Positions 1-64,000 of a stretch of 64,000 nucleotides of DNA are shown here, piece after piece (positions within the stretch are counted from its first letter, which is position 1; every line of letters starts with the position of its first letter). The position numbers were made by a program, and so were the translations under genes. The notes under the pieces were generated by a model that searched no databases, was not told the DNA's origin, and saw nothing but the letters and a program-made list of their open reading frames with translations. The stretch is taken from the IMG/VR virus record IMGVR_UViG_3300017971_000034, positions 1 to 64,000 of that record. One strand, 5' to 3'. The stretch is from a virus.

Positions 1-394
1 CGCCTATGGCCCCCTGACCCCCCGTTCCGCGCCTTCCCTGGAACATCTGCTGGCGGCGCGGCCCGAACACGGCGCCCGCCGACCCCATCAGGGACGCCAT
101 CATCGACGGGGCCCACCCGGCTCCGCCGGCCAAGCCCGCCTGCGCGGCGCCACCTACCCCGCCGGCGATGGACTGCGCGCGGGTCACGGCCGGGGAACCG
201 GTCCTGTGGTCCGGAGGGGCGGTCCCGCGCGTACCGCCGCCCGGGGCCCCTCCCGGCATCCCGCCGCCCATCGCGATGGTACGGGCCGACGCGTGGAGGC
301 GATCGAGCCGGCGTTGGAGGGCGTCTACCTTGGCAACGGCCTTCTTGTCGTCGAGGTCTACCTCGATAACGTCGCGGTTCCTATTCTCCGCCAA
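1..394 (-). CDS. Tape measure protein, N-terminal part (runs off the left edge)
   Basis: Open from a TTG at 394 to the edge, about 131 codons. The TTG is preceded by GGAGGAGAAGTTCT, a strong Shine-Dalgarno at good spacing, inside the end of the frameshifted chaperone gene. The first 30 residues are charged and helical (VDLDDKKAVAKVDALQRRL), then comes a Gly/Ala-rich, partly hydrophobic stretch. Both are usual for the start of tape measure proteins, which set tail length inside the tube and are bound by the chaperones encoded just upstream. The position after sheath, tube and chaperone supports the call. An in-frame ATG about 36 codons further in is a weaker start. The assignment rests mainly on context. 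Confidence 0.6.
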   Translation of the reverse strand, partial: MAENRNRDVIEVDLDDKKAVAKVDALQRRLDRLHASARTIAMGGGMPGGAPGGGTRGTAPPDHRTGSPAVTRAQSIAGGVGGAAQAGLAGGAGWAPSMMASLMGSAGAVFGPRRQQMFQGRRGTGGQGAIG

Positions 395-574
395 AGAACT
401 TCTCCTCCCACCCCCGGACCAGCGGGTCGTCCCCGACGACGTCGTCGACCCCGACGTTGTCCAGGTCTATCTGCCTCCAGCTCTCGTCGTCCAACCTTAG
501 CAAGGCGGCCTCCACCAGCTCCGCCGGGCCTAGGTCGGGCACCAGCGGGTTACTCTCCGACGGCGGCAGGGGGT
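381..574 (-). CDS. Frameshifted extension of the tail assembly chaperone (T-like part)
   Basis: Downstream of the C run at 570-574 the alternative frame encodes about 63 residues that are acidic and rich in hydrophobic heptads (DLGPAELVEAALLRLDDESW), ending at a TAG at 381-383. It has no start of its own with a ribosome site. The frame is +1 (equivalently -2) relative to the chaperone. The zero-frame codons GCA CCC CCT allow a tRNA on CCC to re-pair on CCC one base downstream. Mu-like and many other phages make such a fusion by programmed shifting. The shift itself is inferred. Confidence 0.6.
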
Positions 575-1074
575 GCTGTGTCAGCAAAGGGCGAAACAAC
601 CTCCACGCCCCACCGCTCCTCGCTTGTCTCACCCTCCGGATCGTCTCCTTGAAAGTAGCGGAGCTCGTGCTCCTGCACCTCCTTAAAAAGCACGAGTGCC
701 AGTACCGGATTCTCCCCCATCGCCTCCCACAGCCACCCGGGCACGTTCCGCAGCTGCTGGGAACAGTTGGCGACGGCGGCGATGTGCTGCCTCACGTCGG
801 GCGGCAGGTTCTCCCACGGCCCGCCGGCCATCTGGTTCATCATCAGGTAGGTAGCGCGCCGCTCGCTATCGCTCATGATGCGGCTGGTAACGTCGGCCTT
901 CATCCGAACCCCGCTCTTGGGATTTCGGTAGGAGACCTTCAGGATCACCTCCCGCGGGGTTAGCTTCCTGTCGGACGGCCTCCTATCTACGGACGCACGG
1001 GCGGCGTTAGCCATCTCCCGAAGGTCGGGGGCGGGCCTGGGGGTTGGATATTCCTGCTTACGCATCGTACTCAT
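550..1074 (-). CDS. Tail assembly chaperone (G-like product)
   Basis: A 174-residue protein, mostly helical and charged, between the tail tube gene and the tape measure gene, which is the standard place for the tail assembly chaperone. The Met at 1074 overlaps the tube gene by 17 bp; a second Met three codons in is possible. Its last codons overlap a second frame (381-632) that reads as good protein, so part of the translation probably shifts frame to give a longer G-T-type product. The family coats the tape measure and recruits tube subunits. No motif identifies it by itself; the call comes from position and the overlapping frame. Confidence 0.7.
   Translation of the reverse strand: MSTMRKQEYPTPRPAPDLREMANAARASVDRRPSDRKLTPREVILKVSYRNPKSGVRMKADVTSRIMSDSERRATYLMMNQMAGGPWENLPPDVRQHIAAVANCSQQLRNVPGWLWEAMGENPVLALVLFKEVQEHELRYFQGDDPEGETSEERWGVEVVSPFADTAPPAAVGE
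569..577 (-). promoter_or_regulatory. Candidate programmed frameshift site (C5 run)
   Basis: On the minus strand the zero frame reads GCA CCC CCT GCC; the run of five C at 570-574 allows a +1 or -2 slip into the frame of the extension. No stable pseudoknot was looked for. The site lies eight codons before the zero-frame stop. Confidence 0.5.
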
Positions 1075-1483
1075 CGAACATCCGGCGGCCGCGGAACGTA
1101 GCGTTGGTGGTCATGAGGCTCCCGCGGTCTATGCGCCACGTGAGCGTCTCCGGAACGAGCCCCTCCACCTTCCAGATCGGGCGGTCCTCGATATCGTCGA
1201 AGACGATCAGCGTGAGCGGGGTCTCCTGGAAGGCTATGAGGTCCGCGGTGTCGCCTCGCGGCCACACACCCTGCTCCCGGAGCGACGCCAGCGACAGGCG
1301 CACGGAGTCGAGCGTCGCCGTAACCACGACGGCTACCGGTTCGTGCTCCTTGACGTACGCATCGCCGAGCGCCTCCACGGGTATCTGTGTAATGGTCTCG
1401 GTCGCCGATACGCCGGTAGCGTAGCCTACCTCTTTACCGTCGATGAGGGCCAGGGCCCTAGCTCCCCCGATAGACCGTCCCAC
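1058..1483 (-). CDS. Tail tube protein
   Basis: A 141-residue protein directly after the sheath gene, with the length and order usual for myovirus tubes. The sequence alternates beta-strand-like stretches with few charges in the core (YATGVSATETITQIPVEAL near the start and WRIDRGSLMTTNATFRGRR near the end), as expected of the beta-barrel that stacks into the inner tail tube. The start has no better alternative. Its 3' end overlaps the chaperone start. Identification combines the fold-like pattern and the sheath neighbour. Confidence 0.8.
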   Translation of the reverse strand: MGRSIGGARALALIDGKEVGYATGVSATETITQIPVEALGDAYVKEHEPVAVVVTATLDSVRLSLASLREQGVWPRGDTADLIAFQETPLTLIVFDDIEDRPIWKVEGLVPETLTWRIDRGSLMTTNATFRGRRMFDEYDA

Positions 1484-1496
1484 GGTTCACCTCCGA

Positions 1497-3512
1497 TCAG
1501 GCGTTGAACGGCGTCCGGGCCGCCGTAACGTTGTACTCGATGAAGTTGATCGGTTCGACCGGTGCCACCGTCGCGTTGACGCGCCACCGGTCCCCGAGGT
1601 CCTCCGCGGTAACGGAGTCCTCCTTGAAGTCCTTGATGACCCCCTCCAGTACCTGTAGCCGCAGGTCGGCGCGGGTCTCGGTCTCGATGCGGCCCCGGGT
1701 CTGCTTGAAACCGGGGTCCCCGATCAGCAGGTCCAACCGGTTCCGTACGCTCCGGACGCTAGTGTTTAACGATTCGTTCGCCGAGACCTCGCTCCAGATC
1801 GGGTTGTCGTCCAGCAGGTGCGTGGTCACCGACCTCTCGATACGGAGCCCGATTCGGGGGGCGCGGGTCACTATGACCAGCCCGTTGGCGATCATTTCGT
1901 CGGCGTCCTCGTTGGCGTCCCAGCTCGAGTCGCTGCGGACTCCCAAGAGGTTCGGTACCTTCCTAGTCATCGGTACCCCGACGTCCGTTCCGGCCTGGAT
2001 CCCTGCGCACATGGTGGCCAGGTAGAGCGGGTCGGCCCACTCCACCAGACCGCTAGCGCGGCGTACCTGCGCCTCCTGACCGACCAGGGCGCAGTGTCGC
2101 GTGTTTAGGTTAAGCGTCCGCGTGAACAGCTGCGACTTGGTCTCCCCCGCCGCGGCCGCCAACCAAGCACACCGTTCGTTGGCACCCGCGCCGGCCATCT
2201 TGACGCAGTGCGCGCGGACCGCATCGTGCAACCCGGCGTCGGTGGTCAGCGGCAACACGATCTGTACGTCCTCCTGTTCGAGAGCCACCAGCGCGGCCTC
2301 CCAGTCGGACAAAGAACCGGCCGTGTAACCGCCACCGGACAGGTACACGGGTACGGCCAGCGCTACCGGTGCCTCCCCAGCCCCCGCCGACCGCGCGGTC
2401 GATACCAGAGCGGAGTTGACGTTCAGGTAGTCCACGATAAACTTGAGGTCGGCCCGGATGTTGGCCGTCGTCCCGTTGATAGAGGTCGCCGTTAGGTAGT
2501 CTAGCTCGTCGGTGGGTACTGCCGGTGCCTTTGGACTCTGGAACGTGGCGTGGTAACCGCGCGACGCGAACCCGTTGATGGTCGCCTGAACCTCGGTGAG
2601 CGTCGGGTACGACGCCGCCAGCAGGTCGAACGCGTCCACCACCAGCTCCACCGTGGGCGTAGTAACGTCGGTCGTGGCCCACGTAACCTGCGTTACGTCG
2701 GAGAACGCGCCGGTGGTGGTCTTCTGGGTGACCCCGTCGGCGGTTATCCACGTCAAGACCTCCTGTAGCGGTGCGCCCGTAGCCTTATTAACCCCGTCGA
2801 TCGTCAGGGTGTGGGTCTCGCCGGCCCCGGCCGCCAGGCTTGGGGTGGCGGCGATCGTCCCGCTCCACGCTAGCTTGGTGATGTCGAAGGGGCCACCGGC
2901 GTCCTGGTTGACGCCGAGCGCGATACCGCTCTTCGCCTGTAGGATGTTTACCTCAGTGGCCGTAACCGACAACTCCACCAGCGTTGCCTCCCCGCCGTCG
3001 TACTCCACCTCCAAGAGCACACCGGACCCGAGACCGACGAACTCCTCCGTCGAGTAACCGGGGCGGCCTATGGTGAAGTCGCGCAGGGTCGCGTCGACCG
3101 CGTTGTTCTCGACGAACAGCGACGTCTGGTTCCCCTCGAACCCGGAGACGAGCGAGGTTACCACCATCGCGGCGATCGGCGTCGACTCCAGCAACGTGTG
3201 CGCGGCGGCCGTAGTGGGAGCAGCGTTGCAGACGATCACGGCGGACGGACCACCGCGCACGCGGTCGTCCCTGGCCGGGGTGTAGAGGAACCGTACGATG
3301 TCCGCCCAGAACGGGTCGTTCGGGGCCAGGTCCGCCATGGAGCGTGGCGTGTTGACCTGGACCGGGTCAGCCTCCTCGAGGAACGGCAGGTCGCCGATTA
3401 CGGCGACCCTGTTGATCGTCAGGACGCGCCCGGCTAGTGACGAAGCGTCTACCTTTCCGTACACGCCGGGACGGTAGGTTGTTCGCCCGTCAACGTTGAT
3501 CGCGGTTGGCAT
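1497..3512 (-). CDS. Tail sheath protein
   Basis: 671 residues. The N-terminus (TYRPGVYGKVDAS) is the typical start of contractile sheath subunits, followed by insertion domains rich in Thr and Val. The C-terminal part has the conserved layout: a VIVTRAPRIGLRIERSVTTH strand region, then the helical segment with SVRNRLDLLIGDPGF and RIETETRADLRLQVLEG. The C-terminal EYNVTA strand would join the sheath mesh. The subunit contracts around the tube during infection. It sits between a head-tail gene and the tube gene with 3-13 bp gaps. This shows that the phage is a myovirus. Confidence 0.93.
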   Translation of the reverse strand: MPTAINVDGRTTYRPGVYGKVDASSLAGRVLTINRVAVIGDLPFLEEADPVQVNTPRSMADLAPNDPFWADIVRFLYTPARDDRVRGGPSAVIVCNAAPTTAAAHTLLESTPIAAMVVTSLVSGFEGNQTSLFVENNAVDATLRDFTIGRPGYSTEEFVGLGSGVLLEVEYDGGEATLVELSVTATEVNILQAKSGIALGVNQDAGGPFDITKLAWSGTIAATPSLAAGAGETHTLTIDGVNKATGAPLQEVLTWITADGVTQKTTTGAFSDVTQVTWATTDVTTPTVELVVDAFDLLAASYPTLTEVQATINGFASRGYHATFQSPKAPAVPTDELDYLTATSINGTTANIRADLKFIVDYLNVNSALVSTARSAGAGEAPVALAVPVYLSGGGYTAGSLSDWEAALVALEQEDVQIVLPLTTDAGLHDAVRAHCVKMAGAGANERCAWLAAAAGETKSQLFTRTLNLNTRHCALVGQEAQVRRASGLVEWADPLYLATMCAGIQAGTDVGVPMTRKVPNLLGVRSDSSWDANEDADEMIANGLVIVTRAPRIGLRIERSVTTHLLDDNPIWSEVSANESLNTSVRSVRNRLDLLIGDPGFKQTRGRIETETRADLRLQVLEGVIKDFKEDSVTAEDLGDRWRVNATVAPVEPINFIEYNVTAARTPFNA

Positions 3513-3515
3513 AGC

Positions 3516-4160
3516 TTAGCTCCCCGATTCGGGTTCGATTCCGCCCCTGTAACCGTCTACCGTAATGTCCGAGGCGGCCACCAGGAGGCCCTTAGCCTCC
3601 AGGTCCACCCCGGTCGACTGAATGTGCGTTATGGCGGACCAGCGGGACGTCTGGCCGTACATCCCGGGTCCCTCGTGCAGCAACTGCTCTTCTGGGCTAA
3701 GGTCGCCGCCCCCAAGGTAGCGAACGTCGGCGTAGCCCAACCCCAGCAGGAAGGGGGTGGCGTCCATCATCAGGGCCCGCACCACCACCCGAAGGGCCCT
3801 GGTAAGCTGCGGGTGCGGGGCGTCGATACCGACGGTAACCACCTGCTCGACGATCATCTCGCGGTACCACTTGCCCCCCTCGGCCCTACCGAAGTCCCCC
3901 AGCGCCTGGGAGTCTACCGGCGTATCGCTGAGCTGGATCCCGATAACGGGTTTCTCCGGCGGGTCGAAGGTCCAGCTGGGGCGTACCTCGACCCCCAACT
4001 CGACCAGCTTCGCGTGCCAGGCCTCCAGCATCTCGTCCTCTACCAGCTGCTCCCCGCCCGGCTCCCTGAAAAGCGTCTTGAAGTCGGTAAGGGAACCGGA
4101 CAGCTGCGACCAACCGTTCTGTAGGACGGTTACGACGTGCAGGTCGAAGATACCCGCCAT
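3516..4160 (-). CDS. Tail terminator or neck protein, probable
   Basis: 214 residues from the ATG at 4160, which overlaps the stop of the upstream gene as TGATG; an earlier in-frame Met would lie wholly inside that gene. The gene lies between a gp10-like connector gene and the sheath, where myoviruses encode the tail completion or terminator protein. The protein is mixed alpha/beta with no motif I recognise. The role is inferred from position only. Confidence 0.55.
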   Translation of the reverse strand: MAGIFDLHVVTVLQNGWSQLSGSLTDFKTLFREPGGEQLVEDEMLEAWHAKLVELGVEVRPSWTFDPPEKPVIGIQLSDTPVDSQALGDFGRAEGGKWYREMIVEQVVTVGIDAPHPQLTRALRVVVRALMMDATPFLLGLGYADVRYLGGGDLSPEEQLLHEGPGMYGQTSRWSAITHIQSTGVDLEAKGLLVAASDITVDGYRGGIEPESGS

Positions 4161-4810
4161 CAGCCGAGCCCCCTTATGACCTGGGGCATCCTGGTAGCTA
4201 CCCGCCTCAGGATGTGCCTGGCCCCGATACCGGGATGCCTCCACGGGCGGCCGCGTTCCGATACCGTCCTGAAGCTAACGTACCGCGACCGGACCCCGCC
4301 CGGTCTGCGGACGCGGTACACCCCGGCGGGGCTCCTCTCGCCCCAGACCGTGACGACCTTCCGGTACGCCGGGTTCAGGTAGGGCGCCCGCGCGGGGGCA
4401 GTACCTACCCTGATAGAGGCCGTCAGCTGCCGCGCCGCGCCGTACTCCGCCACCGACATACCCCTAGTTAGGTGGCGGAACGGTATCGACGCGTACAGGT
4501 GTCCATCCTTGGCCCGGCGGACGTTTTTAAACCGCGAGAGACGCGACCGCACATCGTACCCGCGCGACCCGAACTCGATTATCGTAGGAAGACCGGGGGC
4601 CAGCTTGAACAGCAACCTCGGCCTGTCCCGGACCGACCGGTCGATCGATACCGACATCCCGCGTAGGTACGCCCCGAGCGACGAGTTCAGGGTGCGCTTG
4701 GCCTCCTCCCGCCACGTTCTGGCTGCCGCCAGGGCTACCGCCCGCAGTCTGTCCTGCCGGTTGGCGTGCGATACCCTGAGGGCGTACGCTAGCTTTAGGG
4801 GCCTAGGCAC
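4160..4810 (-). CDS. HK97 gp10-like neck or minor tail protein
   Basis: 216 residues, strongly basic. The N-terminal helix (RAVALAAARTWREEAKRTL) and the Arg-rich loops with PYLNPAYRKVV resemble the HK97 gp10/neck family, which bridges connector and tail. The start overlaps the upstream gene by 8 bp and the stop overlaps the next start by 1 bp, so the three genes are probably translated together. The family assignment is tentative. Confidence 0.5.
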   Translation of the reverse strand: MPRPLKLAYALRVSHANRQDRLRAVALAAARTWREEAKRTLNSSLGAYLRGMSVSIDRSVRDRPRLLFKLAPGLPTIIEFGSRGYDVRSRLSRFKNVRRAKDGHLYASIPFRHLTRGMSVAEYGAARQLTASIRVGTAPARAPYLNPAYRKVVTVWGERSPAGVYRVRRPGGVRSRYVSFRTVSERGRPWRHPGIGARHILRRVATRMPQVIRGLG

Positions 4811-5648
4811 AGGGGTCCTCCTCTATGCCTATGCCGCGGTGCCGTAGGAAGATCCGGCGACAGTCGACGTGCACGGGTAGCACCTGGAACTGCTCCGCTA
4901 CGCTCTTGCGGACCGAGTATTGGGCTCTCAGAACGTGGGGGAAGTTCCACACCACGTACACGGGGTTGGTGAAGTACTTCATCGAGTACCGCTCGCCCAC
5001 GGTAGGGGCACTGCCCAGACCGTCCCCCAGGGTCCAATCAATGTCGCCGGCGGCAGTAACCTCGAAGTCGGTCCCTTCCACCAACGGATCCGGGTACAGC
5101 GTACCCTCGTCGTCGGCCACCCGACAGTAGGTAACCCCAACGTCTACCGGAACCGGGGTCACCTGGTCCGCGCCCCCGCCCGTGAACATGTTCTCCGGGG
5201 TGGCCACCGGGTGCCGCAGCTGCTCCACGGTGGCGGCCGTCCGGACGCCGATCTCGTCCTCCACCACCGTGGCGTCCACTAGCGTGATCCTGTCGAACTT
5301 CGCGGGCTTGTTCTCGGGGAACCACGTTACCCGCACCATCTGGTCGGCGTACTCCCCGTACTGCCGGAACATAGCGGCCTGCCTGGTGGCCCCCTGTACC
5401 ATGACGCGCGTCGACTGGGCAGAGTGGTACAGGATACCGTTCCCCCGACATTCGGAACAGTCCGTCCTACCCTCGAAGCTGTACCCCGTGAGGCCTCCAG
5501 CGTTCACGTTCCCGATACACGGGCACAGCGCGTGCTGCTCCCACTTCGCCACCAGCGACCGGTGCACCAGGAACCGGCGTATCCCGGCCAGGTCCAGGTC
5601 GACCCGGGCCCGCTGCAGGCTCTTCGGGTATAGTAGGGGAAACTTCAC
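4803..5648 (-). CDS. Head-tail connector region protein with Cys-rich segment
   Basis: 281 residues. A Cys cluster near residues 42-70 (CPCIGN, then CSECRGNG) looks like a small zinc knuckle. Such a knuckle occurs in structural proteins found between connector genes of some large phages. The rest is beta-rich, with an internal stretch (DPLVEGTDFEVTAAGDIDW) similar to baseplate or connector beta-sandwich proteins. It overlaps both neighbours by a few bases. The role in head-tail joining is inferred from position. Confidence 0.5.
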   Translation of the reverse strand: MKFPLLYPKSLQRARVDLDLAGIRRFLVHRSLVAKWEQHALCPCIGNVNAGGLTGYSFEGRTDCSECRGNGILYHSAQSTRVMVQGATRQAAMFRQYGEYADQMVRVTWFPENKPAKFDRITLVDATVVEDEIGVRTAATVEQLRHPVATPENMFTGGGADQVTPVPVDVGVTYCRVADDEGTLYPDPLVEGTDFEVTAAGDIDWTLGDGLGSAPTVGERYSMKYFTNPVYVVWNFPHVLRAQYSVRKSVAEQFQVLPVHVDCRRIFLRHRGIGIEEDPCA

Positions 5649-6643
5649 AGGGCGAACATCCTAACCGGACGGTACTTCCGCTTGCTCGTCTCCATGTGCG
5701 ACTGGAGGCGCTTCTGGTAGCTTATCATGCGGGCACCGTACCCGCTGTTCTCCACCCCCGACGTGGTACCGATCGATTGCGATATCCCGTCCACCGAGAT
5801 AGACAGGGTGCTGATACCGGCCCCTATGATGAGGTCGCCGGCGGTGTCGAGCGGCAGCAGGGCGGCCACCAACCCGACCATGTCTAAGATACTGTGCGGG
5901 TAGTCGAGGAGCGTTAGCGTAGCGTCGGCCCAGGTCTTCTTCCACTCGAGGTCGACCACGAGCGTCGTTCCATCGGTTACCTCGTGTATTCTACGAACCT
6001 CGTCCCCGACCTTTACGTACTGCCCCTTCCTTAGGATCGTGGACACCTCGTAAACGGCCTCCTCGTCTCCGTTCACGACTTCCAAGAAATCCGTACCGGT
6101 CCCGGTAAGGCACCGGTCCCCGACCTTCGCGGTTACCGTACCCGTAACGTCGTGCTCGAAACCGGCTACGTAGTCCAACCACAGCCACCGCGGTGTGTAC
6201 GGTCGGACCGTCAGGACGTCGGCGGCCAGGATCGGGATACCACCGCTGTAACTCCACCCCTCCAACCCCTCGGGACCGGGCAATATCTGCACCTGCCCCG
6301 CCAGGGAAGAACTCACGTGCATCCACGACCGCGGGAAGGTAGTTTTCTGGAAGGCCCCGAACCTTACCCCTCCCCGCAGAACGGACCGTACGGGGCGGTG
6401 GTCGGCGTGCAGTAGGTACCAGGTCTCGTTCTCCCAGTCGGAGACGTCGTGGCGCTCGAACGGGTACCGGAGGTTACCGTCTAGGACGACGTCTAGTTCC
6501 TCCGATACGGCATCGATCGCTGCATCGCGGGAATGCTCGAACAAGGAATCGGGGTAGGGGTCGTCCTCGTCACCGGTCAAGTTGATACCGAACAGGTAGT
6601 TGTCGATCATCCACTGTTTAGTAATGATGTCTGAGATCGACAA
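5645..6643 (-). CDS. Head-tail adaptor protein, probable
   Basis: 332 residues. The N-terminal part (SISDIITKQWMIDNYLFGI, followed by acidic residues and SLFEHSRDAAIDAVSEELD) resembles gp6-type head-tail adaptors, which bind under the portal. An inserted beta-rich middle domain makes it longer than the family's roughly 100 residues. It is the first gene after the low-GC decoration-like gene and a hairpin. The assignment rests on the N-terminal helices and gene order. Confidence 0.55.
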   Translation of the reverse strand: MSISDIITKQWMIDNYLFGINLTGDEDDPYPDSLFEHSRDAAIDAVSEELDVVLDGNLRYPFERHDVSDWENETWYLLHADHRPVRSVLRGGVRFGAFQKTTFPRSWMHVSSSLAGQVQILPGPEGLEGWSYSGGIPILAADVLTVRPYTPRWLWLDYVAGFEHDVTGTVTAKVGDRCLTGTGTDFLEVVNGDEEAVYEVSTILRKGQYVKVGDEVRRIHEVTDGTTLVVDLEWKKTWADATLTLLDYPHSILDMVGLVAALLPLDTAGDLIIGAGISTLSISVDGISQSIGTTSGVENSGYGARMISYQKRLQSHMETSKRKYRPVRMFAL

Positions 6644-6655
6644 CTCGTACCCCTC

Positions 6656-6702
6656 AAACCATAAGGGGAGGGCGAAACCCCCTACCCCCCTTATGGTTTT
6701 TT
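6656..6702 (+). terminator. Hairpin with T-run
   Basis: Perfect 13-bp inverted repeat, AAACCATAAGGGG at 6656-6668 and its complement at 6687-6699, with an 18-nt loop. On the plus strand it runs into six T. On the minus strand, the direction of the genes, only three T follow, so it would be a weak terminator there. It lies exactly between the stop of the low-GC gene and the next start, so it may limit transcription between the capsid and tail-connector genes or block antisense reading. Confidence 0.6.
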
Positions 6703-7252
6703 ACGGCAACAACTGATACATGAACCATAGGGAACCTGCACCGGCTGTCAGTTGGTCTCCATTGGCGCCGGTCAACTTGAGGGTAGCCGTGATCTCTGTC
6801 GCTACCGATCTTACTTGAGTTGTCCCCCCGGCAGCACTAGTAATGATCGTGCCCTTAGCACCGATCGCAGCACCCTTGTAGCCCAGCCCAGCTCCGACAA
6901 AGACATTCTGCGGGAGCACCAAAGAATCCGTATCGGGGACATCGGTTTCACCCAACTCAAGGGTTGCGGCCGACACGGCACCCCCTGCAAATTCTTCAGT
7001 CAGTTTGAACAGCGCATCCTTAAAAATGATCGGATTGACAGGTCCCGGTGTCCCAAACGCCTTCGTGATATTCAACGCGGCTGCGTTGAAATCCCCAAAC
7101 GTAAAGTCCCACCTCCTCACACGGATCGCAAAGTCGGCAGCCTGTACACGTTCACCGATCTTCCAATACCGGAAGTTCTGATCCGCACCTTCAAGGCGCA
7201 CAACCTCGTTATCCGTTAGCGGTCTATCGCTGTCAATCAACGGCCAGGTCAT
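6701..7252 (-). CDS. Probable capsid decoration or head fibre protein
   Basis: 183 residues. The N-terminal half (LEGADQNFRYWKIGERVQA, then a beta-rich part) and the Ala/Gly/Thr-rich C-terminal domain, with repeated short strands, look like a trimeric surface protein. It lies just downstream of the capsid gene, a usual place for decoration proteins. Base composition is clearly less GC-rich than the neighbours, with more A/T-ending codons, and a hairpin closes its 3' end. It is therefore likely a separately acquired cargo gene. Function is inferred from place and composition. Confidence 0.5.
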   Translation of the reverse strand: MTWPLIDSDRPLTDNEVVRLEGADQNFRYWKIGERVQAADFAIRVRRWDFTFGDFNAAALNITKAFGTPGPVNPIIFKDALFKLTEEFAGGAVSAATLELGETDVPDTDSLVLPQNVFVGAGLGYKGAAIGAKGTIITSAAGGTTQVRSVATEITATLKLTGANGDQLTAGAGSLWFMYQLLP

Positions 7253-7566
7253 CCGTCCACCTCCTCCTCTTCGTCCGCGTCAAGGAGCGCCTCGATGAGG
7301 TCCTCCCTCTTGTTGCTGTCCGGCTCGAGACCCCTCTCCTTAACCAGGGCGCGTAGCTCCTGGTAGCTGAGGTCGGTATAGACCGCTCCGGGTTCCGTAA
7401 CTTCCTCGGCATCCCAGACGAAGTCCGGGTGCCCTTCGCAGTACGCGGCGTCCCCTCCCCCCGGTTGGGGAGAGAGGTAACCGTCACCACCCACCGCGTA
7501 CGCGGTACGGCAGACGACGACGGTGTGGCCGCGGAGGTACATAGACTTGTGTCTCCACGCCCCCAC
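7249..7566 (-). CDS. Small protein with HeH/SAP-like domain
   Basis: 105 residues. Residues about 68-97 (LSYQELRALVKERGLEPDS, then a second helix ending in DLIEALLDAD) match the helix-extended-loop-helix (LEM/SAP-like) pattern often found in phage head-completion proteins. The start at 7566 lies 8 bp after the capsid gene. Such domains bind nucleic acid or anchor to connector proteins; a role in head completion is likely but not shown. Confidence 0.6.
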   Translation of the reverse strand: MGAWRHKSMYLRGHTVVVCRTAYAVGGDGYLSPQPGGGDAAYCEGHPDFVWDAEEVTEPGAVYTDLSYQELRALVKERGLEPDSNKREDLIEALLDADEEEEVDG

Positions 7567-7574
7567 AACTCACC

Positions 7575-9038
7575 TCACAGCGACCGCGCGACGTTATCGA
7601 TGACCCACGCCTTGGTCGCGACCTTCAGGTACAGCGTCCCGAAGAGCATGAGCAGGAACGGGACCGTAGTCTTGACCTGGGCCAGCGGCCGTCGAACGAA
7701 GTCGAGCAGCTGGTCCCACTCGACGACGTCGGGCGTGTTCTGCAGCAGGTAGATCTGGCTGCAACCGGTACGGTGTTCGTTGAGGTCGGAGATGACGGTG
7801 TCCACACCGAACGCCGCCCTCGGGAAGCTCCACATGTACTGAGCGGTACCGGCAGCTCCCCCCGGAGTGGACCGGAACACCCTGTAGTACCTGACGCTGT
7901 TGTTCTCCTCACCCTCAACCGGGATGGCGTTGTCGGTGATGGTGATATCCACCGACTCCCCGGCCGCGACGGCCACGCCGGCCGAGTTAACCGGGGCGGT
8001 AATGCCGCCGTCACCTACCGCGACCACACGGTAGATGTAGGTACCGGCATCGTCGGCGTAGAACTTCGAACCGACCGTGGCGCCCGGGTTTACCGCCGAA
8101 GCGATAACGGGCGCCGCCGGTGCGTAGGTACCGGCGGCGGCGGCGTTGGGCAACCGCTGGTAGAACATCAGCGGCATGGGTTCGATCTTGATCTCGCCGT
8201 AGGGGCCCACGACGAACAGCTCGCGATGACCGAAGGCGATCTGGCCGCCAGCCTGCCGCACCTTGACCTGGTCGTGGCGACCGTGGGCGGTCGCCTGATT
8301 GGACAGGGTCTGCCACACCTCCGGCTCGACCATGATGGTCGTCGGGTAGGCGAAGTTGGGGTGCGCGGCCAGGCCACCGAGAACCTCGACGAGCAACTGG
8401 AACGTGGCGGGCTTCCCCTCGAGGTCGGTATAGTTGTTCGCGGCACCGGTCCGGATCTGCTTGTACAGGCCGTCGAAGGATAGCGCCGAGAGGTTCGAAT
8501 CGGCCAGGAACAGCTGCCTCTCGAGCTTACCGAGCAGGGACAGAGTGCCGTCCTGCGTCCGCTGCGCGAGTGCAGATCGGTTGACGCCCGTGATCCCGAC
8601 CATGGTACCGACGTCGGTGATCTCGATGTGCTCGTCGAGGAACTTCACCCGGACGGTCTGGCGGGCGTACGTGGCCTCGCTCTTCGGACCGACGCCGCCC
8701 TCCCCGATCCACGGGTCCAGGTCCATGTTTCCGTGGGACTGGACGACGCTCGACTCGTACAGCGTCGAGGTAATGGGTACCTTCTTAAGCGTCGGCCAGA
8801 ACTTGATGTGCTTGTTGAGGAACGTCGACGAATCGAGCGTCGGCTGGATCGACTGCGGAACCAGCGGGGCCAGCTCGGTCCCGGCACCGCTGACGAAGGG
8901 GACGCCCTGCTGCGGGTACCCGACGCCGCCCTTGGTGAAGCGTTGGGCGTTGGCGCGCAGCGCCTTGTTGAGCTCCCTAAGGGTACCGATCGAGACCTCC
9001 TGGCCCGCGATCGACTGGAGCGCGTTTAGCGGGTTCAT
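7575..9038 (-). CDS. Major capsid protein with inserted Ig-like domain
   Basis: 487 residues, directly after scaffold and protease genes. The N-terminal 35-70 residues form an arm with the motif GVGYPQQG and VPQSI that also occurs at the end of the protease. The middle has HK97-fold features (long spine helix region, then ATIMVEPEVWQTLSNQ-like P-domain). Residues about 300-400 form a beta-sandwich insertion (SKFYADDAGTYIYRVVAVGD) like a bacterial Ig or fibronectin domain that would project from the capsomer. The C-terminus returns to the core (VPFLLMLFGTLYLKV). About 140 hexamer-forming positions or the T number cannot be read from sequence. Confidence 0.88.
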   Translation of the reverse strand: MNPLNALQSIAGQEVSIGTLRELNKALRANAQRFTKGGVGYPQQGVPFVSGAGTELAPLVPQSIQPTLDSSTFLNKHIKFWPTLKKVPITSTLYESSVVQSHGNMDLDPWIGEGGVGPKSEATYARQTVRVKFLDEHIEITDVGTMVGITGVNRSALAQRTQDGTLSLLGKLERQLFLADSNLSALSFDGLYKQIRTGAANNYTDLEGKPATFQLLVEVLGGLAAHPNFAYPTTIMVEPEVWQTLSNQATAHGRHDQVKVRQAGGQIAFGHRELFVVGPYGEIKIEPMPLMFYQRLPNAAAAGTYAPAAPVIASAVNPGATVGSKFYADDAGTYIYRVVAVGDGGITAPVNSAGVAVAAGESVDITITDNAIPVEGEENNSVRYYRVFRSTPGGAAGTAQYMWSFPRAAFGVDTVISDLNEHRTGCSQIYLLQNTPDVVEWDQLLDFVRRPLAQVKTTVPFLLMLFGTLYLKVATKAWVIDNVARSL

Positions 9039-9050
9039 ATCCGCACCTCC

Positions 9051-9737
9051 CTACAGCCCGATGCCGTACGCTTCGGCAACCTCGCTGGGGTTACCGTGGG
9101 TATCGATGTCGGCGATGGCCCGCCCCAGGTCCCACTTCCTCTCGTCGGCGGTCTCCGGGTTTTGGATCTCGTCCATCGCGGCCTTGATGATGCGGTTCCT
9201 CTCCCCGGCGGCCTTGGCTACCGTCGCGGCATCCTTTTCGCCCGGGGACGGTTCGGCAACCGCCAAACCGGTAACCGAACGCGGTGGAACAGGGGAACCG
9301 AGGGCAGCACTCAGGCCCCCGACCTGGGTTGCGAGTTCGTGGTTCTGGCTCACCAGGTGCTGGATGCCCTTGGTGAGCTGCTCGGTAAGGCGACCGACCG
9401 CCACCAATCCCTTGGCGAGCGAGTCGTGCCGGGACCCTAGCTCCTGCACGGCACGCTGAGTGGTCGATGCCGACTTCTGCAACCCCTCCATGAGGTCCGT
9501 TACGTCGACGAAGTCGTCGTCCGAGGGCGGGGGAGCCGGTTTCCCGCCGGACTTCCGCAAGCCATCAAGCCCCTCGCTGAGGGTTTCGAGGGCGGCGTCG
9601 AATTCGTCCTCGGAGATGACGCCGCCGATATCGTCCTCGACGCCGCCGGACTCGATACGGCCCTTGACGATCTCGTCGATCTTATCGTCGCCGAAACCCG
9701 CGTCGCGGAGGGCTCGGCGGAGCTCGCTCGCCTTCAT
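9051..9737 (-). CDS. Scaffolding protein
   Basis: 228 residues, acidic and helical. An N-terminal EF-hand-like acidic stretch (ISEDEFDAALETL) is followed by a long coiled coil at about residues 85-145 and a helical C-terminus that would bind the capsid protein. Position between protease and capsid genes is canonical. Its start overlaps the protease stop by 4 bp. Scaffold is expected to direct prohead assembly and to be removed by the protease. Confidence 0.75.
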   Translation of the reverse strand: MKASELRRALRDAGFGDDKIDEIVKGRIESGGVEDDIGGVISEDEFDAALETLSEGLDGLRKSGGKPAPPPSDDDFVDVTDLMEGLQKSASTTQRAVQELGSRHDSLAKGLVAVGRLTEQLTKGIQHLVSQNHELATQVGGLSAALGSPVPPRSVTGLAVAEPSPGEKDAATVAKAAGERNRIIKAAMDEIQNPETADERKWDLGRAIADIDTHGNPSEVAEAYGIGL

Positions 9738-10537
9738 ACCTTTACTCCCTTCATCTTAGAGACGATCTCCTCAACGAGCCCCATACCCTGGGACCACGAT
9801 AGGAACGGAAACTTCTTGAGGACCTTGACGACCATGAGGTCGCGGGTCATCCCGACGGTGGTAGGCCCGCCGCCCTGCAGGCTCTGCGGGACCAGCTTCT
9901 CGAGACCGCCGGTACCCACGGCAGCCTCTCCCTGCTGCGGGTACCCGACCCCCTCGGCCCTGAATAACCAGGGTAGCGGGTACGGGACCTGGTAGCCGCC
10001 CCCAAACATGGAGGCGGCCAGCGGCTCGAACCACGAGTCGCGGTTCTTCGGAGCCGCACTGACCGCTACCGAGACCACCCTTGCCTTGGTAATACGCTTC
10101 CCCTGACGACCGCCGGGCAACACCTTCCCCTCGATGCTAAAACCCAGGCGACGGTGGCCACCGGCCTTCTTGAGGGACAGGGACTTCTCGTAGATCTTCT
10201 TACCGAGCTCGTCGTCCAGGAGCAGCAGCCCCTCGATATCGGTGGCCTTAAAGACCTTACCGTCCTTCTCGACGGTGGTGGGGGACACGTCGGTCGGGTG
10301 GCCAACGATGTTCATCACCCCGAGCGGGTGCTCGTAGGTGATGAACCCGTGGGACTTGAAGTACCCCCACTCGAGCCCGTCCTGATCTACGAAATCGCCG
10401 TCCTCGTCCTCGCGTTCGCTGGTAGCGACACCCTTAATGAGACCGTCCGGGGAATCCGGCCCCGCCTTAACTAGGTCGAAGGGGGTCCAAACCTCGAAGT
10501 CTGAACCCGACCTGGAGGAGAGTTGACCTACCACCAT
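9734..10537 (-). CDS. Prohead maturation protease
   Basis: 267 residues from the ATG at 10537; the upstream TTG lies inside the leader hairpin. The protease core carries a His in ITYEHPLG and, about 60 residues later, Ser in RRLGFSIEGKV, matching the His/Ser pair of HK97/XkdF-type prohead proteases. Beyond the core, the last 70 residues contain GVGYPQQG and LVPQSLQ and resemble the capsid protein arm. It precedes scaffold and capsid. It should cleave scaffold and capsid arms during head maturation. Confidence 0.8.
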   Translation of the reverse strand: MVVGQLSSRSGSDFEVWTPFDLVKAGPDSPDGLIKGVATSEREDEDGDFVDQDGLEWGYFKSHGFITYEHPLGVMNIVGHPTDVSPTTVEKDGKVFKATDIEGLLLLDDELGKKIYEKSLSLKKAGGHRRLGFSIEGKVLPGGRQGKRITKARVVSVAVSAAPKNRDSWFEPLAASMFGGGYQVPYPLPWLFRAEGVGYPQQGEAAVGTGGLEKLVPQSLQGGGPTTVGMTRDLMVVKVLKKFPFLSWSQGMGLVEEIVSKMKGVKV

Positions 10538-10548
10538 ACCGTACCCTG

Positions 10549-10593
10549 AAAAATTGAGGGGCGCAACCAACCTAACGTTGGCGCGCCCCTCAA
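10549..10593 (-). terminator. Hairpin plus U-run in the capsid-operon leader (attenuator candidate)
   Basis: Arms TTGAGGGGCGC at 10554-10564 and its complement at 10583-10593, extended by an inner CAAC/GTTG pairing. On the minus strand the hairpin is followed at once by five U, so it has the form of an intrinsic terminator. It lies downstream of a promoter at 10680-10709 and only 12 bp before the protease ATG. This suggests attenuation or processing of late mRNA rather than a simple end of transcription. Confidence 0.6.
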
Positions 10594-10679
10594 GAGCCTA
10601 GTTCGATTCTCTGGCTTGTACGTTCGGAGCGGGGGGCTCCACGTTCCCCGGGACGCCACGCCCGAGATACGGTACCGCA

Positions 10680-10709
10680 ATTAAAGCACGGTTACACGTA
10701 TAGAGTCAA
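10680..10709 (-). promoter_or_regulatory. Sigma70-like promoter for the capsid genes
   Basis: TTGACT (10704-10709), an 18-bp spacer and TTTAAT (10680-10685) on the minus strand. It lies at the end of the Com-like gene, in a 168-bp gap before the protease. The transcript would start near 10673 and carry a leader of about 135 nt with hairpins. Confidence 0.6.
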
Positions 10710-10888
10710 GTATCTGACTGCAGGCGCAGCGGGAGGCGGGTACTGCGCCTACAGTGGTGGCAGTTTACCTCAACCTCACCGGTGGCCAGGGAGACGGCCA
10801 CCAGCCGCGACCTACAGTGGATCTTCAACTTACCGCCCTTAACCACGGACAGTACCGTCCCGCAATGCTGGCACCGTACCTCCCTCAC
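10706..10888 (-). CDS. Com-like zinc-ribbon protein
   Basis: 60 residues from a GTG at 10888 that overlaps the preceding stop as GTGA. It has two CxxC pairs, RCQHCG near the start and NCHHCRRS near residue 45, plus a single Cys between them. Size, Cys layout and place after a gpF-like gene recall the Mu Com family, small zinc proteins that bind mRNA (Com opens translation of the mom modification gene). No mom-like target is seen here. It could bind late mRNA, including the structured leader just downstream; that link is speculative. Confidence 0.5.
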   Translation of the reverse strand: MREVRCQHCGTVLSVVKGGKLKIHCRSRLVAVSLATGEVEVNCHHCRRSTRLPLRLQSDT

Positions 10889-11721
10889 TTTACCAGGTTC
10901 CACGATGCGTCGAAACGGTAACCGGGCGGTACCACGACCGTTCCGCAACGGCAGTTAGCGTGCAACGGATACAGCGTGGCCAGCCACTGGTCCGGCTTCC
11001 TACCGTGGTTGGTACCGTTGGCTAGGAGCGCGGACAGCGCCCAGACCTTCGGGCGCCCGGACGCGTCCAGGTAGAGGCGCAGGCAGTGTTCGCAGGTCCT
11101 ACCGTCCCTCTCCGGAACCCTAGCTACGCGGGCAGACGGACCGTATTTAGCGGCACCGGCGGCCGCCACCGCCTCGTTGTGGGCCGCCTGAAGCTCGGTA
11201 CGGGCGACCCGCAACCAGTCCCTCTCGAAACCGACGAACGCACCCGACAAGGCAGCCATCAGTTGTCCACGGTGCCAACCTCGGGACCGCGCCCTGTCGA
11301 CCAGCTCCCGTATCGTCCCGCGGGCCTCCGTAGATAGGTTGGTGACGAGGGTACCGACGCGAGAGCGGGACTCCCCCCAGGTTAGGGCCTCCTGCTTCGT
11401 CAACCGGTCCGGGGCCCCGGAAGGGTCCTCGAGTAGGTCGGACGTACCGCCTATGACGCTACCTATCCAGTCCCCGGCCGACTTCCTAACCGGACGGGAC
11501 GCCATCTCACCGTTTACGGCCTCGGTCCACCTACTGCGGGACCACCGCCTCATGGTGGGGTGGTTACCGGGGTCGGCCGCCACCATGACGGTACCGGTAA
11601 CGGCGGCGTACGCCCACACGTCCAGCGGCGGGTCGGTACCGGGGACCAGGTAACCCAGGACGTCCGAACGCCAGGCCGACAGGTAACGCTCCACCAGTTC
11701 CTCGGCCCGGTGCGGGTCCAC
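10885..11721 (-). CDS. Head morphogenesis protein, Mu gpF / SPP1 gp7-like
   Basis: 278 residues starting at a GTG (11721) behind GGGAGGGGTAGAAC. The C-terminal domain has the family signature: RVARTELQAAHNEA, then RDGRTCEHC with two Cys, and LHANCRCGTV with two more. This is the conserved Cys/His region of the gp7/gpF minor head proteins. They ride on the portal and enter the head or are ejected with DNA. Placement right after portal is typical. Confidence 0.8.
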   Translation of the reverse strand: MDPHRAEELVERYLSAWRSDVLGYLVPGTDPPLDVWAYAAVTGTVMVAADPGNHPTMRRWSRSRWTEAVNGEMASRPVRKSAGDWIGSVIGGTSDLLEDPSGAPDRLTKQEALTWGESRSRVGTLVTNLSTEARGTIRELVDRARSRGWHRGQLMAALSGAFVGFERDWLRVARTELQAAHNEAVAAAGAAKYGPSARVARVPERDGRTCEHCLRLYLDASGRPKVWALSALLANGTNHGRKPDQWLATLYPLHANCRCGTVVVPPGYRFDASWNLVK

Positions 11722-11724
11722 GTT

Positions 11725-11976
11725 CTACCCCTCCCGGTACCCCGATAGCAGCTCGTCGCGGATGCTCCGCAGGCGGCGCCGGAAGGAGGCGGATAGCTCC
11801 TCCCGGATGTCCTCCAAGACGTCCACCTCGCCATCCTGCCGGGCCCCGGCCTTGGACAGGTTACCGCTCAGCAGACCGCGGGCGAGCGACCGGAAGGCCA
11901 CCTCCAACTTCCCGAGGAGCTCCTCCGGCGGTCGGTTCCACTCGCCGGAGACGGTCTGCTCGATCCGTACCCTCAC
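11725..11976 (-). CDS. Small helical protein between portal and gpF-like gene
   Basis: 83 residues from a GTG at 11976 that overlaps the portal stop (GTGA). It is charged and helical, with a likely coiled coil at the end (LEDIREELSASFRRRLRSIRDEL). Not recognised. Close coupling to portal suggests a minor head or portal-associated protein. Confidence 0.55.
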   Translation of the reverse strand: MRVRIEQTVSGEWNRPPEELLGKLEVAFRSLARGLLSGNLSKAGARQDGEVDVLEDIREELSASFRRRLRSIRDELLSGYREG

Positions 11977-13736
11977 ACCGACACCGCCAGTACGTCCCCG
12001 GGACCGCGGACGACCGGTACCCATTTATCCCCGGAACGGTAGGCGGACAGGTCCAGGCGGCGGTCGTCCACCGCCGATGACAGGCCCTTCTCGAGCTCCT
12101 CCCACAGCTCCGCGTAGGAGGTTGCCCTCTGCAGGCGCCCCCCGGAGGAGAACCCGAACGCCTCGCCCTCTCCGAATTCCTCCCCACCCTCGACCTCCCC
12201 ACCCTCGACCTCCCCACCCTCGGGTGGGTTGAACAGGCCCATCGTCATAGCGGCCTGCAGGTAGTTCGGGTTCATGATCATGTCGCCCAGGGGACCCGGT
12301 ATGGGTTCCTCATCGTGCTCCGCCCGCACCTCGTTAACCCTCATGTAGTTGGTAAGGCGCTTGATGTCGAGGTCGACCTTCTGGTCCTCCGGCATCGAGT
12401 CGAACCCGCCGAACTCCAAGGACAGGTCCTCGTACATGGGCCAGACGATTACCTCGTTCAGCCAGCTAGCCACCGACCGCAGCAGCGGCCGCAAGCCGCG
12501 CTCCCTGGACAGCAGCACCCGCTGGGCGGGTCCGGCCTGCTGCAGGGCAGACGTCTGCCCCTCGGAACCGAACACGAAGCCGAGCTCGGCCGGGTCTATC
12601 TGGTAGACGGCGCAGGCCACCTTCATCAGCCAGTTGATCCAGTTCGAGAACTCCATCTCCTTGTTCGTGTGCCCGAGCGAGACGGACTTGAGCTCCTCCT
12701 TCAGCTTCGGGTCCAGCTGGATTATGGGGACCCTGCGGCTGTTGGCGACCCCGGACAGCATGGACGTAACCGACCGCCGGAACGCCCGGAAGCTGTCGTC
12801 GGTCATGTTCGACATGAGCGCCAGGATGGTAGACGAGTGGATACCGCTGGTGAAGTTAACCGCGTTGAACGTCTCCGCGTTCAGCAGGCTCGTCACGACG
12901 GTAACGATCTCCTCGTTCTCCGGGAAGCCGTAACCGGCTATCGGAAGCCAAGTCCTGGGCCTGCGGATACCCCACCCCATCTCGCTGCGGGCGTACTCGT
13001 TTACGATGGACTGCCGGTTGGGATCGACCTGTACGTAGGAAACCTTCTCAGGGTCCCACGTTCCGCGTTCGATGGCCTCCTCGCTGGGCTTAGCCCGCCG
13101 GATCGTGGAAGCGTCCACCGCGATGAACCCCCACGGCTTACCCTTCCGGTCGAAGATGGGTTCGAAGTTACCCTGGTCGTACGCCAGGGAGTCCCGCATC
13201 AGCATGCGCAGGAACGACTCGAACCCACCGGACTGGTACCGGCCGCCGGCACGCTGCACCACCACCATTACCTCGGCCATGGCGCGTTTAACGGCCGGGG
13301 TAGGCTTCGCCCCCCGGTCCCGCATCACGATGCGGGACCCCAAGCTGTACGGGGACCGCTGCGGTTCGGCGCACTCCGCCACCTGCTGGATGCGCGTCTG
13401 GTGGACGGCGCCCACAACCGGTACACGGGACATGGCCGTAAGGGTACCATAGGTAAACCCGAGGGTACCGGGGTGAACCTCCCCAGGAACGTCGCCGGAG
13501 TACGACCAGCGGATGTGCATAGGGTCGAAGAGCCAGGAGCGGGGGGCCTCCTCCTCACCGGCCAGGTCCACCCTGACCGCCTTGGAGACGTCCTCGCCCT
13601 CCTCGCCGGACGCCAACCCGCGCAGGGTCCAAGCGGGGTGGTCTGGGGTAACCGGGTCCGATCCCGCGGCGACCGCGTTAAGGTACGGGTCCTCACGTAC
13701 CCGCTCTCCCACCACCAGGTCGGTTAACCAACCCAC
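11973..13736 (-). CDS. Portal protein
   Basis: 587 residues. The order of segments fits SPP1/HK97-type portals: an N-terminal clip region, the conserved DQGNFEPIFDRKGKPWGF stretch, a stem region, then a long helical wing with VACAVYQIDPAELGFVFGS and a basic/acidic C-terminus. The C-terminal part holds three copies of the acidic unit GGEVE, made by short in-frame DNA repeats near 12186-12222. It forms the dodecameric DNA entry ring and binds terminase. Neighbours on both sides are head genes. Confidence 0.85.
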   Translation of the reverse strand: MGWLTDLVVGERVREDPYLNAVAAGSDPVTPDHPAWTLRGLASGEEGEDVSKAVRVDLAGEEEAPRSWLFDPMHIRWSYSGDVPGEVHPGTLGFTYGTLTAMSRVPVVGAVHQTRIQQVAECAEPQRSPYSLGSRIVMRDRGAKPTPAVKRAMAEVMVVVQRAGGRYQSGGFESFLRMLMRDSLAYDQGNFEPIFDRKGKPWGFIAVDASTIRRAKPSEEAIERGTWDPEKVSYVQVDPNRQSIVNEYARSEMGWGIRRPRTWLPIAGYGFPENEEIVTVVTSLLNAETFNAVNFTSGIHSSTILALMSNMTDDSFRAFRRSVTSMLSGVANSRRVPIIQLDPKLKEELKSVSLGHTNKEMEFSNWINWLMKVACAVYQIDPAELGFVFGSEGQTSALQQAGPAQRVLLSRERGLRPLLRSVASWLNEVIVWPMYEDLSLEFGGFDSMPEDQKVDLDIKRLTNYMRVNEVRAEHDEEPIPGPLGDMIMNPNYLQAAMTMGLFNPPEGGEVEGGEVEGGEEFGEGEAFGFSSGGRLQRATSYAELWEELEKGLSSAVDDRRLDLSAYRSGDKWVPVVRGPGDVLAVSV

Positions 13737-13739
13737 GGA

Positions 13740-15185
13740 TCAGTCCTCCCGGGGTACCCCGTACGTGACGGGCCAGTAACCGCAGTACGGGTCGTAAACC
13801 GACCCGGGGACGGGCGTACTACAGTAAGGGAAGGCCTTAACGAGGTTAGCCTGGGGGTGAGCCTTCTTGCTCTTCTCCTTCCGGTCCACGGTACCGTACG
13901 TCGTCATGGGCGCCGACTCGCCGGTTTCGAAGTTGACCCTCCACTTGATCGGCTCACGCCGTCCGTACATCTGGTCGTACTTCTCGGCGAACGCTCGGGC
14001 CTTCTCTTCGAGGGCCGCCTTATCGCCCTTGGGGGTCTGCCACCCGCCCTTGTCGTGGTCGTACAGCTTCTGGATGCTGACGTTGTTCAGGTAGGAGAGG
14101 CGCACGCCGTGCTCCGCCTTAACCTGCTCGTTGATCTTCGTAGCCTCCTTCTCGAGCTCGGCCTTCTCCTCCTGCGACGGTTCTTTCCACCCGGGGATGG
14201 AGTAGTCCGGTTTCTCCTTCTTCGGCTTCCCAGTCTTGCTCTGGGCACGCTTGTGCTTGTTGGTGGAGTCTTCGTACGCCTCAGCAAAGGGAGAGTCCCA
14301 CCCACCACGGATGTGCTCCCCCTCCTCGATACCGTGGGTCATGTCCCCGTGGGCGTCCTGACCGTGCTTCCGGGTGAACCCCTCGCCGTGCTTCCTCTTG
14401 GCGGCTTTGACGTCGGCCAGGGCCTCCTTCATCTCCTCAAGGTGCTCGCCGACGGTATCGTGGTGGGGCTTCCCCTCCTGCGTGGCGGCCGTCTTCTTGT
14501 GCTGCGCCTCCACCTCCTTGATGTACTTACCCATCCGGCGAGTGTCGCCGTTGCGGGCCGCCTGGGCGAACTCCTCCTGGATCTGGACCGCGCGGTCGAA
14601 GCTGGCGTCGCCACGGGCCTTACGCTCGTACGGTGCGTCCGCGTGGGCCGCCAGCTCAGCCTCCTCGCGGTTGCCGGCTTCGAGGTGGGACGTCTTAGCC
14701 TGAAAACGGGCCTCGCGGTCCGGGTACCAGTACACCCACCCCTTGCCGGCCTTCTTGCGGTACCCTCCATGCTGCCCCCCGGGAATGGCGCTGTACCCGG
14801 CAGGCGGTTTAGGGGCACCGGCCTTGCTCAGGACCTGGTCGGCCCACCGATCAAGGTCGCTCGCCATGCTCTTCTCCCCCTCCTGCCTCCCGGGAAGCAT
14901 CTTCCGAAGCTTCTTCTGGAGGGCCTCCTTCTGGGCGTCCGATACGTCGACCATACGCGGTACCCGCTGGATCGCGTTCCGGACGTGGGGCCAGTCCAGC
15001 TCCCCGTCCTTACCGCGGATCGGCAGCTTGCGCAGACTGCGCGGCACCGTCCTCCCGGTCCTGTCCTTCGCCCCTCCTGGCACGATAAGCAGGAAGGCGC
15101 TGTCCGGAAGGTCGTTTACGTAAGCCGTGGTCCACTCGGCCTTCTCCAAGGAGTCGGCCCACGCGTAAAGTTCTTCAATACTCAC
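13740..15185 (-). CDS. Large cargo-like protein with GGYRK/WVYWYP module
   Basis: 481 residues from the GTG at 15185 (GGAGG eight bases before). Residues about 30-105 form a domain seen in several phage head regions (AFLLIVPGGAKDRTGRTVP, then DWPHVRNAIQRVP and a Lys-rich helix). At about 125-158 comes a module, GYSAIPGG, HGGYRKKAGKGWVYWYP, that recurs in the next upstream gene. The C-terminal half is Lys/Glu-rich and helical, ending with a short hydrophobic Cys segment. It has its own promoter upstream. It may be a virion-internal protein; no enzymatic motif is seen. Confidence 0.6.
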   Translation of the reverse strand: MSIEELYAWADSLEKAEWTTAYVNDLPDSAFLLIVPGGAKDRTGRTVPRSLRKLPIRGKDGELDWPHVRNAIQRVPRMVDVSDAQKEALQKKLRKMLPGRQEGEKSMASDLDRWADQVLSKAGAPKPPAGYSAIPGGQHGGYRKKAGKGWVYWYPDREARFQAKTSHLEAGNREEAELAAHADAPYERKARGDASFDRAVQIQEEFAQAARNGDTRRMGKYIKEVEAQHKKTAATQEGKPHHDTVGEHLEEMKEALADVKAAKRKHGEGFTRKHGQDAHGDMTHGIEEGEHIRGGWDSPFAEAYEDSTNKHKRAQSKTGKPKKEKPDYSIPGWKEPSQEEKAELEKEATKINEQVKAEHGVRLSYLNNVSIQKLYDHDKGGWQTPKGDKAALEEKARAFAEKYDQMYGRREPIKWRVNFETGESAPMTTYGTVDRKEKSKKAHPQANLVKAFPYCSTPVPGSVYDPYCGYWPVTYGVPRED

Positions 15186-16341
15186 CGTCGTTACCTCCGC
15201 GGGCACAGCAGGCGCCCACCCTTGCGAATATTTTACCGCGGGCGGCCACCCCCGTCAAGGACGCAGCTACAACCGCCCTACTAACAAGACCGCGGTCGAC
15301 GACACCAGCGAGCCGCAAGAGATCAGTTCCGATCTCAGACCACGTAGCGTCGAGCAGCTTCTCCTGTTCCGGCGTCAAGGTTAGTTCCTCCACGATCCCT
15401 ACCTTTCCTTGCAGGTCCGCGGCCGCCTTCCACAGGTGCGCTTTCTCACGCGCGGCGTAGTCCACCAACAACCTAGACGAATAGCCACCGGGCGTAAGGT
15501 CAAACTCTGCACGAAACGTGTTACCGTAAGCCTTCCACCAAGTACGACCGGCCTCGGTGGACACGGCGACCACCATCGCAGCCCTGGCATCGCGACCTTC
15601 ACCGTAGGCTGCCTCAACATCGGGCGGCAGCCCCACGCCGTGCCTGGCACCGTCCATTACTTGCCGAACACCGCGGTCATCACTCGGCGGCAGGTACCCA
15701 AGCCGAGCCCACGTGTAGTACCCGTTATATCCGGAGCCGCGCAGGGCCTCACAACGGATCCGTTTAAACCCGGCGGCCTGAGCCGCCGCTACCTGCGACG
15801 CAAACATGCGCGTGCCCAAACCAGTCCCTGTAGCCTCCTCAGAAATCGCGAAAGCCTCGTTGACAATCTCCGATCCCTTCGATCGATCATCCGGATCAAC
15901 GGGCGCAAGCCGACGCACCCCACCAAGCTCGCCGCTACCCCGATGAAAGAATACCTCAATCGATGGACGCTTATCTAGCCCAGACTCCGGCAACACTTCA
16001 ACGGAAACGGTGGACCCTGGAGGGGCCCCAACTATCCTGGCGAAGTCCTCCAACGACCGTATATCGGTACCGGGAAGGTGCTCGCGGGCGAAGGCTACCG
16101 GATCGGGAGAATCCGGCTTTACAAAGACCCTTACACCGTCCCCGCGAAACAGCTTGTCCCGAACGACGTAGAAGTCGTTGCCGTCCCCACCCGCGGGTGG
16201 GGACGGCCCAGCCACGCGCTTCGTGGGATACCAGTAGACCCATCTGCCGGCACGGCGCTTCCGGTAACCGCCGGAGTGACCACCCGGTATGGGCTGGTAA
16301 CCGGGGGGAGGTCCGTCACCGGCCTTAACTACGTACCGCAC
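15175..16341 (-). CDS. GNAT-type acetyltransferase-like cargo protein
   Basis: 388 residues from the GTG at 16341. The N-terminus repeats the neighbour's module (GYQPIPGG, SGGYRKRRAGRWVYWYP, residues 11-39). Residues about 155-220 look like a GNAT core: a strand, then GTGLGTRMFASQVAAAQAAG with the acetyl-CoA pyrophosphate-binding turn, then IRCEALRG and YYTWARLGYLP, which matches the closing strand. The C-terminal 150 residues are helical. Acetyl transfer to a small molecule or protein is plausible; the target is unknown. The shared module suggests co-delivery or packaging with the 13740 protein. Confidence 0.6.
   Translation of the reverse strand: MRYVVKAGDGPPPGYQPIPGGHSGGYRKRRAGRWVYWYPTKRVAGPSPPAGGDGNDFYVVRDKLFRGDGVRVFVKPDSPDPVAFAREHLPGTDIRSLEDFARIVGAPPGSTVSVEVLPESGLDKRPSIEVFFHRGSGELGGVRRLAPVDPDDRSKGSEIVNEAFAISEEATGTGLGTRMFASQVAAAQAAGFKRIRCEALRGSGYNGYYTWARLGYLPPSDDRGVRQVMDGARHGVGLPPDVEAAYGEGRDARAAMVVAVSTEAGRTWWKAYGNTFRAEFDLTPGGYSSRLLVDYAAREKAHLWKAAADLQGKVGIVEELTLTPEQEKLLDATWSEIGTDLLRLAGVVDRGLVSRAVVAASLTGVAARGKIFARVGACCARGGNDGEY
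15230..15258 (-). promoter_or_regulatory. Sigma70-like promoter
   Basis: TTGACG (15253-15258), 17 bp, TAAAAT (15230-15235) on the minus strand, inside the 3' end of the GNAT gene. It would start a transcript about 37 bp before the 13740-15185 gene and then read into portal and the other head genes. The -35 belongs to the CCTTGACAAGG-like family. Confidence 0.65.
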
Positions 16342-16966
16342 CGCGCACCACCAACCGCGCCTTACCGATCCCAACCCCCAGGCCGCGCTCCATCTCGGCG
16401 AGCGCCGTATAGTACGTCGGGAACTCCGCCAGGTGGTCGAGCGCGATCTGGGTAGCCGTAGCACGATCCGGGGTATGCTCCAACTCTACCTCTACCCCCA
16501 TGCGGAGCTGCTCGGGGTCGACATCGGCTGCGGTAAGGCCGGCGAGGGTGGCCTTACCGCCGGCGTCCAGCTGCGCGAAGCGGGCGGCCATGCCGTACAG
16601 GCACGACTCCAGGTCATCCGTTGAGATACCCTCGCGCTCGGCGAAATAGTGCACGGCCTCGTCGGGGATACGCTCACCGCCGTACGACAGCAGCAGCACG
16701 TAGAGGCGCAACCGCTGCTCGTCCGTCAGGGTACCCCCCCGACCCCCGGCAGCCTTCACCACGTACCGGCCCCCGCACGGGTCCCACAGGAGCGACCTCG
16801 TCAACCCCTTCCTGTCGGCACGGCTGCTCTCCCGGCGCAGGATGCGACCCCCCATCTGCCGGTATACGCCCGTTATGTAGGCGTAGTCCCCGGCGCGCCC
16901 CGCCTTCCTAGCTATCTCCTTAGCCTTCTTCCACTTGTCCTCGTCGAGTACCCAGTTAGCCGGCAT
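16325..16966 (-). CDS. Conserved phage protein, DUF5661-like
   Basis: 213 residues from the ATG at 16966. The N-terminal block (WVLDEDKWKKAKEIARKAG, then YAYITGVYRQMGG) is a small helical domain common near phage portal genes. The C-terminal block, MGVEVELEHTPDRATATQIA followed by LDHLAEFPTYYTALAEME, matches the DUF5661 pattern. Between them is GGRYVVKA, also found at the start of the GNAT protein. Function unknown; probably virion associated because of its place in the head operon. Confidence 0.65.
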   Translation of the reverse strand: MPANWVLDEDKWKKAKEIARKAGRAGDYAYITGVYRQMGGRILRRESSRADRKGLTRSLLWDPCGGRYVVKAAGGRGGTLTDEQRLRLYVLLLSYGGERIPDEAVHYFAEREGISTDDLESCLYGMAARFAQLDAGGKATLAGLTAADVDPEQLRMGVEVELEHTPDRATATQIALDHLAEFPTYYTALAEMERGLGVGIGKARLVVRGAVRS

Positions 16967-17051
16967 ATGGGGTCCCCCCAAGTTAACCAAGGATGTTACC
17001 ATAGACCGGGCCGCGGCGCCAGTCTTATATTCTATGGCGGTTACGTAGATA

Positions 17052-17118
17052 CGGGGGGCGGGAAGTCGAACCCCGTCCTGCCCTCAGCATCGGCAGGAGC
17101 CGACCACTCGGCCCCCCG
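17052..17118 (-). tRNA. Short tRNA-like structure, anticodon loop reads GCT (Ser)
   Basis: On the minus strand a 7-bp acceptor CGGGGGG pairs with CCCCCCG. A D-like arm GAG-TGGTCGG-CTC, an anticodon-like arm with loop ATGCTGA (U33 then GCT) and a T arm CGGGG-TTCGACT-TCCCG follow. The T loop is canonical. At 67 nt it is shorter than normal tRNAs, has a G-G mismatch closing the anticodon loop, lacks the long variable arm of tRNA-Ser and encodes no CCA. It is either a degenerate tRNA or a tRNA-shaped regulatory RNA. Confidence 0.4.
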
Positions 17119-17130
17119 GTTACCACCACC

Positions 17131-18078
17131 TCATGGTTTCTCTACCGGAGCAGGGGTGTCGAACGGGGAAGGTCGCCCGTTCCCGCCCACGACGCTGTTC
17201 ACACCCTCGTCGCGTATCGCGGACCACTTCCAATACGGCGGATCTTGCCCGGACCCGCCATAGTTTAGCGTGCAATCCCTAACCCTGGCCCCTACCGCAG
17301 TAGGCACAACCCAAACTGCACGCCGCTCCAGATGATCGGGATGCAGCATTCCGCGAACGCTGCATCTCTCGACGACAGCGTGCCTACCACCTATAACGAG
17401 ACCACCGCCGTTCTCGCCCTGGTTAGCCTCGAAGTACACGCCGCGCACAGAACAATCACCCCTCACCCCGCCAATACGCAACGACCCCCCATCACAAAAA
17501 TCAACCACGCCCCCCTCCACATGAGCACCCCCCCAACAATCGTCTTCTGGGGAAGGACCTATCTCAAGCCCATACCCGCCGCAGTGCGACACGTGTACCC
17601 AACGCACGTTAAGGGCGTTACACCCACGCAACACGATACCGGATCCACCACACTGCGATACTATCAAACGGTTAGCCGTAGCGGTGGCACACACCACAAA
17701 TTCGATACCAGTATCCTTAGCCCTCACCACAGACACCCTATCCGCGACAACATGTCCATAGTCTTTATAGGCATAAAGCCCACGACCGGCAAAGTTAGCA
17801 GCGTCTATCTTAAGGTTCTCAACCTCACCGCGATCTACGTGTACAACAGCTACCCCAGAAAACTCAGAGGTAGCCTGCAGAATAGTCCTATCCCCCACCA
17901 ACCGCGCATGGTCCCGCACCACCACAGGTGTAGACACCTTATAGGTGTGGGGGCCGAGATACACGAACCCACCGACAGGAGCAGCATTTAAAGCTTGCTG
18001 AATCGCCACACCCGTTAGTTTACTTACGGAAGCGTAACCGGTAGTCGTTTTCCAACCGGGGTACCGATGAACGGCCAT
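17131..18078 (-). CDS. Right-handed beta-helix protein (tailspike or glycan-binding)
   Basis: 315 residues from the ATG at 18078. After an N-terminal segment, repeated rungs of about 22-25 residues follow (VVRDHARLVGDRTILQA, VSVVRAKDTGIEFVV, HVSHCGGYGLEIG, VRGVYFEANQG), the pattern of pectate-lyase-type beta-helices. Such proteins act as tailspike depolymerases or receptor-binding domains. Catalytic residues cannot be picked out. It lies apart from the fibre genes, and its DNA is less GC-rich than the head genes, which suggests acquisition. A lyase activity is possible but not supported by a motif. Confidence 0.65.
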   Translation of the reverse strand: MAVHRYPGWKTTTGYASVSKLTGVAIQQALNAAPVGGFVYLGPHTYKVSTPVVVRDHARLVGDRTILQATSEFSGVAVVHVDRGEVENLKIDAANFAGRGLYAYKDYGHVVADRVSVVRAKDTGIEFVVCATATANRLIVSQCGGSGIVLRGCNALNVRWVHVSHCGGYGLEIGPSPEDDCWGGAHVEGGVVDFCDGGSLRIGGVRGDCSVRGVYFEANQGENGGGLVIGGRHAVVERCSVRGMLHPDHLERRAVWVVPTAVGARVRDCTLNYGGSGQDPPYWKWSAIRDEGVNSVVGGNGRPSPFDTPAPVEKP

Positions 18079-18082
18079 GACC

Positions 18083-18496
18083 TTACCTAACCGTGAAACG
18101 ATCACAACCCGAGAAAGGGTCTTTGATCGCGTTGTCCAAGTCACACTTCACACACCACACATTCGTCCGCCGCCCGTACCGACACCACCAACGGGACGGC
18201 AGTTCCCACTCCAGCGGGTCGCCGTCGTTCCACCAGCCGGGCGGCTCCGAGCGAGCTCGAACTGGCTCACTACCGAAGGTGTTCACACTGAAGCAGCAAG
18301 GGAGTACGGACTCGAGGCTCCCGCAGCTAGCCCCAGCGCACTGCTGCTCCCAGGCGACGTCGCGGCGTTCGGCTATCACCGTCCCGGGATACGAATGCGC
18401 TCCCACGCAGAACGTGTTGGCCGCCGGTGCTCGGCATACCCGTCCGTTCCACCCATCGTCGTGCCACGCGACCCGAGCCGAGACGTGAATAGTCAT
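18083..18496 (-). CDS. Stand-alone N-terminal fragment of a large bacterial protein, possibly defence-related
   Basis: 137 residues. The first 75 (VSARVAWHDDGWNGRVC, then AANTFCVGAHSYPG and a Cys-rich stretch) read like the conserved beginning of a family of much larger bacterial proteins, recalled from memory and not checked. The remainder is short and ends just before the beta-helix start. Codon use differs from the head genes. It could be a truncated acquired gene or a small protein in its own right. Ten conserved-looking Cys may bind metal. Confidence 0.5.
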   Translation of the reverse strand: MTIHVSARVAWHDDGWNGRVCRAPAANTFCVGAHSYPGTVIAERRDVAWEQQCAGASCGSLESVLPCCFSVNTFGSEPVRARSEPPGWWNDGDPLEWELPSRWWCRYGRRTNVWCVKCDLDNAIKDPFSGCDRFTVR

Positions 18497-18504
18497 GGCG
18501 AGCC

Positions 18505-18705
18505 TCAGTCATCCCCGAGGCGCATTCGGGCAACGTCGTAGTACATGAGGAGCTTTTCGTCCTCTTGTGGGTCTCGAAGCTTCTCAGCCAGAAGCGCCAG
18601 AAAGTGCTCGCGTCGAGCTTTGTCGTTCTGGAACGTCATCCCCAGACACTCGACTGGTTCTGCTGCGTGTTCGTCGTCCAGGGAGAGATCGCGCTGGTCG
18701 CTCAT
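18505..18705 (-). CDS. Small protein resembling the start of an adenine-specific methylase
   Basis: 66 residues from the ATG at 18705 behind GAAGGAGCAGTC. The core CLGMTFQNDKARREHFLALL, followed by AEKLRDP, resembles the N-terminal lead-in of large adenine-specific DNA methyltransferases. No catalytic motif is present. It neighbours another N-terminal-like fragment (18083-18496) with similar codon use. The likeness is from memory and needs a profile search. Confidence 0.5.
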   Translation of the reverse strand: MSDQRDLSLDDEHAAEPVECLGMTFQNDKARREHFLALLAEKLRDPQEDEKLLMYYDVARMRLGDD

Positions 18706-18746
18706 GACTGCTCCTTCGACTGCCTTCGCGTGAACCTTTCGAAGGT

Positions 18747-19235
18747 TCACAGTGCCCTTCCCAACACCAGCGCCAGCGGCACAAGTACCGCGGCGGTAAT
18801 TACCGAGGTAACCGTCGCCACGAACCAAGGACGCTCGTACCACGGAACCGACGCCATCTCCGGACACGGCCGCAGGGCGATCTCGCAGCACCTGTCGCCA
18901 CGCTGGCGCTCGGCACGAAGAACCGAATCGGCCAACCTCGAGTCGTTCTCCCGGGCCCGCTTCTCTAACTCCACGCGCTTCCTACACGCGGGAAGATTTG
19001 CCTTGACGCACTTCGCCCCCTCCCGGACCAACTTCTCGGGCCCCAGTACGCCCCCACAGGGAGCTGGTTTACCCGCCTCAGTTCCGTGAAACCGGTCACA
19101 CTTCTTGGGACCGGGGGTAGCCGCACCGGCTTCGTGACCGCACAGCGTCAGGAAGAACGCAACGATGAAGATCAGCGCCCAACCAAGCCCCCACAGTAAC
19201 ATCGGGTCGGTTGACTCAGACCGCAACCTAGTCAC
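18747..19235 (-). CDS. Membrane protein with two transmembrane segments, spanin-like
   Basis: 162 residues starting at GTG 19235 behind GGGAGGGAAC. A transmembrane segment at residues about 12-33 (LLWGLGWALIFIVAFFLTL) is followed by a Cys-rich, charged periplasm-like middle (eight Cys) with a short coiled coil, and a second hydrophobic segment at about 137-160. It lies among lysis genes. It could take part in envelope disruption or be a holin-associated protein; the two-membrane-anchor layout is unusual for an i-spanin. Confidence 0.5.
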   Translation of the reverse strand: MTRLRSESTDPMLLWGLGWALIFIVAFFLTLCGHEAGAATPGPKKCDRFHGTEAGKPAPCGGVLGPEKLVREGAKCVKANLPACRKRVELEKRARENDSRLADSVLRAERQRGDRCCEIALRPCPEMASVPWYERPWFVATVTSVITAAVLVPLALVLGRAL

Positions 19236-19545
19236 GTTCCCTCCCTCCCCTAGAAAGCCTCATAACCACACGCTCGACCATCGCAACCATCAAGGGTACG
19301 GCGGTCGCCTCTCTGGTCGCATAACCGAACGCCGGCGCAAGCTCCTCGTAGACCTCGTGGAAGAGCGCGGCCAGCTCCTCGGCGCTCGGCCACAGCGGTT
19401 GCGGGGCCCCGTCAACCAGCAAATGAACCCTACTGTTACGCCACGCGTCCTCAAGCAGGGGGTACCCCCTGCGGTCCTCGTGGGCGTGCCACCCGGCGTG
19501 GTAGCCCTCGAAGAAGGCGACCTCTACCGCGTCATTCGTTACCAC
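19228..19545 (-). CDS. Conserved small phage protein
   Basis: 105 residues from GTG 19545. The segment LAALFHEVYEELAPAFGYAT followed by REATAVPLMVAMVERVV belongs to a small protein type common in phage genomes, where it often ends in a longer Trp-containing form; here the middle is short. Function unknown. It overlaps both neighbours and so belongs to the same operon. Confidence 0.6.
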   Translation of the reverse strand: MVTNDAVEVAFFEGYHAGWHAHEDRRGYPLLEDAWRNSRVHLLVDGAPQPLWPSAEELAALFHEVYEELAPAFGYATREATAVPLMVAMVERVVMRLSRGGRERD

Positions 19546-20191
19546 GGTTCTCCCTCCTCGTTCTCACCATCAGCTTATCCGCGCACTCCTTCGAACACGT
19601 TAACCTGGGTCGGTCCGACCTACCCTTCAACCGCCCAAAGGTGACCCCGCATACGGCACAATTGGCGACGCCGCCGGCCGGCCGGCGGCGGAACCCCCTA
19701 ATGTACCTCCTGTTGTAGCACCTGGTACACCTACCCCCGCCGTAGTGCGGTCGTTCAACGGTACCGCACTCGACGCATTCATCGTGGTCCCTGGCCCAGT
19801 GGTCGGAGGAGAGACCGTACTTGGGGCCGGCCGACTCGGACGCCAGGTACCCCTCCAGGGCGTCCGCATGCTCCGGATATATCAACCACCGACGCTGCCC
19901 ACCGTACGGCACGGTACGTATGGCGGGCGTACCCATACCAAAACCGCCGCGCAACCTGAGAGCGCGGGCCGCGCGGCGCACCTGATGGTAATCGTAACCG
20001 GTACGCCGGCAGAAGCCATTGAGGCTCTCCGTACCTACGAAGACCGACTTGGTATAGCCGAGGCGCCCCACCTTCTCGCGGCAGGAGGTGACTGAGCGGC
20101 CTATAGCTTTAGCTACCTTCGTCGGTTCGTACACCCCCCACATGGTGAGGAGAAGCCTTACCTCGTCGTCCGTCCAACGCTTACCCGGCAC
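19532..20191 (-). CDS. HTH and zinc-finger DNA-binding protein
   Basis: 219 residues from GTG 20191. The N-terminus (RWTDDEVRLLLTMWGVY, then AKAIGRSVTSCREKVGRLGY) is a Myb/SANT-like helix-turn-helix. A second helical region follows. The C-terminal third has two zinc ribbons, CVECG...CTRC at about residues 148-172 and CAVCG...CSKEC at about 190-210. The layout resembles HNH-less homing-type or transcription-regulating phage proteins, but no HNH motif is present. Its target DNA is unknown; placement at the head of the lysis genes suggests regulation. Confidence 0.6.
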   Translation of the reverse strand: MPGKRWTDDEVRLLLTMWGVYEPTKVAKAIGRSVTSCREKVGRLGYTKSVFVGTESLNGFCRRTGYDYHQVRRAARALRLRGGFGMGTPAIRTVPYGGQRRWLIYPEHADALEGYLASESAGPKYGLSSDHWARDHDECVECGTVERPHYGGGRCTRCYNRRYIRGFRRRPAGGVANCAVCGVTFGRLKGRSDRPRLTCSKECADKLMVRTRRENRGNE

Positions 20192-20193
20192 TA

Positions 20194-20361
20194 CTATCTC
20201 TCCCTACGAAGCCATTGAATAGCACAATGGCGTCGTTGCCCAGACCCTACGACCCTCGCACCACCCACCTCCCCGCCCGTAAGCCTATCTGGATAGGTGT
20301 GCACCGTATGTGGTATAGCCCCCGGGAGGTTTGCCCATTCCTCGTCTCTATTCGCCACCAT
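20194..20361 (-). CDS. Small hypothetical protein
   Basis: 55 residues from the ATG at 20361, inside the 3' end of the upstream gene, to a TAG at 20194. The sequence begins MVANRDEEWANLPGAIPHTV and ends with a basic helix. It fills an otherwise empty 157-bp gap and keeps the operon's tight spacing. Not recognised; supported only by open frame, composition and fit. Confidence 0.45.
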   Translation of the reverse strand: MVANRDEEWANLPGAIPHTVHTYPDRLTGGEVGGARVVGSGQRRHCAIQWLRRER

Positions 20362-20995
20362 CATCCATTAACCCCCCAACCGCATTCCAACGCTGCAGGA
20401 ACCACCAATCGCGCACCAGGCAGCGGAGGTCCTCGGTCGAAAACCGACCAAGGTCACCGGCCACCTGAGACCACGTTACGGGAACACCAGACACGACCGG
20501 TGCCGGTATATTGAGGGACCGTATTAGCCTCAGTAGATAATCACGGGAACCACCCGGAACCGGCGTCTGGTCATACAGCTCCTCGGCCACGGCGATACCC
20601 TTGCGGGCGCGCTCCCTCCAGTCTTCCCCCAACCCGTAGAGCTCGTTCAGGTCCTCGGCGACCTCGTCAACGTTACCGGCGTGCTCATCCACCCTCTCCA
20701 AGACCGTTCGCTCGGCCTCGTCCACCGCCCGCCGCTCGACCTCCAATTCACGCACGCGCTCCGCGTGCTTCCGGGCGGCCGCAACTGCCGCGAGGCGGGC
20801 CTTGGCCTCCACCGCGGCCACCTCCCGAGAGCGTACCGCATTCTCGCGCGCGACGTCTCGCTCCCGCTTCGTACGCTGGTGGGAGCGCCATTCCAGCACC
20901 CACCCGGCGACCGGTATCAGGGCAGCCAATATCGGCAACAGATACTTACAGAGCCACCGCCACAGCTTCGCCCAGAAGGTTAGTTTCCCACCCAT
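20348..20995 (-). CDS. Membrane-anchored coiled-coil protein, i-spanin-like
   Basis: 215 residues from the ATG at 20995, which overlaps the preceding stop as TGATG. Residues about 10-38 form a transmembrane helix, then a long coiled coil (about 40-135) rich in Ala, Arg and Glu, then a globular helical C-terminus. One N-terminal anchor plus periplasmic coiled coil fits an inner-membrane spanin (Rz). No lipoprotein o-spanin with a lipobox was seen, so a Gram-positive host remains possible and the role is open. Confidence 0.5.
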   Translation of the reverse strand: MGGKLTFWAKLWRWLCKYLLPILAALIPVAGWVLEWRSHQRTKRERDVARENAVRSREVAAVEAKARLAAVAAARKHAERVRELEVERRAVDEAERTVLERVDEHAGNVDEVAEDLNELYGLGEDWRERARKGIAVAEELYDQTPVPGGSRDYLLRLIRSLNIPAPVVSGVPVTWSQVAGDLGRFSTEDLRCLVRDWWFLQRWNAVGGLMDDGGE

Positions 20996-21222
20996 CACGG
21001 CAACCACCATCCCTTACTCTCCTGAGCCACGCGCCGGCGGAGGCCCGTTTCGAAGGCCTCGACGACCTCGGCCACGGATACCTCCCCGGTAAACACGGCC
21101 TCGGCGATGACCCCGGTCGGTATGGTCTTAACGGCGAAGTCATTCCTCCAGATCCGCCCCATCTGCTCCAGTATAGCGTTGCGGCAGACCGCAGCGCCCG
21201 GCCGCTTCAGAACTGGGCCCAT
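20995..21222 (-). CDS. Small hypothetical protein
   Basis: 75 residues with ATG at 21222 behind GGGAGGATGTT, about 25 bp after a good promoter. The sequence is a compact alpha/beta mix (AILEQMGRIWRNDFAVKT, then a VSVAEVVEAFE helix). First gene of a short unit that continues into the coiled-coil membrane protein. Not recognised. Confidence 0.6.
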   Translation of the reverse strand: MGPVLKRPGAAVCRNAILEQMGRIWRNDFAVKTIPTGVIAEAVFTGEVSVAEVVEAFETGLRRRVAQESKGWWLP

Positions 21223-21252
21223 AACATCCTCCCACAGCAGCTTCCCGGGGCC

Positions 21253-21282
21253 AAGGTACCCCGACTAACGGCGCCTTGTCAA
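21253..21282 (-). promoter_or_regulatory. Sigma70-like promoter
   Basis: TTGACA (21277-21282), 18 bp, TACCTT (21253-21258) on the minus strand, in the gap between 21291 and 21222. The -35 sits in CCTTGACAAGG, the palindromic form shared by several promoters of this phage. Confidence 0.6.
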
Positions 21283-21290
21283 GGTAGTTA

Positions 21291-21479
21291 TTATTCAGGC
21301 CTAGGAGGCCGCAGGCGGCTCAGGTAGTAACGGCACGACCTTATGGGGAGGTTGGGAACGTTACCCCGCCACGCGGCGCAGTGGTCCGGACCGTACAGCC
21401 GGCGCACCCGGTGGTGGCACGAGTCGCACAGGGACTCGTGCACGGAATCCCCGACCACGGCTACGAACTTCTCCCTCAC
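21291..21479 (-). CDS. Small zinc-binding protein
   Basis: 62 residues from a GTG at 21479 that overlaps the preceding stop (GTGA). It has CDSCHHRVRRLY and further Cys and His (DHCAAWRG, RSCRYY), a treble-clef-like spacing. Not recognised; coupled to another zinc-ribbon gene immediately upstream, so the two may act together. Confidence 0.5.
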   Translation of the reverse strand: MREKFVAVVGDSVHESLCDSCHHRVRRLYGPDHCAAWRGNVPNLPIRSCRYYLSRLRPPRPE

Positions 21480-21670
21480 CGAACGCCGCCACAGACGCAC
21501 CTGTGCTCGAGTAGTTGACCGGGGCCACCGCCGCAGCGCGGGCACACGTTGACGCCCTGCTCGATAAGACGCGCCCGGGCAACCGGTACGTAAACCTCCC
21601 GCCACCGGCCGTCGAGGTCGTCAGCCATAGTCGGTCGACCAACCCCATATCTATGCCGAACCCTACTCAT
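21476..21670 (-). CDS. Small zinc-ribbon protein
   Basis: 64 residues from the ATG at 21670; an ATG four codons earlier, behind a G-rich site, is also possible. The C-terminus has NVCPRCGGG and HRCVCGG, a four-Cys ribbon. An N-terminal segment WREVYVPVARARLIEQ is helical. Not recognised; its stop overlaps the next start by 4 bp. Confidence 0.5.
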   Translation of the reverse strand: MSRVRHRYGVGRPTMADDLDGRWREVYVPVARARLIEQGVNVCPRCGGGPGQLLEHRCVCGGVR

Positions 21671-22010
21671 CCTTCGGCGCATCGCTACCCCCGTTGCCCA
21701 ACCTGTTCCTCGCCCAGCGCTTCGCTCCCCACACCAGGAAGGTGTTCATAGCACCCCCCAGGGCACCAAGTGTCGCACCGTACTCCCAGCGCCACTCGAC
21801 GCCCCCGATAAGGGCACCGACCACCAGCCCGAACAGCACGGCACCGGACCGGAGTACCAGCGGTTGCCACCTCCACTCCGACGGAACGGCGGCCCTCACC
21901 CCACGGGTGAGGGCCCAACTGACCGCGGCCGGTACCAGTACGCACAGAGCTACCACGAACCACGGTACGGCCTCCGGTACAACCTCACGGACGGCGTCTA
22001 AATTGTTCAC
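21663..22010 (-). CDS. Holin candidate
   Basis: 115 residues from the GTG at 22010 behind GGAGGCCTAGT. Three hydrophobic segments (about 13-33, 45-65 and 73-93) and a basic, hydrophilic tail give the class I/II holin layout. It lies within 1-2 kb of the endolysin. A holin would open the membrane for the endolysin at the end of infection. The call is from topology and position. Confidence 0.6.
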   Translation of the reverse strand: MNNLDAVREVVPEAVPWFVVALCVLVPAAVSWALTRGVRAAVPSEWRWQPLVLRSGAVLFGLVVGALIGGVEWRWEYGATLGALGGAMNTFLVWGAKRWARNRLGNGGSDAPKDE

Positions 22011-22011
22011 A

Positions 22012-22275
22012 CTAGGCCTCCACCTTAACGACCGGGTACATCCCGGGCAACGTCTCCTGCTCCCCCGTATCCAGCACCGCGTCGGACGGCCCCCGCTCCG
22101 CCAACCGCCGCATATGGACGCAGACATTCTCCAACCGCATGTCGGAGTCCTCCCTACCGCGCCTCTTCATACCGCGGACGGCGTCCGCCAGGTCATCACA
22201 CGCCACGACCACCTCGCGAACGGCGGCCACCAGCAACCTCTGCGAGTGCCGCGACCGGCGCCCCTTTAAAGACAT
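22012..22275 (-). CDS. Small hypothetical protein
   Basis: 87 residues from the ATG at 22275 behind GGGGAGGTAGGGGT. Basic N-terminus, then helices (LLVAAVREVVVACDDLADAV). Not recognised. It stands immediately before the holin candidate and may be co-translated with it. Confidence 0.5.
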   Translation of the reverse strand: MSLKGRRSRHSQRLLVAAVREVVVACDDLADAVRGMKRRGREDSDMRLENVCVHMRRLAERGPSDAVLDTGEQETLPGMYPVVKVEA

Positions 22276-22293
22276 ACCCCTACCTCCCCGGCG

Positions 22294-22761
22294 CTACCGC
22301 CGGATGTTACGAACGCGCTCGTCCATCTCCTTGATAGCCTTCTCCAAACGCTCCTGCCCATCCAACGAACGTTCCTGCCCCACCTGTACGTTGTGGTTCA
22401 GGTCCCGCAACACCTCCGCCAGGTTACCTATGGATGTTACCAACGACTTAAGCGCGTCGTCCAAGCGGTCGCGTACGTACCAAATATCCCGTTGCATCGC
22501 CAAGATCTCGGCCACATGACCACGCACCCGTTCCGCTTTCGCCTCACACCTAACGCCGACCTTCCCGTTCTCACTTACGCTCTTTAAAAGCTCTTCGAGT
22601 TCCTTAGACCGGGACCGTTTATCGAGCCAGTCCATGACGAGTTTAACCAACAACGCCACGCACGTGATAACCAACACCACGAGAGCGAACGCCTCCCCCG
22701 CTGGCGTACCTGGAGACGGTATGGCCTCCGTTGGAAGCTTCACGGGGGAGGACGCAAACAC
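22294..22761 (-). CDS. Membrane-anchored coiled-coil protein
   Basis: 155 residues from a GTG at 22761 overlapping the upstream stop (TAGTG). One transmembrane helix at about residues 24-45 and a long coiled coil to the end (LDDALKSLVTSIGNLAEVL and onward). Topology is like a phage holin-associated or spanin-like protein, and it sits between endolysin and holin genes. No specific family recognised. Confidence 0.55.
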   Translation of the reverse strand: MFASSPVKLPTEAIPSPGTPAGEAFALVVLVITCVALLVKLVMDWLDKRSRSKELEELLKSVSENGKVGVRCEAKAERVRGHVAEILAMQRDIWYVRDRLDDALKSLVTSIGNLAEVLRDLNHNVQVGQERSLDGQERLEKAIKEMDERVRNIRR

Positions 22762-22982
22762 TAACTGTCCCCTAAAACGACGTCTATTGCAGCCTTAGCA
22801 CACGCCTCAGCTACCTTACGACTACCGGCACCGCCACCCGCCATAGTAGAGCCGCTTCCGTTATCGGCATACCACTCCCAAGGCCATTGACGATGCGCGC
22901 AGCGACCGAACACCGTGTACCTTACCCCGCGATGAACATCGCTGTAGGTTTGGTTGCCAGGATAGAGCTTTTGCTTCTTCAC
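22761..22982 (-). CDS. Small hypothetical protein, dsRNA-binding-like tail
   Basis: 73 residues from a GTG at 22982 that overlaps the endolysin stop (GTGA). The C-terminal motif AGSRKVAEACAKAAID is a common phage helix resembling the end of double-stranded-RNA-binding domains. The N-terminal part is aromatic (WPWEWYADN). Function unknown. Confidence 0.5.
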   Translation of the reverse strand: MKKQKLYPGNQTYSDVHRGVRYTVFGRCAHRQWPWEWYADNGSGSTMAGGGAGSRKVAEACAKAAIDVVLGDS

Positions 22983-23932
22983 CCCCCAACCTCCACGCAC
23001 ACCTCGCCAAACGGCTTCGGTAGGCAGCACAGCTTCTCCAACGACACGCGCGCGGTATCGGTATCGATCTTTCGGCCGCTATTCCACGGCTGCCGCTTAA
23101 CGACCTGTTTTATCGAGGTCCTCTCCCAGATCCTGTGCGCCACGTCCTCGGAGGCACCGACCCACAGCGGCCGCGCCGCGAAGAACTCCTTCAGCGAGCG
23201 CAGCCGGTACAGCGCCCACCCGTAACCGTACATCGTCGCCGCACAGGGAAACCCCGCCCCGACCATGCGGCGCTCCAGGTTCTCCACGAACAGGCGCGTC
23301 CACCGAGCAGCGGGCCGGCTCTCCCACGCGTTCGTCTCGAAGTCGACCGCCGGGTACAGGTCCCCGTACCGGAACCCGTTACGCCCATCGTACCCCTCGA
23401 GGACCCGGTCGGCGAAGTAATCCGACTGCGACAGCGCGTGGTCGTCGCGGCGGGCCGCCTTCGAATACTTGAAGTTGACGAAGTGATAGCCGCCCGTGTG
23501 AATAAAGCACGCGTCTTCAGGGGCGTACCCACGGTCGTCGTTGAACCCCCGCACCAGGTCCTGCCAGGCGGTACGCTTCGACTTCGCAATCTCCGCCTCG
23601 GAGAAGGCCACGTAAACGAACCGACCGCCCGCCGCGTGGAACGCCCCGATATCGAAGTACTTCGGATCGTTCCAACCCGACACGTCGCACCCGAGGATCT
23701 CAACCGGAGGAAAACGAAGAAGACGACAACGATACGAAAGTACAACCCGCTGCACCAATGCAGTAGGCGGCCTCAGACCGTTAGATAGGGGCGGCTCACC
23801 GCGATCTTCCAGGTAACGATTCAGCGCCGAACGCGTCTCCCTCCCCCAATAACCGTCCGCGCCGTAGCGCGGCAACGAATAGTTCAATGCAATTAGAGCT
23901 CTTTGAAGCCCCAATACCGCCGCCCTACTCAT
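22979..23932 (-). CDS. Endolysin: peptidoglycan-binding domain plus GH25 muramidase
   Basis: 317 residues from the ATG at 23932 behind GGGGAGGATAGTCCT. Residues about 1-50 (VLGLQRALIALNYSLPRYG, then DGYWGRETRSALNRYL) form a peptidoglycan-binding repeat. From about residue 75 a GH25 fold follows: GCDVSGWN at the barrel start, FVYVAFSEAE, GYHFV and YPAVDFE, the last containing the catalytic acidic pair. It hydrolyses the cell-wall glycan at lysis. Neighbours include a holin candidate and membrane coiled-coil proteins. Confidence 0.85.
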   Translation of the reverse strand: MSRAAVLGLQRALIALNYSLPRYGADGYWGRETRSALNRYLEDRGEPPLSNGLRPPTALVQRVVLSYRCRLLRFPPVEILGCDVSGWNDPKYFDIGAFHAAGGRFVYVAFSEAEIAKSKRTAWQDLVRGFNDDRGYAPEDACFIHTGGYHFVNFKYSKAARRDDHALSQSDYFADRVLEGYDGRNGFRYGDLYPAVDFETNAWESRPAARWTRLFVENLERRMVGAGFPCAATMYGYGWALYRLRSLKEFFAARPLWVGASEDVAHRIWERTSIKQVVKRQPWNSGRKIDTDTARVSLEKLCCLPKPFGEVCVEVGG

Positions 23933-24088
23933 AGGACTATCCTCCCCTCGCGGGGGACAACCCCCCAAAACATCGGGGTCGGCCACCTACCGCCACGCCT
24001 TTCTCCCGAGACCGGTCACGGAAACCTCGCTGGGCCCACGGACCCCCGATCGTAACCCGGCGGCGCGGCCGCCGCAAGGGGTATATAT

Positions 24089-24424
24089 CTACGTCGTGCG
24101 CAGCCGCGGCGGCAGCACCAGCCCAGAGCGCCGCTGGCGGTCCCTCCGGGCCCGGGACGAGCGGGCGACCTCCAGGGCGCGGACCCGTTCCTCGACGCCG
24201 CCCGCCCAGTCGCGGAGCTGCAGCAGGACACCGGCCACGCCCTGCAGCTCCGCCGAGAGCCTCTGGGCGGCGCGGTAGGTTAGCATGGCGCAGTAGTCCC
24301 CGCGGGACATACCCAGGGAGACCCGGTCCGCCTCCCTGGACACCAGGACGCACAGGTTCGGCCAACCGGGGAGCCCGATCCTGTCCCACGCCGGTCGCCG
24401 GTCGTCACTTCCCCTATCGTTCAT
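24089..24424 (-). CDS. Hypothetical protein
   Basis: 111 residues from the ATG at 24424 behind GGAGGGAA. Helical (TYRAAQRLSAELQGVAGVLL) with an Arg-rich end. Not recognised. The 156 bp between it and the endolysin hold a GC-rich inverted repeat and no gene that I can support. Confidence 0.5.
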   Translation of the reverse strand: MNDRGSDDRRPAWDRIGLPGWPNLCVLVSREADRVSLGMSRGDYCAMLTYRAAQRLSAELQGVAGVLLQLRDWAGGVEERVRALEVARSSRARRDRQRRSGLVLPPRLRTT

Positions 24425-24454
24425 TTCCCTCCCTCCCGCGGCAAAAGCCGCACG

Positions 24455-24640
24455 TTACCCGTGCGGGAAACCCTGGAGGAGGCGATCGCGTACCTCGCAA
24501 TAGAACCAGTCCTCGGACCACCCGTGCGAAAAGCAACAGCCCGAGCACGGTATCTCACCAGGTACAGAATCGCGCGTCCCCAGTTCCCCAATCCTATCCG
24601 TGGAGCCCCAGGCCCCATCTCTCTCTTCCCCGGGCGGCAC
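24455..24640 (-). CDS. Small Cys-rich protein, tentative
   Basis: The frame closing at 24455 reads IPCSGCCFSHGWSEDWFYC followed by a charged tail, which looks like real protein. A GTG at 24640 is the most usable start (61 residues) but lacks a clear ribosome site. A second open frame over the same bases ends at 24421 with basic, low-complexity sequence; I prefer the Cys-rich frame. Transcription would come from the promoter at 24692-24720. Confidence 0.35.
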   Translation of the reverse strand: MPPGEERDGAWGSTDRIGELGTRDSVPGEIPCSGCCFSHGWSEDWFYCEVRDRLLQGFPHG

Positions 24641-24691
24641 AGCCGCGACCCGAACAAGAAACCGCCCCCGCTTAGTCCGACCGCCACCCCT

Positions 24692-24720
24692 ACCGTAGCT
24701 CCGGAGACGCCCCTTGTCAA
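24692..24720 (-). promoter_or_regulatory. Sigma70-like promoter for the lysis end of the late genes
   Basis: TTGACA (24715-24720), 17 bp, TACGGT (24692-24697) on the minus strand, within CCTTGACAAGG. It lies in the gap between the fibre genes and the small genes before the endolysin. Confidence 0.6.
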
Positions 24721-24788
24721 GGAACAGGGTCGCCCCGCCGCTCCCCGGGGTGGTGGGGGAGGGAGGGGAGCGGGGGTACGACGGTCCA

Positions 24789-25187
24789 CTACGGCGGCGG
24801 TACATCGCCGCCGGCCATGGCCAGGAACACCTTCACGGTGGTGTCGACGGCGTTTACTTCGAGCATAACCGACGTAACCTCGGCCTTCTCGATCAGCAGG
24901 ACCGCCAACCCGTCATCCTCGGGGGCCAGGTACAGGGTGGCGGCGTCCAACGTTACGGAGAGGGGACCGTCGCACTCCAGGTACACCAAGCGCGCTTCCT
25001 CAACGCCCCCGAGGTAGATCGGGTAAGACCCGTCGACGTCGGTCAACGTGATCTGGTACGTCGTCGCCTCGTCGAACTCTAGCGTACGCGATACGGCGTC
25101 ACGCTTGAACACGACCTCGTCGCCCGCCGCGTCTCGCGTGAGGGCAGCGGTTAACTCGCGTGAATAATACAGGTCGGGACAGGTCAT
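24789..25187 (-). CDS. Fibre-region structural protein
   Basis: 132 residues, ATG at 25187. All-beta composition with regularly spaced Val/Leu pairs (PLSVTLDAATLYLAPEDDG) suggests a trimeric beta-structured tip or neck-fibre protein. It ends the fibre gene group. Not recognised in detail. Confidence 0.5.
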   Translation of the reverse strand: MTCPDLYYSRELTAALTRDAAGDEVVFKRDAVSRTLEFDEATTYQITLTDVDGSYPIYLGGVEEARLVYLECDGPLSVTLDAATLYLAPEDDGLAVLLIEKAEVTSVMLEVNAVDTTVKVFLAMAGGDVPPP

Positions 25188-25249
25188 ACCAACCTCAGCA
25201 GGAACCTAATTTCCCGCGCCGCAAGCCGGATCGTTACCGCGTCACCCAC
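25184..25249 (-). CDS. Possible 21-residue peptide
   Basis: GTG at 25249 to a TGA that overlaps the next ATG (ATGA). The peptide includes VTIRLAAREIRFLLRL. It fills the only gap in this gene group. The evidence is weak, coming from coupling and codon pattern only. Confidence 0.25.
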   Translation of the reverse strand: MGDAVTIRLAAREIRFLLRLV

Positions 25250-25258
25250 AGTAGCCTC

Positions 25259-25819
25259 TCAGTCCTCGATGGCCAGCGCACCAGCGATAGTAACCGCCGG
25301 GTCGGTAGCGTCATAGATGGCGGCCATGTCTGCCACCGAAAAGGAGACGGCGTCTAACTCCGCCTTGTTGGATGCTGCAGCAACAGCAGCGGCCTTGGTG
25401 GCCCTGTATCCCGTTGACTGCGACGAAATCCACGTGAACAGAGCCCGAACGTAAGCGGCTCGGTTAGTAAGCGACTGATCTACTGCCTCAACATACAATC
25501 CAGTAAAGTGCAGACAGCATCCCGCCCAGTACCGACCGTACCTGTAGTTCTGAACACATTCGTCCAACGCATTCAACTTCTGCGACTTCATCCAGGCCAG
25601 GGTAACGGGTTCGTCAACGATCGCGGCCAGCGCCGCAAGATCGTCGCCGGTAGCCTCGCTATCGAGCGTCACCTTAACCTTATCCGACGGCAGCAACCAG
25701 TCGACAACAACACCGTCACCGTCCAGCGTATGTTCACCGACCTCCCCATCGTCTATTCGTTTCGCGACAATCGCAGCGTTAGGTGAGTAGGTCGGGTCGA
25801 ATGCGTGCGTGTACGCCAT
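25259..25819 (-). CDS. Fibre-region structural protein
   Basis: 186 residues, ATG at 25819 behind GGGGGAGGATAGATAGC. A beta-rich N-terminal half is followed by helices (LAWMKSQKLNALDECVQNY, then repeated Ala-rich helices) resembling phage proteins that carry a short helical domain before the fibre tip. DNA is less GC-rich here than in the head genes. Function beyond virion structure is unknown. Confidence 0.5.
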   Translation of the reverse strand: MAYTHAFDPTYSPNAAIVAKRIDDGEVGEHTLDGDGVVVDWLLPSDKVKVTLDSEATGDDLAALAAIVDEPVTLAWMKSQKLNALDECVQNYRYGRYWAGCCLHFTGLYVEAVDQSLTNRAAYVRALFTWISSQSTGYRATKAAAVAAASNKAELDAVSFSVADMAAIYDATDPAVTIAGALAIED

Positions 25820-25835
25820 GCTATCTATCCTCCCC

Positions 25836-27488
25836 CTACTCCGGCAAGACCGTTCGCCACCTAGCCGACGTCCCGTCGTAGTACACCATAACCGCGCCCT
25901 CTTTTATTACGTTAACATCGGCCCCGCCAGGTCCCAGAAACCTGTTAGCCGCCACGCTAGAGGTATTCTCATAGCTGAGCGTAAACCGCTTCGACGTACT
26001 AATGTTCACCAAAAGCAGCAGACGACCTGCCTCCTGCGCAGTCAGACCCGTTATTACCCTATCGGCAGCGCCCGGATCGATCCTAACGACCCGCGCCGTT
26101 GACAACCCTGTAGGACTGTAATCGTTGACGTCACCGGTAAGCGCAGCCGGCGAGATAGCGGGGGTTGAAACTCCCTTGATCCACGTATCGAGGTACCCAG
26201 CGGTAGCGTCGCCCTTCGGGATGGCGTTCGCGGCTCGTGTTGCGGTGGCCACTTCATCAGCACCACCGTTCTGGTGGCTCGACGCGTGCGACGCCGGGGT
26301 CTGCGGGTCGGCTAAGGTACCGGACAGCCCGGCCACGCTGATCTCGTCGGCCCCGCCGTTCTCGTGCTGCGAGGCGTGGGAGGCGACGCCGGAGGCCCAC
26401 TGCATGGCCCCGGCCCCGTCGGCCTCCAGGAAGTTCCCCAGCGCCTGACCGGTGGAGTCCAGCCCCGTCGGGTCCAGAACGTCCGTTCCGCCGCCCTCGT
26501 GCTGCGGGGCGTGGTCGTCCAGCATAACGATGCTGGCGGGCGGCGTGGTCGTATTCTTCAACGTCTCGTGGTCGACGATGTAGGAACTTGCGGGGCCCGT
26601 CCAGCTGGTCAACTTACAGTTCCGCATACCGGGGCGGCTGGACGCGCTGACGGCCGAGACGGTAACGGCACCGAACACCGTATTCTCGGCGAAGTGTACG
26701 CTATACACCGTCACCGCGACACCGAACGAACCGCGGATCCGCGACTCGAAGCGCAGCGTGGGAGCGTTCCAGGCCGCGAACGCGGAGCACCCGGTAAACT
26801 GACCGAAGATGGTGGCGGTGGAGCCGGTACCCGTCACCGTCCCCAGGATGGCGACGTTGTCCAGGACGAAGTCCTGGACCTGCCCGGCCCCCACGTCGGA
26901 CAGAACCACGTTGCCCGTGATCAGCAACGCCGCGTGGCCCTGAAAGACGGTGCCCGGGTTCTGCCCGGGGACGGCCTGCGCGGGGTCCACCGACCTCGTC
27001 AAGCCGCGGGGGGACCCGAAGTCCCCGAGGCGCCACGGCACCAGGCTCAGGAATACGAGCTGCACCCCCTTCGCGGGCAGCACGAGGTCCGAGCCTAAAT
27101 AATTTCCGGGCCCCGAAATGACTATCAGCCCGCCCGCGGTGGCCAGGTCGTCGATGGCGTCCTGCGGGTCCTGGAACGGGTGCTCCACCGACCCATTGCC
27201 GCCGGCCGCGGCGCTGATGTCGACGAACCGCGCGGTAGGCAGCGGATCAATCGTAGCCTCGTAGACCAGGGTCCAATGCGCGGGATTCGTCGGGTCGGTA
27301 CCGGAAAAGTGCCAGATGTCCCCGGTGTCGCCCTGCAGGCAGAAGTCCCCCAGCTCGATCGGGCTCAGGGCTAGGCGGGCGGCCTGGTCGGCAGCCGGAA
27401 ACATATCGTTCCTGGCGAGGAGGTCGGCCGGGCTCCCCGGTGCGAAACCGCCGACGTTCTGCGTGGTCGGGTACTCGTATACGCCCAC
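25836..27488 (-). CDS. Tail fibre with HxxGG(A/T)D repeats
   Basis: 550 residues from a GTG at 27488. The N-terminal part is a beta-structured attachment domain; residues about 110-300 look like a partial beta-helix (GSVEHPFQDPQDAIDDLAT at its start). Three copies of a repeat follow, HAPQHEGGGTD, HASQHENGGADE and HASSHQNGGADE, a known phage fibre element in which paired His can bind metal along the trimer axis. The C-terminus ends in a beta domain (DVNVIKEGAVMVYYDG). It likely mediates host attachment. Confidence 0.75.
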   Translation of the reverse strand: MGVYEYPTTQNVGGFAPGSPADLLARNDMFPAADQAARLALSPIELGDFCLQGDTGDIWHFSGTDPTNPAHWTLVYEATIDPLPTARFVDISAAAGGNGSVEHPFQDPQDAIDDLATAGGLIVISGPGNYLGSDLVLPAKGVQLVFLSLVPWRLGDFGSPRGLTRSVDPAQAVPGQNPGTVFQGHAALLITGNVVLSDVGAGQVQDFVLDNVAILGTVTGTGSTATIFGQFTGCSAFAAWNAPTLRFESRIRGSFGVAVTVYSVHFAENTVFGAVTVSAVSASSRPGMRNCKLTSWTGPASSYIVDHETLKNTTTPPASIVMLDDHAPQHEGGGTDVLDPTGLDSTGQALGNFLEADGAGAMQWASGVASHASQHENGGADEISVAGLSGTLADPQTPASHASSHQNGGADEVATATRAANAIPKGDATAGYLDTWIKGVSTPAISPAALTGDVNDYSPTGLSTARVVRIDPGAADRVITGLTAQEAGRLLLLVNISTSKRFTLSYENTSSVAANRFLGPGGADVNVIKEGAVMVYYDGTSARWRTVLPE

Positions 27489-27489
27489 C

Positions 27490-27813
27490 TTACCACCCCT
27501 CGGCGAAGCTCTTCACGTACACCTCGCCGGCCCCCGTGAAGACAAAGCGGTACGCCTTGAACCTCTCGTTGACCACCACAATGTCCCCGTCGGCGTGGGG
27601 GCCGCTCGTCGGTAACGGTTCCCACGTATCGGCCGGGCCGAGGGCCTCGATGGAGACGGTACCGGCACCCATCCCGTCGAACTGAAAGAAGTGCTTGGTG
27701 TAGACCGCCTCGAACTGGTAGCCGGCGAGGTGCTTGGTGAAGACGACGTAGCCGCCTACCGCGGTGTGGGGCCCGGACTCCTTCACCAACCAGTTATCGT
27801 TCTCTTCCGCCAT
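27490..27813 (-). CDS. Small beta-rich virion protein
   Basis: 107 residues, ATG at 27813, 1 bp before the fibre gene. Sequence (VVFTKHLAGYQFEAVYTKHF, then alternating strands) suggests a single beta-sandwich. It may anchor or cap the fibre. Not recognised. Confidence 0.5.
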   Translation of the reverse strand: MAEENDNWLVKESGPHTAVGGYVVFTKHLAGYQFEAVYTKHFFQFDGMGAGTVSIEALGPADTWEPLPTSGPHADGDIVVVNERFKAYRFVFTGAGEVYVKSFAEGW

Positions 27814-27888
27814 GCGCGTTCCGTCCCCTCGTTACACTAGCTGCCGGAAGCGTAACCCGGGAACCGCCCGGGCACAAGATAGATATAC

Positions 27889-29607
27889 CTATACCCCGTC
27901 CATCCCCAGCTCGTCCAGCAAGCCTCCCCACAGACGCTCCCTCTGTACGGCCCGGAGGTCGTCCTGGGACCGCGGACCGGCTTCCACAGGAACCTCCGCG
28001 AAAACCGGTTCGGCCGGCCCCGCGATCTCCACCCGATGACCGCGGAACGAGTATCCCCTGGCCCCGTCCCACGCGAACCAGCTGGACATGAGGCGGTCCC
28101 CGGTGTGCCCCGCCGGATCGTAGTACAGCATCTCCAGTATCCAGGCCTCCACCTCCGGGTGGGACCTGAGAACGGGGCGGCCCCTCTCATCCGTCGCGGG
28201 GGAACCGTCCGGGCGCAGCACCGGGAGGCTAGCCATTACGAACTTACCCTGCGCCATGGTAGCCGATACGCCCTCTATACCGAACTGCGGGTGGTGCTTC
28301 TTGGAGGACGTTTCGAACGGCTCCACCTCGATGTGCTTCCCGGTAAACAGCTCACTGAGCTCCTCCCCCAAATCCCTAACGTGCTCCTGGGCGGCGTTGG
28401 ACTCGACCCGGATCTTGGAACCGTACCGGTCGCGGGAGGCGTAGATCCTCTTGAGGATGGGAAGGGCTTTCCACTTCCCCGTCTCTATGCACAGAACCAG
28501 CAGGTCGTTCGGCTCGAAGTCCACTCCCCAAGCGCGCGTCGCTACCGAAAACTTCAACATGTGGAAGAAGGAGGTAAGGTTACTCTTCTTGGTCCTCTTC
28601 ACACCCAGGTCCACGGCCGTGAACGCGGCGGCCCCCAACGGACACGGGTTACTGTCGTCGAACGCCAACAGCTGCAATCCGCGATCGCCCCACAGTCCCA
28701 GACCCCGCTCCCTACAGCGGTAGATGTCGTCCTCCGAGAACCGGCTGTCGCTCTCCGACCGAGCGCGGCACCTGAGCTGGCGCTCGGCCTCCACCGAGCC
28801 CGCCCCACCTAGCTCGTCCTCCTTCCTGCTGATACGCCTATTGGACCACTGTTCCGGCCACCGGGGGGTACCGTCCGGGTAATCCACCGTGAACGTACGC
28901 GCGTACCACCCGGGGCGCTTCGCGAGCTCGTGCATCGCGTCCTCGGGGTGCCACGCGTTACCCAGGAACCAGATCCACGCGTCTTGCGTCATGCGCCCGA
29001 GCAGTACCGACTCGATCTGGTGGAGCACCTGCTTCCGCATGTACGCGCTGAGCGTGTTGTCGATCGTCAGAATGTCGTCGAGGATAAGCCCGTCGATCCT
29101 GTTCCCCAACACGTTCGCGATGCCCTTGACACCGGCTACCTGCAGCGAGTAGTCGCGACCGGGCGGGTCCTCAGACCCCTCTTCGCACACCCGGATCGCC
29201 TGCCCGGTCCACGGCTCCCCCGGGCGGATCCGCGGGAACACGCGCCGGTACTCCTCGGAGTGCTCTATGTACCACTTGACGGACCGGACCACCTTCTTCG
29301 CGTTAAAGGCGGTATTCTGGATGACAACGAGGCGTTTTCGAAAGTCGTTCCCGAGCTCGAACAGGGGACGCGCTACCGACACCTGCTGGGTCTTACCCAT
29401 CTCAACGTGTCCCCAGACCACGGCCCGGTCGTGGTTGTTCAGGAAATTCTGCAACCGACAGTGATAAGGGGCCTGCTGAATCCGCTTCCCCGTCCGCTCG
29501 TGCCGCAGCACGAACGGCACGAATACGTTGATGTCCTCGGACGCCAAGCGGGACCGCGCCGAGCGTACACGCTTGGCTTTCGCGATCAGTACCTCGTCCT
29601 TCACCAC
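27889..29607 (-). CDS. terL: Terminase large subunit
   Basis: 572 residues from GTG 29607. The ATPase domain has Walker A GHVEMGKTQ (about 66-74) and Walker B LILDDI (about 174-179) with the acidic pair. The nuclease domain begins near Asp333 (FTAVDLGV) and continues with ESNAAQEH and a late acidic segment, the RNase H-like layout. It packages DNA into the prohead and cuts at the end. Two adjacent upstream genes include the probable small subunit. The Walker A has Glu-Met before Gly-Lys, a common terminase variation. Confidence 0.92.
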   Translation of the reverse strand: MVKDEVLIAKAKRVRSARSRLASEDINVFVPFVLRHERTGKRIQQAPYHCRLQNFLNNHDRAVVWGHVEMGKTQQVSVARPLFELGNDFRKRLVVIQNTAFNAKKVVRSVKWYIEHSEEYRRVFPRIRPGEPWTGQAIRVCEEGSEDPPGRDYSLQVAGVKGIANVLGNRIDGLILDDILTIDNTLSAYMRKQVLHQIESVLLGRMTQDAWIWFLGNAWHPEDAMHELAKRPGWYARTFTVDYPDGTPRWPEQWSNRRISRKEDELGGAGSVEAERQLRCRARSESDSRFSEDDIYRCRERGLGLWGDRGLQLLAFDDSNPCPLGAAAFTAVDLGVKRTKKSNLTSFFHMLKFSVATRAWGVDFEPNDLLVLCIETGKWKALPILKRIYASRDRYGSKIRVESNAAQEHVRDLGEELSELFTGKHIEVEPFETSSKKHHPQFGIEGVSATMAQGKFVMASLPVLRPDGSPATDERGRPVLRSHPEVEAWILEMLYYDPAGHTGDRLMSSWFAWDGARGYSFRGHRVEIAGPAEPVFAEVPVEAGPRSQDDLRAVQRERLWGGLLDELGMDGV

Positions 29608-30014
29608 ACGACCTTCACCTTGTCCGGGTCCGTTACCCTACCCAACTCATCCATGCCCGGTTGGGGTTCTGACCGGGCCCCGGCTATCTTAAGTGGAACA
29701 TCGTCCGTAGGGGCCGCGTCACCAGAACTGGGGACCTCGGTTGACGACTCCGGAGAGGGAGAGAAGGCGTCGAACATGTTTGGAACCAGCTCGTACAGGG
29801 AGTATAGCAGGGACCAGGCCAGCTCCCAGTGGAGCGGCCGACAGTTGGTTACCGCCCACACGACCTCCTTCAGCTTGTCCACCGTCAGGGCTCCCAACTC
29901 GCCGCCGCCCTCCGGCGGCCACTCCCCGTGCTCGCTTATGTACTTAGCCCGGGCCCCCAACTCCTCCACGAACCGGGAACGGACCCGCGCAACGCCCTTA
30001 TCGAACCCCACCAT
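29601..30014 (-). CDS. Hypothetical protein between terminase genes
   Basis: 137 residues, ATG at 30014 behind GAGGAGTGCG. A helical N-terminal two thirds (KLKEVVWAVTNCRPLHWELA) and a Ser/Pro/Asp-rich tail. It overlaps both neighbours. Not recognised; may assist terminase. Confidence 0.5.
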   Translation of the reverse strand: MVGFDKGVARVRSRFVEELGARAKYISEHGEWPPEGGGELGALTVDKLKEVVWAVTNCRPLHWELAWSLLYSLYELVPNMFDAFSPSPESSTEVPSSGDAAPTDDVPLKIAGARSEPQPGMDELGRVTDPDKVKVVW

Positions 30015-30759
30015 CGCACTCCTCGCAGTCTTCGTTTACCGGTACCCCGTGGGCGCACAGCACCTTCACCATCTTAACGTCCGCCAGGGCGGCCTCTATC
30101 TCCTCCCTGGCCTCCTCAACGGTCATATCCACCGTTCCCACCACCACCTCGGGACGCCCCATCCGCAACCTCTCCAGGCGCATCGTTAGGTCGGCCAACC
30201 CGCCGGCCTCCCTAACCAGCTTGGTTATCCTCTCCAGGTAGGACATCAGGGACTTTATAGACATGTTTCCAGACTCGGTCTCCAGGCGGGTTACCAACAG
30301 GTCCATCAACCTATCGGTTCTCTCCTCCAACCCCTCCAGGCGGCGCATGAAGGACAGTACCTGGTCGCGCATGAAGGCCACCATGCGCCCTTCCTCGACC
30401 CTCACCCGCAGGGCGTTGCGGCGGGCTTGGTCTGCCATGTCCGCTACGTCCAAAAACAGACAGCTTACCGGGTCGTCCGGGTCGGTAAGGGCGCGGGCCT
30501 GGGCCTTCTCCATCTCCAGGCGGTCCTTGATGGGGATGGCCCACTCCTGCCCGCCGCGGTCGGCCCACCCGCGCAGGTACATATCCCTAACGGAGCGGGC
30601 ATCCGCACCCACCCTCCTGGCAACCGCCGAGTGCATGCCGGGACCCTCGCACTCCCGGTACGCGTTCAGTACCTTCTCGTACCAGGTACGCGTCCACCGC
30701 AACACCCCGTTAGGGGGGGTACCGGGTTCCAACGGCGACTTCCTTCCTGCTACCGGCAC
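29998..30759 (-). CDS. terS: Probable terminase small subunit
   Basis: 253 residues from GTG 30759 behind GGAGGTAGCT. Residues about 22-70 (WTRTWYEKVLNAYRECEG, then VARRVGADARSVRDMYLRGW) form a helix-turn-helix. A long helical core with RMVAFMRDQVLSFMRRLE follows, as in the oligomerisation domain, and the C-terminus has a CEEC pair. Small subunits bind the packaging site. The link to terL by one short gene supports the call. Confidence 0.65.
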   Translation of the reverse strand: MPVAGRKSPLEPGTPPNGVLRWTRTWYEKVLNAYRECEGPGMHSAVARRVGADARSVRDMYLRGWADRGGQEWAIPIKDRLEMEKAQARALTDPDDPVSCLFLDVADMADQARRNALRVRVEEGRMVAFMRDQVLSFMRRLEGLEERTDRLMDLLVTRLETESGNMSIKSLMSYLERITKLVREAGGLADLTMRLERLRMGRPEVVVGTVDMTVEEAREEIEAALADVKMVKVLCAHGVPVNEDCEECDGGVR

Positions 30760-30761
30760 AG

Positions 30762-32363
30762 CTACCTCCTCACCCTTAAGGTACCGTCCCCGGCCTCCAC
30801 GCGCAAGGAACCTACCCCGAAACGGTAGTCGTCGTGGGTTATCAGGACTACCGCCCGGTCCCTCGCCTGTTCCTCCATAACCTCGAGGGCGGCCCCCTTA
30901 CCGACCGAGTCCAGGGAGTCGAACACCTCGTCGTAGAACAGGGTACCCTTACCCCGGCCGGTGGCCCCGGCCGCCACGTCCGACTGGGCGCACAGCAGGG
31001 CCGCGTCTACCCGGCTACGCTGTCCGCGGGAGGCGGCCCGGTACGGCCTCCCGTTAACCCCCAGGTAGATCTCCTCCCGGACGGACCCCCGGGACCCGTG
31101 CGTGCGCTGGGACAGGGAGATACTCAGGGAGGAACCGCCCCCGGCCGGGAGCCTGGCCAACCAAGAGTTGGCGGCCTCCTCCAGGGCCCCCAACACCGAC
31201 CCCACCAACGAGGCCCTGGCACCCCTCAAGCCCAGTACCTCCTCGGAGACCCCCAGCTCGGCCAGCTCACACTCCAGAGCGGACAGGTCCTCCCGCAACC
31301 CGCCAACCTCCCCCTCAAGCTGGGACATCTCCCCCAGTATCGCGTCCCTCCTGGACGCTGCCTCGAGGCGGGACCGCAGCCTAACCACGTACCGTTCCAG
31401 GTCGAGGGACGAAACCGCCAACTCGGCCAACTCACCCTCCAGAGCGCCCACCAACCTTCGCAACCTACCTACTTCCCCCCTGGCCCCGCACAACGCCGCC
31501 TCGACGTTTATAACCCCGCGCTCCACCTCCGGAACGGCGGCGGCTACAAACCCTGAGTTCATCTCCTGTCCGCAGCGCGGACACCTATCCTCGTTCAACA
31601 ACCGAAGCTTCTCATTAAGCGCCCCGAGGCGGGCCGCATCCTCGGTCGCCCTAACAGACCACTTGGCCTCCTCACGCCGTACCTTACCCAACCTAGAGCG
31701 CAGGTCGGCTTCGTCCAACGAAACCTGCTCCCGCAGCTCTAGGGACTCATCCAGCTCCCGACGCAGCCCCGCTACGTCTTCACCGCCGAACCCCTCCACG
31801 AAGGCGAGCTTCTCCTTGTTGGAGACCGCCAACTCGGCCAAGCGTAGCTGGAGACGGGAACGCTTCCTCACAGCGGCGGAGAGGTCCGCCCGACACCTCT
31901 CCAAACCAAGGTCGAACCGGTCTACCCCCAGAAGGGACTCCAGAAAACGCTTCCTGCCGGCATCGGTGGCCCCGGTAAACCTTACCTTGCCGAGGTCGGA
32001 ACTGAACACGTGGGTACGGGACCACACGTCCAGCCCCCCAAGGTAGGACTCCACCACCGCGGTTCCCTTGGTAGGCGTGTAACTTGACATCCCCCCATCC
32101 ACACAGACCCGTAACTTGGGCGGGTTCTTAACCCTCGCGATACCGATCCCGTCGGCCCCTAAGGTAGCTATGCAACCGGAACCGGAAGCCGGGTCGGTAC
32201 CCCGCAAGGTCTTACCCCAAGCGGCCCAAGCTACGGCCTCTACGATGCTGGACTTTCCGGACCCGTTATCCCCGGTAACCACCACCAAACCGTTATCGGG
32301 AAACTCCAGCTCCATCCGGCGGTAGGCCATGAAGCGGGAGGCGGATACCTTAAGAATTTTCAT
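30762..32363 (-). CDS. sbcC: SbcC/Rad50-like ATPase (gp46-type recombination nuclease subunit)
   Basis: 533 residues from the ATG at 32363 behind GGGAGGGTAAGC; a longer frame upstream overlaps the next gene and lacks support. Walker A GDNGSGKSS at 31-39. Two coiled-coil arms flank a zinc hook CPRC at 261-264. The signature and Walker B (LFYDEVFDSLD) lie near the C-terminus. With the SbcD gene it forms a DNA-end nuclease for recombination, repair and host DNA breakdown. T4 gp46/gp47 is the phage precedent. Confidence 0.88.
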   Translation of the reverse strand: MKILKVSASRFMAYRRMELEFPDNGLVVVTGDNGSGKSSIVEAVAWAAWGKTLRGTDPASGSGCIATLGADGIGIARVKNPPKLRVCVDGGMSSYTPTKGTAVVESYLGGLDVWSRTHVFSSDLGKVRFTGATDAGRKRFLESLLGVDRFDLGLERCRADLSAAVRKRSRLQLRLAELAVSNKEKLAFVEGFGGEDVAGLRRELDESLELREQVSLDEADLRSRLGKVRREEAKWSVRATEDAARLGALNEKLRLLNEDRCPRCGQEMNSGFVAAAVPEVERGVINVEAALCGARGEVGRLRRLVGALEGELAELAVSSLDLERYVVRLRSRLEAASRRDAILGEMSQLEGEVGGLREDLSALECELAELGVSEEVLGLRGARASLVGSVLGALEEAANSWLARLPAGGGSSLSISLSQRTHGSRGSVREEIYLGVNGRPYRAASRGQRSRVDAALLCAQSDVAAGATGRGKGTLFYDEVFDSLDSVGKGAALEVMEEQARDRAVVLITHDDYRFGVGSLRVEAGDGTLRVRR

Positions 32364-32583
32364 GCTTACCCTCCCAGGGAGATACCCCCACCACGGCGGT
32401 GGATAGCGACACCCTGGGAACGCCGGAATCGCTGAGGGCCTCGGCGTAAAACTCCCTGTACTGAACCCGCTTGCGGACCCCCAGCAAGGATACGGCGTCC
32501 CCGACACCCTCAACGTCGGTTAGACCGCTAGCGGTCCTAATAGCCACCTTATTACCGAACTCGTCCACGTACACGACGCGCAT
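32350..32583 (-). CDS. Small hypothetical protein
   Basis: 77 residues from ATG 32583, between the two nuclease subunits and overlapping both, so translated with them. N-terminal strand MRVVYVDEFGNKVAIRT looks like a small beta fold. Not recognised. Confidence 0.5.
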   Translation of the reverse strand: MRVVYVDEFGNKVAIRTASGLTDVEGVGDAVSLLGVRKRVQYREFYAEALSDSGVPRVSLSTAVVGVSPWEGKHENS

Positions 32584-33650
32584 CACGACATATACCCCCT
32601 AACCCTGCTCAGAACGGAGTCCCTGTCGACGCCCCCCGGCAGGTCCATACTGTCCACGAAGGAGACCACCAACTCGTCCACGGAGGCACCAGCAACCGCC
32701 CCGCTACACCTAGCCCGGTCCGACCCGACCGGCTGTACCCACACCAGCGGGTCGTCCTCGAACTCTACAACATCCGTGTCGGGTTCCTCGCTCAACAGCC
32801 TTACCCGGGCCCCCGGCTCCTTACGAAGCTCTAACGCCATGTCCGTCAGAGGGGTAGTATAAAACCTAGGCCCCGGAACCACCACCCGCCTAACCGAACC
32901 CCCGTCCCACAGGAGCACGGTACCGTAACTCTCGTCACCGCCCGGGTTGCGCCAACCGACCGGACACAGCGCCCCGACCTGGAATACCTCAACGTTGGGG
33001 GAGGGTGAGGCGTACGACCACCTGGTGAACGCGTGCCAATGTCCGCTGAAGGCGAACCGAACGTTCAACTTATCCAATAGCTTCAGCAAACCTAAGGCTT
33101 CCAGGGCACCGCCATCGCGGCGCAGGTAAGGAGGGGTGCTGTCATCGTATATGCCCTGATGCATGCCTACCGCCCCGAAGTATCCCCGGTCCCACACGGC
33201 ATCGGACACGCAGTCCCCCAACTTCTCCAATGTCATCCCGGAATCGTACGGCAGGAGCAGGACCGACGCAGGGTGCGAACCGACCACCGTAGGCTCGTCG
33301 CAGACGGCACCGAAGCAGCAACCGTCCGGCACCGGCACCGCCAGGGGGCCGAGGGAATGGTCCCCGGGTTGGTCGGACCGGGCCTCGTGGTTCCCAAGCA
33401 GAAAGTATACCGGGCAACCGGCCTCCCCCATCGCGTCCTGGACCCCGCGGATCAATTGTGGTTCCGGGTGCGGCGAGTCGAACGTATCACCAAGCAGAAC
33501 GAACGCCGACGCACCGTCATCGCACGCTGCGCGAAAAGCACCCCTCAACGCCTCTAGGGTCATCCTACCGCGGGAGTTTATGCCGGAGACGAGCGGTCCA
33601 CCGACCACCCTGTGGTTGGCCACGTGGACGTCGGCCGCGAGGGCTATCAC
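32583..33650 (-). CDS. sbcD: SbcD/Mre11-like metallophosphoesterase (gp47-type)
   Basis: 355 residues from the GTG at 33650 overlapping the glycosylase stop. The phosphoesterase motifs are in order: DVH at 7-9, GDTFD at 54-58, GNHE at 86-89, a His in GMHQG, and GHWH near 200. Two metals should bind there for nuclease activity. The C-terminal 90 residues would dock on the SbcC arms. Partner gene lies one small gene downstream. Confidence 0.88.
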   Translation of the reverse strand: MIALAADVHVANHRVVGGPLVSGINSRGRMTLEALRGAFRAACDDGASAFVLLGDTFDSPHPEPQLIRGVQDAMGEAGCPVYFLLGNHEARSDQPGDHSLGPLAVPVPDGCCFGAVCDEPTVVGSHPASVLLLPYDSGMTLEKLGDCVSDAVWDRGYFGAVGMHQGIYDDSTPPYLRRDGGALEALGLLKLLDKLNVRFAFSGHWHAFTRWSYASPSPNVEVFQVGALCPVGWRNPGGDESYGTVLLWDGGSVRRVVVPGPRFYTTPLTDMALELRKEPGARVRLLSEEPDTDVVEFEDDPLVWVQPVGSDRARCSGAVAGASVDELVVSFVDSMDLPGGVDRDSVLSRVRGYMS

Positions 33651-34288
33651 GCGGCACCCCCGGCCAGGCACTCCGGGCGGAGGGGACAGGGAACACAGTC
33701 CATGGACCCGGGACGGCAGAGCACGGCCCCTATGTCCAGCAGCCCGCACACGGCCCGGTAACATGGGGGAGGCTCCTCGGGCAGTCCCCGATTACGGACG
33801 GTAACGTCGGGGGTCGCCCCTAGGGCGGCCAATGCCGACATACCGTGCCCACCTAGAGAAGGTTCGTACCTACCGGCAATCCTCCGCAGGTTGACGTCGG
33901 ACGGCGCGGCCAGGTAACCGTAGCGCAGGGCCGCCATAGCGGCCGTATACGATACGCCAGCGCGGTACAGCAGGCCCGCGGGTGCAGAACCGGACACCGA
34001 TACCTCCATCGCCAGCGTCGTTATGTCGCGGTCCTTCTGGGTCCCCAACCCCAGACGGCGGCACCTGTTTACCCGCTCCGCAGAGGGCAGCGATAGCCAA
34101 CCGGAGGCCGTACGGACACCCTCGAAGAGGTCCCAGAAAACGGACGCTACGTTCTCGGCCCTGGTCCGTGGCAGCGCACCCTCTACCAGGACCTGCAATT
34201 CCGGCGGACACCCCGGCTCACGCCACGGTAGGCCGCGGTCCAACCAGTGTTCGTCCGCCCACGCCAACAGCGCCTCCGAGTCCACCAC
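33647..34288 (-). CDS. MutY-like HhH-GPD DNA glycosylase with [4Fe-4S] cluster
   Basis: 213 residues from the GTG at 34288 (AAGGAGCGGTAGG before it); the decayed copy at 40465-40651 starts at the same place, which supports this start over 34312. LPWREPGCPPELQVLVEGAL aligns with the MutY N-terminus, with Glu36 at the catalytic Glu. YTAAMAALRYG and PSDVNLRRIAGRY give a helix-hairpin-helix plus catalytic Asp131. Four C-terminal Cys are spaced C-x6-C-x2-C-x5-C (191-207), the EndoIII/MutY cluster. It removes a base from DNA, perhaps adenine opposite 8-oxoG. Its target in Z-DNA is unknown. Confidence 0.75.
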   Translation of the reverse strand: MVDSEALLAWADEHWLDRGLPWREPGCPPELQVLVEGALPRTRAENVASVFWDLFEGVRTASGWLSLPSAERVNRCRRLGLGTQKDRDITTLAMEVSVSGSAPAGLLYRAGVSYTAAMAALRYGYLAAPSDVNLRRIAGRYEPSLGGHGMSALAALGATPDVTVRNRGLPEEPPPCYRAVCGLLDIGAVLCRPGSMDCVPCPLRPECLAGGAA

Positions 34289-34299
34289 CCTACCGCTCC

Positions 34300-34587
34300 T
34301 TACGCTCGGCACGGAAGTACCGCCGCCGCATCCTGACTACCACCCTGTCCCAGGCCTAGGGCGGCCCCGACGTGGTAAACCGGCCGGTTGCGCAGCTCCA
34401 AGACCGCCCTGGTGGCCCAATCTATTACCTTCTCAGGATTTTCACTGGTTGGAACGGGGCCGCACAAAATACCATCCGGAATAACCCCCAGGAGCTCATC
34501 ACACTCGCACCGCACCTCGTACCACCTACGCTCTAGCTCTGTAAGCGTCCGCTCCAACTGTAGGAACTTATCCACTAGAAAGAACAC
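34300..34587 (-). CDS. Small coiled-coil protein
   Basis: 95 residues from GTG 34587. A coiled coil at residues 5-35 (FLQLERTLTELERRWYEV) and a short globular end with two Cys. It stands between a zinc-ribbon gene and the glycosylase; the same three-gene order reappears at 40.4-41.1 kb. Not recognised. Confidence 0.5.
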   Translation of the reverse strand: MFFLVDKFLQLERTLTELERRWYEVRCECDELLGVIPDGILCGPVPTSENPEKVIDWATRAVLELRNRPVYHVGAALGLGQGGSQDAAAVLPCRA

Positions 34588-34747
34588 GTCCTTCGTCCTC
34601 CCGGCGGCACGGACATACCGGCCGCCCCCTAACCCACCTGTTGACGACCCTGTCGCACCGCAAGCAACGGCACTCGGTAGGCGTTACCAAGAATTCGTCG
34701 TCGCGCGGTGGAGAAACCACGCCAAAGCTACTCGTTACGGTTGCCAC
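34568..34747 (-). CDS. Small zinc-ribbon protein
   Basis: 59 residues from GTG 34747 behind AAGGAGATTTAGAGG. Cys pattern CRCLRC then CPCRRED gives a possible zinc site. A shortened copy lies at 40979-41065. The start region, including the first five codons, is nearly identical to that of the gene starting at 37600. Not recognised. Confidence 0.6.
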   Translation of the reverse strand: MATVTSSFGVVSPPRDDEFLVTPTECRCLRCDRVVNRWVRGRPVCPCRREDEGRVLSSG

Positions 34748-34768
34748 CCTCTAAATCTCCTTGCTATC
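34728..34768 (-). repeat. Duplicated translation-initiation region, copy 1
   Basis: The minus strand here reads TAGCAAGGAGATTTAG, then the start codon and GCAACCGTAACGAGTA. Copy 2 at 37583-37617 is identical apart from a two-base difference before the start and GTG versus ATG. The coding sequences behind the two copies are unrelated. Confidence 0.7.
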
Positions 34769-35008
34769 CTACAAGCAACTCGTCTGCCTCGGCCTCAAGG
34801 GCCTCAGTCCAGTCGACCTCAGTCCAGGGCACAAAAGCCTCTTCGATTCCGAGGAACACCGGTCTCCGAGGTACCTGGCCAGGTACGTGACTTGTGGGCA
34901 GGGCCCAGTCGTCATGGCTCCACCGCTCAACTTGACAACGAGGGAAACGAAGGCCTCGGGCTCGTAAGCCACGACCCGGACAGAGTTCAAGTAGCCTTCG
35001 CTCTCCAC
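34764..35008 (-). pseudogene. Frameshifted small gene
   Basis: From GTG 35008 one frame gives good protein (GYLNSVRVVAYEPEAFVSLV, then GGAMTTGPCPQVTYLARYLGD). Near 34880 the protein-like reading moves to another frame (VFLGIEEAFVPWTEVDWTE, ending LLVG at a TAG at 34764-34766). Restoring one base in a CCGG context would give one continuous 80-residue protein. So it is either a real one-base loss or a sequencing error. Codon use differs from backbone genes. Function unknown. Confidence 0.5.
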
Positions 35009-35013
35009 CCTAG

Positions 35014-35199
35014 CTAGCGGACGCGATACCGCATTCCGCGGTCCGTCATGACCGTGTTCTTTCGGAGCTCGCGTTCCACCTCGGCTCGGTCCTTTCGACC
35101 GGCAGCCAATAGCTCGTCGACTTCCTTCGACGAGAGCTTTTGAGCACCCAGTTGAGGTTTGGAACGCTCTTTTCGCTGCTCGGTATCGTCGTGCGCCAC
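35014..35199 (-). CDS. Small helical protein
   Basis: 61 residues from GTG 35199 behind AGAGGTGGGG. Highly charged (KLSSKEVDELLAAGRKDRAE), probably a helical bundle. The same frame is open upstream into the fibre remnant, so it may originally have been a separate gene now fused by deletion. Not recognised. Confidence 0.45.
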   Translation of the reverse strand: MAHDDTEQRKERSKPQLGAQKLSSKEVDELLAAGRKDRAEVERELRKNTVMTDRGMRYRVR

Positions 35200-35509
35200 G
35201 CCCCACCTCTTGCAATCCCGGACGATGTTGATCGTCTCGTTGTAGACACCGGGACCGATAAGGACGACGTAGGGCTCGGTCGGGCCCGACGTGGCGGGAA
35301 TGCAATCGAGAGCCGCCTGCACCGTCGTGTGTTGTGCCCCGGCTCCCGTGGCGCTTACGGTGAGAAGACCTCCCAAGTTGAGACCCGCCAAGGCCTTGAG
35401 AGTGATCGAGGAACTCGAGAGACCCATCCGCCGCCGCCCGGATAAGACGAGTCCCGGTCGAGCCGGGCTCGATCTGAACCTGATCAACAAGGAGTGGGTC
35501 TTGAACCAC
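35200..35509 (-). pseudogene. Remnant of a tail-fibre gene with a frameshift
   Basis: GTG 35509 with a strong TAGGAGGTAGCTC site starts a reading LLVDQVQIEPGSTGTRLIR, then ADGSLEFLD, typical of a fibre. After this, near 35405, the protein-like reading jumps frame: SITLKALAGLNLGG, then TTVQAALDCIPAT and YVVLIGPGVYNETI, the start of a pectate-lyase-like beta-helix. It then runs into unrelated sequence. A truncated and frameshifted acquired fibre gene is the simplest reading. Confidence 0.55.
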
Positions 35510-35533
35510 GAGCTACCTCCTAGCGGTTCCCTT

Positions 35534-35896
35534 TCACGAGAGAAGACGATTGGAAGCTGACCGGGAACCGCTCTCTCCGCCCGCAGGATCGGAAGCTGAC
35601 CGGGAACCGCTCTCTCCGCCCGCAGCCACACCGGCTTTCCACTCCTCGTGCATGACACGACCCATGCCGTACTTCTCGGCCAAGAGGAGAAATGCTCGGA
35701 AGAGTTTCTGGTAGAAGCGATTCCCACGCTGGCCGTAAGCCCAGCCGGTGTCATAGGCCGCCATTTCGAGCTTGTCTTTGAAGTTGGTAGCCTCCAACTC
35801 AGGATTGGATCGAACCCACTCCTCCGCTCGAGCGTACCAGTTCTCGTCGGGGGTGAATCCTCGGGGGATCTCGTACCATTTCCTAACTACCCACAT
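35534..35896 (-). CDS. Hypothetical protein with duplicated C-terminal tail
   Basis: 120 residues. The N-terminal 90 are helical and aromatic ([20 protein letters not shown], then [19 protein letters not shown]). The last 28 come from a tandem 39-bp repeat and read [11 protein letters not shown] twice. The repeat suggests recent slippage at the gene end. It overlaps the RecA stop by 10 bp. Not recognised. Confidence 0.55.
35548..35625. repeat. Tandem direct repeat, 2 x 39 bp
   Basis: Copies 35548-35586 and 35587-35625 differ at one base (GATT versus GATC). The sequence AGCGGTTCCC at 35522-35531 is the inverse of GGGAACCGCT inside each copy, so hairpins can form with either copy. It lies at the border of the acquired segment that ends at the recA gene. 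Confidence 0.85.
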
Positions 35897-36846
35897 CTCC
35901 TAAATACCTCCTCCTCTATCGCGGCCATCAGCTCCGGGTCATCACGCAACCGCTGCACCACCCGTAGCCTCCCCTGGGCTACGTTGTTACCGCGGAAGGA
36001 GAACCACGCCCCCTTCTGTTCTACCTTACCAAGGCCCACCGCCAGCTCCAGTACCTCGGCCTCACGGCTGATCCCCTTACCCCACAATATATCGAACTCG
36101 CACTGCTCCCACGGTACGGCTAGCTTGTTCTTGACGACCTTGACGCGGGTCCGGCTCCCCACCGTACGCTCACCAGCCTTAACCTGCCCAACCCGCCGTA
36201 CGTCGAGCCGCACGCTCGAGTAGAATTTGAGGGCGTTACCCCCCGGCGTGGTCGTCCGAGAACCGAACACCACCCCTATCTTGTGGCGGGTCTGGTTGGT
36301 AAACAAGATCAGCGTGTTACCATAGTAAGCGACCGAGGTTAGGGAACGCAGGGCCTTAGACATCATGCGGGCCTGGGCCCCGATATGCGTATCTTCGTAG
36401 TCACCCTCAAGCTCCGCCTTGGGGGTAAGCCCCGCCACGGAGTCTACAACGACGATCGCGACCTCCCCGGACTCGCACAGCAACCGAACGGCCCCCAGAG
36501 CCTGCTCGCCGCTATCCGGCTGCACGACCAACAACTCCGACCAGTCCACCCCCAACGCGCGGGCGTAGGAAGGGTCAAGAGAGTGCTCCGCGTCGATAAA
36601 GGCGGCCCCCAATCCGGACACCTGCGCGCTGGCCACGGCGTGCAGGCACAGGGTGGTCTTACCGCTGGACTCCTCGCCGAACACCTCGGCGATCCTACCG
36701 CGAGCGTATCCGCCCACGCCCAGGGCCCGGTCCAACCCCAAGCTACCCGTGGATATTACCTCAACGGGGGCGTGCTCGGAGACCCCGACCACGGACCCGG
36801 GATACTTAGCCTTCAGAGCCTTGATCGCCTTCTTCATTCCCGCCAC
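35887..36846 (-). CDS. recA: RecA/UvsX-type recombinase
   Basis: 319 residues. The core is close to bacterial Rec[21 protein letters not shown], Walker [10 protein letters not shown] (57-65), Walker [10 protein letters not shown], the L1/L2 DNA-binding loops and [20 protein letters not shown]. The C-terminal domain is shorter than in host RecA. It promotes strand exchange in phage recombination and replication. The GTG at 36846 has a G-rich site; an ATG three codons on is possible. Neighbour to a DnaA-domain-IV protein and downstream of SbcCD. Confidence 0.9.
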
Positions 36847-37267
36847 CCATGACTTCCCCGAACGCTCCCACCACCGTACTCCACACCTTGTCGCGGCGGC
36901 GCTCCTTAAGCCCGCGGTACCCCTTCACCTTCCTTAACGCGTACGTAACGGACGAGTGGTCCTTGCGCCCCAACCACGACGCAACGTCCACCAAGGGAGC
37001 GGCCGGAAACCAGCGCGCCAGGACCCAAGCAGCCACCTGGCGCGCCTCCCTAACCTGACCGTTGAGGCTGTCCCCCCTAACGTCCCGCGACGATACCCCG
37101 TAGAGGTGGGAGACGACGTCCAAGATATCCTGCCACCGGACGACCGCTGATACCGTTATCGGCGGGCCCCTCAGGATCCCCGCACATTCGCGGAGGGCGT
37201 CCGACAGGACCTCGGCACACTGGGCCAACCGCTCGTCGACGCCCTGAACGATTGACCGGTCGTTCAC
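36806..37267 (-). CDS. DnaA domain IV-like DNA-binding protein
   Basis: 153 residues from GTG 37267, which overlaps the preceding stop. Residues about 50-130 match the DNA-binding domain of Dna[20 protein letters not shown], then [17 protein letters not shown], and the signature [19 protein letters not shown]. The AAA+ ATPase part is absent. It could recognise DnaA-box-like sites at the phage origin or interfere with host initiation. It overlaps the RecA start by 41 bp. Confidence 0.7.
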
Positions 37268-37446
37268 GATGGCCACCGCGTCAGGAACGTGGAACCCTTG
37301 CCGTAGTACCGGCGGGCCCACCAATACGTCAGGCGCCGCTGAATCCTGCACAGGGCAGCCCGACCCACCTCTCCTTCAACGCCGAACGACCGCAGCAGCC
37401 GGCGCTGAGACCTGAAAACGTTCCTAGGATTCACGGTCCACCTCAT
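37264..37446 (-). CDS. Small basic protein
   Basis: 60 residues, ATG at 37446. Arg-rich with aromatic residues (RIQRRLTYWWARRYYGKGS), likely nucleic-acid binding. Overlaps both neighbours. Not recognised. Confidence 0.5.
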   Translation of the reverse strand: MRWTVNPRNVFRSQRRLLRSFGVEGEVGRAALCRIQRRLTYWWARRYYGKGSTFLTRWPS

Positions 37447-37600
37447 CCCGCTGCGAGAAGACCAAGCGGATAAGCGCCCAGAGGTTCTCGTCGACGATGG
37501 GCTCGCGGCGGAGTTCCTCGTACGCCTCCACGGCGTGGTTCAAACGCCCCAACACGTTGTCGAAGTCTTCTACCAGCGCCTTACTCGTTACGGTTGCCAT
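37424..37600 (-). CDS. Small helical protein
   Basis: 58 residues from ATG 37600 behind AAGGAGATTTAGG, to TAG 37424. Acidic helices (LVEDFDNVLGRLNHAVEAYE). Its initiation region is duplicated at 34747. Not recognised. Confidence 0.55.
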   Translation of the reverse strand: MATVTSKALVEDFDNVLGRLNHAVEAYEELRREPIVDENLWALIRLVFSQRDEVDRES

Positions 37601-37617
37601 CCTAAATCTCCTTGCTA
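37583..37617 (-). repeat. Duplicated translation-initiation region, copy 2
   Basis: Contains TAGCAAGGAGATTTAGG, ATG and GCAACCGTAACGAGTA; see copy 1 at 34728-34768. Sharing of ribosome site plus five codons between unrelated genes suggests a recombination or copying event at the gene start. Confidence 0.7.
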
Positions 37618-37713
37618 CCGAACCCGTCGTGGGCCCGCCCAGTCCCCGGAACCAACGCTCCGGGAACCGCCGCGGACTAACGATCGGACTAAACTAGGCA
37701 CGTCCCCTCCCCC

Positions 37714-38091
37714 CTACAGTACCTTGCTGCCGGCGTAGTGTCGGTCGTGGTAGCGGTTGCGGCGGCCGTCCATGAAGTCCTGCTCACCCTTGCCCTCGCA
37801 CCGGTAGCACACGCCCCCGGGTCCCGTAGGCCGACCGTTCAGGACCATCGTTACGAAGGCGCCCGTGCCGGCACAGCGCCGGCACGGCATGCGCAGGGTC
37901 TCCACGGCCTCCACCCACCTCTCTGGGGTGGGGTTCTCCCCGGCCGTGGCGCGGGCCGCGGCGTTCACCTGCTCCACGCTGGCGTTGTCGTAGGACAGAG
38001 CGTAAAGCGCCCGCGCATACCGCTTCCGGTAACCGTCTATCGTCGTCTGCTTAGCCAATCCTTCGCTCTCCGGTCTCCCGGCCGCGCCCAC
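37714..38091 (-). CDS. DnaJ-type zinc-finger protein
   Basis: 125 residues from GTG 38091 behind AGGTAGGTCGCG. Two CxxCxGxG motifs, CRRCAGTGAF (about 70) and CYRCEGKGEQ (about 94), form one DnaJ-like zinc centre; no J domain is present. The N-terminus is helical (DGYRKRYARALYALSYDN). Similar small proteins are frequent in actinophages. A promoter ends about 15 bp upstream, so this opens a transcription unit leading to recA. Confidence 0.6.
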   Translation of the reverse strand: MGAAGRPESEGLAKQTTIDGYRKRYARALYALSYDNASVEQVNAAARATAGENPTPERWVEAVETLRMPCRRCAGTGAFVTMVLNGRPTGPGGVCYRCEGKGEQDFMDGRRNRYHDRHYAGSKVL

Positions 38092-38105
38092 CGCGACCTA
38101 CCTGT

Positions 38106-38135
38106 ATTAAAACATAATTCCATATTCCGTGTCAA
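38106..38135 (-). promoter_or_regulatory. Sigma70-like promoter for the DnaJ-like to SbcC genes
   Basis: TTGACA (38130-38135), 18 bp, TTTAAT (38106-38111) on the minus strand, in an AT-rich stretch that also encodes the end of the previous gene. The expected start lies only a few bases before GTG 38091. Confidence 0.7.
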
Positions 38136-38496
38136 GCATTAAATTACTACAAACGAAACGAGAACAACCGCCGCACAACCACACCTCCCCGCACCCGGTA
38201 ACGGGACCACCAAAACCGGAAACGTCTAACCAGGTACCGTTCACCGGGAGGGGAGACACCCGCGCCACGAACAGGTCGAACAGCTCCCGCACCCTGGATA
38301 GAGCCTCGACGGCCTCGTCCACGGACAGGTCCCGACCCGCACAGTCGCCGGACCACTCGCTGCGGAGGTCCGAGAACAACGCCGCGCCCTCCTCACCGGC
38401 GACATGGTACGCTACCTCGGACAACTCCTCAACGAGGGCGGCCAAGCACCCCGTATAGCTACAGGTACCCCGACCCCCCACGGTGACCGTTACCAC
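38107..38496 (-). CDS. Hypothetical Cys-rich protein downstream of purZ
   Basis: 129 residues from a GTG at 38496 that overlaps the purZ stop; a GTG five codons later is possible. Helical middle (ALVEELSEVAYHVAGEEG) and a C-terminal Cys pair (LCGGCSRFVC). Not recognised. Coupling to purZ may mean a linked role. Confidence 0.45.
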   Translation of the reverse strand: MVTVTVGGRGTCSYTGCLAALVEELSEVAYHVAGEEGAALFSDLRSEWSGDCAGRDLSVDEAVEALSRVRELFDLFVARVSPLPVNGTWLDVSGFGGPVTGCGEVWLCGGCSRFVCSNLMLDTEYGIMF

Positions 38497-39563
38497 GGGA
38501 ACGACCGACGCCACACGGTATCGGCTACCCGCGGGCCGGTAGACAGGATATCGAAGGGGCGCCCCACCAGGGACTCGTTGTTCCGGATCCAGTCCCTGGT
38601 CTTGGTAGATAGACGGCCCCATTCGCACACCCCCCTATCCTCGTGGTTCAGGTAGTCGACGAAGGTCAGCGCCAGCCGCGTCGGTTGACATACCGTAACG
38701 GCCCTCCTGACCTCCAACGGGTCGAACAACGCAACGCGGCGGGTACGCTTCGACACGGTCGTCTGCTCGACGATCGGCTCCGGGGACCCGGAAAACTCCG
38801 TAACCTCCTCCCACGTGGTCTCCCTACCCATGGGGCCGCTAGTTCCTGACCCAACCGACGGTACGCGGATGGGGAAGGTACGCACCACCATTACGACCTC
38901 GTTAACCAGGTGCGGGGCCACCCCCACCTCGGAACACACCACCGCCGGGCTGGTATCGCGCGAGGTAACGTACGGGTAGTACCCGTAGTAGGAGCTGAGG
39001 CCGAACCCCTGCGTACCCTCCAACAGGATGTTGCGGCCCTCGGTACGGGCTTCGTCCACCACCGACGGAACGTCCCCCAGGTACCTCTGGAAGCGCGGTT
39101 CGTCACCCGCCAGCGGGACGTCCCGCCTGCCGCGGTCCAGTATACGGCGGGCCAGGGCCTCGCCGGTTCCCTCGGCCGTGGACCCTATGCGGTCCCGCAG
39201 CGACCCCTCCGGAGAATTCCCGTCGTCGACGTGACCCTCGCGCCTCATATCCTCCCGCGTTACCAGACTAGCGCGCGGGTCGATAACGAGGCGGTCGGGC
39301 CCCAACCCGAACCTGGCTATCTCCTCGCACAGTACGTCCGGCTGCAGTACCGCCCCGGGGCCGATGGCCATCCGCAGGTGCCGATAACACGCACCAGAAG
39401 GGAGACTGCGCGTAACGTGGAACGCGCCGTTCGGACCCTCGAACACGTGCCCCGCGTTGGGGCCGCCACCGCGTACCGACAGGTCCGCCCCCTGAGCCAG
39501 CATACCGGCCACCTTGCCCTTCCCCTCGGAACCGAACTGGCCACCCACCACCACCGTTATCAT
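38490..39563 (-). CDS. purZ: PurZ: N6-succino-2-aminodeoxyadenylate synthase
   Basis: 357 residues, ATG at 39563 behind GAGGAGGAGTGAG. The first motif is GGQFGSEGKGK (7-17) with Ser12 where PurA has catalytic Asp (GDEGKGK); this change is the mark of PurZ in Z-genome phages. His39 in PNAGHVF matches the catalytic His. Further PurA-family motifs follow (LLEGTQGFGLS, YYPYVTSRDTSP, FPIRVPSVGSG). The length is shorter than PurA (about 430), as in PurZ. It condenses dGMP with aspartate using ATP or dATP; host PurB would then yield dZMP. Confidence 0.9.
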   Translation of the reverse strand: MITVVVGGQFGSEGKGKVAGMLAQGADLSVRGGGPNAGHVFEGPNGAFHVTRSLPSGACYRHLRMAIGPGAVLQPDVLCEEIARFGLGPDRLVIDPRASLVTREDMRREGHVDDGNSPEGSLRDRIGSTAEGTGEALARRILDRGRRDVPLAGDEPRFQRYLGDVPSVVDEARTEGRNILLEGTQGFGLSSYYGYYPYVTSRDTSPAVVCSEVGVAPHLVNEVVMVVRTFPIRVPSVGSGTSGPMGRETTWEEVTEFSGSPEPIVEQTTVSKRTRRVALFDPLEVRRAVTVCQPTRLALTFVDYLNHEDRGVCEWGRLSTKTRDWIRNNESLVGRPFDILSTGPRVADTVWRRSFPW

Positions 39564-39564
39564 C

Positions 39565-40398
39565 TCACTCCTCCTCGTCTATGTCTGGATAGGGGGTGTA
39601 ACAGCGGCACACCTCCCCGGTTATTGGAGACTGGGCGTACCTCTCCCCGAGGCGCCCGCCGCCCCTCATCCGCTCACAGGCAGCGCGTACCTTCCGCCAC
39701 CGCTTGGGATACGGAAGGTACGTCAACCGTGCGGAGAACGGCTCCACGTAGCACAGTTCGGCCAGCAACACGCCGACCGATATACACGGCTCCGACGCGG
39801 CACCGCCGTCCCACCCCCCGTAGTAGAAGTCCACGATGAGCGAGACCGCCTCCGGGAGGGTCTTAGCGTCCGACAAGACCCCCGCCAACCCGGCGCGGGA
39901 GACTGCTTTAGTGGGGGTTTCCGGCTCATCGGGGACCTTCTTGGAGGCCCCCCTACCGGTACCGGCCCTAACGGCACTCTTGGCGGCCCTCTTGGCGTAC
40001 AACTTCTCAAGCGGGGTTAGCGCGGGACCGCCCCTCTCCAGCGACGAGGTAAGCTTCTCGCGCAGCTCCTCGGTACTGTCCGAGTGGGTATACGGCACCC
40101 CGACCTTGTTCAAAACGCGACAAACCTGCCCGCGGTCCATGTGGGCAACGTTCAACTGCTCCTCCCGGCTGTAATAGTTTAGGGTATGGGTCCCGAACCA
40201 CGTGACGGTAACCGAGCACCGGCTACCGCTGCGCACGCGGACCTTGACCAATCCGAGGATGCGGAGGTAGTCGACCAGGGAAGGCCGACCTTCGGATATG
40301 CTCTCGCTAACCCAACACCGCCGCCGGTCCCGGCAACGGTCGTTTATGGCCCTTAGCAGGGCCAGCTCCGACACCCTGAGTTCCGGTATTTCGACCAT
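39565..40398 (-). CDS. Hypothetical protein upstream of purZ, winged-helix-like
   Basis: 277 residues from ATG 40398 behind GGAGAGGAAG, 22 bp after a promoter. The N-terminus (SELALLRAINDRCRDR, then SLVDYLRILGLVKVRV) looks like a winged-helix or primase-like helical domain. A basic linker follows, then a C-terminal region with TGEVCRCYTPYPD. Not recognised. It shares the promoter with purZ and may regulate or assist it. Confidence 0.5.
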   Translation of the reverse strand: MVEIPELRVSELALLRAINDRCRDRRRCWVSESISEGRPSLVDYLRILGLVKVRVRSGSRCSVTVTWFGTHTLNYYSREEQLNVAHMDRGQVCRVLNKVGVPYTHSDSTEELREKLTSSLERGGPALTPLEKLYAKRAAKSAVRAGTGRGASKKVPDEPETPTKAVSRAGLAGVLSDAKTLPEAVSLIVDFYYGGWDGGAASEPCISVGVLLAELCYVEPFSARLTYLPYPKRWRKVRAACERMRGGGRLGERYAQSPITGEVCRCYTPYPDIDEEE

Positions 40399-40427
40399 CT
40401 TCCTCTCCAACGAAAACCACCCGTTGG

Positions 40428-40457
40428 ATTAGAACACAGAGATATACATCTTGTCAA
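40428..40457 (-). promoter_or_regulatory. Sigma70-like promoter of the purZ unit
   Basis: TTGACA (40452-40457), 18 bp, TCTAAT (40428-40433) on the minus strand. The best -10 match of the set (five of six). It lies in an AT-rich piece that overlaps the end of the glycosylase remnant. Confidence 0.75.
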
Positions 40458-40464
40458 GTATATG

Positions 40465-40651
40465 TCCCTATCCCTTGCCTCTCGAACCCCCTGAAATAAC
40501 TCCGCAAAGACCGCCGCCACGTTCTCCGCCTTAACCCTGGGTAAAGCACCTCTACCAATAGTTCCGGTGGACAACCATGTTCCCGCCACGGGAGGCGACT
40601 ATCCAACCAATGCTCATCGGCCCATACCAGCAACGTCTCGGAATCAACCAT
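40465..40651 (-). pseudogene. Decayed copy of the N-terminus of the MutY-like glycosylase
   Basis: From ATG 40651 the frame reads VDSETLLVWADEHWL, then LPWREHGCPPELLVE, matching the 33647-34288 gene (VDSEALLAWADEHWL, LPWREPGCPPELQVLVE). The match then moves to another frame, GALPRVKAENVAAVF, aligned with GALPRTRAENVASVF; one G is missing at the junction. The rest of the glycosylase is absent; the promoter of the purZ unit follows. It is non-functional. Confidence 0.8.
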
Positions 40652-40982
40652 CTCCGTTCCCGTTGAACTCACGGCGAATACTTTCGACGAGTTCTTCAGC
40701 AAGCTTCTCTATTACCGCCATCCGAACACGGCCCGCGGCTTCTTCAACACGATGATACCGCTGCCGCATCCTAGCTAGAAGCCCCAACTCATCCGAACTG
40801 AAGGGGGCTACCATGTCGTAAGCATCACTAAGATCCTGACGCAAAATTAACTGGTCGACGTCACTTAGAATGCCAGACAAAAAAACCTGCCTGATAGCCC
40901 AACCCATCTTGTAAAGGTTTACTACGGCCAGCGTTCTATCGTTAGCAGCCAAAGCTGCCCTTACATGATACTTGCTACTCAT
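40644..40982 (-). CDS. Hypothetical helical protein
   Basis: 112 residues, ATG at 40982 behind GGGGAGGGAAA. Helical (LARMRQRYHRVEEAAGRVRM at its C-terminal part). DNA is less GC-rich than the backbone. It occupies the middle place of the duplicated three-gene block but I see no clear likeness to the 34300-34587 protein. Confidence 0.55.
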   Translation of the reverse strand: MSSKYHVRAALAANDRTLAVVNLYKMGWAIRQVFLSGILSDVDQLILRQDLSDAYDMVAPFSSDELGLLARMRQRYHRVEEAAGRVRMAVIEKLAEELVESIRREFNGNGDG

Positions 40983-41065
40983 TTTCCCTCCCCTTGTCTA
41001 CACAAACACACCGGCCGTCCCCTTACCTTCCTACACCGCAGGCAACGATACTCAGTAGGTGTTAG
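40979..41065 (-). pseudogene. Shortened copy of the zinc-ribbon gene at 34568
   Basis: The frame ending in the ATG overlap at 40979 reads LTPTEYRCLRC, then VRGRPVCLC. The 34568-34747 product reads VTPTECRCLRC, then VRGRPVCPC. About six residues between the Cys pairs and the whole N-terminus are missing. With the glycosylase remnant on its other side, this marks an old segmental duplication. Confidence 0.75.
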
Positions 41066-41490
41066 GTGACAACAGCTTGATCTTCCCGGAGAGCCTCGCA
41101 AGATCGCTTGTAGAGGACAGACGTGTTGACGGCGGGGATGTAGTGCCCGCAGACGTACAGTCGTAGAATCTCCAGCCAGTAGTAATACAGCACCTTCCAG
41201 AGCACCTTTCGCATCGGGCGCCCATTACGATCATGGGTCACCTTGATCAGTACGCAGTCACGGTTACTGATGTGGTGAATCGGAGTGTTACGATCGGGAT
41301 GCTGCCAGAACTTCCGGCCGGACCCACTGTGGTCGTAATCGTAGACGGGGATCACCTCGTCGCCGTCGCGGGTGACCCAGCCACGCCCGGTCGTGACAAA
41401 GCGACCGGAGGTCACTACAACGCCCGTCCAAGGAGCGTTATGGTGACTACGAACCCGAGTCCCGGGTCGTAGGCGTTCGGACTTGGCCAT
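41062..41490 (-). CDS. Hypothetical protein
   Basis: 142 residues, ATG at 41490. A small beta domain at the start (GTRVRSHHNAPWTGVVVTSG, then VTRDGDEVIPVYDYD) resembles SH3-like folds in phage proteins of unknown function; the second half is basic and aromatic. Codon use is more varied than in neighbours, suggesting acquisition. Not recognised. Confidence 0.55.
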   Translation of the reverse strand: MAKSERLRPGTRVRSHHNAPWTGVVVTSGRFVTTGRGWVTRDGDEVIPVYDYDHSGSGRKFWQHPDRNTPIHHISNRDCVLIKVTHDRNGRPMRKVLWKVLYYYWLEILRLYVCGHYIPAVNTSVLYKRSCEALREDQAVVT

Positions 41491-41499
41491 GTCACCCCC

Positions 41500-42264
41500 C
41501 TACAGGAAGCGGTTATGGGGGAGGCACGCGTACGCTTTCGCATCCTTCAAGGTCGCGAAGAGACGGAAGGCGAACTCCTCACCGTCGTGGCGATCGAGCC
41601 TCCAGTAGGACTGACTGCAGGTGTAACCGGCCTGCTTGGTGATCGTCCACGTGCCACAGGCGGTCTTGTAACTACCGTCGAGCTGACGAGACCACTTCAG
41701 GCCGTCCATGCGCTTCAAGAACTCGACCGCCGCCGCGGCCATCCTAGCGCGGTAGTTGACGTAACCAGGTGACCGGGAAAGCCTGGCGGCCAGGGCTCTC
41801 ACCACCTCGACGGGGTCGTCGGAACCTACCCCGAACCGTTCCGCCAGCACGGCCAGGCCAAGGTCCCTGGACCCCGGTTCGGGACAGGGGCGGACAGCCT
41901 CACCGACCGGGCACCACCGGGATACGGTAGGGCGGGCTATCCCAAGGACGTCCGACACGGTCTGGGCAGAGAACCCCGCCGCCACCAAGGCCTCGGCCCG
42001 GGCCCGGCGCAGGTCGGGCGGGCGTACGTTGCCCTCACCCCTAAAGTACAGGCACCGGTTTTGGAAATCGTCGCGGGTGAGGCGCTCCCGAACACACTCC
42101 ACCAAACTGCGGTGGAGCAGCCTAGACTCTGAAACGTTTAGGGAAGGGGACGCGGGAGGCTGGAAGCTTATCACGGCGTGTTGCCTACCGAGCGCGTCCT
42201 TGCACGCCTCCAGAAGGTCCCGGGGCAGTACCTCGTCAGCCTGTAAATACCTGTAGGAACCCAT
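41500..42264 (-). CDS. HTH DNA-binding protein
   Basis: 254 residues from the ATG at 42264 that overlaps the mazZ stop (TGATG). Residues about 93-122 (EALVAAGFSAQTVSDVLG, then IARPTVSRW) are a clear helix-turn-helix of resolvase/transposase-like type. The C-terminal domain (WSRQLDGSYKTACGTWTITK, then an aromatic stretch) is a small beta fold. A regulator or origin-binding role is possible. First gene after mazZ in the divergent unit. Confidence 0.6.
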   Translation of the reverse strand: MGSYRYLQADEVLPRDLLEACKDALGRQHAVISFQPPASPSLNVSESRLLHRSLVECVRERLTRDDFQNRCLYFRGEGNVRPPDLRRARAEALVAAGFSAQTVSDVLGIARPTVSRWCPVGEAVRPCPEPGSRDLGLAVLAERFGVGSDDPVEVVRALAARLSRSPGYVNYRARMAAAAVEFLKRMDGLKWSRQLDGSYKTACGTWTITKQAGYTCSQSYWRLDRHDGEEFAFRLFATLKDAKAYACLPHNRFL

Positions 42265-42563
42265 CAACGCCCCACCACGTCCGCCAGCATCATCACAAAA
42301 TTGGCCACGTCAGCCGCCTCCTCCAACACCCTAGCCGGGTCCAGGTCCTTACGAACCTTTGGAGATACCCCCCTACCCCACGCCGACCGCCGGATTACCT
42401 CCGCCTCAAGCTCCGCCAGCTCCTCCCGAGCACGGTACAGGAGCCAGAACGGATTACAATCGGACCAACCACCCTTATGGTCGTTCAGGCGGAGCTTGCG
42501 CTCCATCTCGCGCGCGAAGCTCCTTACCTCGGGGCGCACTTCCTCTCCGAACCCTTCGTCCAT
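42264..42563 (-). CDS. mazZ: MazZ-like nucleotide pyrophosphohydrolase
   Basis: 99 residues from the ATG at 42563 behind GGAGGTGCGGG; the longer frame from 42590 is less likely. The MazG metal-site pattern is present: REELAELE (47-52) and EEAADVAN (81-88), with the usual spacing between the two helices. MazZ in Z-genome phages converts dGTP to dGMP (and may act on dATP) to feed PurZ. Position in a unit with purZ downstream supports that role. Other MazG roles cannot be excluded. Confidence 0.7.
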   Translation of the reverse strand: MDEGFGEEVRPEVRSFAREMERKLRLNDHKGGWSDCNPFWLLYRAREELAELEAEVIRRSAWGRGVSPKVRKDLDPARVLEEAADVANFVMMLADVVGR

Positions 42564-42593
42564 CCCGCACCTCCTAACCCAAAAAAGCACACC

Positions 42594-42663
42594 GCCCAGG
42601 CCTAGTCAAGGATTACGAACAACTCCCTTGACAAGGAGGAAGAAGAAGGATACCATAAGCGGC
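42594..42663. promoter_or_regulatory. Divergent control region
   Basis: Separates the minus-strand mazZ/purZ unit from the plus-strand replication unit. It holds the plus promoter at 42628-42656 and, on the minus strand, TTGACT at 42605-42610 with only a poor T-rich -10 before mazZ. Two inverted CTTGAC-type elements (42605 and 42627) about 22 bp apart could bind one regulator. Confidence 0.5.
42628..42656 (+). promoter_or_regulatory. Sigma70-like promoter with leaderless start
   Basis: TTGACA (42628-42633), 17 bp, TACCAT (42651-42656). Transcription would begin at about 42663-42664, which is the A of the ATG of the resolvase gene; no ribosome site fits between. The -35 lies in CCTTGACAAGG. 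Confidence 0.7.
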
Positions 42664-43038
42664 ATGGGTAATAGCCAACGACGGAAGGGGGCGCGCTTCG
42701 AACGGGACACGGCCAACCACTACCGCACCCTACTGGGACGCGACGAAGTTAGGCGAGGGCTGCAGGACCGGGAGAAACCGTCCGAATGCGACGTTGAGGG
42801 GTTTAACCTACTCTTCGTCGAGACCAAGAACCAGAGGGTGGTAAACCCGAGGGCGGCGCTGGAACAAGCGCGCGACCAGGCAGCCGGGTTGGGGGACGGA
42901 AGGATACCGGTGGTGGTATTTCAAGAGGCACCCAGGGCCGGCAGGGTCAGGAAGGGGGACCGTACCTACGTCATCATGTACCGGGGTGGGTTCGACGAAT
43001 TACTACTAAAACTGCAGGAAGCGGGGGTGGAACCGTGA
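42664..43038 (+). CDS. Holliday-junction resolvase-like nuclease
   Basis: 124 residues from ATG 42664. KGARFERDTANHYR at the start, then CDVEGFNLLFVETKNQ, gives the PD-(D/E)xK set (Glu13, Asp43, Glu53, Lys55), as in archaeal Hjc and phage resolvases. It would cut branched DNA from replication and recombination before packaging. The mRNA appears to be leaderless. Overlaps the next gene by 4 bp. Confidence 0.7.
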   Translation: MGNSQRRKGARFERDTANHYRTLLGRDEVRRGLQDREKPSECDVEGFNLLFVETKNQRVVNPRAALEQARDQAAGLGDGRIPVVVFQEAPRAGRVRKGDRTYVIMYRGGFDELLLKLQEAGVEP

Positions 43039-43445
43039 CGGACTACGGCTGGCTATACGAACCCTGGCCACGGATTGAGAAGTGGAAGGGGTGCAGACCG
43101 GTAACCAAGGCCACCAACCCGCCGGGGGTAACGCTAACCGAGCGCGTCCGCAACGCCCTGGGAAGTTCGTTCTCGCGGTGGATGGACGTGTTATTGATGA
43201 CACCCCCCCAGCTCCTACGGATCAGGAACCTCGGGCCGGCCTCCCTCCGCGACCTACAGTGCGGGTTGGCAGAGGTGGGCCTGGCCCTCGCACCGGAACC
43301 GGGCCGCGCGATGAACCGGCTCCAGGTCGAACACGTTCACCGGAAGGCCTCGGAGCTCCTGCGCGAGACCCCGGAGGATCCGTACCTGCTGGGGATGGTA
43401 ACGGCATACGAGCACGTACTCGGTATAGGAAATACCGAACCGTGA
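43035..43445 (+). CDS. Protein with RNA-polymerase alpha-CTD-like helix-hairpin-helix
   Basis: 136 residues from a GTG at 43035 (GTGA overlap). Residues about 57-85 (LLRIRNLGPASLRDLQCGL, then AEVGLAL) strongly recall the DNA-binding helix-hairpin-helix of the RNA polymerase alpha C-terminal domain. The N-terminal part is unrecognised; the C-terminal part is helical. It may bind DNA or host polymerase to redirect transcription. The likeness could also be a generic HhH. Confidence 0.6.
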   Translation: MTDYGWLYEPWPRIEKWKGCRPVTKATNPPGVTLTERVRNALGSSFSRWMDVLLMTPPQLLRIRNLGPASLRDLQCGLAEVGLALAPEPGRAMNRLQVEHVHRKASELLRETPEDPYLLGMVTAYEHVLGIGNTEP

Positions 43446-44812
43446 AGCTAACCATCGACAACGTCTCGACCACCGTAGAAACAGACGAAGACGAGCTAGG
43501 GTGGCTGCGGGAATACCTAACGTACGAGGTGCCGGGGTACGACCCCAGGTCCCGCAAGCGGTACGTGGAGAGGTATTGCTCCCTGAGTAGAGAAAGGTTT
43601 CCATCCGGACTGGTAGAGATGGTGGAGGTAGCCGCCGCCGAAGACGAGGGGTTCTACGTTGAGCGGGTGGATAAGCGCAACCGCCCCACCGATGAATTCA
43701 GAGAGGACCGACTGGGGTGGCTGTACGATTACCAGCTAAAGGGCGTCCGAGCGGCCCACCGGAGCACCCGCGGGATACTAAGCCTGGCCACGGGGTCCGG
43801 TAAGACCGAGATAGGGATCGGACTGTCCCTAGCGATACCGGTAAAGTGGCTGTTCCTGGTAGACTCCAAGGACCTGATGTACCAGACCGCGGCCAGGTAC
43901 CACAACCGGACCGGGCTAGTCGCCGGAACTATCGGAGACGGCAGATGGGGTGAGTACCCGGGACACGGCGTTAGCGGCCTCAACTGCGCCACCTTCCAGA
44001 CCCTGTACCGGCACCTGGACGACGAGAGAACGCAAAGGCTGCTGGCGTCCACCGGAGGACTGATAGTGGACGAGGCCCACACCCTGCCAGCATCTACCTT
44101 CTGGCGCGTCTCCCAAGCGTGCGGGGCCTACTGGCGCCTGGGACTATCGGCCACACCCCTGGACCGCGAGGACCGCAGGTCCATACTGACGGTGGCGGCC
44201 CTGGGCCCCATCATATACCGGGTGCCGCCCCAGGACCTGATAGCCGCGGGGGCCGTGGCCCGGCCCAGGATCACCATGGTACCGTACCAACACCCTCGAC
44301 CTACCCCGGGGTCCCGCAGGAAGTGGGACAAGGTGTACAGGGACGGTGTATCCCGCAACGCCCACCGCAACCGGTTTACGGCATCGGTGGTGGTGCGGGC
44401 CGCGAAACCGTCCCTGGTGTTCGTAAAGCACACCAAGCACCTGTTCTCCCTGCAGGCAGCGCTACAACAAGAGGGGTTGGTTACCGAGGTGGCCCACGGG
44501 AAGCACTCCAGCTGGAAGCGCAGGGAGACGATGGAGGCTGCCAACAGAGGCGACGTCGACGCCGTAGTGTGCACGGTGGTGTTCCAGAAGGGTATCGATA
44601 TACCCGAACTACGCAGCGTCGTAAACGCCGCCGCCGGCAGGTCCGCCATAGCCTCCCTACAACGGCTGGGGCGCGGTATGAGGAACACCCCCAGCAAGGA
44701 CGAGTTCGAACTGTGGGACATCGCCGACGAGGGCGACCCGATGTTGGAGAAGCACTCCCGAACACGTGAGAAGACGTACAGGGACGAGGGATACGAGGTT
44801 AGGAGAGCATGA
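43442..44812 (+). CDS. SF2 DNA helicase (UvsW-like)
   Basis: 456 residues from the GTG at 43442. An N-terminal domain of about 95 residues precedes DYQLKGVRAAH (motif Q region). Walker A is ATGSGKT (116-122), DEAH is at 210-213, SATPL at 236-240, and QRLGRGMR (motif VI) near residue 413. It likely remodels recombination or replication intermediates, as T4 UvsW does, in line with the resolvase next to it. The stop overlaps datZ by 4 bp. Confidence 0.85.
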   Translation: MKLTIDNVSTTVETDEDELGWLREYLTYEVPGYDPRSRKRYVERYCSLSRERFPSGLVEMVEVAAAEDEGFYVERVDKRNRPTDEFREDRLGWLYDYQLKGVRAAHRSTRGILSLATGSGKTEIGIGLSLAIPVKWLFLVDSKDLMYQTAARYHNRTGLVAGTIGDGRWGEYPGHGVSGLNCATFQTLYRHLDDERTQRLLASTGGLIVDEAHTLPASTFWRVSQACGAYWRLGLSATPLDREDRRSILTVAALGPIIYRVPPQDLIAAGAVARPRITMVPYQHPRPTPGSRRKWDKVYRDGVSRNAHRNRFTASVVVRAAKPSLVFVKHTKHLFSLQAALQQEGLVTEVAHGKHSSWKRRETMEAANRGDVDAVVCTVVFQKGIDIPELRSVVNAAAGRSAIASLQRLGRGMRNTPSKDEFELWDIADEGDPMLEKHSRTREKTYRDEGYEVRRA

Positions 44813-45417
44813 AGAACGACACCGTACCAATACCGACCGCGTCCGGGCTGCTATTCGATCCGCTGAAGCCGACCCCGGACGGGATAAGGGCCGTCGACGT
44901 AGCCCACGCGCTGGCCAACAAGTGCCGGTATACCGGCCATACGAGGGTGTTCTACAGCGTCGCCGAACATAGTGTTAGGGTATCGCAGTACCTGCGCGAG
45001 GGGGGCGTGTGCCGGGAGGGGCAGCTATGGGGCCTGCTACACGACTGCGGCGAGGCCTACCTACCGGACATAGCTTCCCCGGTAAAGCCGCACGTGTGGA
45101 TACGCATCCCCGGTACGGGAACAGACATACCCTTCGAGGAAGCCGAGAGGAACGTCCTGAGGGCCGTAGCCGAGGCCCTAACCGTCCCCTGGGAAGGGCA
45201 CGACCGGTGGGCAGCGACCGTGAAGGAGGCCGACCTGGCCATACTGTCCTGGGAAGTCAGGGCGCTGCTGCCCCCCATACCCGGTTATTGGCGGGAGGCC
45301 GACAGAACCCTGAACAGATCCCCGCCGGCAGCCCCCGAACTTTCCGGAGCTCCGGGGTGGAAACCGCGGGTAGCCCGCGACGAGTTCCTGGTCTCGCTAG
45401 GTTCCCTGCTGGGGTGA
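44809..45417 (+). CDS. datZ: DatZ-like HD-domain dATP triphosphohydrolase
   Basis: 202 residues. GHTRVFYSVAEHSVRVS (43-59) and GLLHDCGEAYLPDI (75-88) carry the HD metal ligands His54, His78-Asp79 and Asp142 (KEADLAILSWE). This small HD family includes the DatZ proteins of Z-genome phages, which remove dATP so that polymerase uses dZTP. YfbR-type nucleotidases are related, and specificity is not visible in sequence; the presence of purZ and mazZ supports DatZ. Last gene before the non-coding region. Confidence 0.75.
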   Translation: MKNDTVPIPTASGLLFDPLKPTPDGIRAVDVAHALANKCRYTGHTRVFYSVAEHSVRVSQYLREGGVCREGQLWGLLHDCGEAYLPDIASPVKPHVWIRIPGTGTDIPFEEAERNVLRAVAEALTVPWEGHDRWAATVKEADLAILSWEVRALLPPIPGYWREADRTLNRSPPAAPELSGAPGWKPRVARDEFLVSLGSLLG

Positions 45418-45791
45418 GAAACGAATGGCCTACGGGACCTTCCGAGACACCACTTCCCCCCATAGCGCGCGCGGATGCGCGCGGCTTGGAAACGCGCCCA
45501 CACGGTGTAAGAACGCGCGCCTCAGCGCGTACCAAACACCGCGCGCGGGCGCGCGGGCGCGCGCGCTTTCACAGAAAACTTTTTCTTTTTCTTTGAAAAA
45601 GAAAACGTTTCCTGTAGTTCTTTAACTTTTTTTCAAAGAAAAAAAGAAAAGAACGCCGCAGTTCGAAACGTGCGGCCTTCTTATTTTTTTTCTTCACCTG
45701 GGGGCGCTTCGCGCCCCATCTAACATACATACCCCTTCCTACGGCATACCGAGATGTGCTAACCTAGCCGGTTGAAGGAGGAGAGCCTAGA
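45418..45791. other. Non-coding region, origin of replication candidate
   Basis: 374 bp with no convincing gene. The left part (45458-45570) is packed with GCGC palindromes and alternating CG runs that could form Z-DNA. Next come two AT-rich inverted repeats: TTTTCTTTTTC facing its complement at about 45577-45605, and CTTTTTTTC facing its complement at 45628-45650. Then a T-rich block and a GC hairpin GGGGCGC-TTC-GCGCCCC near 45702-45719. It lies just before helicase, primase and polymerase genes. An easily melted AT stretch beside structured GC repeats suits an origin or a replication-control site. Confidence 0.5.
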
Positions 45792-46484
45792 TTGGAGACT
45801 GCGGTTAGAGGTTCGGGGCGTCCGTTCGACGGTCTGTGGCCGTACCTGGAGCGGTGCGGGGTTCCTACCCCGCTCACGGCTAAGGTACCGGTGGCGGTCG
45901 TACCGGCCCCCGCCCTGGTCCCTAGCGATGCGACTTCGGAGGAGCTGATCAGGGTAGCCGTACGGTGTTACCGGGAGGCCTGCCACGTAGTGGGGGAGCC
46001 GCGAAAGGCGGTACGGTACCTGTACTCCCGCGGCATCGGTGGCGGCCTGCGTCGCAACATGCTAGCCGCCGCAGAACTGTTCCGCCGAAAATCCTGCTCC
46101 CCGCTGGGGTGGGCCGTGTGGAGCGCCCGCCAGTTCAGCAAGTTTAAGGGCTCCGGTAGACCCCCCGCCACCTACATGTACGCTCCCGGTAGGGTGAACA
46201 AACAGCGGGCCTGGTACCAGCGCGAATTCGAGCCGAGGGGCGGGTTAAGGATTACCGGTCCGGCGGCGTTAGAAGCTATGGACGTACTGGCCGAGGTTAG
46301 GGCCGCGGCCCTAACCTTCCGGGGACCACCGGAAGAGCTGGCGGCGACGGTAACGGGAGCGGTGGATTTGGAGAGGCTAAGGGAGGCGCTGTACCGCGCC
46401 GGGGAGGAGGCCGATGGTGAGAGGGAAAGATTCGACAGGTGCCTGCGGGACTGGCGTTGGATCCCGGAGTGGGACCGCTGTTAA
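45792..46484 (+). CDS. Hypothetical protein, first gene of the replication unit
   Basis: 230 residues from TTG 45792 behind GGAGGAGAGCCTAGA. Helical and basic in the middle (GLRRNMLAAAELFRRKSCSP, then WSARQFSKFKG). Not recognised. Its place between the putative origin and the DnaB-like helicase suggests an initiator or helicase loader, which is inference only. Confidence 0.55.
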   Translation: METAVRGSGRPFDGLWPYLERCGVPTPLTAKVPVAVVPAPALVPSDATSEELIRVAVRCYREACHVVGEPRKAVRYLYSRGIGGGLRRNMLAAAELFRRKSCSPLGWAVWSARQFSKFKGSGRPPATYMYAPGRVNKQRAWYQREFEPRGGLRITGPAALEAMDVLAEVRAAALTFRGPPEELAATVTGAVDLERLREALYRAGEEADGERERFDRCLRDWRWIPEWDRC

Positions 46485-46541
46485 AGAATCTCAGGGACCG
46501 CGACCGCACCGCCCAACGCAAGCTTCAGGAAGAAAGAAACG

Positions 46542-47894
46542 ATGACTGAGGGGTACGGGTTCGATCCCGCCTTCGAGGCGGCGGTGGTACTGACGTTAAC
46601 CCAGAGTCACCGGTTCTACGGGATGGCTGGTCACTACGTGGACCCGGAACTACTATCCTGTAAGGAGGCATCGTGGCTGTGTACGGCGGCCCACGCCGTT
46701 TACAAGGACTCTGGAAGGGGACCGGAATCTTCCATTCTGGTGGTGCAGCGTCTGCGCCGGTGGATGAACGCTGGCAGGTTGACCTTCGAAGCGTTGGAGG
46801 CCGCGGTAAACTACCTGAACCGGGCCGAGGACGATGGCCTGCCGAACGAAGATGCCATCCTGGTCGAGCTGGTACCGGTCCTGAAGCGGAGGTACGAACA
46901 CCGCGTGGCCCGAGCCGGCCTCGACAACTACTCCAAGCGGGGCGACTTCGGGGAGGTGGTAAAGCTCCTGGAGGAGGCCCGCCGGATAGGGGAGAACGAC
47001 GTATCGCTGGGTTCCCAACTCGGCAGCGACAGCTTCCGGGATATAGAGGCGCTGCGCCACCTAGACCGGCTTCCGACCGGAATCGACGACCTGGACCTGG
47101 CGATGAGCGGGGGGATGCCGAGGGGACTGACGGGGGTCGTCATGGGGGGCACCGGCGAGGGCAAGTCGATGTTCCTGTCCCAGGTGGCGTCCTACAACCT
47201 GCTGAACGGTCTGATGGTGTGCTACGCCGTGGTATCGGACCTGGACGAGGCGGACGTTAAGGCGCGCATGATCGCTAACCTGACGGGAACCCCGATCGAC
47301 GCCGTCATGGCCGGGTCGGACGAGGCCAGGTTCAGGCTCGCGGCGCTGGAACCGAAGCTCGGTATCGGCATGGTGAAGGAGTTCACGGAGGACGTTACCG
47401 CGGTGGCCGATATTCTGGAGTGGGTATCGGCCTGCCAGGACTACCACGGGCGCCGCTGCGACCTGCTGGTGGTGGACTACGCGGACCGCCTGGCGGCCCC
47501 CGCCGAGAAGTCGGAGTACAACGCTATGAAGGTCGTGTACGAGGCCCTACGCAAAGCTGGGAAACGCGACAAGCGGTGGACCTGGACCGCCAGCCAATCG
47601 CGAGACCGCGACGAGAAATCCAAGCGTATCAAGACCCACCGGGACGCGGCCGACAGCATCAACAAGGCGCGCGTTGTCGACGCGTGGATCACGCTGAACG
47701 TGTGGGAGTCGGAGTCCAGCCCGACGGGACTGGATCAGTACTTCTTCATATCGAAGTTCAGGAAGGGCAGGGCCCGCGTCAAGGTCGGCCCGCTGGAGGT
47801 AGAGTACGAACTGGGGCGGGTAGCGCCGTCCCGCACCCTGGAGAAACTACACCAGGGTACCGGTAGCGGGAGGCGTGCCGCGTGGGTGCTGTAG
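46542..47894 (+). CDS. DnaB-like replicative helicase
   Basis: 450 residues, ATG behind AGGAAGAAAGAAACG. A helical N-terminal domain (about 1-150) is followed by a RecA-like motor: LPTGIDDLDLAMSGGM, Walker A GGTGEGKS (202-209), Walker B LLVVDYADRL, and the DnaB H4 region TWTASQSRDRDEKS. A C-terminal strand has KFRKGRARVKVGP. It unwinds DNA at the fork, with the primase encoded one gene later. Confidence 0.85.
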   Translation: MTEGYGFDPAFEAAVVLTLTQSHRFYGMAGHYVDPELLSCKEASWLCTAAHAVYKDSGRGPESSILVVQRLRRWMNAGRLTFEALEAAVNYLNRAEDDGLPNEDAILVELVPVLKRRYEHRVARAGLDNYSKRGDFGEVVKLLEEARRIGENDVSLGSQLGSDSFRDIEALRHLDRLPTGIDDLDLAMSGGMPRGLTGVVMGGTGEGKSMFLSQVASYNLLNGLMVCYAVVSDLDEADVKARMIANLTGTPIDAVMAGSDEARFRLAALEPKLGIGMVKEFTEDVTAVADILEWVSACQDYHGRRCDLLVVDYADRLAAPAEKSEYNAMKVVYEALRKAGKRDKRWTWTASQSRDRDEKSKRIKTHRDAADSINKARVVDAWITLNVWESESSPTGLDQYFFISKFRKGRARVKVGPLEVEYELGRVAPSRTLEKLHQGTGSGRRAAWVL

Positions 47895-48317
47895 GTGAGC
47901 GGGGCCTTCGCCAGTATAGCCGAGGTAATAGAGGAGCTGCGGCGCAGGGCCGGGGTTCACGAAACGTTAACCGCCAAGGAACGGTGGGGTGGCGGTATCC
48001 CCACGTGGGGGGACGACATGGGCGCAGCCATAGAGAGCGAGTTTGACTTCGACAAGGACGACCTGCCCGGCGCTGACGAACTCAACGCGTGGGTCGCCAA
48101 ACTATCCCCGGCGTGCCTGGTCAACCTCAGCGCGTGGGACCTGTCGGCGCTGGCGGACACCGTTAAGATGATCGTCAACGACCGCCTGGACCACCTCCAC
48201 GACTACGTCAAGGACGTGCTATTAGAAACAACATTCGGAGTACCGAACAAGGCGCTGACTTTAAAAGAGGAAAAAACCCTAGCGGTGTTGTCACGCCTCG
48301 AACGGTGCCGCCTGTAG
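47895..48317 (+). CDS. Hypothetical protein between helicase and primase
   Basis: 140 residues from GTG 47895, 1 bp after the helicase stop. Acidic (ESEFDFDKDDLPGADELNAW) with helices at the end (MIVNDRLDHLHDYVKDVL). Not recognised. Likely works with the fork proteins because of tight coupling on both sides. Confidence 0.55.
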   Translation: MSGAFASIAEVIEELRRRAGVHETLTAKERWGGGIPTWGDDMGAAIESEFDFDKDDLPGADELNAWVAKLSPACLVNLSAWDLSALADTVKMIVNDRLDHLHDYVKDVLLETTFGVPNKALTLKEEKTLAVLSRLERCRL

Positions 48318-49207
48318 TATGTCCCTTGACAAAGTACCAACAGGTGTGGCCCGATAAACACATGGACGCCGCAATCCTAAATGCTATAGCGGACATGAAC
48401 CCGTCGAGTAGCGGATGGTTCCGCGCCAACTGCCCGTTCTGCGAACAGCGCGTCGGCAAGGTCGACCGGCAACGGTGCCTGGCCGTCAACGTTAGAACCG
48501 GCCGCTACATGTGCTGGCGCTGTGAGGTCAGGGGCTCGGTCCCGGTAGAGGTACTGTCCCACCAGGACCGGGCGGTAACCGTCGTCGACCACGGCCACCG
48601 CTACCTCGGGAAGCCCGAAGGGTTCTACCGGCTCGGGGGTCGCCCTCCCCTATCGCTGCGGCGCGCCGCCCTCTACTTGGATAAACGGAGGGTGCCGCGC
48701 TCCGCGGTCCGGGAGCTGGGGATCGGTGCGGCCGTGAGCGGGTACCTGTCGCACCGGGTGGTGGTCCCGGTTAAGGGTTACGGTAGTAGGTGGTTAGGGT
48801 GGGTGGCCAGGTCGTATAGCGGCGCCGAACCGCGCTACCTGTACCCCCCCGGGATGAGGAGGGGCGAGCTCCTCTTCAACGAGGCGCGCCTAACCTGGGA
48901 TACGGACTCCCCGGCGCTGCTGGTTGAGGGCGTCATGGATGCCCTGCCACACTGGCCGCACGCCGTCGCATGTCTCGGGAAGCCTAGCCGGTGGCAGAAG
49001 GAACGCCTGCGGTCCGCCGATTGCCCGATAGCCGTAGCACTAGACTCGGACGCACAAGACGAAGGATGGGCGCTGGCGATGGAGCTACGGCTCTACGGTC
49101 GGCGCGCCGGTTTCGTGAAGCTACCGCCCGGGAAGGACCCGGGCGACATGACCGACACCGGACGGTTGCTGGAAGCCGCCGTGAGGTCGATCTACGAGGA
49201 GGTCTAA
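48305..49207 (+). CDS. DnaG-type primase
   Basis: 300 residues from a GTG at 48305; starts at 48329 (TTG) or 48362 (ATG) are also open. Zinc ribbon ANCPFC...YMCWRC (Cys43, 46, 70, 73). The TOPRIM part has LLVEGVMDALPH (Glu208) and VALDSDAQDE (Asp247, Asp249), with KLPPGKDPGDM at the end. Shorter than host DnaG and lacking the helicase-binding domain. It makes primers for the polymerase encoded two genes on. Confidence 0.85.
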   Translation: MPPVVCPLTKYQQVWPDKHMDAAILNAIADMNPSSSGWFRANCPFCEQRVGKVDRQRCLAVNVRTGRYMCWRCEVRGSVPVEVLSHQDRAVTVVDHGHRYLGKPEGFYRLGGRPPLSLRRAALYLDKRRVPRSAVRELGIGAAVSGYLSHRVVVPVKGYGSRWLGWVARSYSGAEPRYLYPPGMRRGELLFNEARLTWDTDSPALLVEGVMDALPHWPHAVACLGKPSRWQKERLRSADCPIAVALDSDAQDEGWALAMELRLYGRRAGFVKLPPGKDPGDMTDTGRLLEAAVRSIYEEV

Positions 49208-49208
49208 A

Positions 49209-49919
49209 GTGATCAAACAGCTCGGTTTCGTTACCGAAATTCATGGTGAGACGCCGGACGAGGGTAGGCGCTGCGTCTTCGCCACCAACGACGTTAAAGT
49301 ACAGACGCTGTACGTGGAGAACGTATCGTACGACGAGGCCGTGGCTATCGTCGCGTGGTTCGACAACAAAACATCCGAGGATCTCGTTACGGTCTCCAGC
49401 CGCGCCATCGGTGACGCCGACTACACCGAGGCCGATCCCAAACCCGTCTTGGCGGTCGGTCCCGAATCAAAGGCGGGGCGCTCGCGGAGCAAGGCTGACC
49501 AGAAGGTTGGGTGTACAACCGGGATCTCGGAAACGACCCCGTACGACGAGACCGAAGCCGACCCCGAGCCAAAGGCGAAGAAGACGAGGGGATCGGCGAA
49601 AAGGAAGAAGAAGTCAAAGGGATCCGAGAAGGCGAAGAAGGCGACCGATATCGATCCCAGCGACGCCGCGGAACGCCTGCGGAACGAGACCTCCGAAAAA
49701 CTGGACAAGACCCCGCCCAACGGGGTTCCGGAGGAGCTCCTGGAGGTAAACCAGATCAAGCAGGTGGTACTATATTTCGTGAACCTCGGCATGGGCCCTG
49801 ACGACATCGACGAGGTCACCGAGACCTGCGAGGTGTGGAAGGAGTCCATACCGGCGCTGGCAAGGGTAAAGGCAAACCTGCGCGACCGCCTACACCGCCT
49901 GCTGACCATCCACGGATGA
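49209..49919 (+). CDS. Hypothetical protein with Lys-rich linker
   Basis: 236 residues. A small alpha/beta N-terminal domain (VFATNDVKVQTLYVENVSYD), a long charged, Lys/Ser-rich disordered linker (about 85-150) and a helical C-terminal domain (EVNQIKQVVLYFVNLGMGPD). Not recognised; stop overlaps the polymerase ATG. It could be a clamp-like or accessory replication factor, but nothing specific shows it. Confidence 0.55.
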   Translation: MIKQLGFVTEIHGETPDEGRRCVFATNDVKVQTLYVENVSYDEAVAIVAWFDNKTSEDLVTVSSRAIGDADYTEADPKPVLAVGPESKAGRSRSKADQKVGCTTGISETTPYDETEADPEPKAKKTRGSAKRKKKSKGSEKAKKATDIDPSDAAERLRNETSEKLDKTPPNGVPEELLEVNQIKQVVLYFVNLGMGPDDIDEVTETCEVWKESIPALARVKANLRDRLHRLLTIHG

Positions 49920-52387
49920 AGAGGATACCCCTGTACGACCGCTCCTTCGGGCTCCCGGTCTCCGACTATTCCTCCGCGCTCGATACCGACCCCCGGTGCG
50001 AGCGGTGCGAGCTGCACCGCGGAACCGGGCACGTCTGCCTACCGGCCGAAGGGCAACCGGGGGGCCTGCTGGTAGTGGGCGGGGCGGTATCGAAGGCCGA
50101 CGACCGCGCCGGTAGGCCGTACTCCGGGACTACCGGAGGGTACCTGCGCCGCCTGTTGCGGGACGCTTACGGGGGCCCAGTGGCCCTAACCTACGCCGTT
50201 CGCTGCAACCCGCGGCGCGGAAGGGTGGCCACCAAGCACGTTAACGCCTGCCGTCCCTACCTATCCGGCGTCCTGGGAGACGCCGACCCGGAGCGCGTGG
50301 TCCTCCTCGGCGGAATCGCCGCTGAGGGATTCGTCGGGTACCCGGTCCACCCTACGAGCGCGCGCGGCGGCTATATATACACCGGGGACGCCGTACCGGT
50401 CTTCTACCTCCCTTGGCCCGGTCCCCAGGTACAGGGTAACAGGTTCTACCGGGCAGAGTTCGAGGAGGACCTGCGGTGGGCCTTGGAAACCGACCCCGCC
50501 CTCCCCCCGTGGCGCGGTAGCTCACTGGTGGTGGAGGACGAATTGGACGCCGCCGAAGCCGTCGCGGTATTGGAGACGGTCGGTAGGTTCTCCTTCGACT
50601 GCGAGACGTACGGTCGGCAACACGACGAGGACTTCCGGTTACTGTGCGTAGCCTGTTCCCCGGAAGGGTTCGACGACGCGTACGTTTGGCCGGAGGCTGC
50701 CCTGCGGGACCCCGGCATCTCCGGCTACCTGAAGAGGTTGATGGCTAACCCGCGGGTCGTTAAGGACGGTCACAACGTCAAGTACGACCAGGAGAGCGTG
50801 TGGTTAGCTATGGGGGTTGAGGTCGAGGGCATCTTCGGCGATACCCGGGTGTGGCGGCGCATGGTCGAAACGGAGGCTAGCGGCAGGTTGGAGGACGTTG
50901 CCGAGTTGGTGGGTATGGGCGGTCACAAGAGGGAGGCCAAGTACTACGTGGACCGGGCGAAGCGCAGGCTGAGGGCCCAGGATAAGGAAACCTCCGTCCT
51001 GGGCGGGTGGTACCGCGGTAAGAACTACGACCGCTACGCCTACGCCGCCGTTCCAGACGATACCCTGCACCGGTACGTGGCCCTGGACGCGGTCTCCACC
51101 CAGAGGTTGACCGCGCACCTGTGGGGGGAGCTGGGGGAAGCCGGCCTGCAGCACGTGTGGGAAGACCAGCTTAGGGACGCTAGCTGGGCCCTCGGGTGGG
51201 TAGAGAGGTGGGGGATGCCGGTCGACCGAGACCAGGCCCGGCTAGCCACCGAATACGTAAATTCCCGCCTGGCGGAACTGGACGGCAGGCTCCGCCACTA
51301 CGGCGACATCAACTTCAACTCGGTGCCGCAACTGTCCGACCTACTGTTCAACCAGCTCGGGCTTCGCACCACCGTCCTTACCGGAACCGGGAAGCCGAGT
51401 ACCGGTAAGGAGGCGCTCGCAGAGATGGAGGGGCAGCACCCGATAGTGGCCAACCTGCGGGAACACAAACGGTTGGAGGCCCTACGCACCAAGTTTATCG
51501 TCCCTATCGGTGAACACACCTGCGACGATGGCCGGGTCCACCCCGCGCTATTGTTGGACGGTACGGGAACCGGGCGCCTGTCGTGCAGGGAGCCGAACCT
51601 GCAGGCCATCAAGAAGGGGGACAAGGGCGACGAGGAGCGCATGATGCGCAACATCTTCGCTGCCCCCGCCGGCCGCAAGCTGGTACAGTTCGACTACAGC
51701 CAGATGGAGCTCCGGATAGCGGCGGCCATCAGCGGGGACGAGGCGATGAAGGAGGTGTTCCTGTCGGGAAAGGACTACCACGCCCGGACGGCTGCCTTCA
51801 TACAGGATCTGGTGCCGTTCCAGGTGGACCGACGCATGGCCAAGGCGGTCAATTTCGGCCTCATCAACGGTGTAGGAGACGCACGCATAGCGCACGACCT
51901 GAAGATCACCGAAGCACAGGCTGCTAGCATCCGGAAGGCCATTACGTCCAAATTCCACGGGTACGCTTCCTGGGTGCGCCGTACCGTGTACGAGTCCACC
52001 AAGTCCGGATTCGCCCATACCGTCTGGGGACCGGACCTGAGCAGGTCCCGCCGCCGCAAGATCTACAACATCGGGAGCCCAAACTCCGCCCAGAAGCACA
52101 ACGGAACCATAGCCGCCTACAATACCGCGGTGCAGGGGACGGCCTCGGACTACTGCCTGGCCTCCCTCGTGGAGGTATGTAGGTGGATCCACGACGACGC
52201 GGTCCCGGCGAAACTCATCCTGCAGATACACGACGCGCTAGTACTGGAGTGCGGCGAGGACGCGGTGGACGAGGTACTGTACCAGGTTAACAGGATCATG
52301 ACGTCCTGGCCGTCTATGGGTGTCCCCCTGAAGGTAGACGCCGAGGTCGGCCCGTCGTGGGGGGAGATGGAGGAAGTGAGGCTGTGA
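49916..52387 (+). CDS. dpoZ: Family A DNA polymerase (DpoZ candidate) with N-terminal Fe-S UDG-like domain
   Basis: 823 residues from the ATG at 49916 (ATGA overlap). Residues 25-190 are UDG-like: CERCELH (Cys28, Cys31), GRPYSGTTGGYLRRLL, TYAVRCNPRRGR (Cys97) and NACRPYL (Cys112), the family 4 [4Fe-4S] spacing, though the motif-1 catalytic residues look degenerate (GGAVSKADD). The 3'-5' exonuclease starts at FSFDCETYG (Asp228, Glu230) with DGHNVKYD and YVALDAVS. Polymerase motifs are DYSQMELRI (about 593), RRMAKAVNFGLING (about 639-652, Asn where Pol I has Tyr766) and QIHDALVLE (about 770). In a Z phage it would copy dZTP into DNA. Confidence 0.88.
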   Translation: MKRIPLYDRSFGLPVSDYSSALDTDPRCERCELHRGTGHVCLPAEGQPGGLLVVGGAVSKADDRAGRPYSGTTGGYLRRLLRDAYGGPVALTYAVRCNPRRGRVATKHVNACRPYLSGVLGDADPERVVLLGGIAAEGFVGYPVHPTSARGGYIYTGDAVPVFYLPWPGPQVQGNRFYRAEFEEDLRWALETDPALPPWRGSSLVVEDELDAAEAVAVLETVGRFSFDCETYGRQHDEDFRLLCVACSPEGFDDAYVWPEAALRDPGISGYLKRLMANPRVVKDGHNVKYDQESVWLAMGVEVEGIFGDTRVWRRMVETEASGRLEDVAELVGMGGHKREAKYYVDRAKRRLRAQDKETSVLGGWYRGKNYDRYAYAAVPDDTLHRYVALDAVSTQRLTAHLWGELGEAGLQHVWEDQLRDASWALGWVERWGMPVDRDQARLATEYVNSRLAELDGRLRHYGDINFNSVPQLSDLLFNQLGLRTTVLTGTGKPSTGKEALAEMEGQHPIVANLREHKRLEALRTKFIVPIGEHTCDDGRVHPALLLDGTGTGRLSCREPNLQAIKKGDKGDEERMMRNIFAAPAGRKLVQFDYSQMELRIAAAISGDEAMKEVFLSGKDYHARTAAFIQDLVPFQVDRRMAKAVNFGLINGVGDARIAHDLKITEAQAASIRKAITSKFHGYASWVRRTVYESTKSGFAHTVWGPDLSRSRRRKIYNIGSPNSAQKHNGTIAAYNTAVQGTASDYCLASLVEVCRWIHDDAVPAKLILQIHDALVLECGEDAVDEVLYQVNRIMTSWPSMGVPLKVDAEVGPSWGEMEEVRL

Positions 52388-52391
52388 CTAA

Positions 52392-52487
52392 ATGTTGCGG
52401 TACGGAGGCCCGAAATGCGACGTCACACCGTCTACATTTCTTGAAGACGGTCTTCTCTACTGCGAGAACGAAGCTGGGGACCCATGA
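52392..52487 (+). CDS. Very small protein, 31 residues
   Basis: ATG 52392 to a TGA that overlaps the next ATG. Reads LRYGGPKCDVTPSTFLEDG and then LLYCENEAGDP, compact with two Cys. No strong ribosome site. Belongs to the acquired segment after the polymerase. Tentative. Confidence 0.4.
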   Translation: MLRYGGPKCDVTPSTFLEDGLLYCENEAGDP

Positions 52488-52975
52488 TCGAGTGCTGTCT
52501 GTCGAGCTATGACGCCGACCCGTGTCAGTTTCATACTTGTAAGATGGTGCGAGCCGTGAAGACGCACCAGTGCTATGAGTGTGGCGAACAGGTCGACGTC
52601 GGGGAGCTACACGAGTATGTGTTCGTGGTCGACCAGGACGGAAATTCAGAGTCGATTCGGACGTGCGTCGTGTGCCTGGCCGTCCGCAACGACCACGACT
52701 GCGGGGATGGATACATCTACGGTGCGCTGTGGGACACGCTGCGTGAGTGCTACGGGACAGAGGTAGTCGATGATCCGGAGGACCATGACCCCGACGACCC
52801 CCACACTAACCCATGGGAGCCGCCCCCAACGTGTGGATCGACCACGGCGTACTACGCGCATCACTGGAGGCGAGATAGTGATCAATGGGTGTGTGGGCGA
52901 TGCGGTCTCGGTTGGATACCTAGGTCACTGCAGGCGCTGGCTGACAACTTCCGTCAAGTCAACCAGGACGACTAA
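52484..52975 (+). CDS. Cys-rich zinc-finger protein
   Basis: 163 residues. At the start CCLSSYDADPCQFHTC, then HQCYECGEQVDVGELHEYVF and CVVCLAVRNDHDC: three CxxC-type groups that look like zinc fingers. The C-terminal part has WVCGRCGLGWIP. Similar small proteins occur in phages and actinobacterial islands; the role is unknown. Codon use unlike the polymerase beside it suggests insertion. Confidence 0.6.
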   Translation: MIECCLSSYDADPCQFHTCKMVRAVKTHQCYECGEQVDVGELHEYVFVVDQDGNSESIRTCVVCLAVRNDHDCGDGYIYGALWDTLRECYGTEVVDDPEDHDPDDPHTNPWEPPPTCGSTTAYYAHHWRRDSDQWVCGRCGLGWIPRSLQALADNFRQVNQDD

Positions 52976-53226
52976 TGAGGTACGTTCCCGGTAACTGGAC
53001 GCGCTCAAACGTCGAGATGGTACTGCTGGGGGTACAGGGTAGGGTGAAGCGCGGGGACGTCCGGCAACTGGTGCTGGCCCAGCGCCACTCCACCAAACCA
53101 ACCGAGGTAAGGGAGCGGATCGTCCAAGTTGTTGGTGACGTACCCCGCCTAGAAATATTCGCCAGGGAGGTAGTGCCGGGGTGGGACCACCACGGCAACG
53201 AACTACCGGGAGGGGTAGAGATATGA
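52975..53226 (+). pseudogene. C-terminal fragment of an MT-A70-like adenine methyltransferase
   Basis: 83 residues. RYVPGNWTRSNVEMVLLGVQ, then HSTKPTEVRERIVQVVGDVP and REVVPGWDHHGNEL match the end of MT-A70-family DNA adenine methyltransferases. The DPPW catalytic motif and the AdoMet part are absent; the upstream gene is unrelated. An ATG in TAATG and codon periodicity mean it could still be translated as a small protein. The catalytic part was probably lost. Confidence 0.6.
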
Positions 53227-53582
53227 GTAAAACCTCGCGAGCGTTGGACCACCGCGGCCCCGTATGGGGACAGGTGGCTGAGCTGATCGATCTGTGGAAG
53301 GACGGCGGTTCGTGTAGCAGTACCGACCTCGCCACCGACATACTGGAGGTCGTTAGGCGGGTCCTGGCCAACCAGGGTCAGGACGGCCCCGAGCAGTTGG
53401 TATGCTGTTTCCGGGGATGCGACGAGGTCGCCGAGTGGGCCCTGACACCCTGTGACGGTACCTCCCGACAACGAGCAGGACACTACACGCACGTCTGCGA
53501 CGAGCACGTCGGGAAGCTGCTGTCGTGCGGCCGCGGAATCGACTGGAGCGTTAGCCCGCTCGGTGGACGGGATGAAGGATAA
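53223..53582 (+). CDS. Hypothetical Cys/His-containing protein
   Basis: 119 residues, ATG 53223. Helical start (WGQVAELIDLWKDGG), then CCFRGCDEVAEWALTPCDG and HVCDEHVGKLLSCGRG, a C/H arrangement suggestive of one zinc site. Overlaps the deaminase start by 11 bp. Not recognised. Confidence 0.5.
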   Translation: MSKTSRALDHRGPVWGQVAELIDLWKDGGSCSSTDLATDILEVVRRVLANQGQDGPEQLVCCFRGCDEVAEWALTPCDGTSRQRAGHYTHVCDEHVGKLLSCGRGIDWSVSPLGGRDEG

Positions 53583-54177
53583 GCACATCCGGGCGCGTAT
53601 CGAGGCCTGCCTGGCGCTGGCAGCCTGCTCCAACTGCCCACGCGGGAAGCACGGGGCGATGTTGCTGGACCCGGAGCGCAACGTAGTACTGGCCGACGGT
53701 TACAACGGTGCCCCCCGCGGGGGCGGGGAGCTGTGCGGCGGTTCGTACTGTTTACGCAACGGCCTAGACCGTACCTCCATGCACATCCTGCCGGAGGGTG
53801 GCGACCTAACCATACAGGTGGACGGTCGCGTCCTAGAACGCTACCCTAAGACGACCCGCAACCGCGACCTGTGGGCCCGTATGGACGCGCTGGCCACGCC
53901 ACCGATCCCGTCCGGTACCAACACCGAGGTAGGGTGCCACCACGCCGAGATGAACGTCATCTGCAACGCCGCCGCCAACGGTACGGCGACCAAGGGAGGG
54001 TGGCTCATCGTAACGGGCGAGCCCTGCCGCATGTGCGCAAAGCTCATCCACCATGCCGGAATCGTCAAGGTATTGGTGGTTAACGGCGGGTACGGTGGCC
54101 CGAACGGTGTAGGGTACCTGCGCAAACACGGCGTCGAAGTAACATCGTACTCCGTATCCGACAGGGGGATAACGTGA
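53572..54177 (+). CDS. Deoxycytidylate (dCMP) deaminase-like protein
   Basis: 201 residues from ATG 53572. The zinc-deaminase motifs are GCHHAEMNVICNAA (His124, catalytic Glu126) and TGEPCRMCAKLI (Cys152, Cys155), followed by VLVVNGGYG. N-terminal Cys/His residues (CSNCPRGKHGAM) and inserted segments fit dCMP deaminases. It turns dCMP into dUMP for thymidylate supply. A uracil-producing step beside a polymerase with a UDG-like domain is notable. No thymidylate synthase or dUTPase was seen in the window. Confidence 0.8.
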   Translation: MKDKHIRARIEACLALAACSNCPRGKHGAMLLDPERNVVLADGYNGAPRGGGELCGGSYCLRNGLDRTSMHILPEGGDLTIQVDGRVLERYPKTTRNRDLWARMDALATPPIPSGTNTEVGCHHAEMNVICNAAANGTATKGGWLIVTGEPCRMCAKLIHHAGIVKVLVVNGGYGGPNGVGYLRKHGVEVTSYSVSDRGIT

Positions 54178-54758
54178 GCGCGTGTTCCAGGTGCGGGTAC
54201 GTACCGTGCCGGTGCGGGTGGGTAGGGGACCAGGACAACAGCGTCGTGCGTCGCAACGTGGAGACGGAGTGCGAGCGGTGCGGCGCCTCCGTTACCGTCG
54301 ATACCTTCTCACCGCACCCGTATTTGTGCTCCGGATGCTCCAAACCGTCGCCGGAGAACCTCCTACCGGTAGTCTGCGGCGACTGCGGGGATACGTTCAT
54401 GGGGGACCCCGGAGAGCGGTCCACCTGCCCGGATTGCGACCCCGACCGTTTCACGAAGCACGACGGCGGCAAACCGGACCTGGCGCTGTGGCCGCCGCGC
54501 GCCTTCGAATCGGTGGGGAGGGTGCTCACCTACGGTATCAAGAAGTACGCTCCCGGTAACTGGCGCAAGGTTAACGAGCTGCGCCGCTACTACAGCGCCG
54601 CCCTCCGGCACCTCTTCGCCAGGCTGCGCGGTGAGCGTTTGGACTCGGAGAGCGGGCTACCGCACCTGGCGCACGCGGTGTGCTGCCTGGCGTTCCTCCT
54701 AGAGTTGGAGGAAGAGGAGCTAGAACCTACCCCAGAACGAACGAGGGCGATGTGGTAA
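54174..54758 (+). CDS. Zinc-ribbon protein fused to dATP/dGTP diphosphohydrolase-like domain
   Basis: 194 residues from GTG 54174. The first 90 hold several CxxC groups (CSRCGYVPCRCG, CERCG...CSGC, CGDCG...CPDC). Residues about 97-183 match the DUF5664 type nucleotide hydrolase: KHDGGKPDLALWPPRAFESV, RVLTYGIKKYAPGNWRKV and GLPHLAHAVCCLAFLLELEE. This family is MazG-related and has been linked to dATP/dGTP turnover. It could share or specialise the MazZ step. The zinc-rich head is unusual for it. Confidence 0.7.
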   Translation: MSACSRCGYVPCRCGWVGDQDNSVVRRNVETECERCGASVTVDTFSPHPYLCSGCSKPSPENLLPVVCGDCGDTFMGDPGERSTCPDCDPDRFTKHDGGKPDLALWPPRAFESVGRVLTYGIKKYAPGNWRKVNELRRYYSAALRHLFARLRGERLDSESGLPHLAHAVCCLAFLLELEEEELEPTPERTRAMW

Positions 54759-54828
54759 CCACCGTAACAATCGTTAGCGGTACGTTCCGTCGTGCCTGCG
54801 GAGTGGTTTTACCGGAGAGGGACGAACC

Positions 54829-55251
54829 GTGATCACAGATGAAGAACGAGTATTCGCCCAGCGGTGCTACTACCTGGACACCGACGACCTCCGTAAGGAG
54901 CTCGTAACCTTCCCGACCCAGTACGCCTACTGGGCGTTCAAGTTCGCGGACGCCAAGAGGGAGCACCGCCTCACCAAGGTAGAGGTCGAATCGCTGGTCG
55001 CCGTACTCCGGGAGGAGATCCGCGAAGACCTCGAGGCCTCCGGGGGGAAGGTCACCGAGAAGAGGATCGATTACGCCGTCGCGTCCCACCCGGAATACCT
55101 GGCGGCCGTCAAGGAAGAGGTAAACGCCGAGCACAGCGCGCGCTGGGTTAAGGGTCTACTGATGTCCCTTGACAAGAAGGGCGATAGCCTGGTATCATTG
55201 GGCGCGTCCGAACGGCAGGAGATAGAGTCGTTCGGTTCCAGGGCGGGGTAG
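54829..55251 (+). CDS. Hypothetical helical protein, recombination-associated type
   Basis: 140 residues from GTG 54829 behind GGAGAGGGACGAACC. Helical (LTKVEVESLVAVLREEIRED, then AVKEEVNAEHSARWVKGLLM), a pattern seen in phage proteins encoded beside ssDNA-binding proteins. Function unknown. A promoter for the next gene lies inside its 3' part. Confidence 0.55.
   Translation: MITDEERVFAQRCYYLDTDDLRKELVTFPTQYAYWAFKFADAKREHRLTKVEVESLVAVLREEIREDLEASGGKVTEKRIDYAVASHPEYLAAVKEEVNAEHSARWVKGLLMSLDKKGDSLVSLGASERQEIESFGSRAG
55169..55198 (+). promoter_or_regulatory. Sigma70-like promoter for the ssDNA-binding protein
   Basis: TTGACA (55169-55174), 18 bp, TATCAT (55193-55198), inside the previous gene. 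The transcript would start near 55205 and have a leader of about 150 nt with an inverted repeat. Confidence 0.65.
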
Positions 55252-55315
55252 CACCGGCTCTCCAACTCCTCCGGTCGTGGGTTACTTCCTGAGGTAGGTA
55301 GCCATCGCCGGTGCT
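55250..55315 (+). promoter_or_regulatory. Inverted repeat in the leader of the ssDNA-binding protein mRNA
   Basis: AGCACCGGC at 55250-55258 is exactly complementary to GCCGGTGCT at 55307-55315, with a 48-nt loop. There is no T-run. ssDNA-binding proteins often control their own translation through such leaders (T4 gp32), so autoregulation is possible. Confidence 0.4.
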
Positions 55316-55357
55316 GCCCCACCCAGTTTCTTTAAGCAGGTAAGTGAGGTAAGTAAC

Positions 55358-56392
55358 GTGAGCAACTTCTACGATTACGGCGACTGGGACGACGACGCTG
55401 CTACTGAGGAGGACGAGGAGCTGAAGCGCGGCTCCGGCGACTTCCGCAGGATCGAACCGGGTAAGGTAAGGGTCCGTTTCCTGCCGCCCCCTCCCGGCCA
55501 GCGCAACCCCTGGAAGAAGGTTTTCCAGCACTTCGTTAAGCCTCCCGGGCGCGGTGAGGACCCCATCGTCTTCCCCTGCCCCAAGAGGGAGGCCAACCGG
55601 CCGTGCCCCATCTGCAGGCACGCCGACCGCCTCTTCCGGACCGGTGCCCAAGCCGACAAAGACCTCGCCTTCGACCTCTACCCCAACATGCGGATCTTCG
55701 CCGAGGTAGTCGTCCGCGGCGAGGAGGACCGCGGCGTTCAGATCCTCCCCTTCGGTAAGATGATCTACGGCAAGCTCATGAAGATCCGCCGCGACCCCGA
55801 CAGCGGCGGCAACTTCACCCACCCCCTACACGGCTTCGATATCATCATCGAGCGCGAGGGTACCGGTAAGCGGGATACCCGCTACGACACACGTACCGTC
55901 ATGCAACAGTCCCCGCTCGGTACACCCGAACAGATGGAGCTGTGGCTCGACCCCGACGAGCGGAAGGACCTCAACCGCTTCGCCGTTCCCGTCCCCGTCG
56001 AGACCGTCGAGCGTGCCCTGGCCCTCGCCACCGGTGGGGAGCCGGACCCCGTCTCCTCCGAGGTCGTCCCGGCGGGACGCCGCCTCAACTCCGCCCGCAA
56101 CGTAACACCGCGCGCGCAGGACCAGCTCTACAGGACCACCGCCGCCGGCCTCCGACAGTACTCCAACGGGTTCAAGCGGGACGGCCTCAACCCCTCCTTC
56201 ACCACCTTCAAAAACTGCGCCATCCTGGCCAAGGGTGAGAAGTCCATCCGGGTCCGGTTCGACGACAGGGACGAGTGGGTTCCGTTCAGCCAGATCGGGG
56301 ACGACTCCGAACTCTGGGAAGACTGCGAGGTGGGAGAGGAGGGTGACCTCATCGTTACCGAGTGGTGGGCCACCAAAAACTTCCTCCTCTAA
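55358..56392 (+). CDS. ssDNA-binding protein (T4 gp32-like)
   Basis: 344 residues from GTG 55358. Acidic N-terminus; then RIEPGKVRVRFLPPPPG, a zinc segment CPKREANRPCPIC with CRHAD, and LPFGKMIYGKLMKIRRD, followed by GFDIIIEREGTGKRDTRY, the core of phage gp32-type proteins. The C-terminal third is beta-rich, ending acidic then basic. It coats ssDNA at the fork and in recombination. It has its own promoter and structured leader. Confidence 0.8.
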   Translation: MSNFYDYGDWDDDAATEEDEELKRGSGDFRRIEPGKVRVRFLPPPPGQRNPWKKVFQHFVKPPGRGEDPIVFPCPKREANRPCPICRHADRLFRTGAQADKDLAFDLYPNMRIFAEVVVRGEEDRGVQILPFGKMIYGKLMKIRRDPDSGGNFTHPLHGFDIIIEREGTGKRDTRYDTRTVMQQSPLGTPEQMELWLDPDERKDLNRFAVPVPVETVERALALATGGEPDPVSSEVVPAGRRLNSARNVTPRAQDQLYRTTAAGLRQYSNGFKRDGLNPSFTTFKNCAILAKGEKSIRVRFDDRDEWVPFSQIGDDSELWEDCEVGEEGDLIVTEWWATKNFLL

Positions 56393-56518
56393 CTTTACCA
56401 GGAAGGCCCCTCCGAAATACCCGGGGACCCCCTCACACAATAGTCGGTGGGGTGGTAGCCCCAGTCACCGGAAGGGGCCTCCCGCACAATACAGAAGCTA
56501 TAAGGAGGAGGAAGTTAG
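56393..56518 (+). other. Structured intergenic region
   Basis: 126 bp without a gene. AGGCCCCT at about 56404 pairs with AGGGGCCT at about 56473; inside is GGGG-TGGTAG-CCCC. CACACAATAG and CGCACAATAC are loosely repeated. A GGAGGAGGAAGTTAG site for the next gene closes it. No T-run, so not a plain terminator; mRNA stability or translation control is possible. Confidence 0.4.
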
Positions 56519-57268
56519 ATGTTGATGCTACACGACGGGGGTAAAGAGCAAGAGACCCCACACTTCATCCGCTACTTCGAGGCGACGATGGGGATGCTGG
56601 ACTCCGTCCCCCTGCCACCCGAGACGCGTACGTACCTACCCATAGGTCACCGGGAACTCATCGAGACCGTTAGGGAAGGTTTCTCCAGTTCCGTCGGGCT
56701 GGAACCGGTTGAAGAGTCCCTTTCCCTGGCCCGGGGCGGCAACCAGATGTTCTACGTCGGCCGGTACGGCCACTGCGAGGAGCTCGGTACCGGTCTCGCC
56801 GTCGGGCTACGCAACTCGTACGATAAGTCCCTGGCCGCCGGTATGTGCTGCGGCGCGAAGGTATTCGTCTGCGACAACCTGTGCTTCGACGGGGACGTCG
56901 TGGTGTTCCGAAAGCACACCAAGCACGGTATGCGGGACGTACGAAAACTCGTATCCGAGGCCGCTGAACTGGCCGAGGACCGGTTCTACGAGATGGTCGC
57001 AGACTTCGACGCCTTTCGGGAGGCGGAGCTCTCCGAGGAGGAAGGCTTCGCCCTACTGGGGAGGCTGTTCTACCGGAAAGTATTGAAGGTCAAGCAGTTT
57101 ACCGTAGCGTCCAACGAGTGGCGCTCCCCCTCCCACGATACCTTCGACGACCGGTCGGTCTGGTCATTCTACAACTCCGTAACCGCCGCCCTGAAGACCG
57201 CCGGTCCCGGTAACGTGTTCCAGCTGCATTCCAGGCTGCACCGGTTCGTGCACGAAGAGGTTCTGTGA
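56519..57268 (+). CDS. DUF932-like protein
   Basis: 249 residues, ATG behind GGAGGAGGAAGTTAG. FYVGRYGHCEELGTGLAVG, then LRNSYDKSLAAGMCCGAKVF and VCDNLCFDGDVVVFRKHT match the DUF932 family of phages and plasmids, whose role is unknown (often near recombination or replication genes). Rest helical. Next to the ssDNA-binding protein, as is frequent. Confidence 0.7.
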   Translation: MLMLHDGGKEQETPHFIRYFEATMGMLDSVPLPPETRTYLPIGHRELIETVREGFSSSVGLEPVEESLSLARGGNQMFYVGRYGHCEELGTGLAVGLRNSYDKSLAAGMCCGAKVFVCDNLCFDGDVVVFRKHTKHGMRDVRKLVSEAAELAEDRFYEMVADFDAFREAELSEEEGFALLGRLFYRKVLKVKQFTVASNEWRSPSHDTFDDRSVWSFYNSVTAALKTAGPGNVFQLHSRLHRFVHEEVL

Positions 57269-57558
57269 TCGCCATACTACTATACGCCGCGGCCTCCTGG
57301 TACGCCGTGAAGGCCCGACGAATGATCGGTACTACTCGCGGCATCAACTACCGCGAGGTTGCCGAACGCCTCGAGAAGCCGGCGTGGTACCTGTTGGTAG
57401 TGGCCGTATCGGTTACCGCCACCCTGTACGGGTGGTGGTCCGGGATTGGCGCTGAGCTGGCCGCCTGTGAAGCGGCGGGCGACCCCGCCGGAACGGCCTA
57501 CTACTCCTACATCCTTAACAAACTGGAGGTAGTGCTGTGGGTAGCGGTAGTACTGTAA
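57265..57558 (+). CDS. Small membrane protein
   Basis: 97 residues from GTG 57265. Three hydrophobic segments: residues 2-15 (short), about 40-58 (YLLVVAVSVTATLYGWW) and the C-terminal one (LEVVLWVAVVL). A basic stretch lies between the first two. Not recognised; possibly an early membrane-modifying or second holin-like protein. Confidence 0.5.
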   Translation: MIAILLYAAASWYAVKARRMIGTTRGINYREVAERLEKPAWYLLVVAVSVTATLYGWWSGIGAELAACEAAGDPAGTAYYSYILNKLEVVLWVAVVL

Positions 57559-57680
57559 CAATAGCCGACGTGGCAGCGAGGTGGGTGGGCGCCAGGACCA
57601 TCCACCGCCACCACCTGAGTTCTTCGAAACCGTTCGGGATCAAGGCATTGGAGATCTTCAGTGCAGGGAGGGCATCATGA
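57537..57680 (+). CDS. Small HTH-like protein, possibly truncated
   Basis: 47 residues from GTG 57537 behind GGAGGTAGTGCT, to a TGA overlapping the methyltransferase ATG. TVTIADVAARWVGARTIHRH looks like the start of a winged HTH. The following residues may come from the joined foreign segment. Good ribosome site; function unknown. Confidence 0.45.
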   Translation: MGSGSTVTIADVAARWVGARTIHRHHLSSSKPFGIKALEIFSAGRAS

Positions 57681-58198
57681 CGCTCGTCCTGTCGCTGTTC
57701 CCCGGGATCGGGTTACTCGACCACGCGTTCGAGGCTGAGGGCTTCTGCGTGGTGCGGGGGCCTGACGTCCTGTGGGGCGGCGACATTCGGACGTTCCACC
57801 CCCCCAGCGACAGGTTCGACGGTGTGATCGGTGGCCCGCCCTGCCAGCGCTGGTCGCGGCTGGCCAATCTCGTGCGGCACGTCCACGGCGAGGATGCCCT
57901 TGCTCCGGACCTAATCCCGGAATTCGAGCGGTGTGTGAGCTCGGCACAACCCGCGTGGTTCTTGATGGAGAACGTACCGGAGGCCCCACCTGCCAAGGTG
58001 GGTGGGTACGACGTGCACACCCTCGTGCTCAACAACCGGACAATCGACCGCGGGGACGGGATCGGCCAGGCACAGCAGCGCCGGCGACGTTGGAGCTTCG
58101 GCACCCCCGATGGACGTCGCCTCGACCTCGCCCCCGAGCTCGCCGTGCTGGACCCACACAGTGGCCTGTGCCGTGACAGCTGGCACATAGTCAGCTGA
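57677..58198 (+). CDS. DNA cytosine-5 methyltransferase, large part
   Basis: 173 residues from ATG 57677 behind GGGAGGGCATC. Motif I LSLFPGIGLLDHAF, motif IV with catalytic Cys GGPPCQRWS, motif VI FLMENVPE and motif VIII-like QQRRRRWSFG are in order. A TGA at 58196-58198 ends it, but the same frame continues with motifs IX/X. So the gene is split or interrupted. C5 methylation would protect DNA from restriction. Codon use shows recent acquisition. Confidence 0.7.
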   Translation: MTLVLSLFPGIGLLDHAFEAEGFCVVRGPDVLWGGDIRTFHPPSDRFDGVIGGPPCQRWSRLANLVRHVHGEDALAPDLIPEFERCVSSAQPAWFLMENVPEAPPAKVGGYDVHTLVLNNRTIDRGDGIGQAQQRRRRWSFGTPDGRRLDLAPELAVLDPHSGLCRDSWHIVS

Positions 58199-58420
58199 CT
58201 CCAGCAGACAAAGCAACGACGTGGGCACGTGGAGGGGCGCTGCTCGCGCGCGTGGCTGGTAGAGGCGATCAAAGCCCAGGGGCTGCCCGAGGGCTGGAGT
58301 ATCGCCCCGCCGTTCACGGTGCGCGCCGCGGTCCGTGCTGTTGGCAACGGTGTCCCGGTCCCGATGGGCCGAGCCCTGGCACGCGCAGTGCGACGGGCAA
58401 TGGTCGAGGTGGCAGCATGA
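58199..58420 (+). pseudogene. C-terminal part of the cytosine methyltransferase after an in-frame stop
   Basis: Directly after the TGA the same frame stays open for 73 codons. It carries WLVEAIKAQGLPEGW and VGNGVPVPMGRALARAV, which correspond to the end of the target region and motif X. A GTG at 58229 could start it separately but lacks a ribosome site. Either a nonsense mutation, readthrough, or a two-subunit enzyme like M.AquI. Confidence 0.6.
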
Positions 58421-58489
58421 CGAGGACGACACGATTCACATTGCATTCCGGCGGTCAGGTCGAACAGCGAGCTCTGGGAGGGGCGGGCC

Positions 58490-58633
58490 ATGATCGGCGG
58501 CCGGGTGTCCAAGTCTCATCAGAACGTCACGCTCACGACCAACGTGCTCAAGCAGGCGGTGGGCTTGGACCTCGATGCCGCTGAGCAGTCTCTCGAGCAA
58601 GCACACGCGAGGGAGGTCCATGTCGCGCAGTAG
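58490..58633 (+). CDS. Small hypothetical protein
   Basis: 47 residues from ATG 58490 behind GGGAGGGGCGGGCC. NVTLTTNVLKQAVGLDLDAA followed by an acidic helix, perhaps a ribbon-helix-helix-like peptide. The stop overlaps the DndC-like start. Part of the acquired patch. Confidence 0.5.
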   Translation: MIGGRVSKSHQNVTLTTNVLKQAVGLDLDAAEQSLEQAHAREVHVAQ

Positions 58634-58835
58634 CCGTCGTTCCACGCTGGCCGAGGGAAAGCTCTCTTCGGTCATCGACGCTCTCGTCGCAGAGGTCCGA
58701 AAGCTGTATCTGGACGACGAGATCCCGTGGGTCGTGGGCTACAGCGGTGTAGGGTCTGGGACCGGCCACATGCGCTTGGTGCGTAGGTGGCACCGGGGGA
58801 CGGAGCGCCCCGCGGTTACTCGGACTGATAATTGA
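58620..58835 (+). CDS. N-terminal fragment of a DndC-like sulfurtransferase with altered PP-loop
   Basis: 71 residues from ATG 58620 behind GGGAGGTCC. STLAEGKLSSVIDALVAEVR, then KLYLDDEIPWVVGYSG, matches the start of DndC, the PAPS-reductase-like enzyme of DNA phosphorothioation. Where DndC has the PP-loop SGGKDST, this reads SGVGSGT, with the later RLV still aligned; the protein then ends in sequence overlapping the converging tail gene. It cannot be an active DndC. It is either debris or a small decoy. Confidence 0.65.
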   Translation: MSRSSRRSTLAEGKLSSVIDALVAEVRKLYLDDEIPWVVGYSGVGSGTGHMRLVRRWHRGTERPAVTRTDN

Positions 58836-59622
58836 CGAACAGCACCTCGATACCCGACGCCAGTAGCACCTCTAGTACCTTCTGAATCTCCGGAAAGGCC
58901 GCCCCGAGCAGGTACGGGGGGTACGGTCCCTCCTCCTGGGAGCTAGGCTCGAACTCGTCCTCCTGCAGCTGCCCTCCCCAGGGCTGGTTGGGTGGCCGAG
59001 CCCCGGCATCGTCCTGCAGGTACGTGGGCGGCGCGAAGGCCAGGTCGTCGTACAGTACGACCTTTACGAGGTTATTGTACCCGCCCGCGCCCAGTCCCTC
59101 GGTAGCCTCCTCCACGCGGAACGGCAGTATTAGGGCGGTATACTGGGCGGGCTCCTGGAAGGCTGCTCCGGACCAGTACGGCGCGTTGACGGTCGGCACC
59201 AGCTCCACGTACGACCCGGCACCGACCGTGTCCGGACCGGCCACCTTGTAGACGTTTCCGACCAACCTGCGGCTGTCCTCGCCCAGTTCCCTAACCTCCA
59301 CCCACCTACCAACGTGTTCCTGGTTGAAGGCGTACGGCCACTGGGCCGTTAACCGCCGAGGGTTAACGGGGTTTACCGAGACGACCAATTCGGTGTCGAA
59401 GTCCGACAGAGCGGCCCGCAGGAAGCGTATCGTGGCCCCGGCGGTACCGCGTGGACCGAATACCACCTCCAGCATAGCCGCCCGCCACGCGTCCTCCGAG
59501 ATGGCGGCCGGGTACGGGATCCGGTAGAAGTCCGACAGGACCCTAAGGGCGGAACCGGCCGTCTTCCCGACCACGGTATCTCGGAAGGCGTCCTCGGTAG
59601 CGCTGAGCGGTTTAAGAAGCAT
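58816..59622 (-). CDS. Baseplate or tail protein
   Basis: 268 residues, ATG 59622. The first 60 residues (FRDTVVGKTAGSALRVLSDF) are helical; the rest is beta-rich with a Pro/Gln/Asp-rich linker and a C-terminal helix. It lies at the end of the tail operon and overlaps the next upstream gene by 11 bp and the converging DndC-like gene by 20 bp. Function inferred from the tail context. Confidence 0.5.
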   Translation of the reverse strand: MLLKPLSATEDAFRDTVVGKTAGSALRVLSDFYRIPYPAAISEDAWRAAMLEVVFGPRGTAGATIRFLRAALSDFDTELVVSVNPVNPRRLTAQWPYAFNQEHVGRWVEVRELGEDSRRLVGNVYKVAGPDTVGAGSYVELVPTVNAPYWSGAAFQEPAQYTALILPFRVEEATEGLGAGGYNNLVKVVLYDDLAFAPPTYLQDDAGARPPNQPWGGQLQEDEFEPSSQEEGPYPPYLLGAAFPEIQKVLEVLLASGIEVLFVNYQSE

Positions 59623-60334
59623 CTGGTAACAGCCCGGTTACGTGGTGCGGGAACAACTTCAGTTCGTCCGGAGGTACGGACGTTACGTCCAAGAAGACCT
59701 CGGAACCGCGGGACAGTGCTACGCGCAGGTACCTGTCCGGAACGACGTTTAGAAGGGCACCGTCGGCCTTACCACCATATTCCACGTGTACTCCCTCTAT
59801 CCACACACGCCCCTTGGTGGGAAACGTCAACGTACTCTCCACCAGGGCGGTACCCTCCCCCTCCTGTAGGTCGTCCACCAACCGGGTAACGGGAACGCCG
59901 TATATCTTCTGACACTGTAGCCCGAAAGCGTGTAGAAACGTCTTGAGAACGCCGTCCGGTACGTCCTCGAAGGCTGGGGTAAGCCCCGCGGATACCACGA
60001 ACGCTATGGCGTTCGGGGCCGCCAGGGCGGGCGCTACGGTGGCGGCGTCTAGGGCCGTCAATAGGTACTGGGCACCGGGCGTTAGCTGTGGGTGTACCCC
60101 CAGGATTACCACCAGGTTGGACGGGGCTACCTGGACCGACGCCACCGTAACCTGCGCCCCCAAAGAAGTGAGTACCTTTAAAGACCACTCCGAAGGATCG
60201 TCCACCGTGTCCGGGTCGACGGCCACGCTGAACGTCGCCCGCAGCGTGGAAAGGCTGGTAACGGCTACCGAATCCAGATAGAGGCCCCCCTCCACACCCC
60301 ACGGCGACCCCCACGGTTTGTCCCCCCAGTCCAC
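59612..60334 (-). CDS. Tail or baseplate beta-protein
   Basis: 240 residues from GTG 60334, two bases after the preceding stop. An Ig-like domain (TLRATFSVAVDPDTVDDPSE, then VHPQLTPGAQYLLTAL) precedes a helical part (VLKTFLHAFGLQCQKIYG) and a beta tail. Typical of fibre-anchoring baseplate proteins. No specific family recognised. Confidence 0.5.
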   Translation of the reverse strand: MDWGDKPWGSPWGVEGGLYLDSVAVTSLSTLRATFSVAVDPDTVDDPSEWSLKVLTSLGAQVTVASVQVAPSNLVVILGVHPQLTPGAQYLLTALDAATVAPALAAPNAIAFVVSAGLTPAFEDVPDGVLKTFLHAFGLQCQKIYGVPVTRLVDDLQEGEGTALVESTLTFPTKGRVWIEGVHVEYGGKADGALLNVVPDRYLRVALSRGSEVFLDVTSVPPDELKLFPHHVTGLLPDAS

Positions 60335-60335
60335 C

Positions 60336-60962
60336 TTACGGCTCCAACCTCGTGAGCGACCACGTAAGCTGCAAGTTGACCGCTGTAGCCGTTTCGGCAA
60401 GATGAGACAACGACACAACATCTGCCGCAGATAGGTTCAGCAGACGATGAACGACGACCTGTGCCGACTCTCCCGACGTAACGGCGTTACTGTATGCGCG
60501 TACTGCGGTATCTTCGGTTCCGTTCACAGCCGGTACCAACTCAAACACCCAATCGGCAGCCGGTGCCCTGAACGTAGCTACGGCTTCAAACCGGTAGGCG
60601 CCGGCACCCGATGCTTGCACGGTAAAATCGTCCGATCCATATGTCAAGTACGGCGATCCCGACTCGTAGTGAGCTGTGGCACCGGTTACCTTAGCATAGG
60701 TTACAGACGTAGAAAAGGCACCGTCAACCAGTTCAATGAACCCGTACGAGGCCCTCATCTTTTTAACAAGGTCCTCGACATTAGCAGCTGCGTGAACCAA
60801 CATCGCCTGGATCAGATCAGCCGCCACAGCCTTGATATCGGCGCGCGACAGGTTGTAGTCGGCGGCCTGGGCCAGGGTGGTGTCCGGGGGACCATCGTTG
60901 GTAGTGTCCTGCTCGTTGTCGGGAGGTACCGACGACGGATAATTGGAAGTTGGTAGCGCCAT
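60336..60962 (-). CDS. Tail appendage protein
   Basis: 208 residues, ATG 60962. Helical N-terminus (AADYNLSRADIKAVAADLIQ) and C-terminal beta-sandwich (SGAGAYRFEAVATFRAPAAD). The C-terminal jelly-roll-like pattern is common in fibre or receptor-binding proteins. DNA less GC-rich than neighbours. Assignment is tentative. Confidence 0.5.
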   Translation of the reverse strand: MALPTSNYPSSVPPDNEQDTTNDGPPDTTLAQAADYNLSRADIKAVAADLIQAMLVHAAANVEDLVKKMRASYGFIELVDGAFSTSVTYAKVTGATAHYESGSPYLTYGSDDFTVQASGAGAYRFEAVATFRAPAADWVFELVPAVNGTEDTAVRAYSNAVTSGESAQVVVHRLLNLSAADVVSLSHLAETATAVNLQLTWSLTRLEP

Positions 60963-60966
60963 GCCC

Positions 60967-61548
60967 CTACTCCAGTATGGGTTCCTGGAACAGCGACCGG
61001 GGTCCAGTCGCGAACACCGGCTGTAACCGGTTACGTATACGGTACGTTTCCGCGCAGCGCATCCTGCGAACGACCTTAAGGCCCCCTTCGATCAGTATCT
61101 CCTGACCGAATCCGGCTCCGTACTCTACCCCCACGTCGTACAATCCCTGGTTAAGCGGTGGAACGGTAAACACCAGACCTACCGACGATGGCGGACTAAC
61201 CTTGTCGAACGGTGGATAGACCACGGTCCCGCCGCCCGGAACTGCACCGTAAGCAAAATCACTAACGGGATAGGCGGTCCCCACGGCATCGTACAGACGG
61301 ATACGGTACGGGTCCTCACCGACAGCGGTCACCACGACCGTAACCAGGATCCCGCCTTCGTCAGGTACGACCTGTGGAAACAGGTACGGCGCCGGCGATC
61401 CGTCACCATAGAGTGGGCCCGGACTCCCGTAACCACCATCGAGGTAATCCCCGACCCACGCCGGGGGAGTTGGACTACCCCACCCGAAATCGGGATCATC
61501 CAACCAACTGCCCGGCGGGACCGGGTTACCGTACCCCCACTCCGCCAC
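60967..61548 (-). CDS. Tail protein with Pro/Gly/Tyr-rich start
   Basis: 193 residues from GTG 61548. The first 60 residues are Gly/Pro/Trp/Tyr-rich repeats (WGYGNPVPPGSWLDDPDFGW), likely an extended linker. A beta domain follows (VVTAVGEDPYRIRLYDAVG). Probably a fibre component. Not recognised. Confidence 0.5.
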   Translation of the reverse strand: MAEWGYGNPVPPGSWLDDPDFGWGSPTPPAWVGDYLDGGYGSPGPLYGDGSPAPYLFPQVVPDEGGILVTVVVTAVGEDPYRIRLYDAVGTAYPVSDFAYGAVPGGGTVVYPPFDKVSPPSSVGLVFTVPPLNQGLYDVGVEYGAGFGQEILIEGGLKVVRRMRCAETYRIRNRLQPVFATGPRSLFQEPILE

Positions 61549-61549
61549 G

Positions 61550-62473
61550 TTAATACCGCCTGCGCAGGCCGAAGGTAAGGAACAGGTCCTCGGCCGGTGT
61601 CGTCGGAGTCGGTGCGATCACCCGTGCGGCCAGCACGTGAGAGGCAACCAGTGTAGGTGGACTTCCTAGCATCGAGTTGTTAACGGTAGGGGCTCTGGCT
61701 GAAGCTGGTAAGATGACGGTTGTCAGCAGCGTAGCGGCCCCCCAGTTGTTAGCGGCGAACTGCGCAAGTGTCATATCGTAGATCTCGATGCTGGTGTTAC
61801 CGGTGGCGCCCGAATCCTTCAACACCGCTGAGATAGTGTGCAGTGAAACCGACTCGGGCAAGATCTGTGCTACCAGCGCCTGCGACTGTGGCGTGGCCGC
61901 CGATACCAGGATCTGCCCCGCCACGGAGAACGAGACCGGGGTACGGGACTGTGTTACCGCCTTTGGGTTCGCGGCGACCAGCGGAGCCTCAGCCAGCTCC
62001 ACAACACCCAAAGTACCGACCTCGGCAGGGTCGATATCCGACCCGGGGTGCGTGTGGGTGGTCAACAGGGACTTTAATTGCGCCGTCCACAGGAACAGTA
62101 ACTTCACCTTGTCCTGCCAAAACCGCTCGTACTTCGCGGGTATGACCTGCCCTATCGAATCGGCCACGTTTACGTGAACGCGGGCACTCTCCGGTGCCTT
62201 TACGAAGTCCGATTCGCTTGCTTCGGGGACGCTGTCCGTCACCGTAAGGAACACCAGATAGGTGCCGATTACCGTAACGTTTAACAACTTTGGGTTTTGA
62301 GTATTGGGGAAGTCGAGTGTGGCACTAGCCCCATCGGGCTGGTCCACGATCGACCACTGGTAGGTGTAGGGGCCTACGCCCCCCGATCCGCTTCCGCTCA
62401 GCTGCACCTGAGCCACAGGCAAATCGCCGTAGTTGTAGTTCTTATCGGCCCCAGCATCGGCTATCGGTGGCAT
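61550..62473 (-). CDS. Tail protein with PKD/Ig-like domain
   Basis: 307 residues, ATG 62473. The first 85 residues form a PKD-like domain: IADAGADKNYNYG, then GPYTYQWSIVDQPDGASATL and LVFLTVTD. A helical middle (KYERFWQDKVKLLFLWTAQL) and a C-terminal beta-sandwich follow. PKD domains in tail proteins bind carbohydrate or act as spacers. Likely a fibre or baseplate-decorating protein. Confidence 0.6.
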   Translation of the reverse strand: MPPIADAGADKNYNYGDLPVAQVQLSGSGSGGVGPYTYQWSIVDQPDGASATLDFPNTQNPKLLNVTVIGTYLVFLTVTDSVPEASESDFVKAPESARVHVNVADSIGQVIPAKYERFWQDKVKLLFLWTAQLKSLLTTHTHPGSDIDPAEVGTLGVVELAEAPLVAANPKAVTQSRTPVSFSVAGQILVSAATPQSQALVAQILPESVSLHTISAVLKDSGATGNTSIEIYDMTLAQFAANNWGAATLLTTVILPASARAPTVNNSMLGSPPTLVASHVLAARVIAPTPTTPAEDLFLTFGLRRRY

Positions 62474-62482
62474 ATTTCACCT

Positions 62483-63670
62483 CTAATAGGCTACGTCGTG
62501 ACCGTAGAGTGTTACGTAGCACCCATCAATTGCAGCACCAAGGGTAACGTCAACCTGCGGCGCGGACACAGGGAACGTCATGTCAGCCGCTACCGTTGTT
62601 ACGGTAGAACCCCCTGGGGTAACGTGTACCGCTGATACCTCAAGACTCGATCCTCCCGTAAACGTTAGGCGAAATGATGTCGTGGTCCCGTTTGAAATTG
62701 TGGGGTTTCCAACGATACGTTTATGAGAACTTACCAGCGTCCAAGTCGAACCGGCTCGGGAAAACGTACCGCTAAACAACGTATCAACGGAGCTAGCTTT
62801 GTCGTTATCGAGTAACGTTATTCGTGTTTCATGGTCGGATATATCGGCTTCGGCGGTAGCGAGATCTGTATCAAGCTCCGTCATATCTCGCGGCGGGTTT
62901 TGAAAGTAAGCGTCGATCCCGCTTCCCTTCAGATTGGCCAGTTCGTAGGCGATCACCGACAGTACCCTGGCGATGCCGACGTGGGCCCACTCGATACCGA
63001 CATCGTCGACGTTCGGGCCCAACAACTTCCCCGACCGGTAGGTGAAGTCGTCGGCGTCAGTACCGGCCAGGTTCGCGTCCAGGGCGTGGATTAACGTGAC
63101 CGTGGGAACGTCCAGGGTACCGCCTTGAGGCGTCCACCCAGTAACCTGCGCAAACTTAAACCACCCGCTACCCGGGTATGAAACGCTCGCGAAGAACGTT
63201 ACCTTTCCGCGGGTACGGGTCTCCAAACTGACGCTGACCTCCGTCTGGGAACCGACGCTCCACTGGCGCCGGGTGTCCAAGTCGGTGTCGATGGGGTCCC
63301 GTTTAAACCACAGGTACGGTTCCTCCGACCCCCCTTCAAACGCCGTCAGGTCCAGTGACTGCGGCCCTTGCCACGACAGCGCCGGATCGAATTTGTACAC
63401 GCCCCCGGTACCGAGGCGACTGGTGAGTGGGTCCACGGGTGGTGTGATCTCCCCAGCGTACAGTAGGCACTCGGCCAGATCAACCGTAACGTCCACCGCC
63501 GTAGAGGTAACTACGAACTCCATATTCGTAAGCACGCCGGAGTGGGGACCTATCAGCCCACCCAGTACCTCCGCCAGGTACGCGTATACCAGCGTCTGTA
63601 GCGCGTTAGCGTCCGGTATGTCGAGGCGCTCGTTGTCCTCGAACCGGACCTTATCACCGGATACCACCAT
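62483..63670 (-). CDS. Baseplate-attached fibre protein
   Basis: 395 residues, ATG 63670. The N-terminus (RFEDNERLDIPDANALQTLV) resembles phage fibre proteins attached to baseplates; beta-rich middle; a coiled coil near residue 255-290 (ELDTDLATAEADISDHETRI) would trimerise it; then a beta-rich tip. It overlaps the baseplate J-like gene by 1 bp. Likely a short side or tail fibre. Confidence 0.6.
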   Translation of the reverse strand: MVVSGDKVRFEDNERLDIPDANALQTLVYAYLAEVLGGLIGPHSGVLTNMEFVVTSTAVDVTVDLAECLLYAGEITPPVDPLTSRLGTGGVYKFDPALSWQGPQSLDLTAFEGGSEEPYLWFKRDPIDTDLDTRRQWSVGSQTEVSVSLETRTRGKVTFFASVSYPGSGWFKFAQVTGWTPQGGTLDVPTVTLIHALDANLAGTDADDFTYRSGKLLGPNVDDVGIEWAHVGIARVLSVIAYELANLKGSGIDAYFQNPPRDMTELDTDLATAEADISDHETRITLLDNDKASSVDTLFSGTFSRAGSTWTLVSSHKRIVGNPTISNGTTTSFRLTFTGGSSLEVSAVHVTPGGSTVTTVAADMTFPVSAPQVDVTLGAAIDGCYVTLYGHDVAY

Positions 63671-64000
63671 TATACCACCTCCACCTGCGCAGCGTTGGCC
63701 CGCAGCACGTGCCGGGACGTCGACGGGTAGACGTCCCCGGTCGGCTGCTGGAACGACAGGGTACGCAGTTCGTCGAACGACTGTATGAGCCGCGACACCA
63801 ACCGGTTGATCAGCAGCGGTTCCCCGGGCGGTAGGTCGGCCATCCAGGAGACGATCTCGTCGGCCAGGTCCACGCGTAGCTTCGCCAGGTCGGTACCCTC
63901 GTTCACCACCACGTTAACCACGAACGGCACGATCTCCGGTAGCGGCGGCACTACCCGTACCCTGGTACCGGCCGCCCTCCACCCCGGGGTCTCGGCCAGG
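63670..64000 (-). CDS. Baseplate J-like protein, C-terminal part (enters from the right edge)
   Basis: The frame is open from the edge to 63670, about 109 codons. VRVVPPLPEIVPFVVNVVVN, then LAKLRVDLADEIVSWMADLP, LLINRLVSRLIQSFDEL and FQQPTGDVYPSTSRHVLRAN follow the layout of gpJ/baseplate wedge C-termini. The main body lies outside the window. Baseplate wedges surround the tail tip; fibre genes follow as expected. Confidence 0.7.
   Translation of the reverse strand, partial: LAETPGWRAAGTRVRVVPPLPEIVPFVVNVVVNEGTDLAKLRVDLADEIVSWMADLPPGEPLLINRLVSRLIQSFDELRTLSFQQPTGDVYPSTSRHVLRANAAQVEVV

Follow-up and report, generated by a model that had tools for sequence, protein, structure and literature searches.

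A contractile-tailed phage was found to carry an adenylosuccinate synthetase homologue with serine where E. coli PurA has its catalytic Asp13, together with candidate dNTP-pool enzymes and a family A DNA polymerase (Table 1). The window, that is, the whole stretch of 64,000 nucleotides analysed here, belongs to a phage record that may be a fragment. The best explanation, to which I assign a probability of roughly 0.57, is that an orphan-lineage Ser-type PurZ, pool enzymes, and a polymerase other than DpoZ yield DNA containing 2-aminoadenine (Z). A sequence-only reading had claimed a complete PurZ/DatZ/MazZ/DpoZ pathway in a myovirus. The four genes lie where that reading put them, within 14 kb, with purZ and mazZ on the minus strand and the HD and polymerase genes on the plus strand, and the tail sheath gene bears out the myovirus assignment. 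The complete pathway is not present: the supposed DatZ and DpoZ belong to other enzyme families and are of ordinary phage type.

Table 1. Features of the phage discussed in the text.
Feature	Position	Strand	Evidence or remark
Tail sheath, contractile tail	1497..3512	-	phrog_279 8.9e-42
RecA	35887..36846	-	PF00154 1e-104
PurZ-like, Ser-type adenylosuccinate synthetase homologue, 357 aa	38490..39563	-	PF00709 8.4e-49; phrog_1211 PurZ 3.4e-69
Ser12 codon, site of catalytic Asp13 in E. coli PurA	39528..39530	-	translation
Small MazG-like protein, MazZ-2 relative, candidate for dGTP to dGMP, 108 aa	42264..42590	-	MazG motif EELAE...EAAD
ResIII/Helicase_C helicase, replication module	43112..44812	+	homologue in PurZ contigs L011/L013
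HD-domain phosphohydrolase, phrog_318 dNMP-phosphatase family, 202 aa	44809..45417	+	phrog_318 1.6e-42
DnaB-like replicative helicase	46542..47894	+	homologue directly upstream of kinase-PurZ in L013
Primase-like protein	48305..49207	+	homologues in L011/L013 (3e-14) and L067; no Pfam match
Family A DNA polymerase: UDG-like, 3'-5' exonuclease, and polymerase domains	49916..52387 (ORF opens at 49835)	+	Pfam UDG, DNA_pol_A_exo1, DNA_pol_A
dCMP deaminase-like protein, true start probably further in	53452..54177	+	PF00383 2.1e-16; phrog_174 3.9e-28
DUF5664 / dATP-dGTP diphosphohydrolase-like protein	54174..54758	+	PF18909 6.8e-30; phrog_801 3.3e-37

Is the PurA homologue a PurZ? In the alignment, the position of Asp13 is occupied by D in 14 of 14 PurA sequences and by S in all Ser-type rows, and the phage protein has S12 in the motif QFGSEGKGK, as had been read from the sequence. 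All of the Ser-clade residues that were checked are present (S12, S128, PIRV, SG242-243, T268, K272, and Y304). D303 corresponds to the Asp shared with PurA and PurZ0, which is typical of GTP users; judging from the titles of solved structures, the nucleotide is GTP in P. horikoshii PurA and ATP or dATP in the PurZ proteins of phiVC8 and S-2L. In the phylogeny of PurZ versus PurA, the phage protein falls in the Ser-type clade, apart from PurA, with 100/100 support, and the same separation was obtained with a larger sequence set (SH-aLRT 99). Judged by the tree and the residues, the PurA homologue is a member of the Ser-type (PurZ) clade.

Within this clade, the best tree places the phage protein beside a kinase-fused group (support 81/64). 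Approximately unbiased (AU) tests rejected a position inside the PurZ0 core of cultured phages (p = 0.027), while p was 0.087 for PurZ0 plus other viral sequences and 0.213 for PurZ. By these sequence comparisons, the protein is a deep-branching and so far orphan lineage of the Ser-type clade. Its nearest kin by tree path are bacterial chromosomal proteins, from which a substrate cannot safely be transferred to the phage protein.

Ser-type PurZ proteins, often fused to a kinase, are encoded by hundreds of genomes of bacteria and archaea. The chromosomal family closest by tree path (L090-L169) has 38-46% identity to the phage protein and shares with it the motif GGQ[FY]GSEGK. Unlike the phage gene, these genes lie in chromosomal islands, and many of their products are fused to an AAA_18/AAA_33 kinase; no AAA_18 kinase matching those of the kinase-fused relatives was found in the phage record. 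A scan of viral contigs with the single phage PurZ sequence gave no relative, and an alignment-based scan found relatives. In the IMG/VR contigs L011 and L013, a Ser-type PurZ lies inside a replication module of the same kind as that of the phage, with helicase, DnaB, primase, UDG-PolA, and RecA genes. Their PurZ differs in being fused to an N-terminal nucleotide kinase, and no relative of the HD, MazG, or DUF5664 proteins was seen in their 18-21 kb. UDG-PolA also accompanies PurZ in the viral contigs L067, L022, and L089.

The MazZ assignment held in part. Judging from profile comparison, the small MazG-like protein is a true relative of MazZ-2 (99.3% in hhalign to a profile of the VP2, OH, and L077 MazZ-2 sequences), it shares phrog_9860 with OH MazZ-2, and MazG relatives occur at the PurZ loci of VP2, OH, L077, and L027. 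It is not specific to PurZ phages, as PurZ was found in 0 of 14 records of its nearest kin (46-56% identity). The small HD protein said to be of DatZ type does exist and has the catalytic residues of HD phosphohydrolases aligned (R40, H54, H78, D79, E82, K93, K139, and D142). It was rejected as a DatZ; it belongs to phrog_318 and not to phrog_7076, the marker of the DatZ family, which all four DatZ controls match, and it has Y41, T42 (or G43), Y49, and P86 instead of the DatZ residues W20, I22, Q29, and G74 (S-2L numbering). A search of the whole phage record with phrog_7076 gave no match, while the same search gives a match in E. coli. The AF2 model of the HD protein (pLDDT 41, from two sequences) was too poor for use.

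The family A polymerase is likewise real and was rejected as a DpoZ. Its translation probably begins with the ATG at 49916, in an ATGA overlap, and its N-terminal UDG domain had been overlooked. It scored 108 bits with the curated NCBIfam model DpoZ_1 (cut-off 500) and 71 bits with DpoZ_2 (cut-off 350), as compared with 334 bits for an ordinary PolI model. In the polymerase tree, it grouped at 95/96 with nine UDG-fused non-Z polymerases, outside the VC8-like and Wayne-like DpoZ clades; a placement in either is disfavoured by AU tests (p = 0.060 and 0.066). The protein is one of the family A polymerases of the SPO1/Serbin kind, which are fused to a uracil glycosylase. Thymidylate synthase is absent from the phage record, so nothing points to an SPO1-like pathway for modified pyrimidines.

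The DUF5664 gene and the adjoining dCMP deaminase-like gene had also been overlooked. In phmmer searches, the DUF5664-like protein matched Wayne DUF5664 (6e-10) and the SH-Ab DUF5664-DUF550 fusion (1e-7), both of which hydrolyse dATP and dGTP, and the family acts in Z phages (PMC12884076). PADLOC gave a sole match, to dCTPase, for the dCMP deaminase-like gene, and none for the PurZ, MazG, and HD proteins. DatZ, DutZ, DmtZ, and a phage PurB were not found in the phage record.

How might Z be made with this gene set? The Ser-type PurZ most likely condenses dGMP with aspartate, with GTP as the probable cosubstrate, to give the precursor of the Z deoxynucleotide, and the PurB and kinases of the host would complete dZTP. 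The dGMP would be produced from dGTP by both the MazZ-2-like MazG and the DUF5664 protein. Competing dATP would be removed by the DUF5664 protein (as dAMP), possibly helped by the HD phosphohydrolase. The UDG-fused polymerase, which has no DpoZ ancestry, would then copy the purine that dominates the pool, like the PrimPol of S-2L. In S-2L, Z-DNA results from a nonspecific polymerase and pool control (PMC8065100). Since an unselective polymerase is thus already known to be possible, full or partial Z in the phage DNA is still plausible without DpoZ, by analogy. What the genes are, the clade of the PurZ, the residues of the active site, and the neighbourhood of the genes were shown, whereas the substrates, the direction in which the flux runs, and Z itself are inferred.

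The phage shares some features with known Z phages and differs from them in others. With the PurZ0/DpoZ-1 phages (Arthrobacter phage Wayne and Gordonia phage Ghobes), it shares a Ser-type PurZ that keeps the guanine-nucleotide-site Asp and, with Wayne, the DUF5664 dATP/dGTP hydrolase. However, it lacks dutZ, dmtZ, and a phage purB, its PurZ lies outside the PurZ0 core and its polymerase outside the Wayne-like clade, and its tail is contractile. With the PurZ/DatZ/MazZ/DpoZ-2 phages (phiVC8/VP2, SH-Ab 15497, and OH), it shares a Ser-type PurZ and a MazZ-2-like MazG, nearest in kind to those of OH and VP2. In contrast to these phages, its HD protein is not DatZ, its PurZ keeps Asp303 where theirs has N or Q, its polymerase lacks the finger insertion of the VC8-like clade and lies outside that clade, and its genes are on two diverging units. 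It would resemble cyanophage S-2L in using a non-DpoZ polymerase and control of the dNTP pool, whereas S-2L has PrimPol, a true DatZ, and MazZ-1. It is possible, although I hold it at somewhat less than even odds, that the phage represents a third Z-DNA gene set in contractile-tailed phages: a PurZ lineage distinct from both PurZ0 and PurZ and allied with the kinase-fused PurZ of bacterial chromosomes, with UDG-PolA and generic DUF5664, MazG, and HD proteins, and without DatZ, DutZ, and DpoZ.

Other explanations have to be weighed against Z-DNA made by this set. The canonical four-gene system with A fully replaced by Z would account for Ser12, the MazZ-2-like MazG, the HD protein, and PolA within 14 kb, but the replaced DatZ residues and the polymerase outside both DpoZ clades make it very improbable, and as stated it is largely refuted. 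The protein might instead be a short PurA of archaeal type that supplies adenylosuccinate for AMP in spite of the loss of Asp13, or the product of an auxiliary purine gene. P. horikoshii PurA is its top single PDB match (184 bits versus 125 for phiVC8 PurZ) and the best Foldseek match of its AF2 model (pLDDT 88, PurA/PurZ fold), although Foldseek does not separate PurA from PurZ. The archaeal PurA model gave 282.8 bits (cut-off 368), more than the 198.5 bits of the curated NCBIfam PurZ model, whose cut-off of 300 was missed as well. Grouping with PurA was not rejected by the AU test (p = 0.141), so the protein may branch first within the Ser clade. Ordinary PurA was nevertheless rejected on the 100/100 split and the full Ser-clade residue set, including T268 and K272, each in place of G; such residues bear on substrate binding (PMC8342488). 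I regard this reading as improbable.

More serious, though still unlikely, is that the enzyme serves to make dZMP or a related modified purine nucleotide with a use other than as a genome base, for example in counter-defence or signalling, and was borrowed from the bacterial chromosomal family. The chromosomal kin, often kinase-fused, have DUF7002, M78/IrrE peptidase, dNK, and DCD-like genes as neighbours, and bacteria that carry them also retain a normal PurA. On the other hand, the PurZ gene lies inside replication modules in L011/L013 and L067, in keeping with a function in DNA synthesis, and the window showed no toxin or sensor as a partner. The neighbours could also serve ordinary dNTP-pool metabolism in a phage whose DNA is canonical and which recently acquired PurZ, with partial substitution at most. 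The HD, MazG, and DUF5664 families are indeed common in phages without PurZ, and the record has no DpoZ, DatZ, or DutZ. However, the GC content of the purZ-like gene by codon position agrees with that of its neighbours, giving no sign of recent acquisition, and the gene has a strong ribosome site (GAGGAGG); there is little chance that this account is correct.

If Z is made in this phage, the Z trait needs no specialised DatZ or DpoZ partners, and Z arises from no fewer than three sets of helper genes. The trait would also reach contractile-tailed phages, while the phages with purZ plus datZ listed earlier were only Siphoviridae and Podoviridae (PMC8342488). With hundreds of chromosomal members in bacteria and archaea, the Ser-type clade allows direct tests of where PurZ came from and of whether 2-aminopurine nucleotides have a use outside viruses.

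The translations and a domain search bore out the positions and strands of the four genes from which the sequence-only reading had claimed a probable complete 2-aminoadenine (Z) pathway in a myovirus. The full viral record is 70,821 bases in length (the window covers bases 1-64000), and GC by codon position is similar across all the genes concerned (GC3 0.72-0.83). Genes were identified for a tail sheath (phrog_279, 8.9e-42), a portal, a maturation protease, a major head protein and a large terminase, and the protein just beyond the window edge reads as a baseplate J-like protein. Thus, by tail sheath and baseplate, "myovirus" is correct.

Features of the window discussed in the text
Feature	Position	Strand	Remark
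SbcC- and SbcD-like genes	30762-33764	-	phrog_77, phrog_100
DnaA domain IV protein (Bac_DnaA_C)	36806-37351	-	1.7e-11; adjoins RecA
PurZ-like protein	38490-39563	-	357 aa; clear ribosome site before the gene
MazG protein	42264-42590	-	
HD protein	44809-45417	+	
Family A polymerase	49916-52387	+	start at 49916 suggested by an ATGA overlap
UDG-like domain of the polymerase	49916-50500	+	iron-sulphur-type cysteines kept
DUF5664 protein	54174-54758		PF18909, 6.8e-30
C5-cytosine methyltransferase-like gene	57581-58420	+	split by one in-frame TGA (58196-58198)

The PurZ-like protein matches PF00709 (8.4e-49) and the PurZ PHROG (3.4e-69). Homologues with Ser at the catalytic Asp of PurA form a single clade separate from both long PurA and short archaeal PurA (SH-aLRT 99 in a 120-row tree, 100/100 in a careful 64-row tree), and its assignment to the PurZ type held, since it falls in this clade and every clade-specific residue checked is present. 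In the alignment, these are S12 and S128 (D and T in PurA), PIRV, SG at 242-243, T268 and K272 (both G in PurA), and Y304 (V in PurA). T268 appears to occupy the position of S-2L T273, a residue that has been listed, together with S23 and Q308, as specific to PurZ and in contact with the substrate (PMC8342488). Asp303 is retained as in all PurA and PurZ0; the residue is N or Q in the PurZ of VP2, SH-Ab, S-2L and OH. Since solved structures (by their titles) have GTP bound by P. horikoshii PurA versus ATP or dATP by phiVC8 and S-2L PurZ, the phage enzyme probably prefers GTP. One paper assigns "ATP and GTP, respectively" to PurZ0 and PurZ (PMC12884076), which conflicts with these structures and with its own introduction. 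A good AF2 model (pLDDT 88) strongly matched P. horikoshii PurA, phiVC8 PurZ and PurZ0 alike in Foldseek, with PurA ranking first.

Where does the protein belong inside the Ser-type clade? Forcing it together with the cultured-phage PurZ0 core was rejected (p 0.027), while p was 0.087 for PurZ0 plus other viral sequences, 0.213 for the PurZ clade, and 0.141 for grouping it with PurA, which would make it the earliest branch of the Ser clade. The best tree places it, with weak support (81/64), next to a clade of kinase-fused proteins, most of them from bacterial chromosomes. It scored 198.5 against the curated PurZ model (cut-off 300), and its top curated score, to the archaeal PurA model, was also below cut-off. 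Thus, it is best described as a PurZ homologue of the Ser type from an orphan lineage, for which residues and clade suggest dGMP as substrate.

Ser-type PurZ-like proteins were also seen at at least 289 places in bacterial and archaeal genomes of many phyla, frequently with an N-terminal AAA_18/AAA_33 nucleotide kinase fusion; no description of this chromosomal family was found in the literature searched. Their neighbours include DUF7002 (49 of 80 loci), M78/IrrE peptidase (38 of 80), and DCD-like and dNK proteins. A normal PurA is also present in 13 of 14 genomes checked, the exception being a Nanoarchaeota MAG.

The HD and polymerase claims did not survive. All four DatZ controls (VP2, SH-Ab, S-2L and OH) match phrog_7076, named dATP triphosphohydrolase. 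The HD protein matches phrog_318 (1.6e-42) and not phrog_7076, whose profile found nothing in the whole record and does match in E. coli. Its best phage relatives are absent from the listed PurZ phages, and phmmer found no relative in the PurZ-bearing phage and viral loci (L003-L089). In DatZ, W20 and I22 confer sugar and 2-amino selectivity, and Q29 and G74 are strictly conserved (PMC8065100); the alignment has Y, T (or G), Y and P there, with the catalytic R, H, HD, E, K, K and D retained. It is an HD phosphohydrolase other than DatZ, and sparing of 2-amino purines is not predicted.

The family A polymerase is fused to a UDG-like domain and a 3'-5' exonuclease. It scored 334 bits with ordinary PolI models versus 108 with DpoZ_1 (cut-off 500) and 71 with DpoZ_2 (cut-off 350), and the VC8-like finger insertion is absent from its alignment. 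In trees, it falls outside both DpoZ clades and groups with nine non-Z polymerases in a starred set, close to UDG-PolA of the SPO1-like and Serbin types; the penalty for forcing it into either DpoZ clade is 17-21 log units (p about 0.06). The family-4 UDG motifs GEAPG and HPS are missing from its UDG-like domain, which may therefore be inactive as a glycosylase. GEAPG is present in the viral contigs L011 and L067.

The MazZ claim stood in part. The small MazG is related to MazZ-2 of OH, VP2 and the viral contig L077 (hhalign 99.3%; phmmer 6e-4 to 6e-6), and is not diagnostic, because its closest relatives (up to 56%) sit in 12 viral records, some of them fragments, with PurZ in none. The DUF5664 protein, overlooked earlier, is related to Wayne DUF5664 and an SH-Ab fusion. 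Since the Wayne protein converts dATP and dGTP to monophosphates (PMC12884076), that of this phage could on its own both provide dGMP and clear dATP. The family is also frequent in non-Z phages (1414 records). DutZ (dUTPase-type), DmtZ, phage PurB and thymidylate synthase were looked for and not found. PPCQ and ENV motifs lie in the N part of the methyltransferase-like gene, and the C part aligns with the final portion of PF00145; the split gene may be a pseudogene, a two-part gene or an error.

The contigs L011 and L013, which represent a single virus type, have a kinase-fused Ser-type PurZ immediately after DnaB, and their helicase, primase, UDG-PolA and RecA are all homologous to those of this phage. 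Ser-type PurZ and UDG-PolA are also paired in L067, L022 and L089; L067 has a separate nucleotide-kinase-like gene after PurZ. Another PurZ-like-bearing contig, L014, contains a tail sheath gene, so the present phage is not the only contractile-tailed virus with such a gene. That PurZ recurs within replication modules is the strongest indirect evidence that it has a role in DNA synthesis. Of the complete canonical pathway, the PurZ type and the MazZ-2 relative remain, and the other two parts were wrong. In S-2L, a polymerase without specificity is enough for Z when combined with pool control (PMC8065100). The most likely reading, with a probability of roughly 0.57, is that this phage has a Z genome made with a different, partly generic set of helper proteins.
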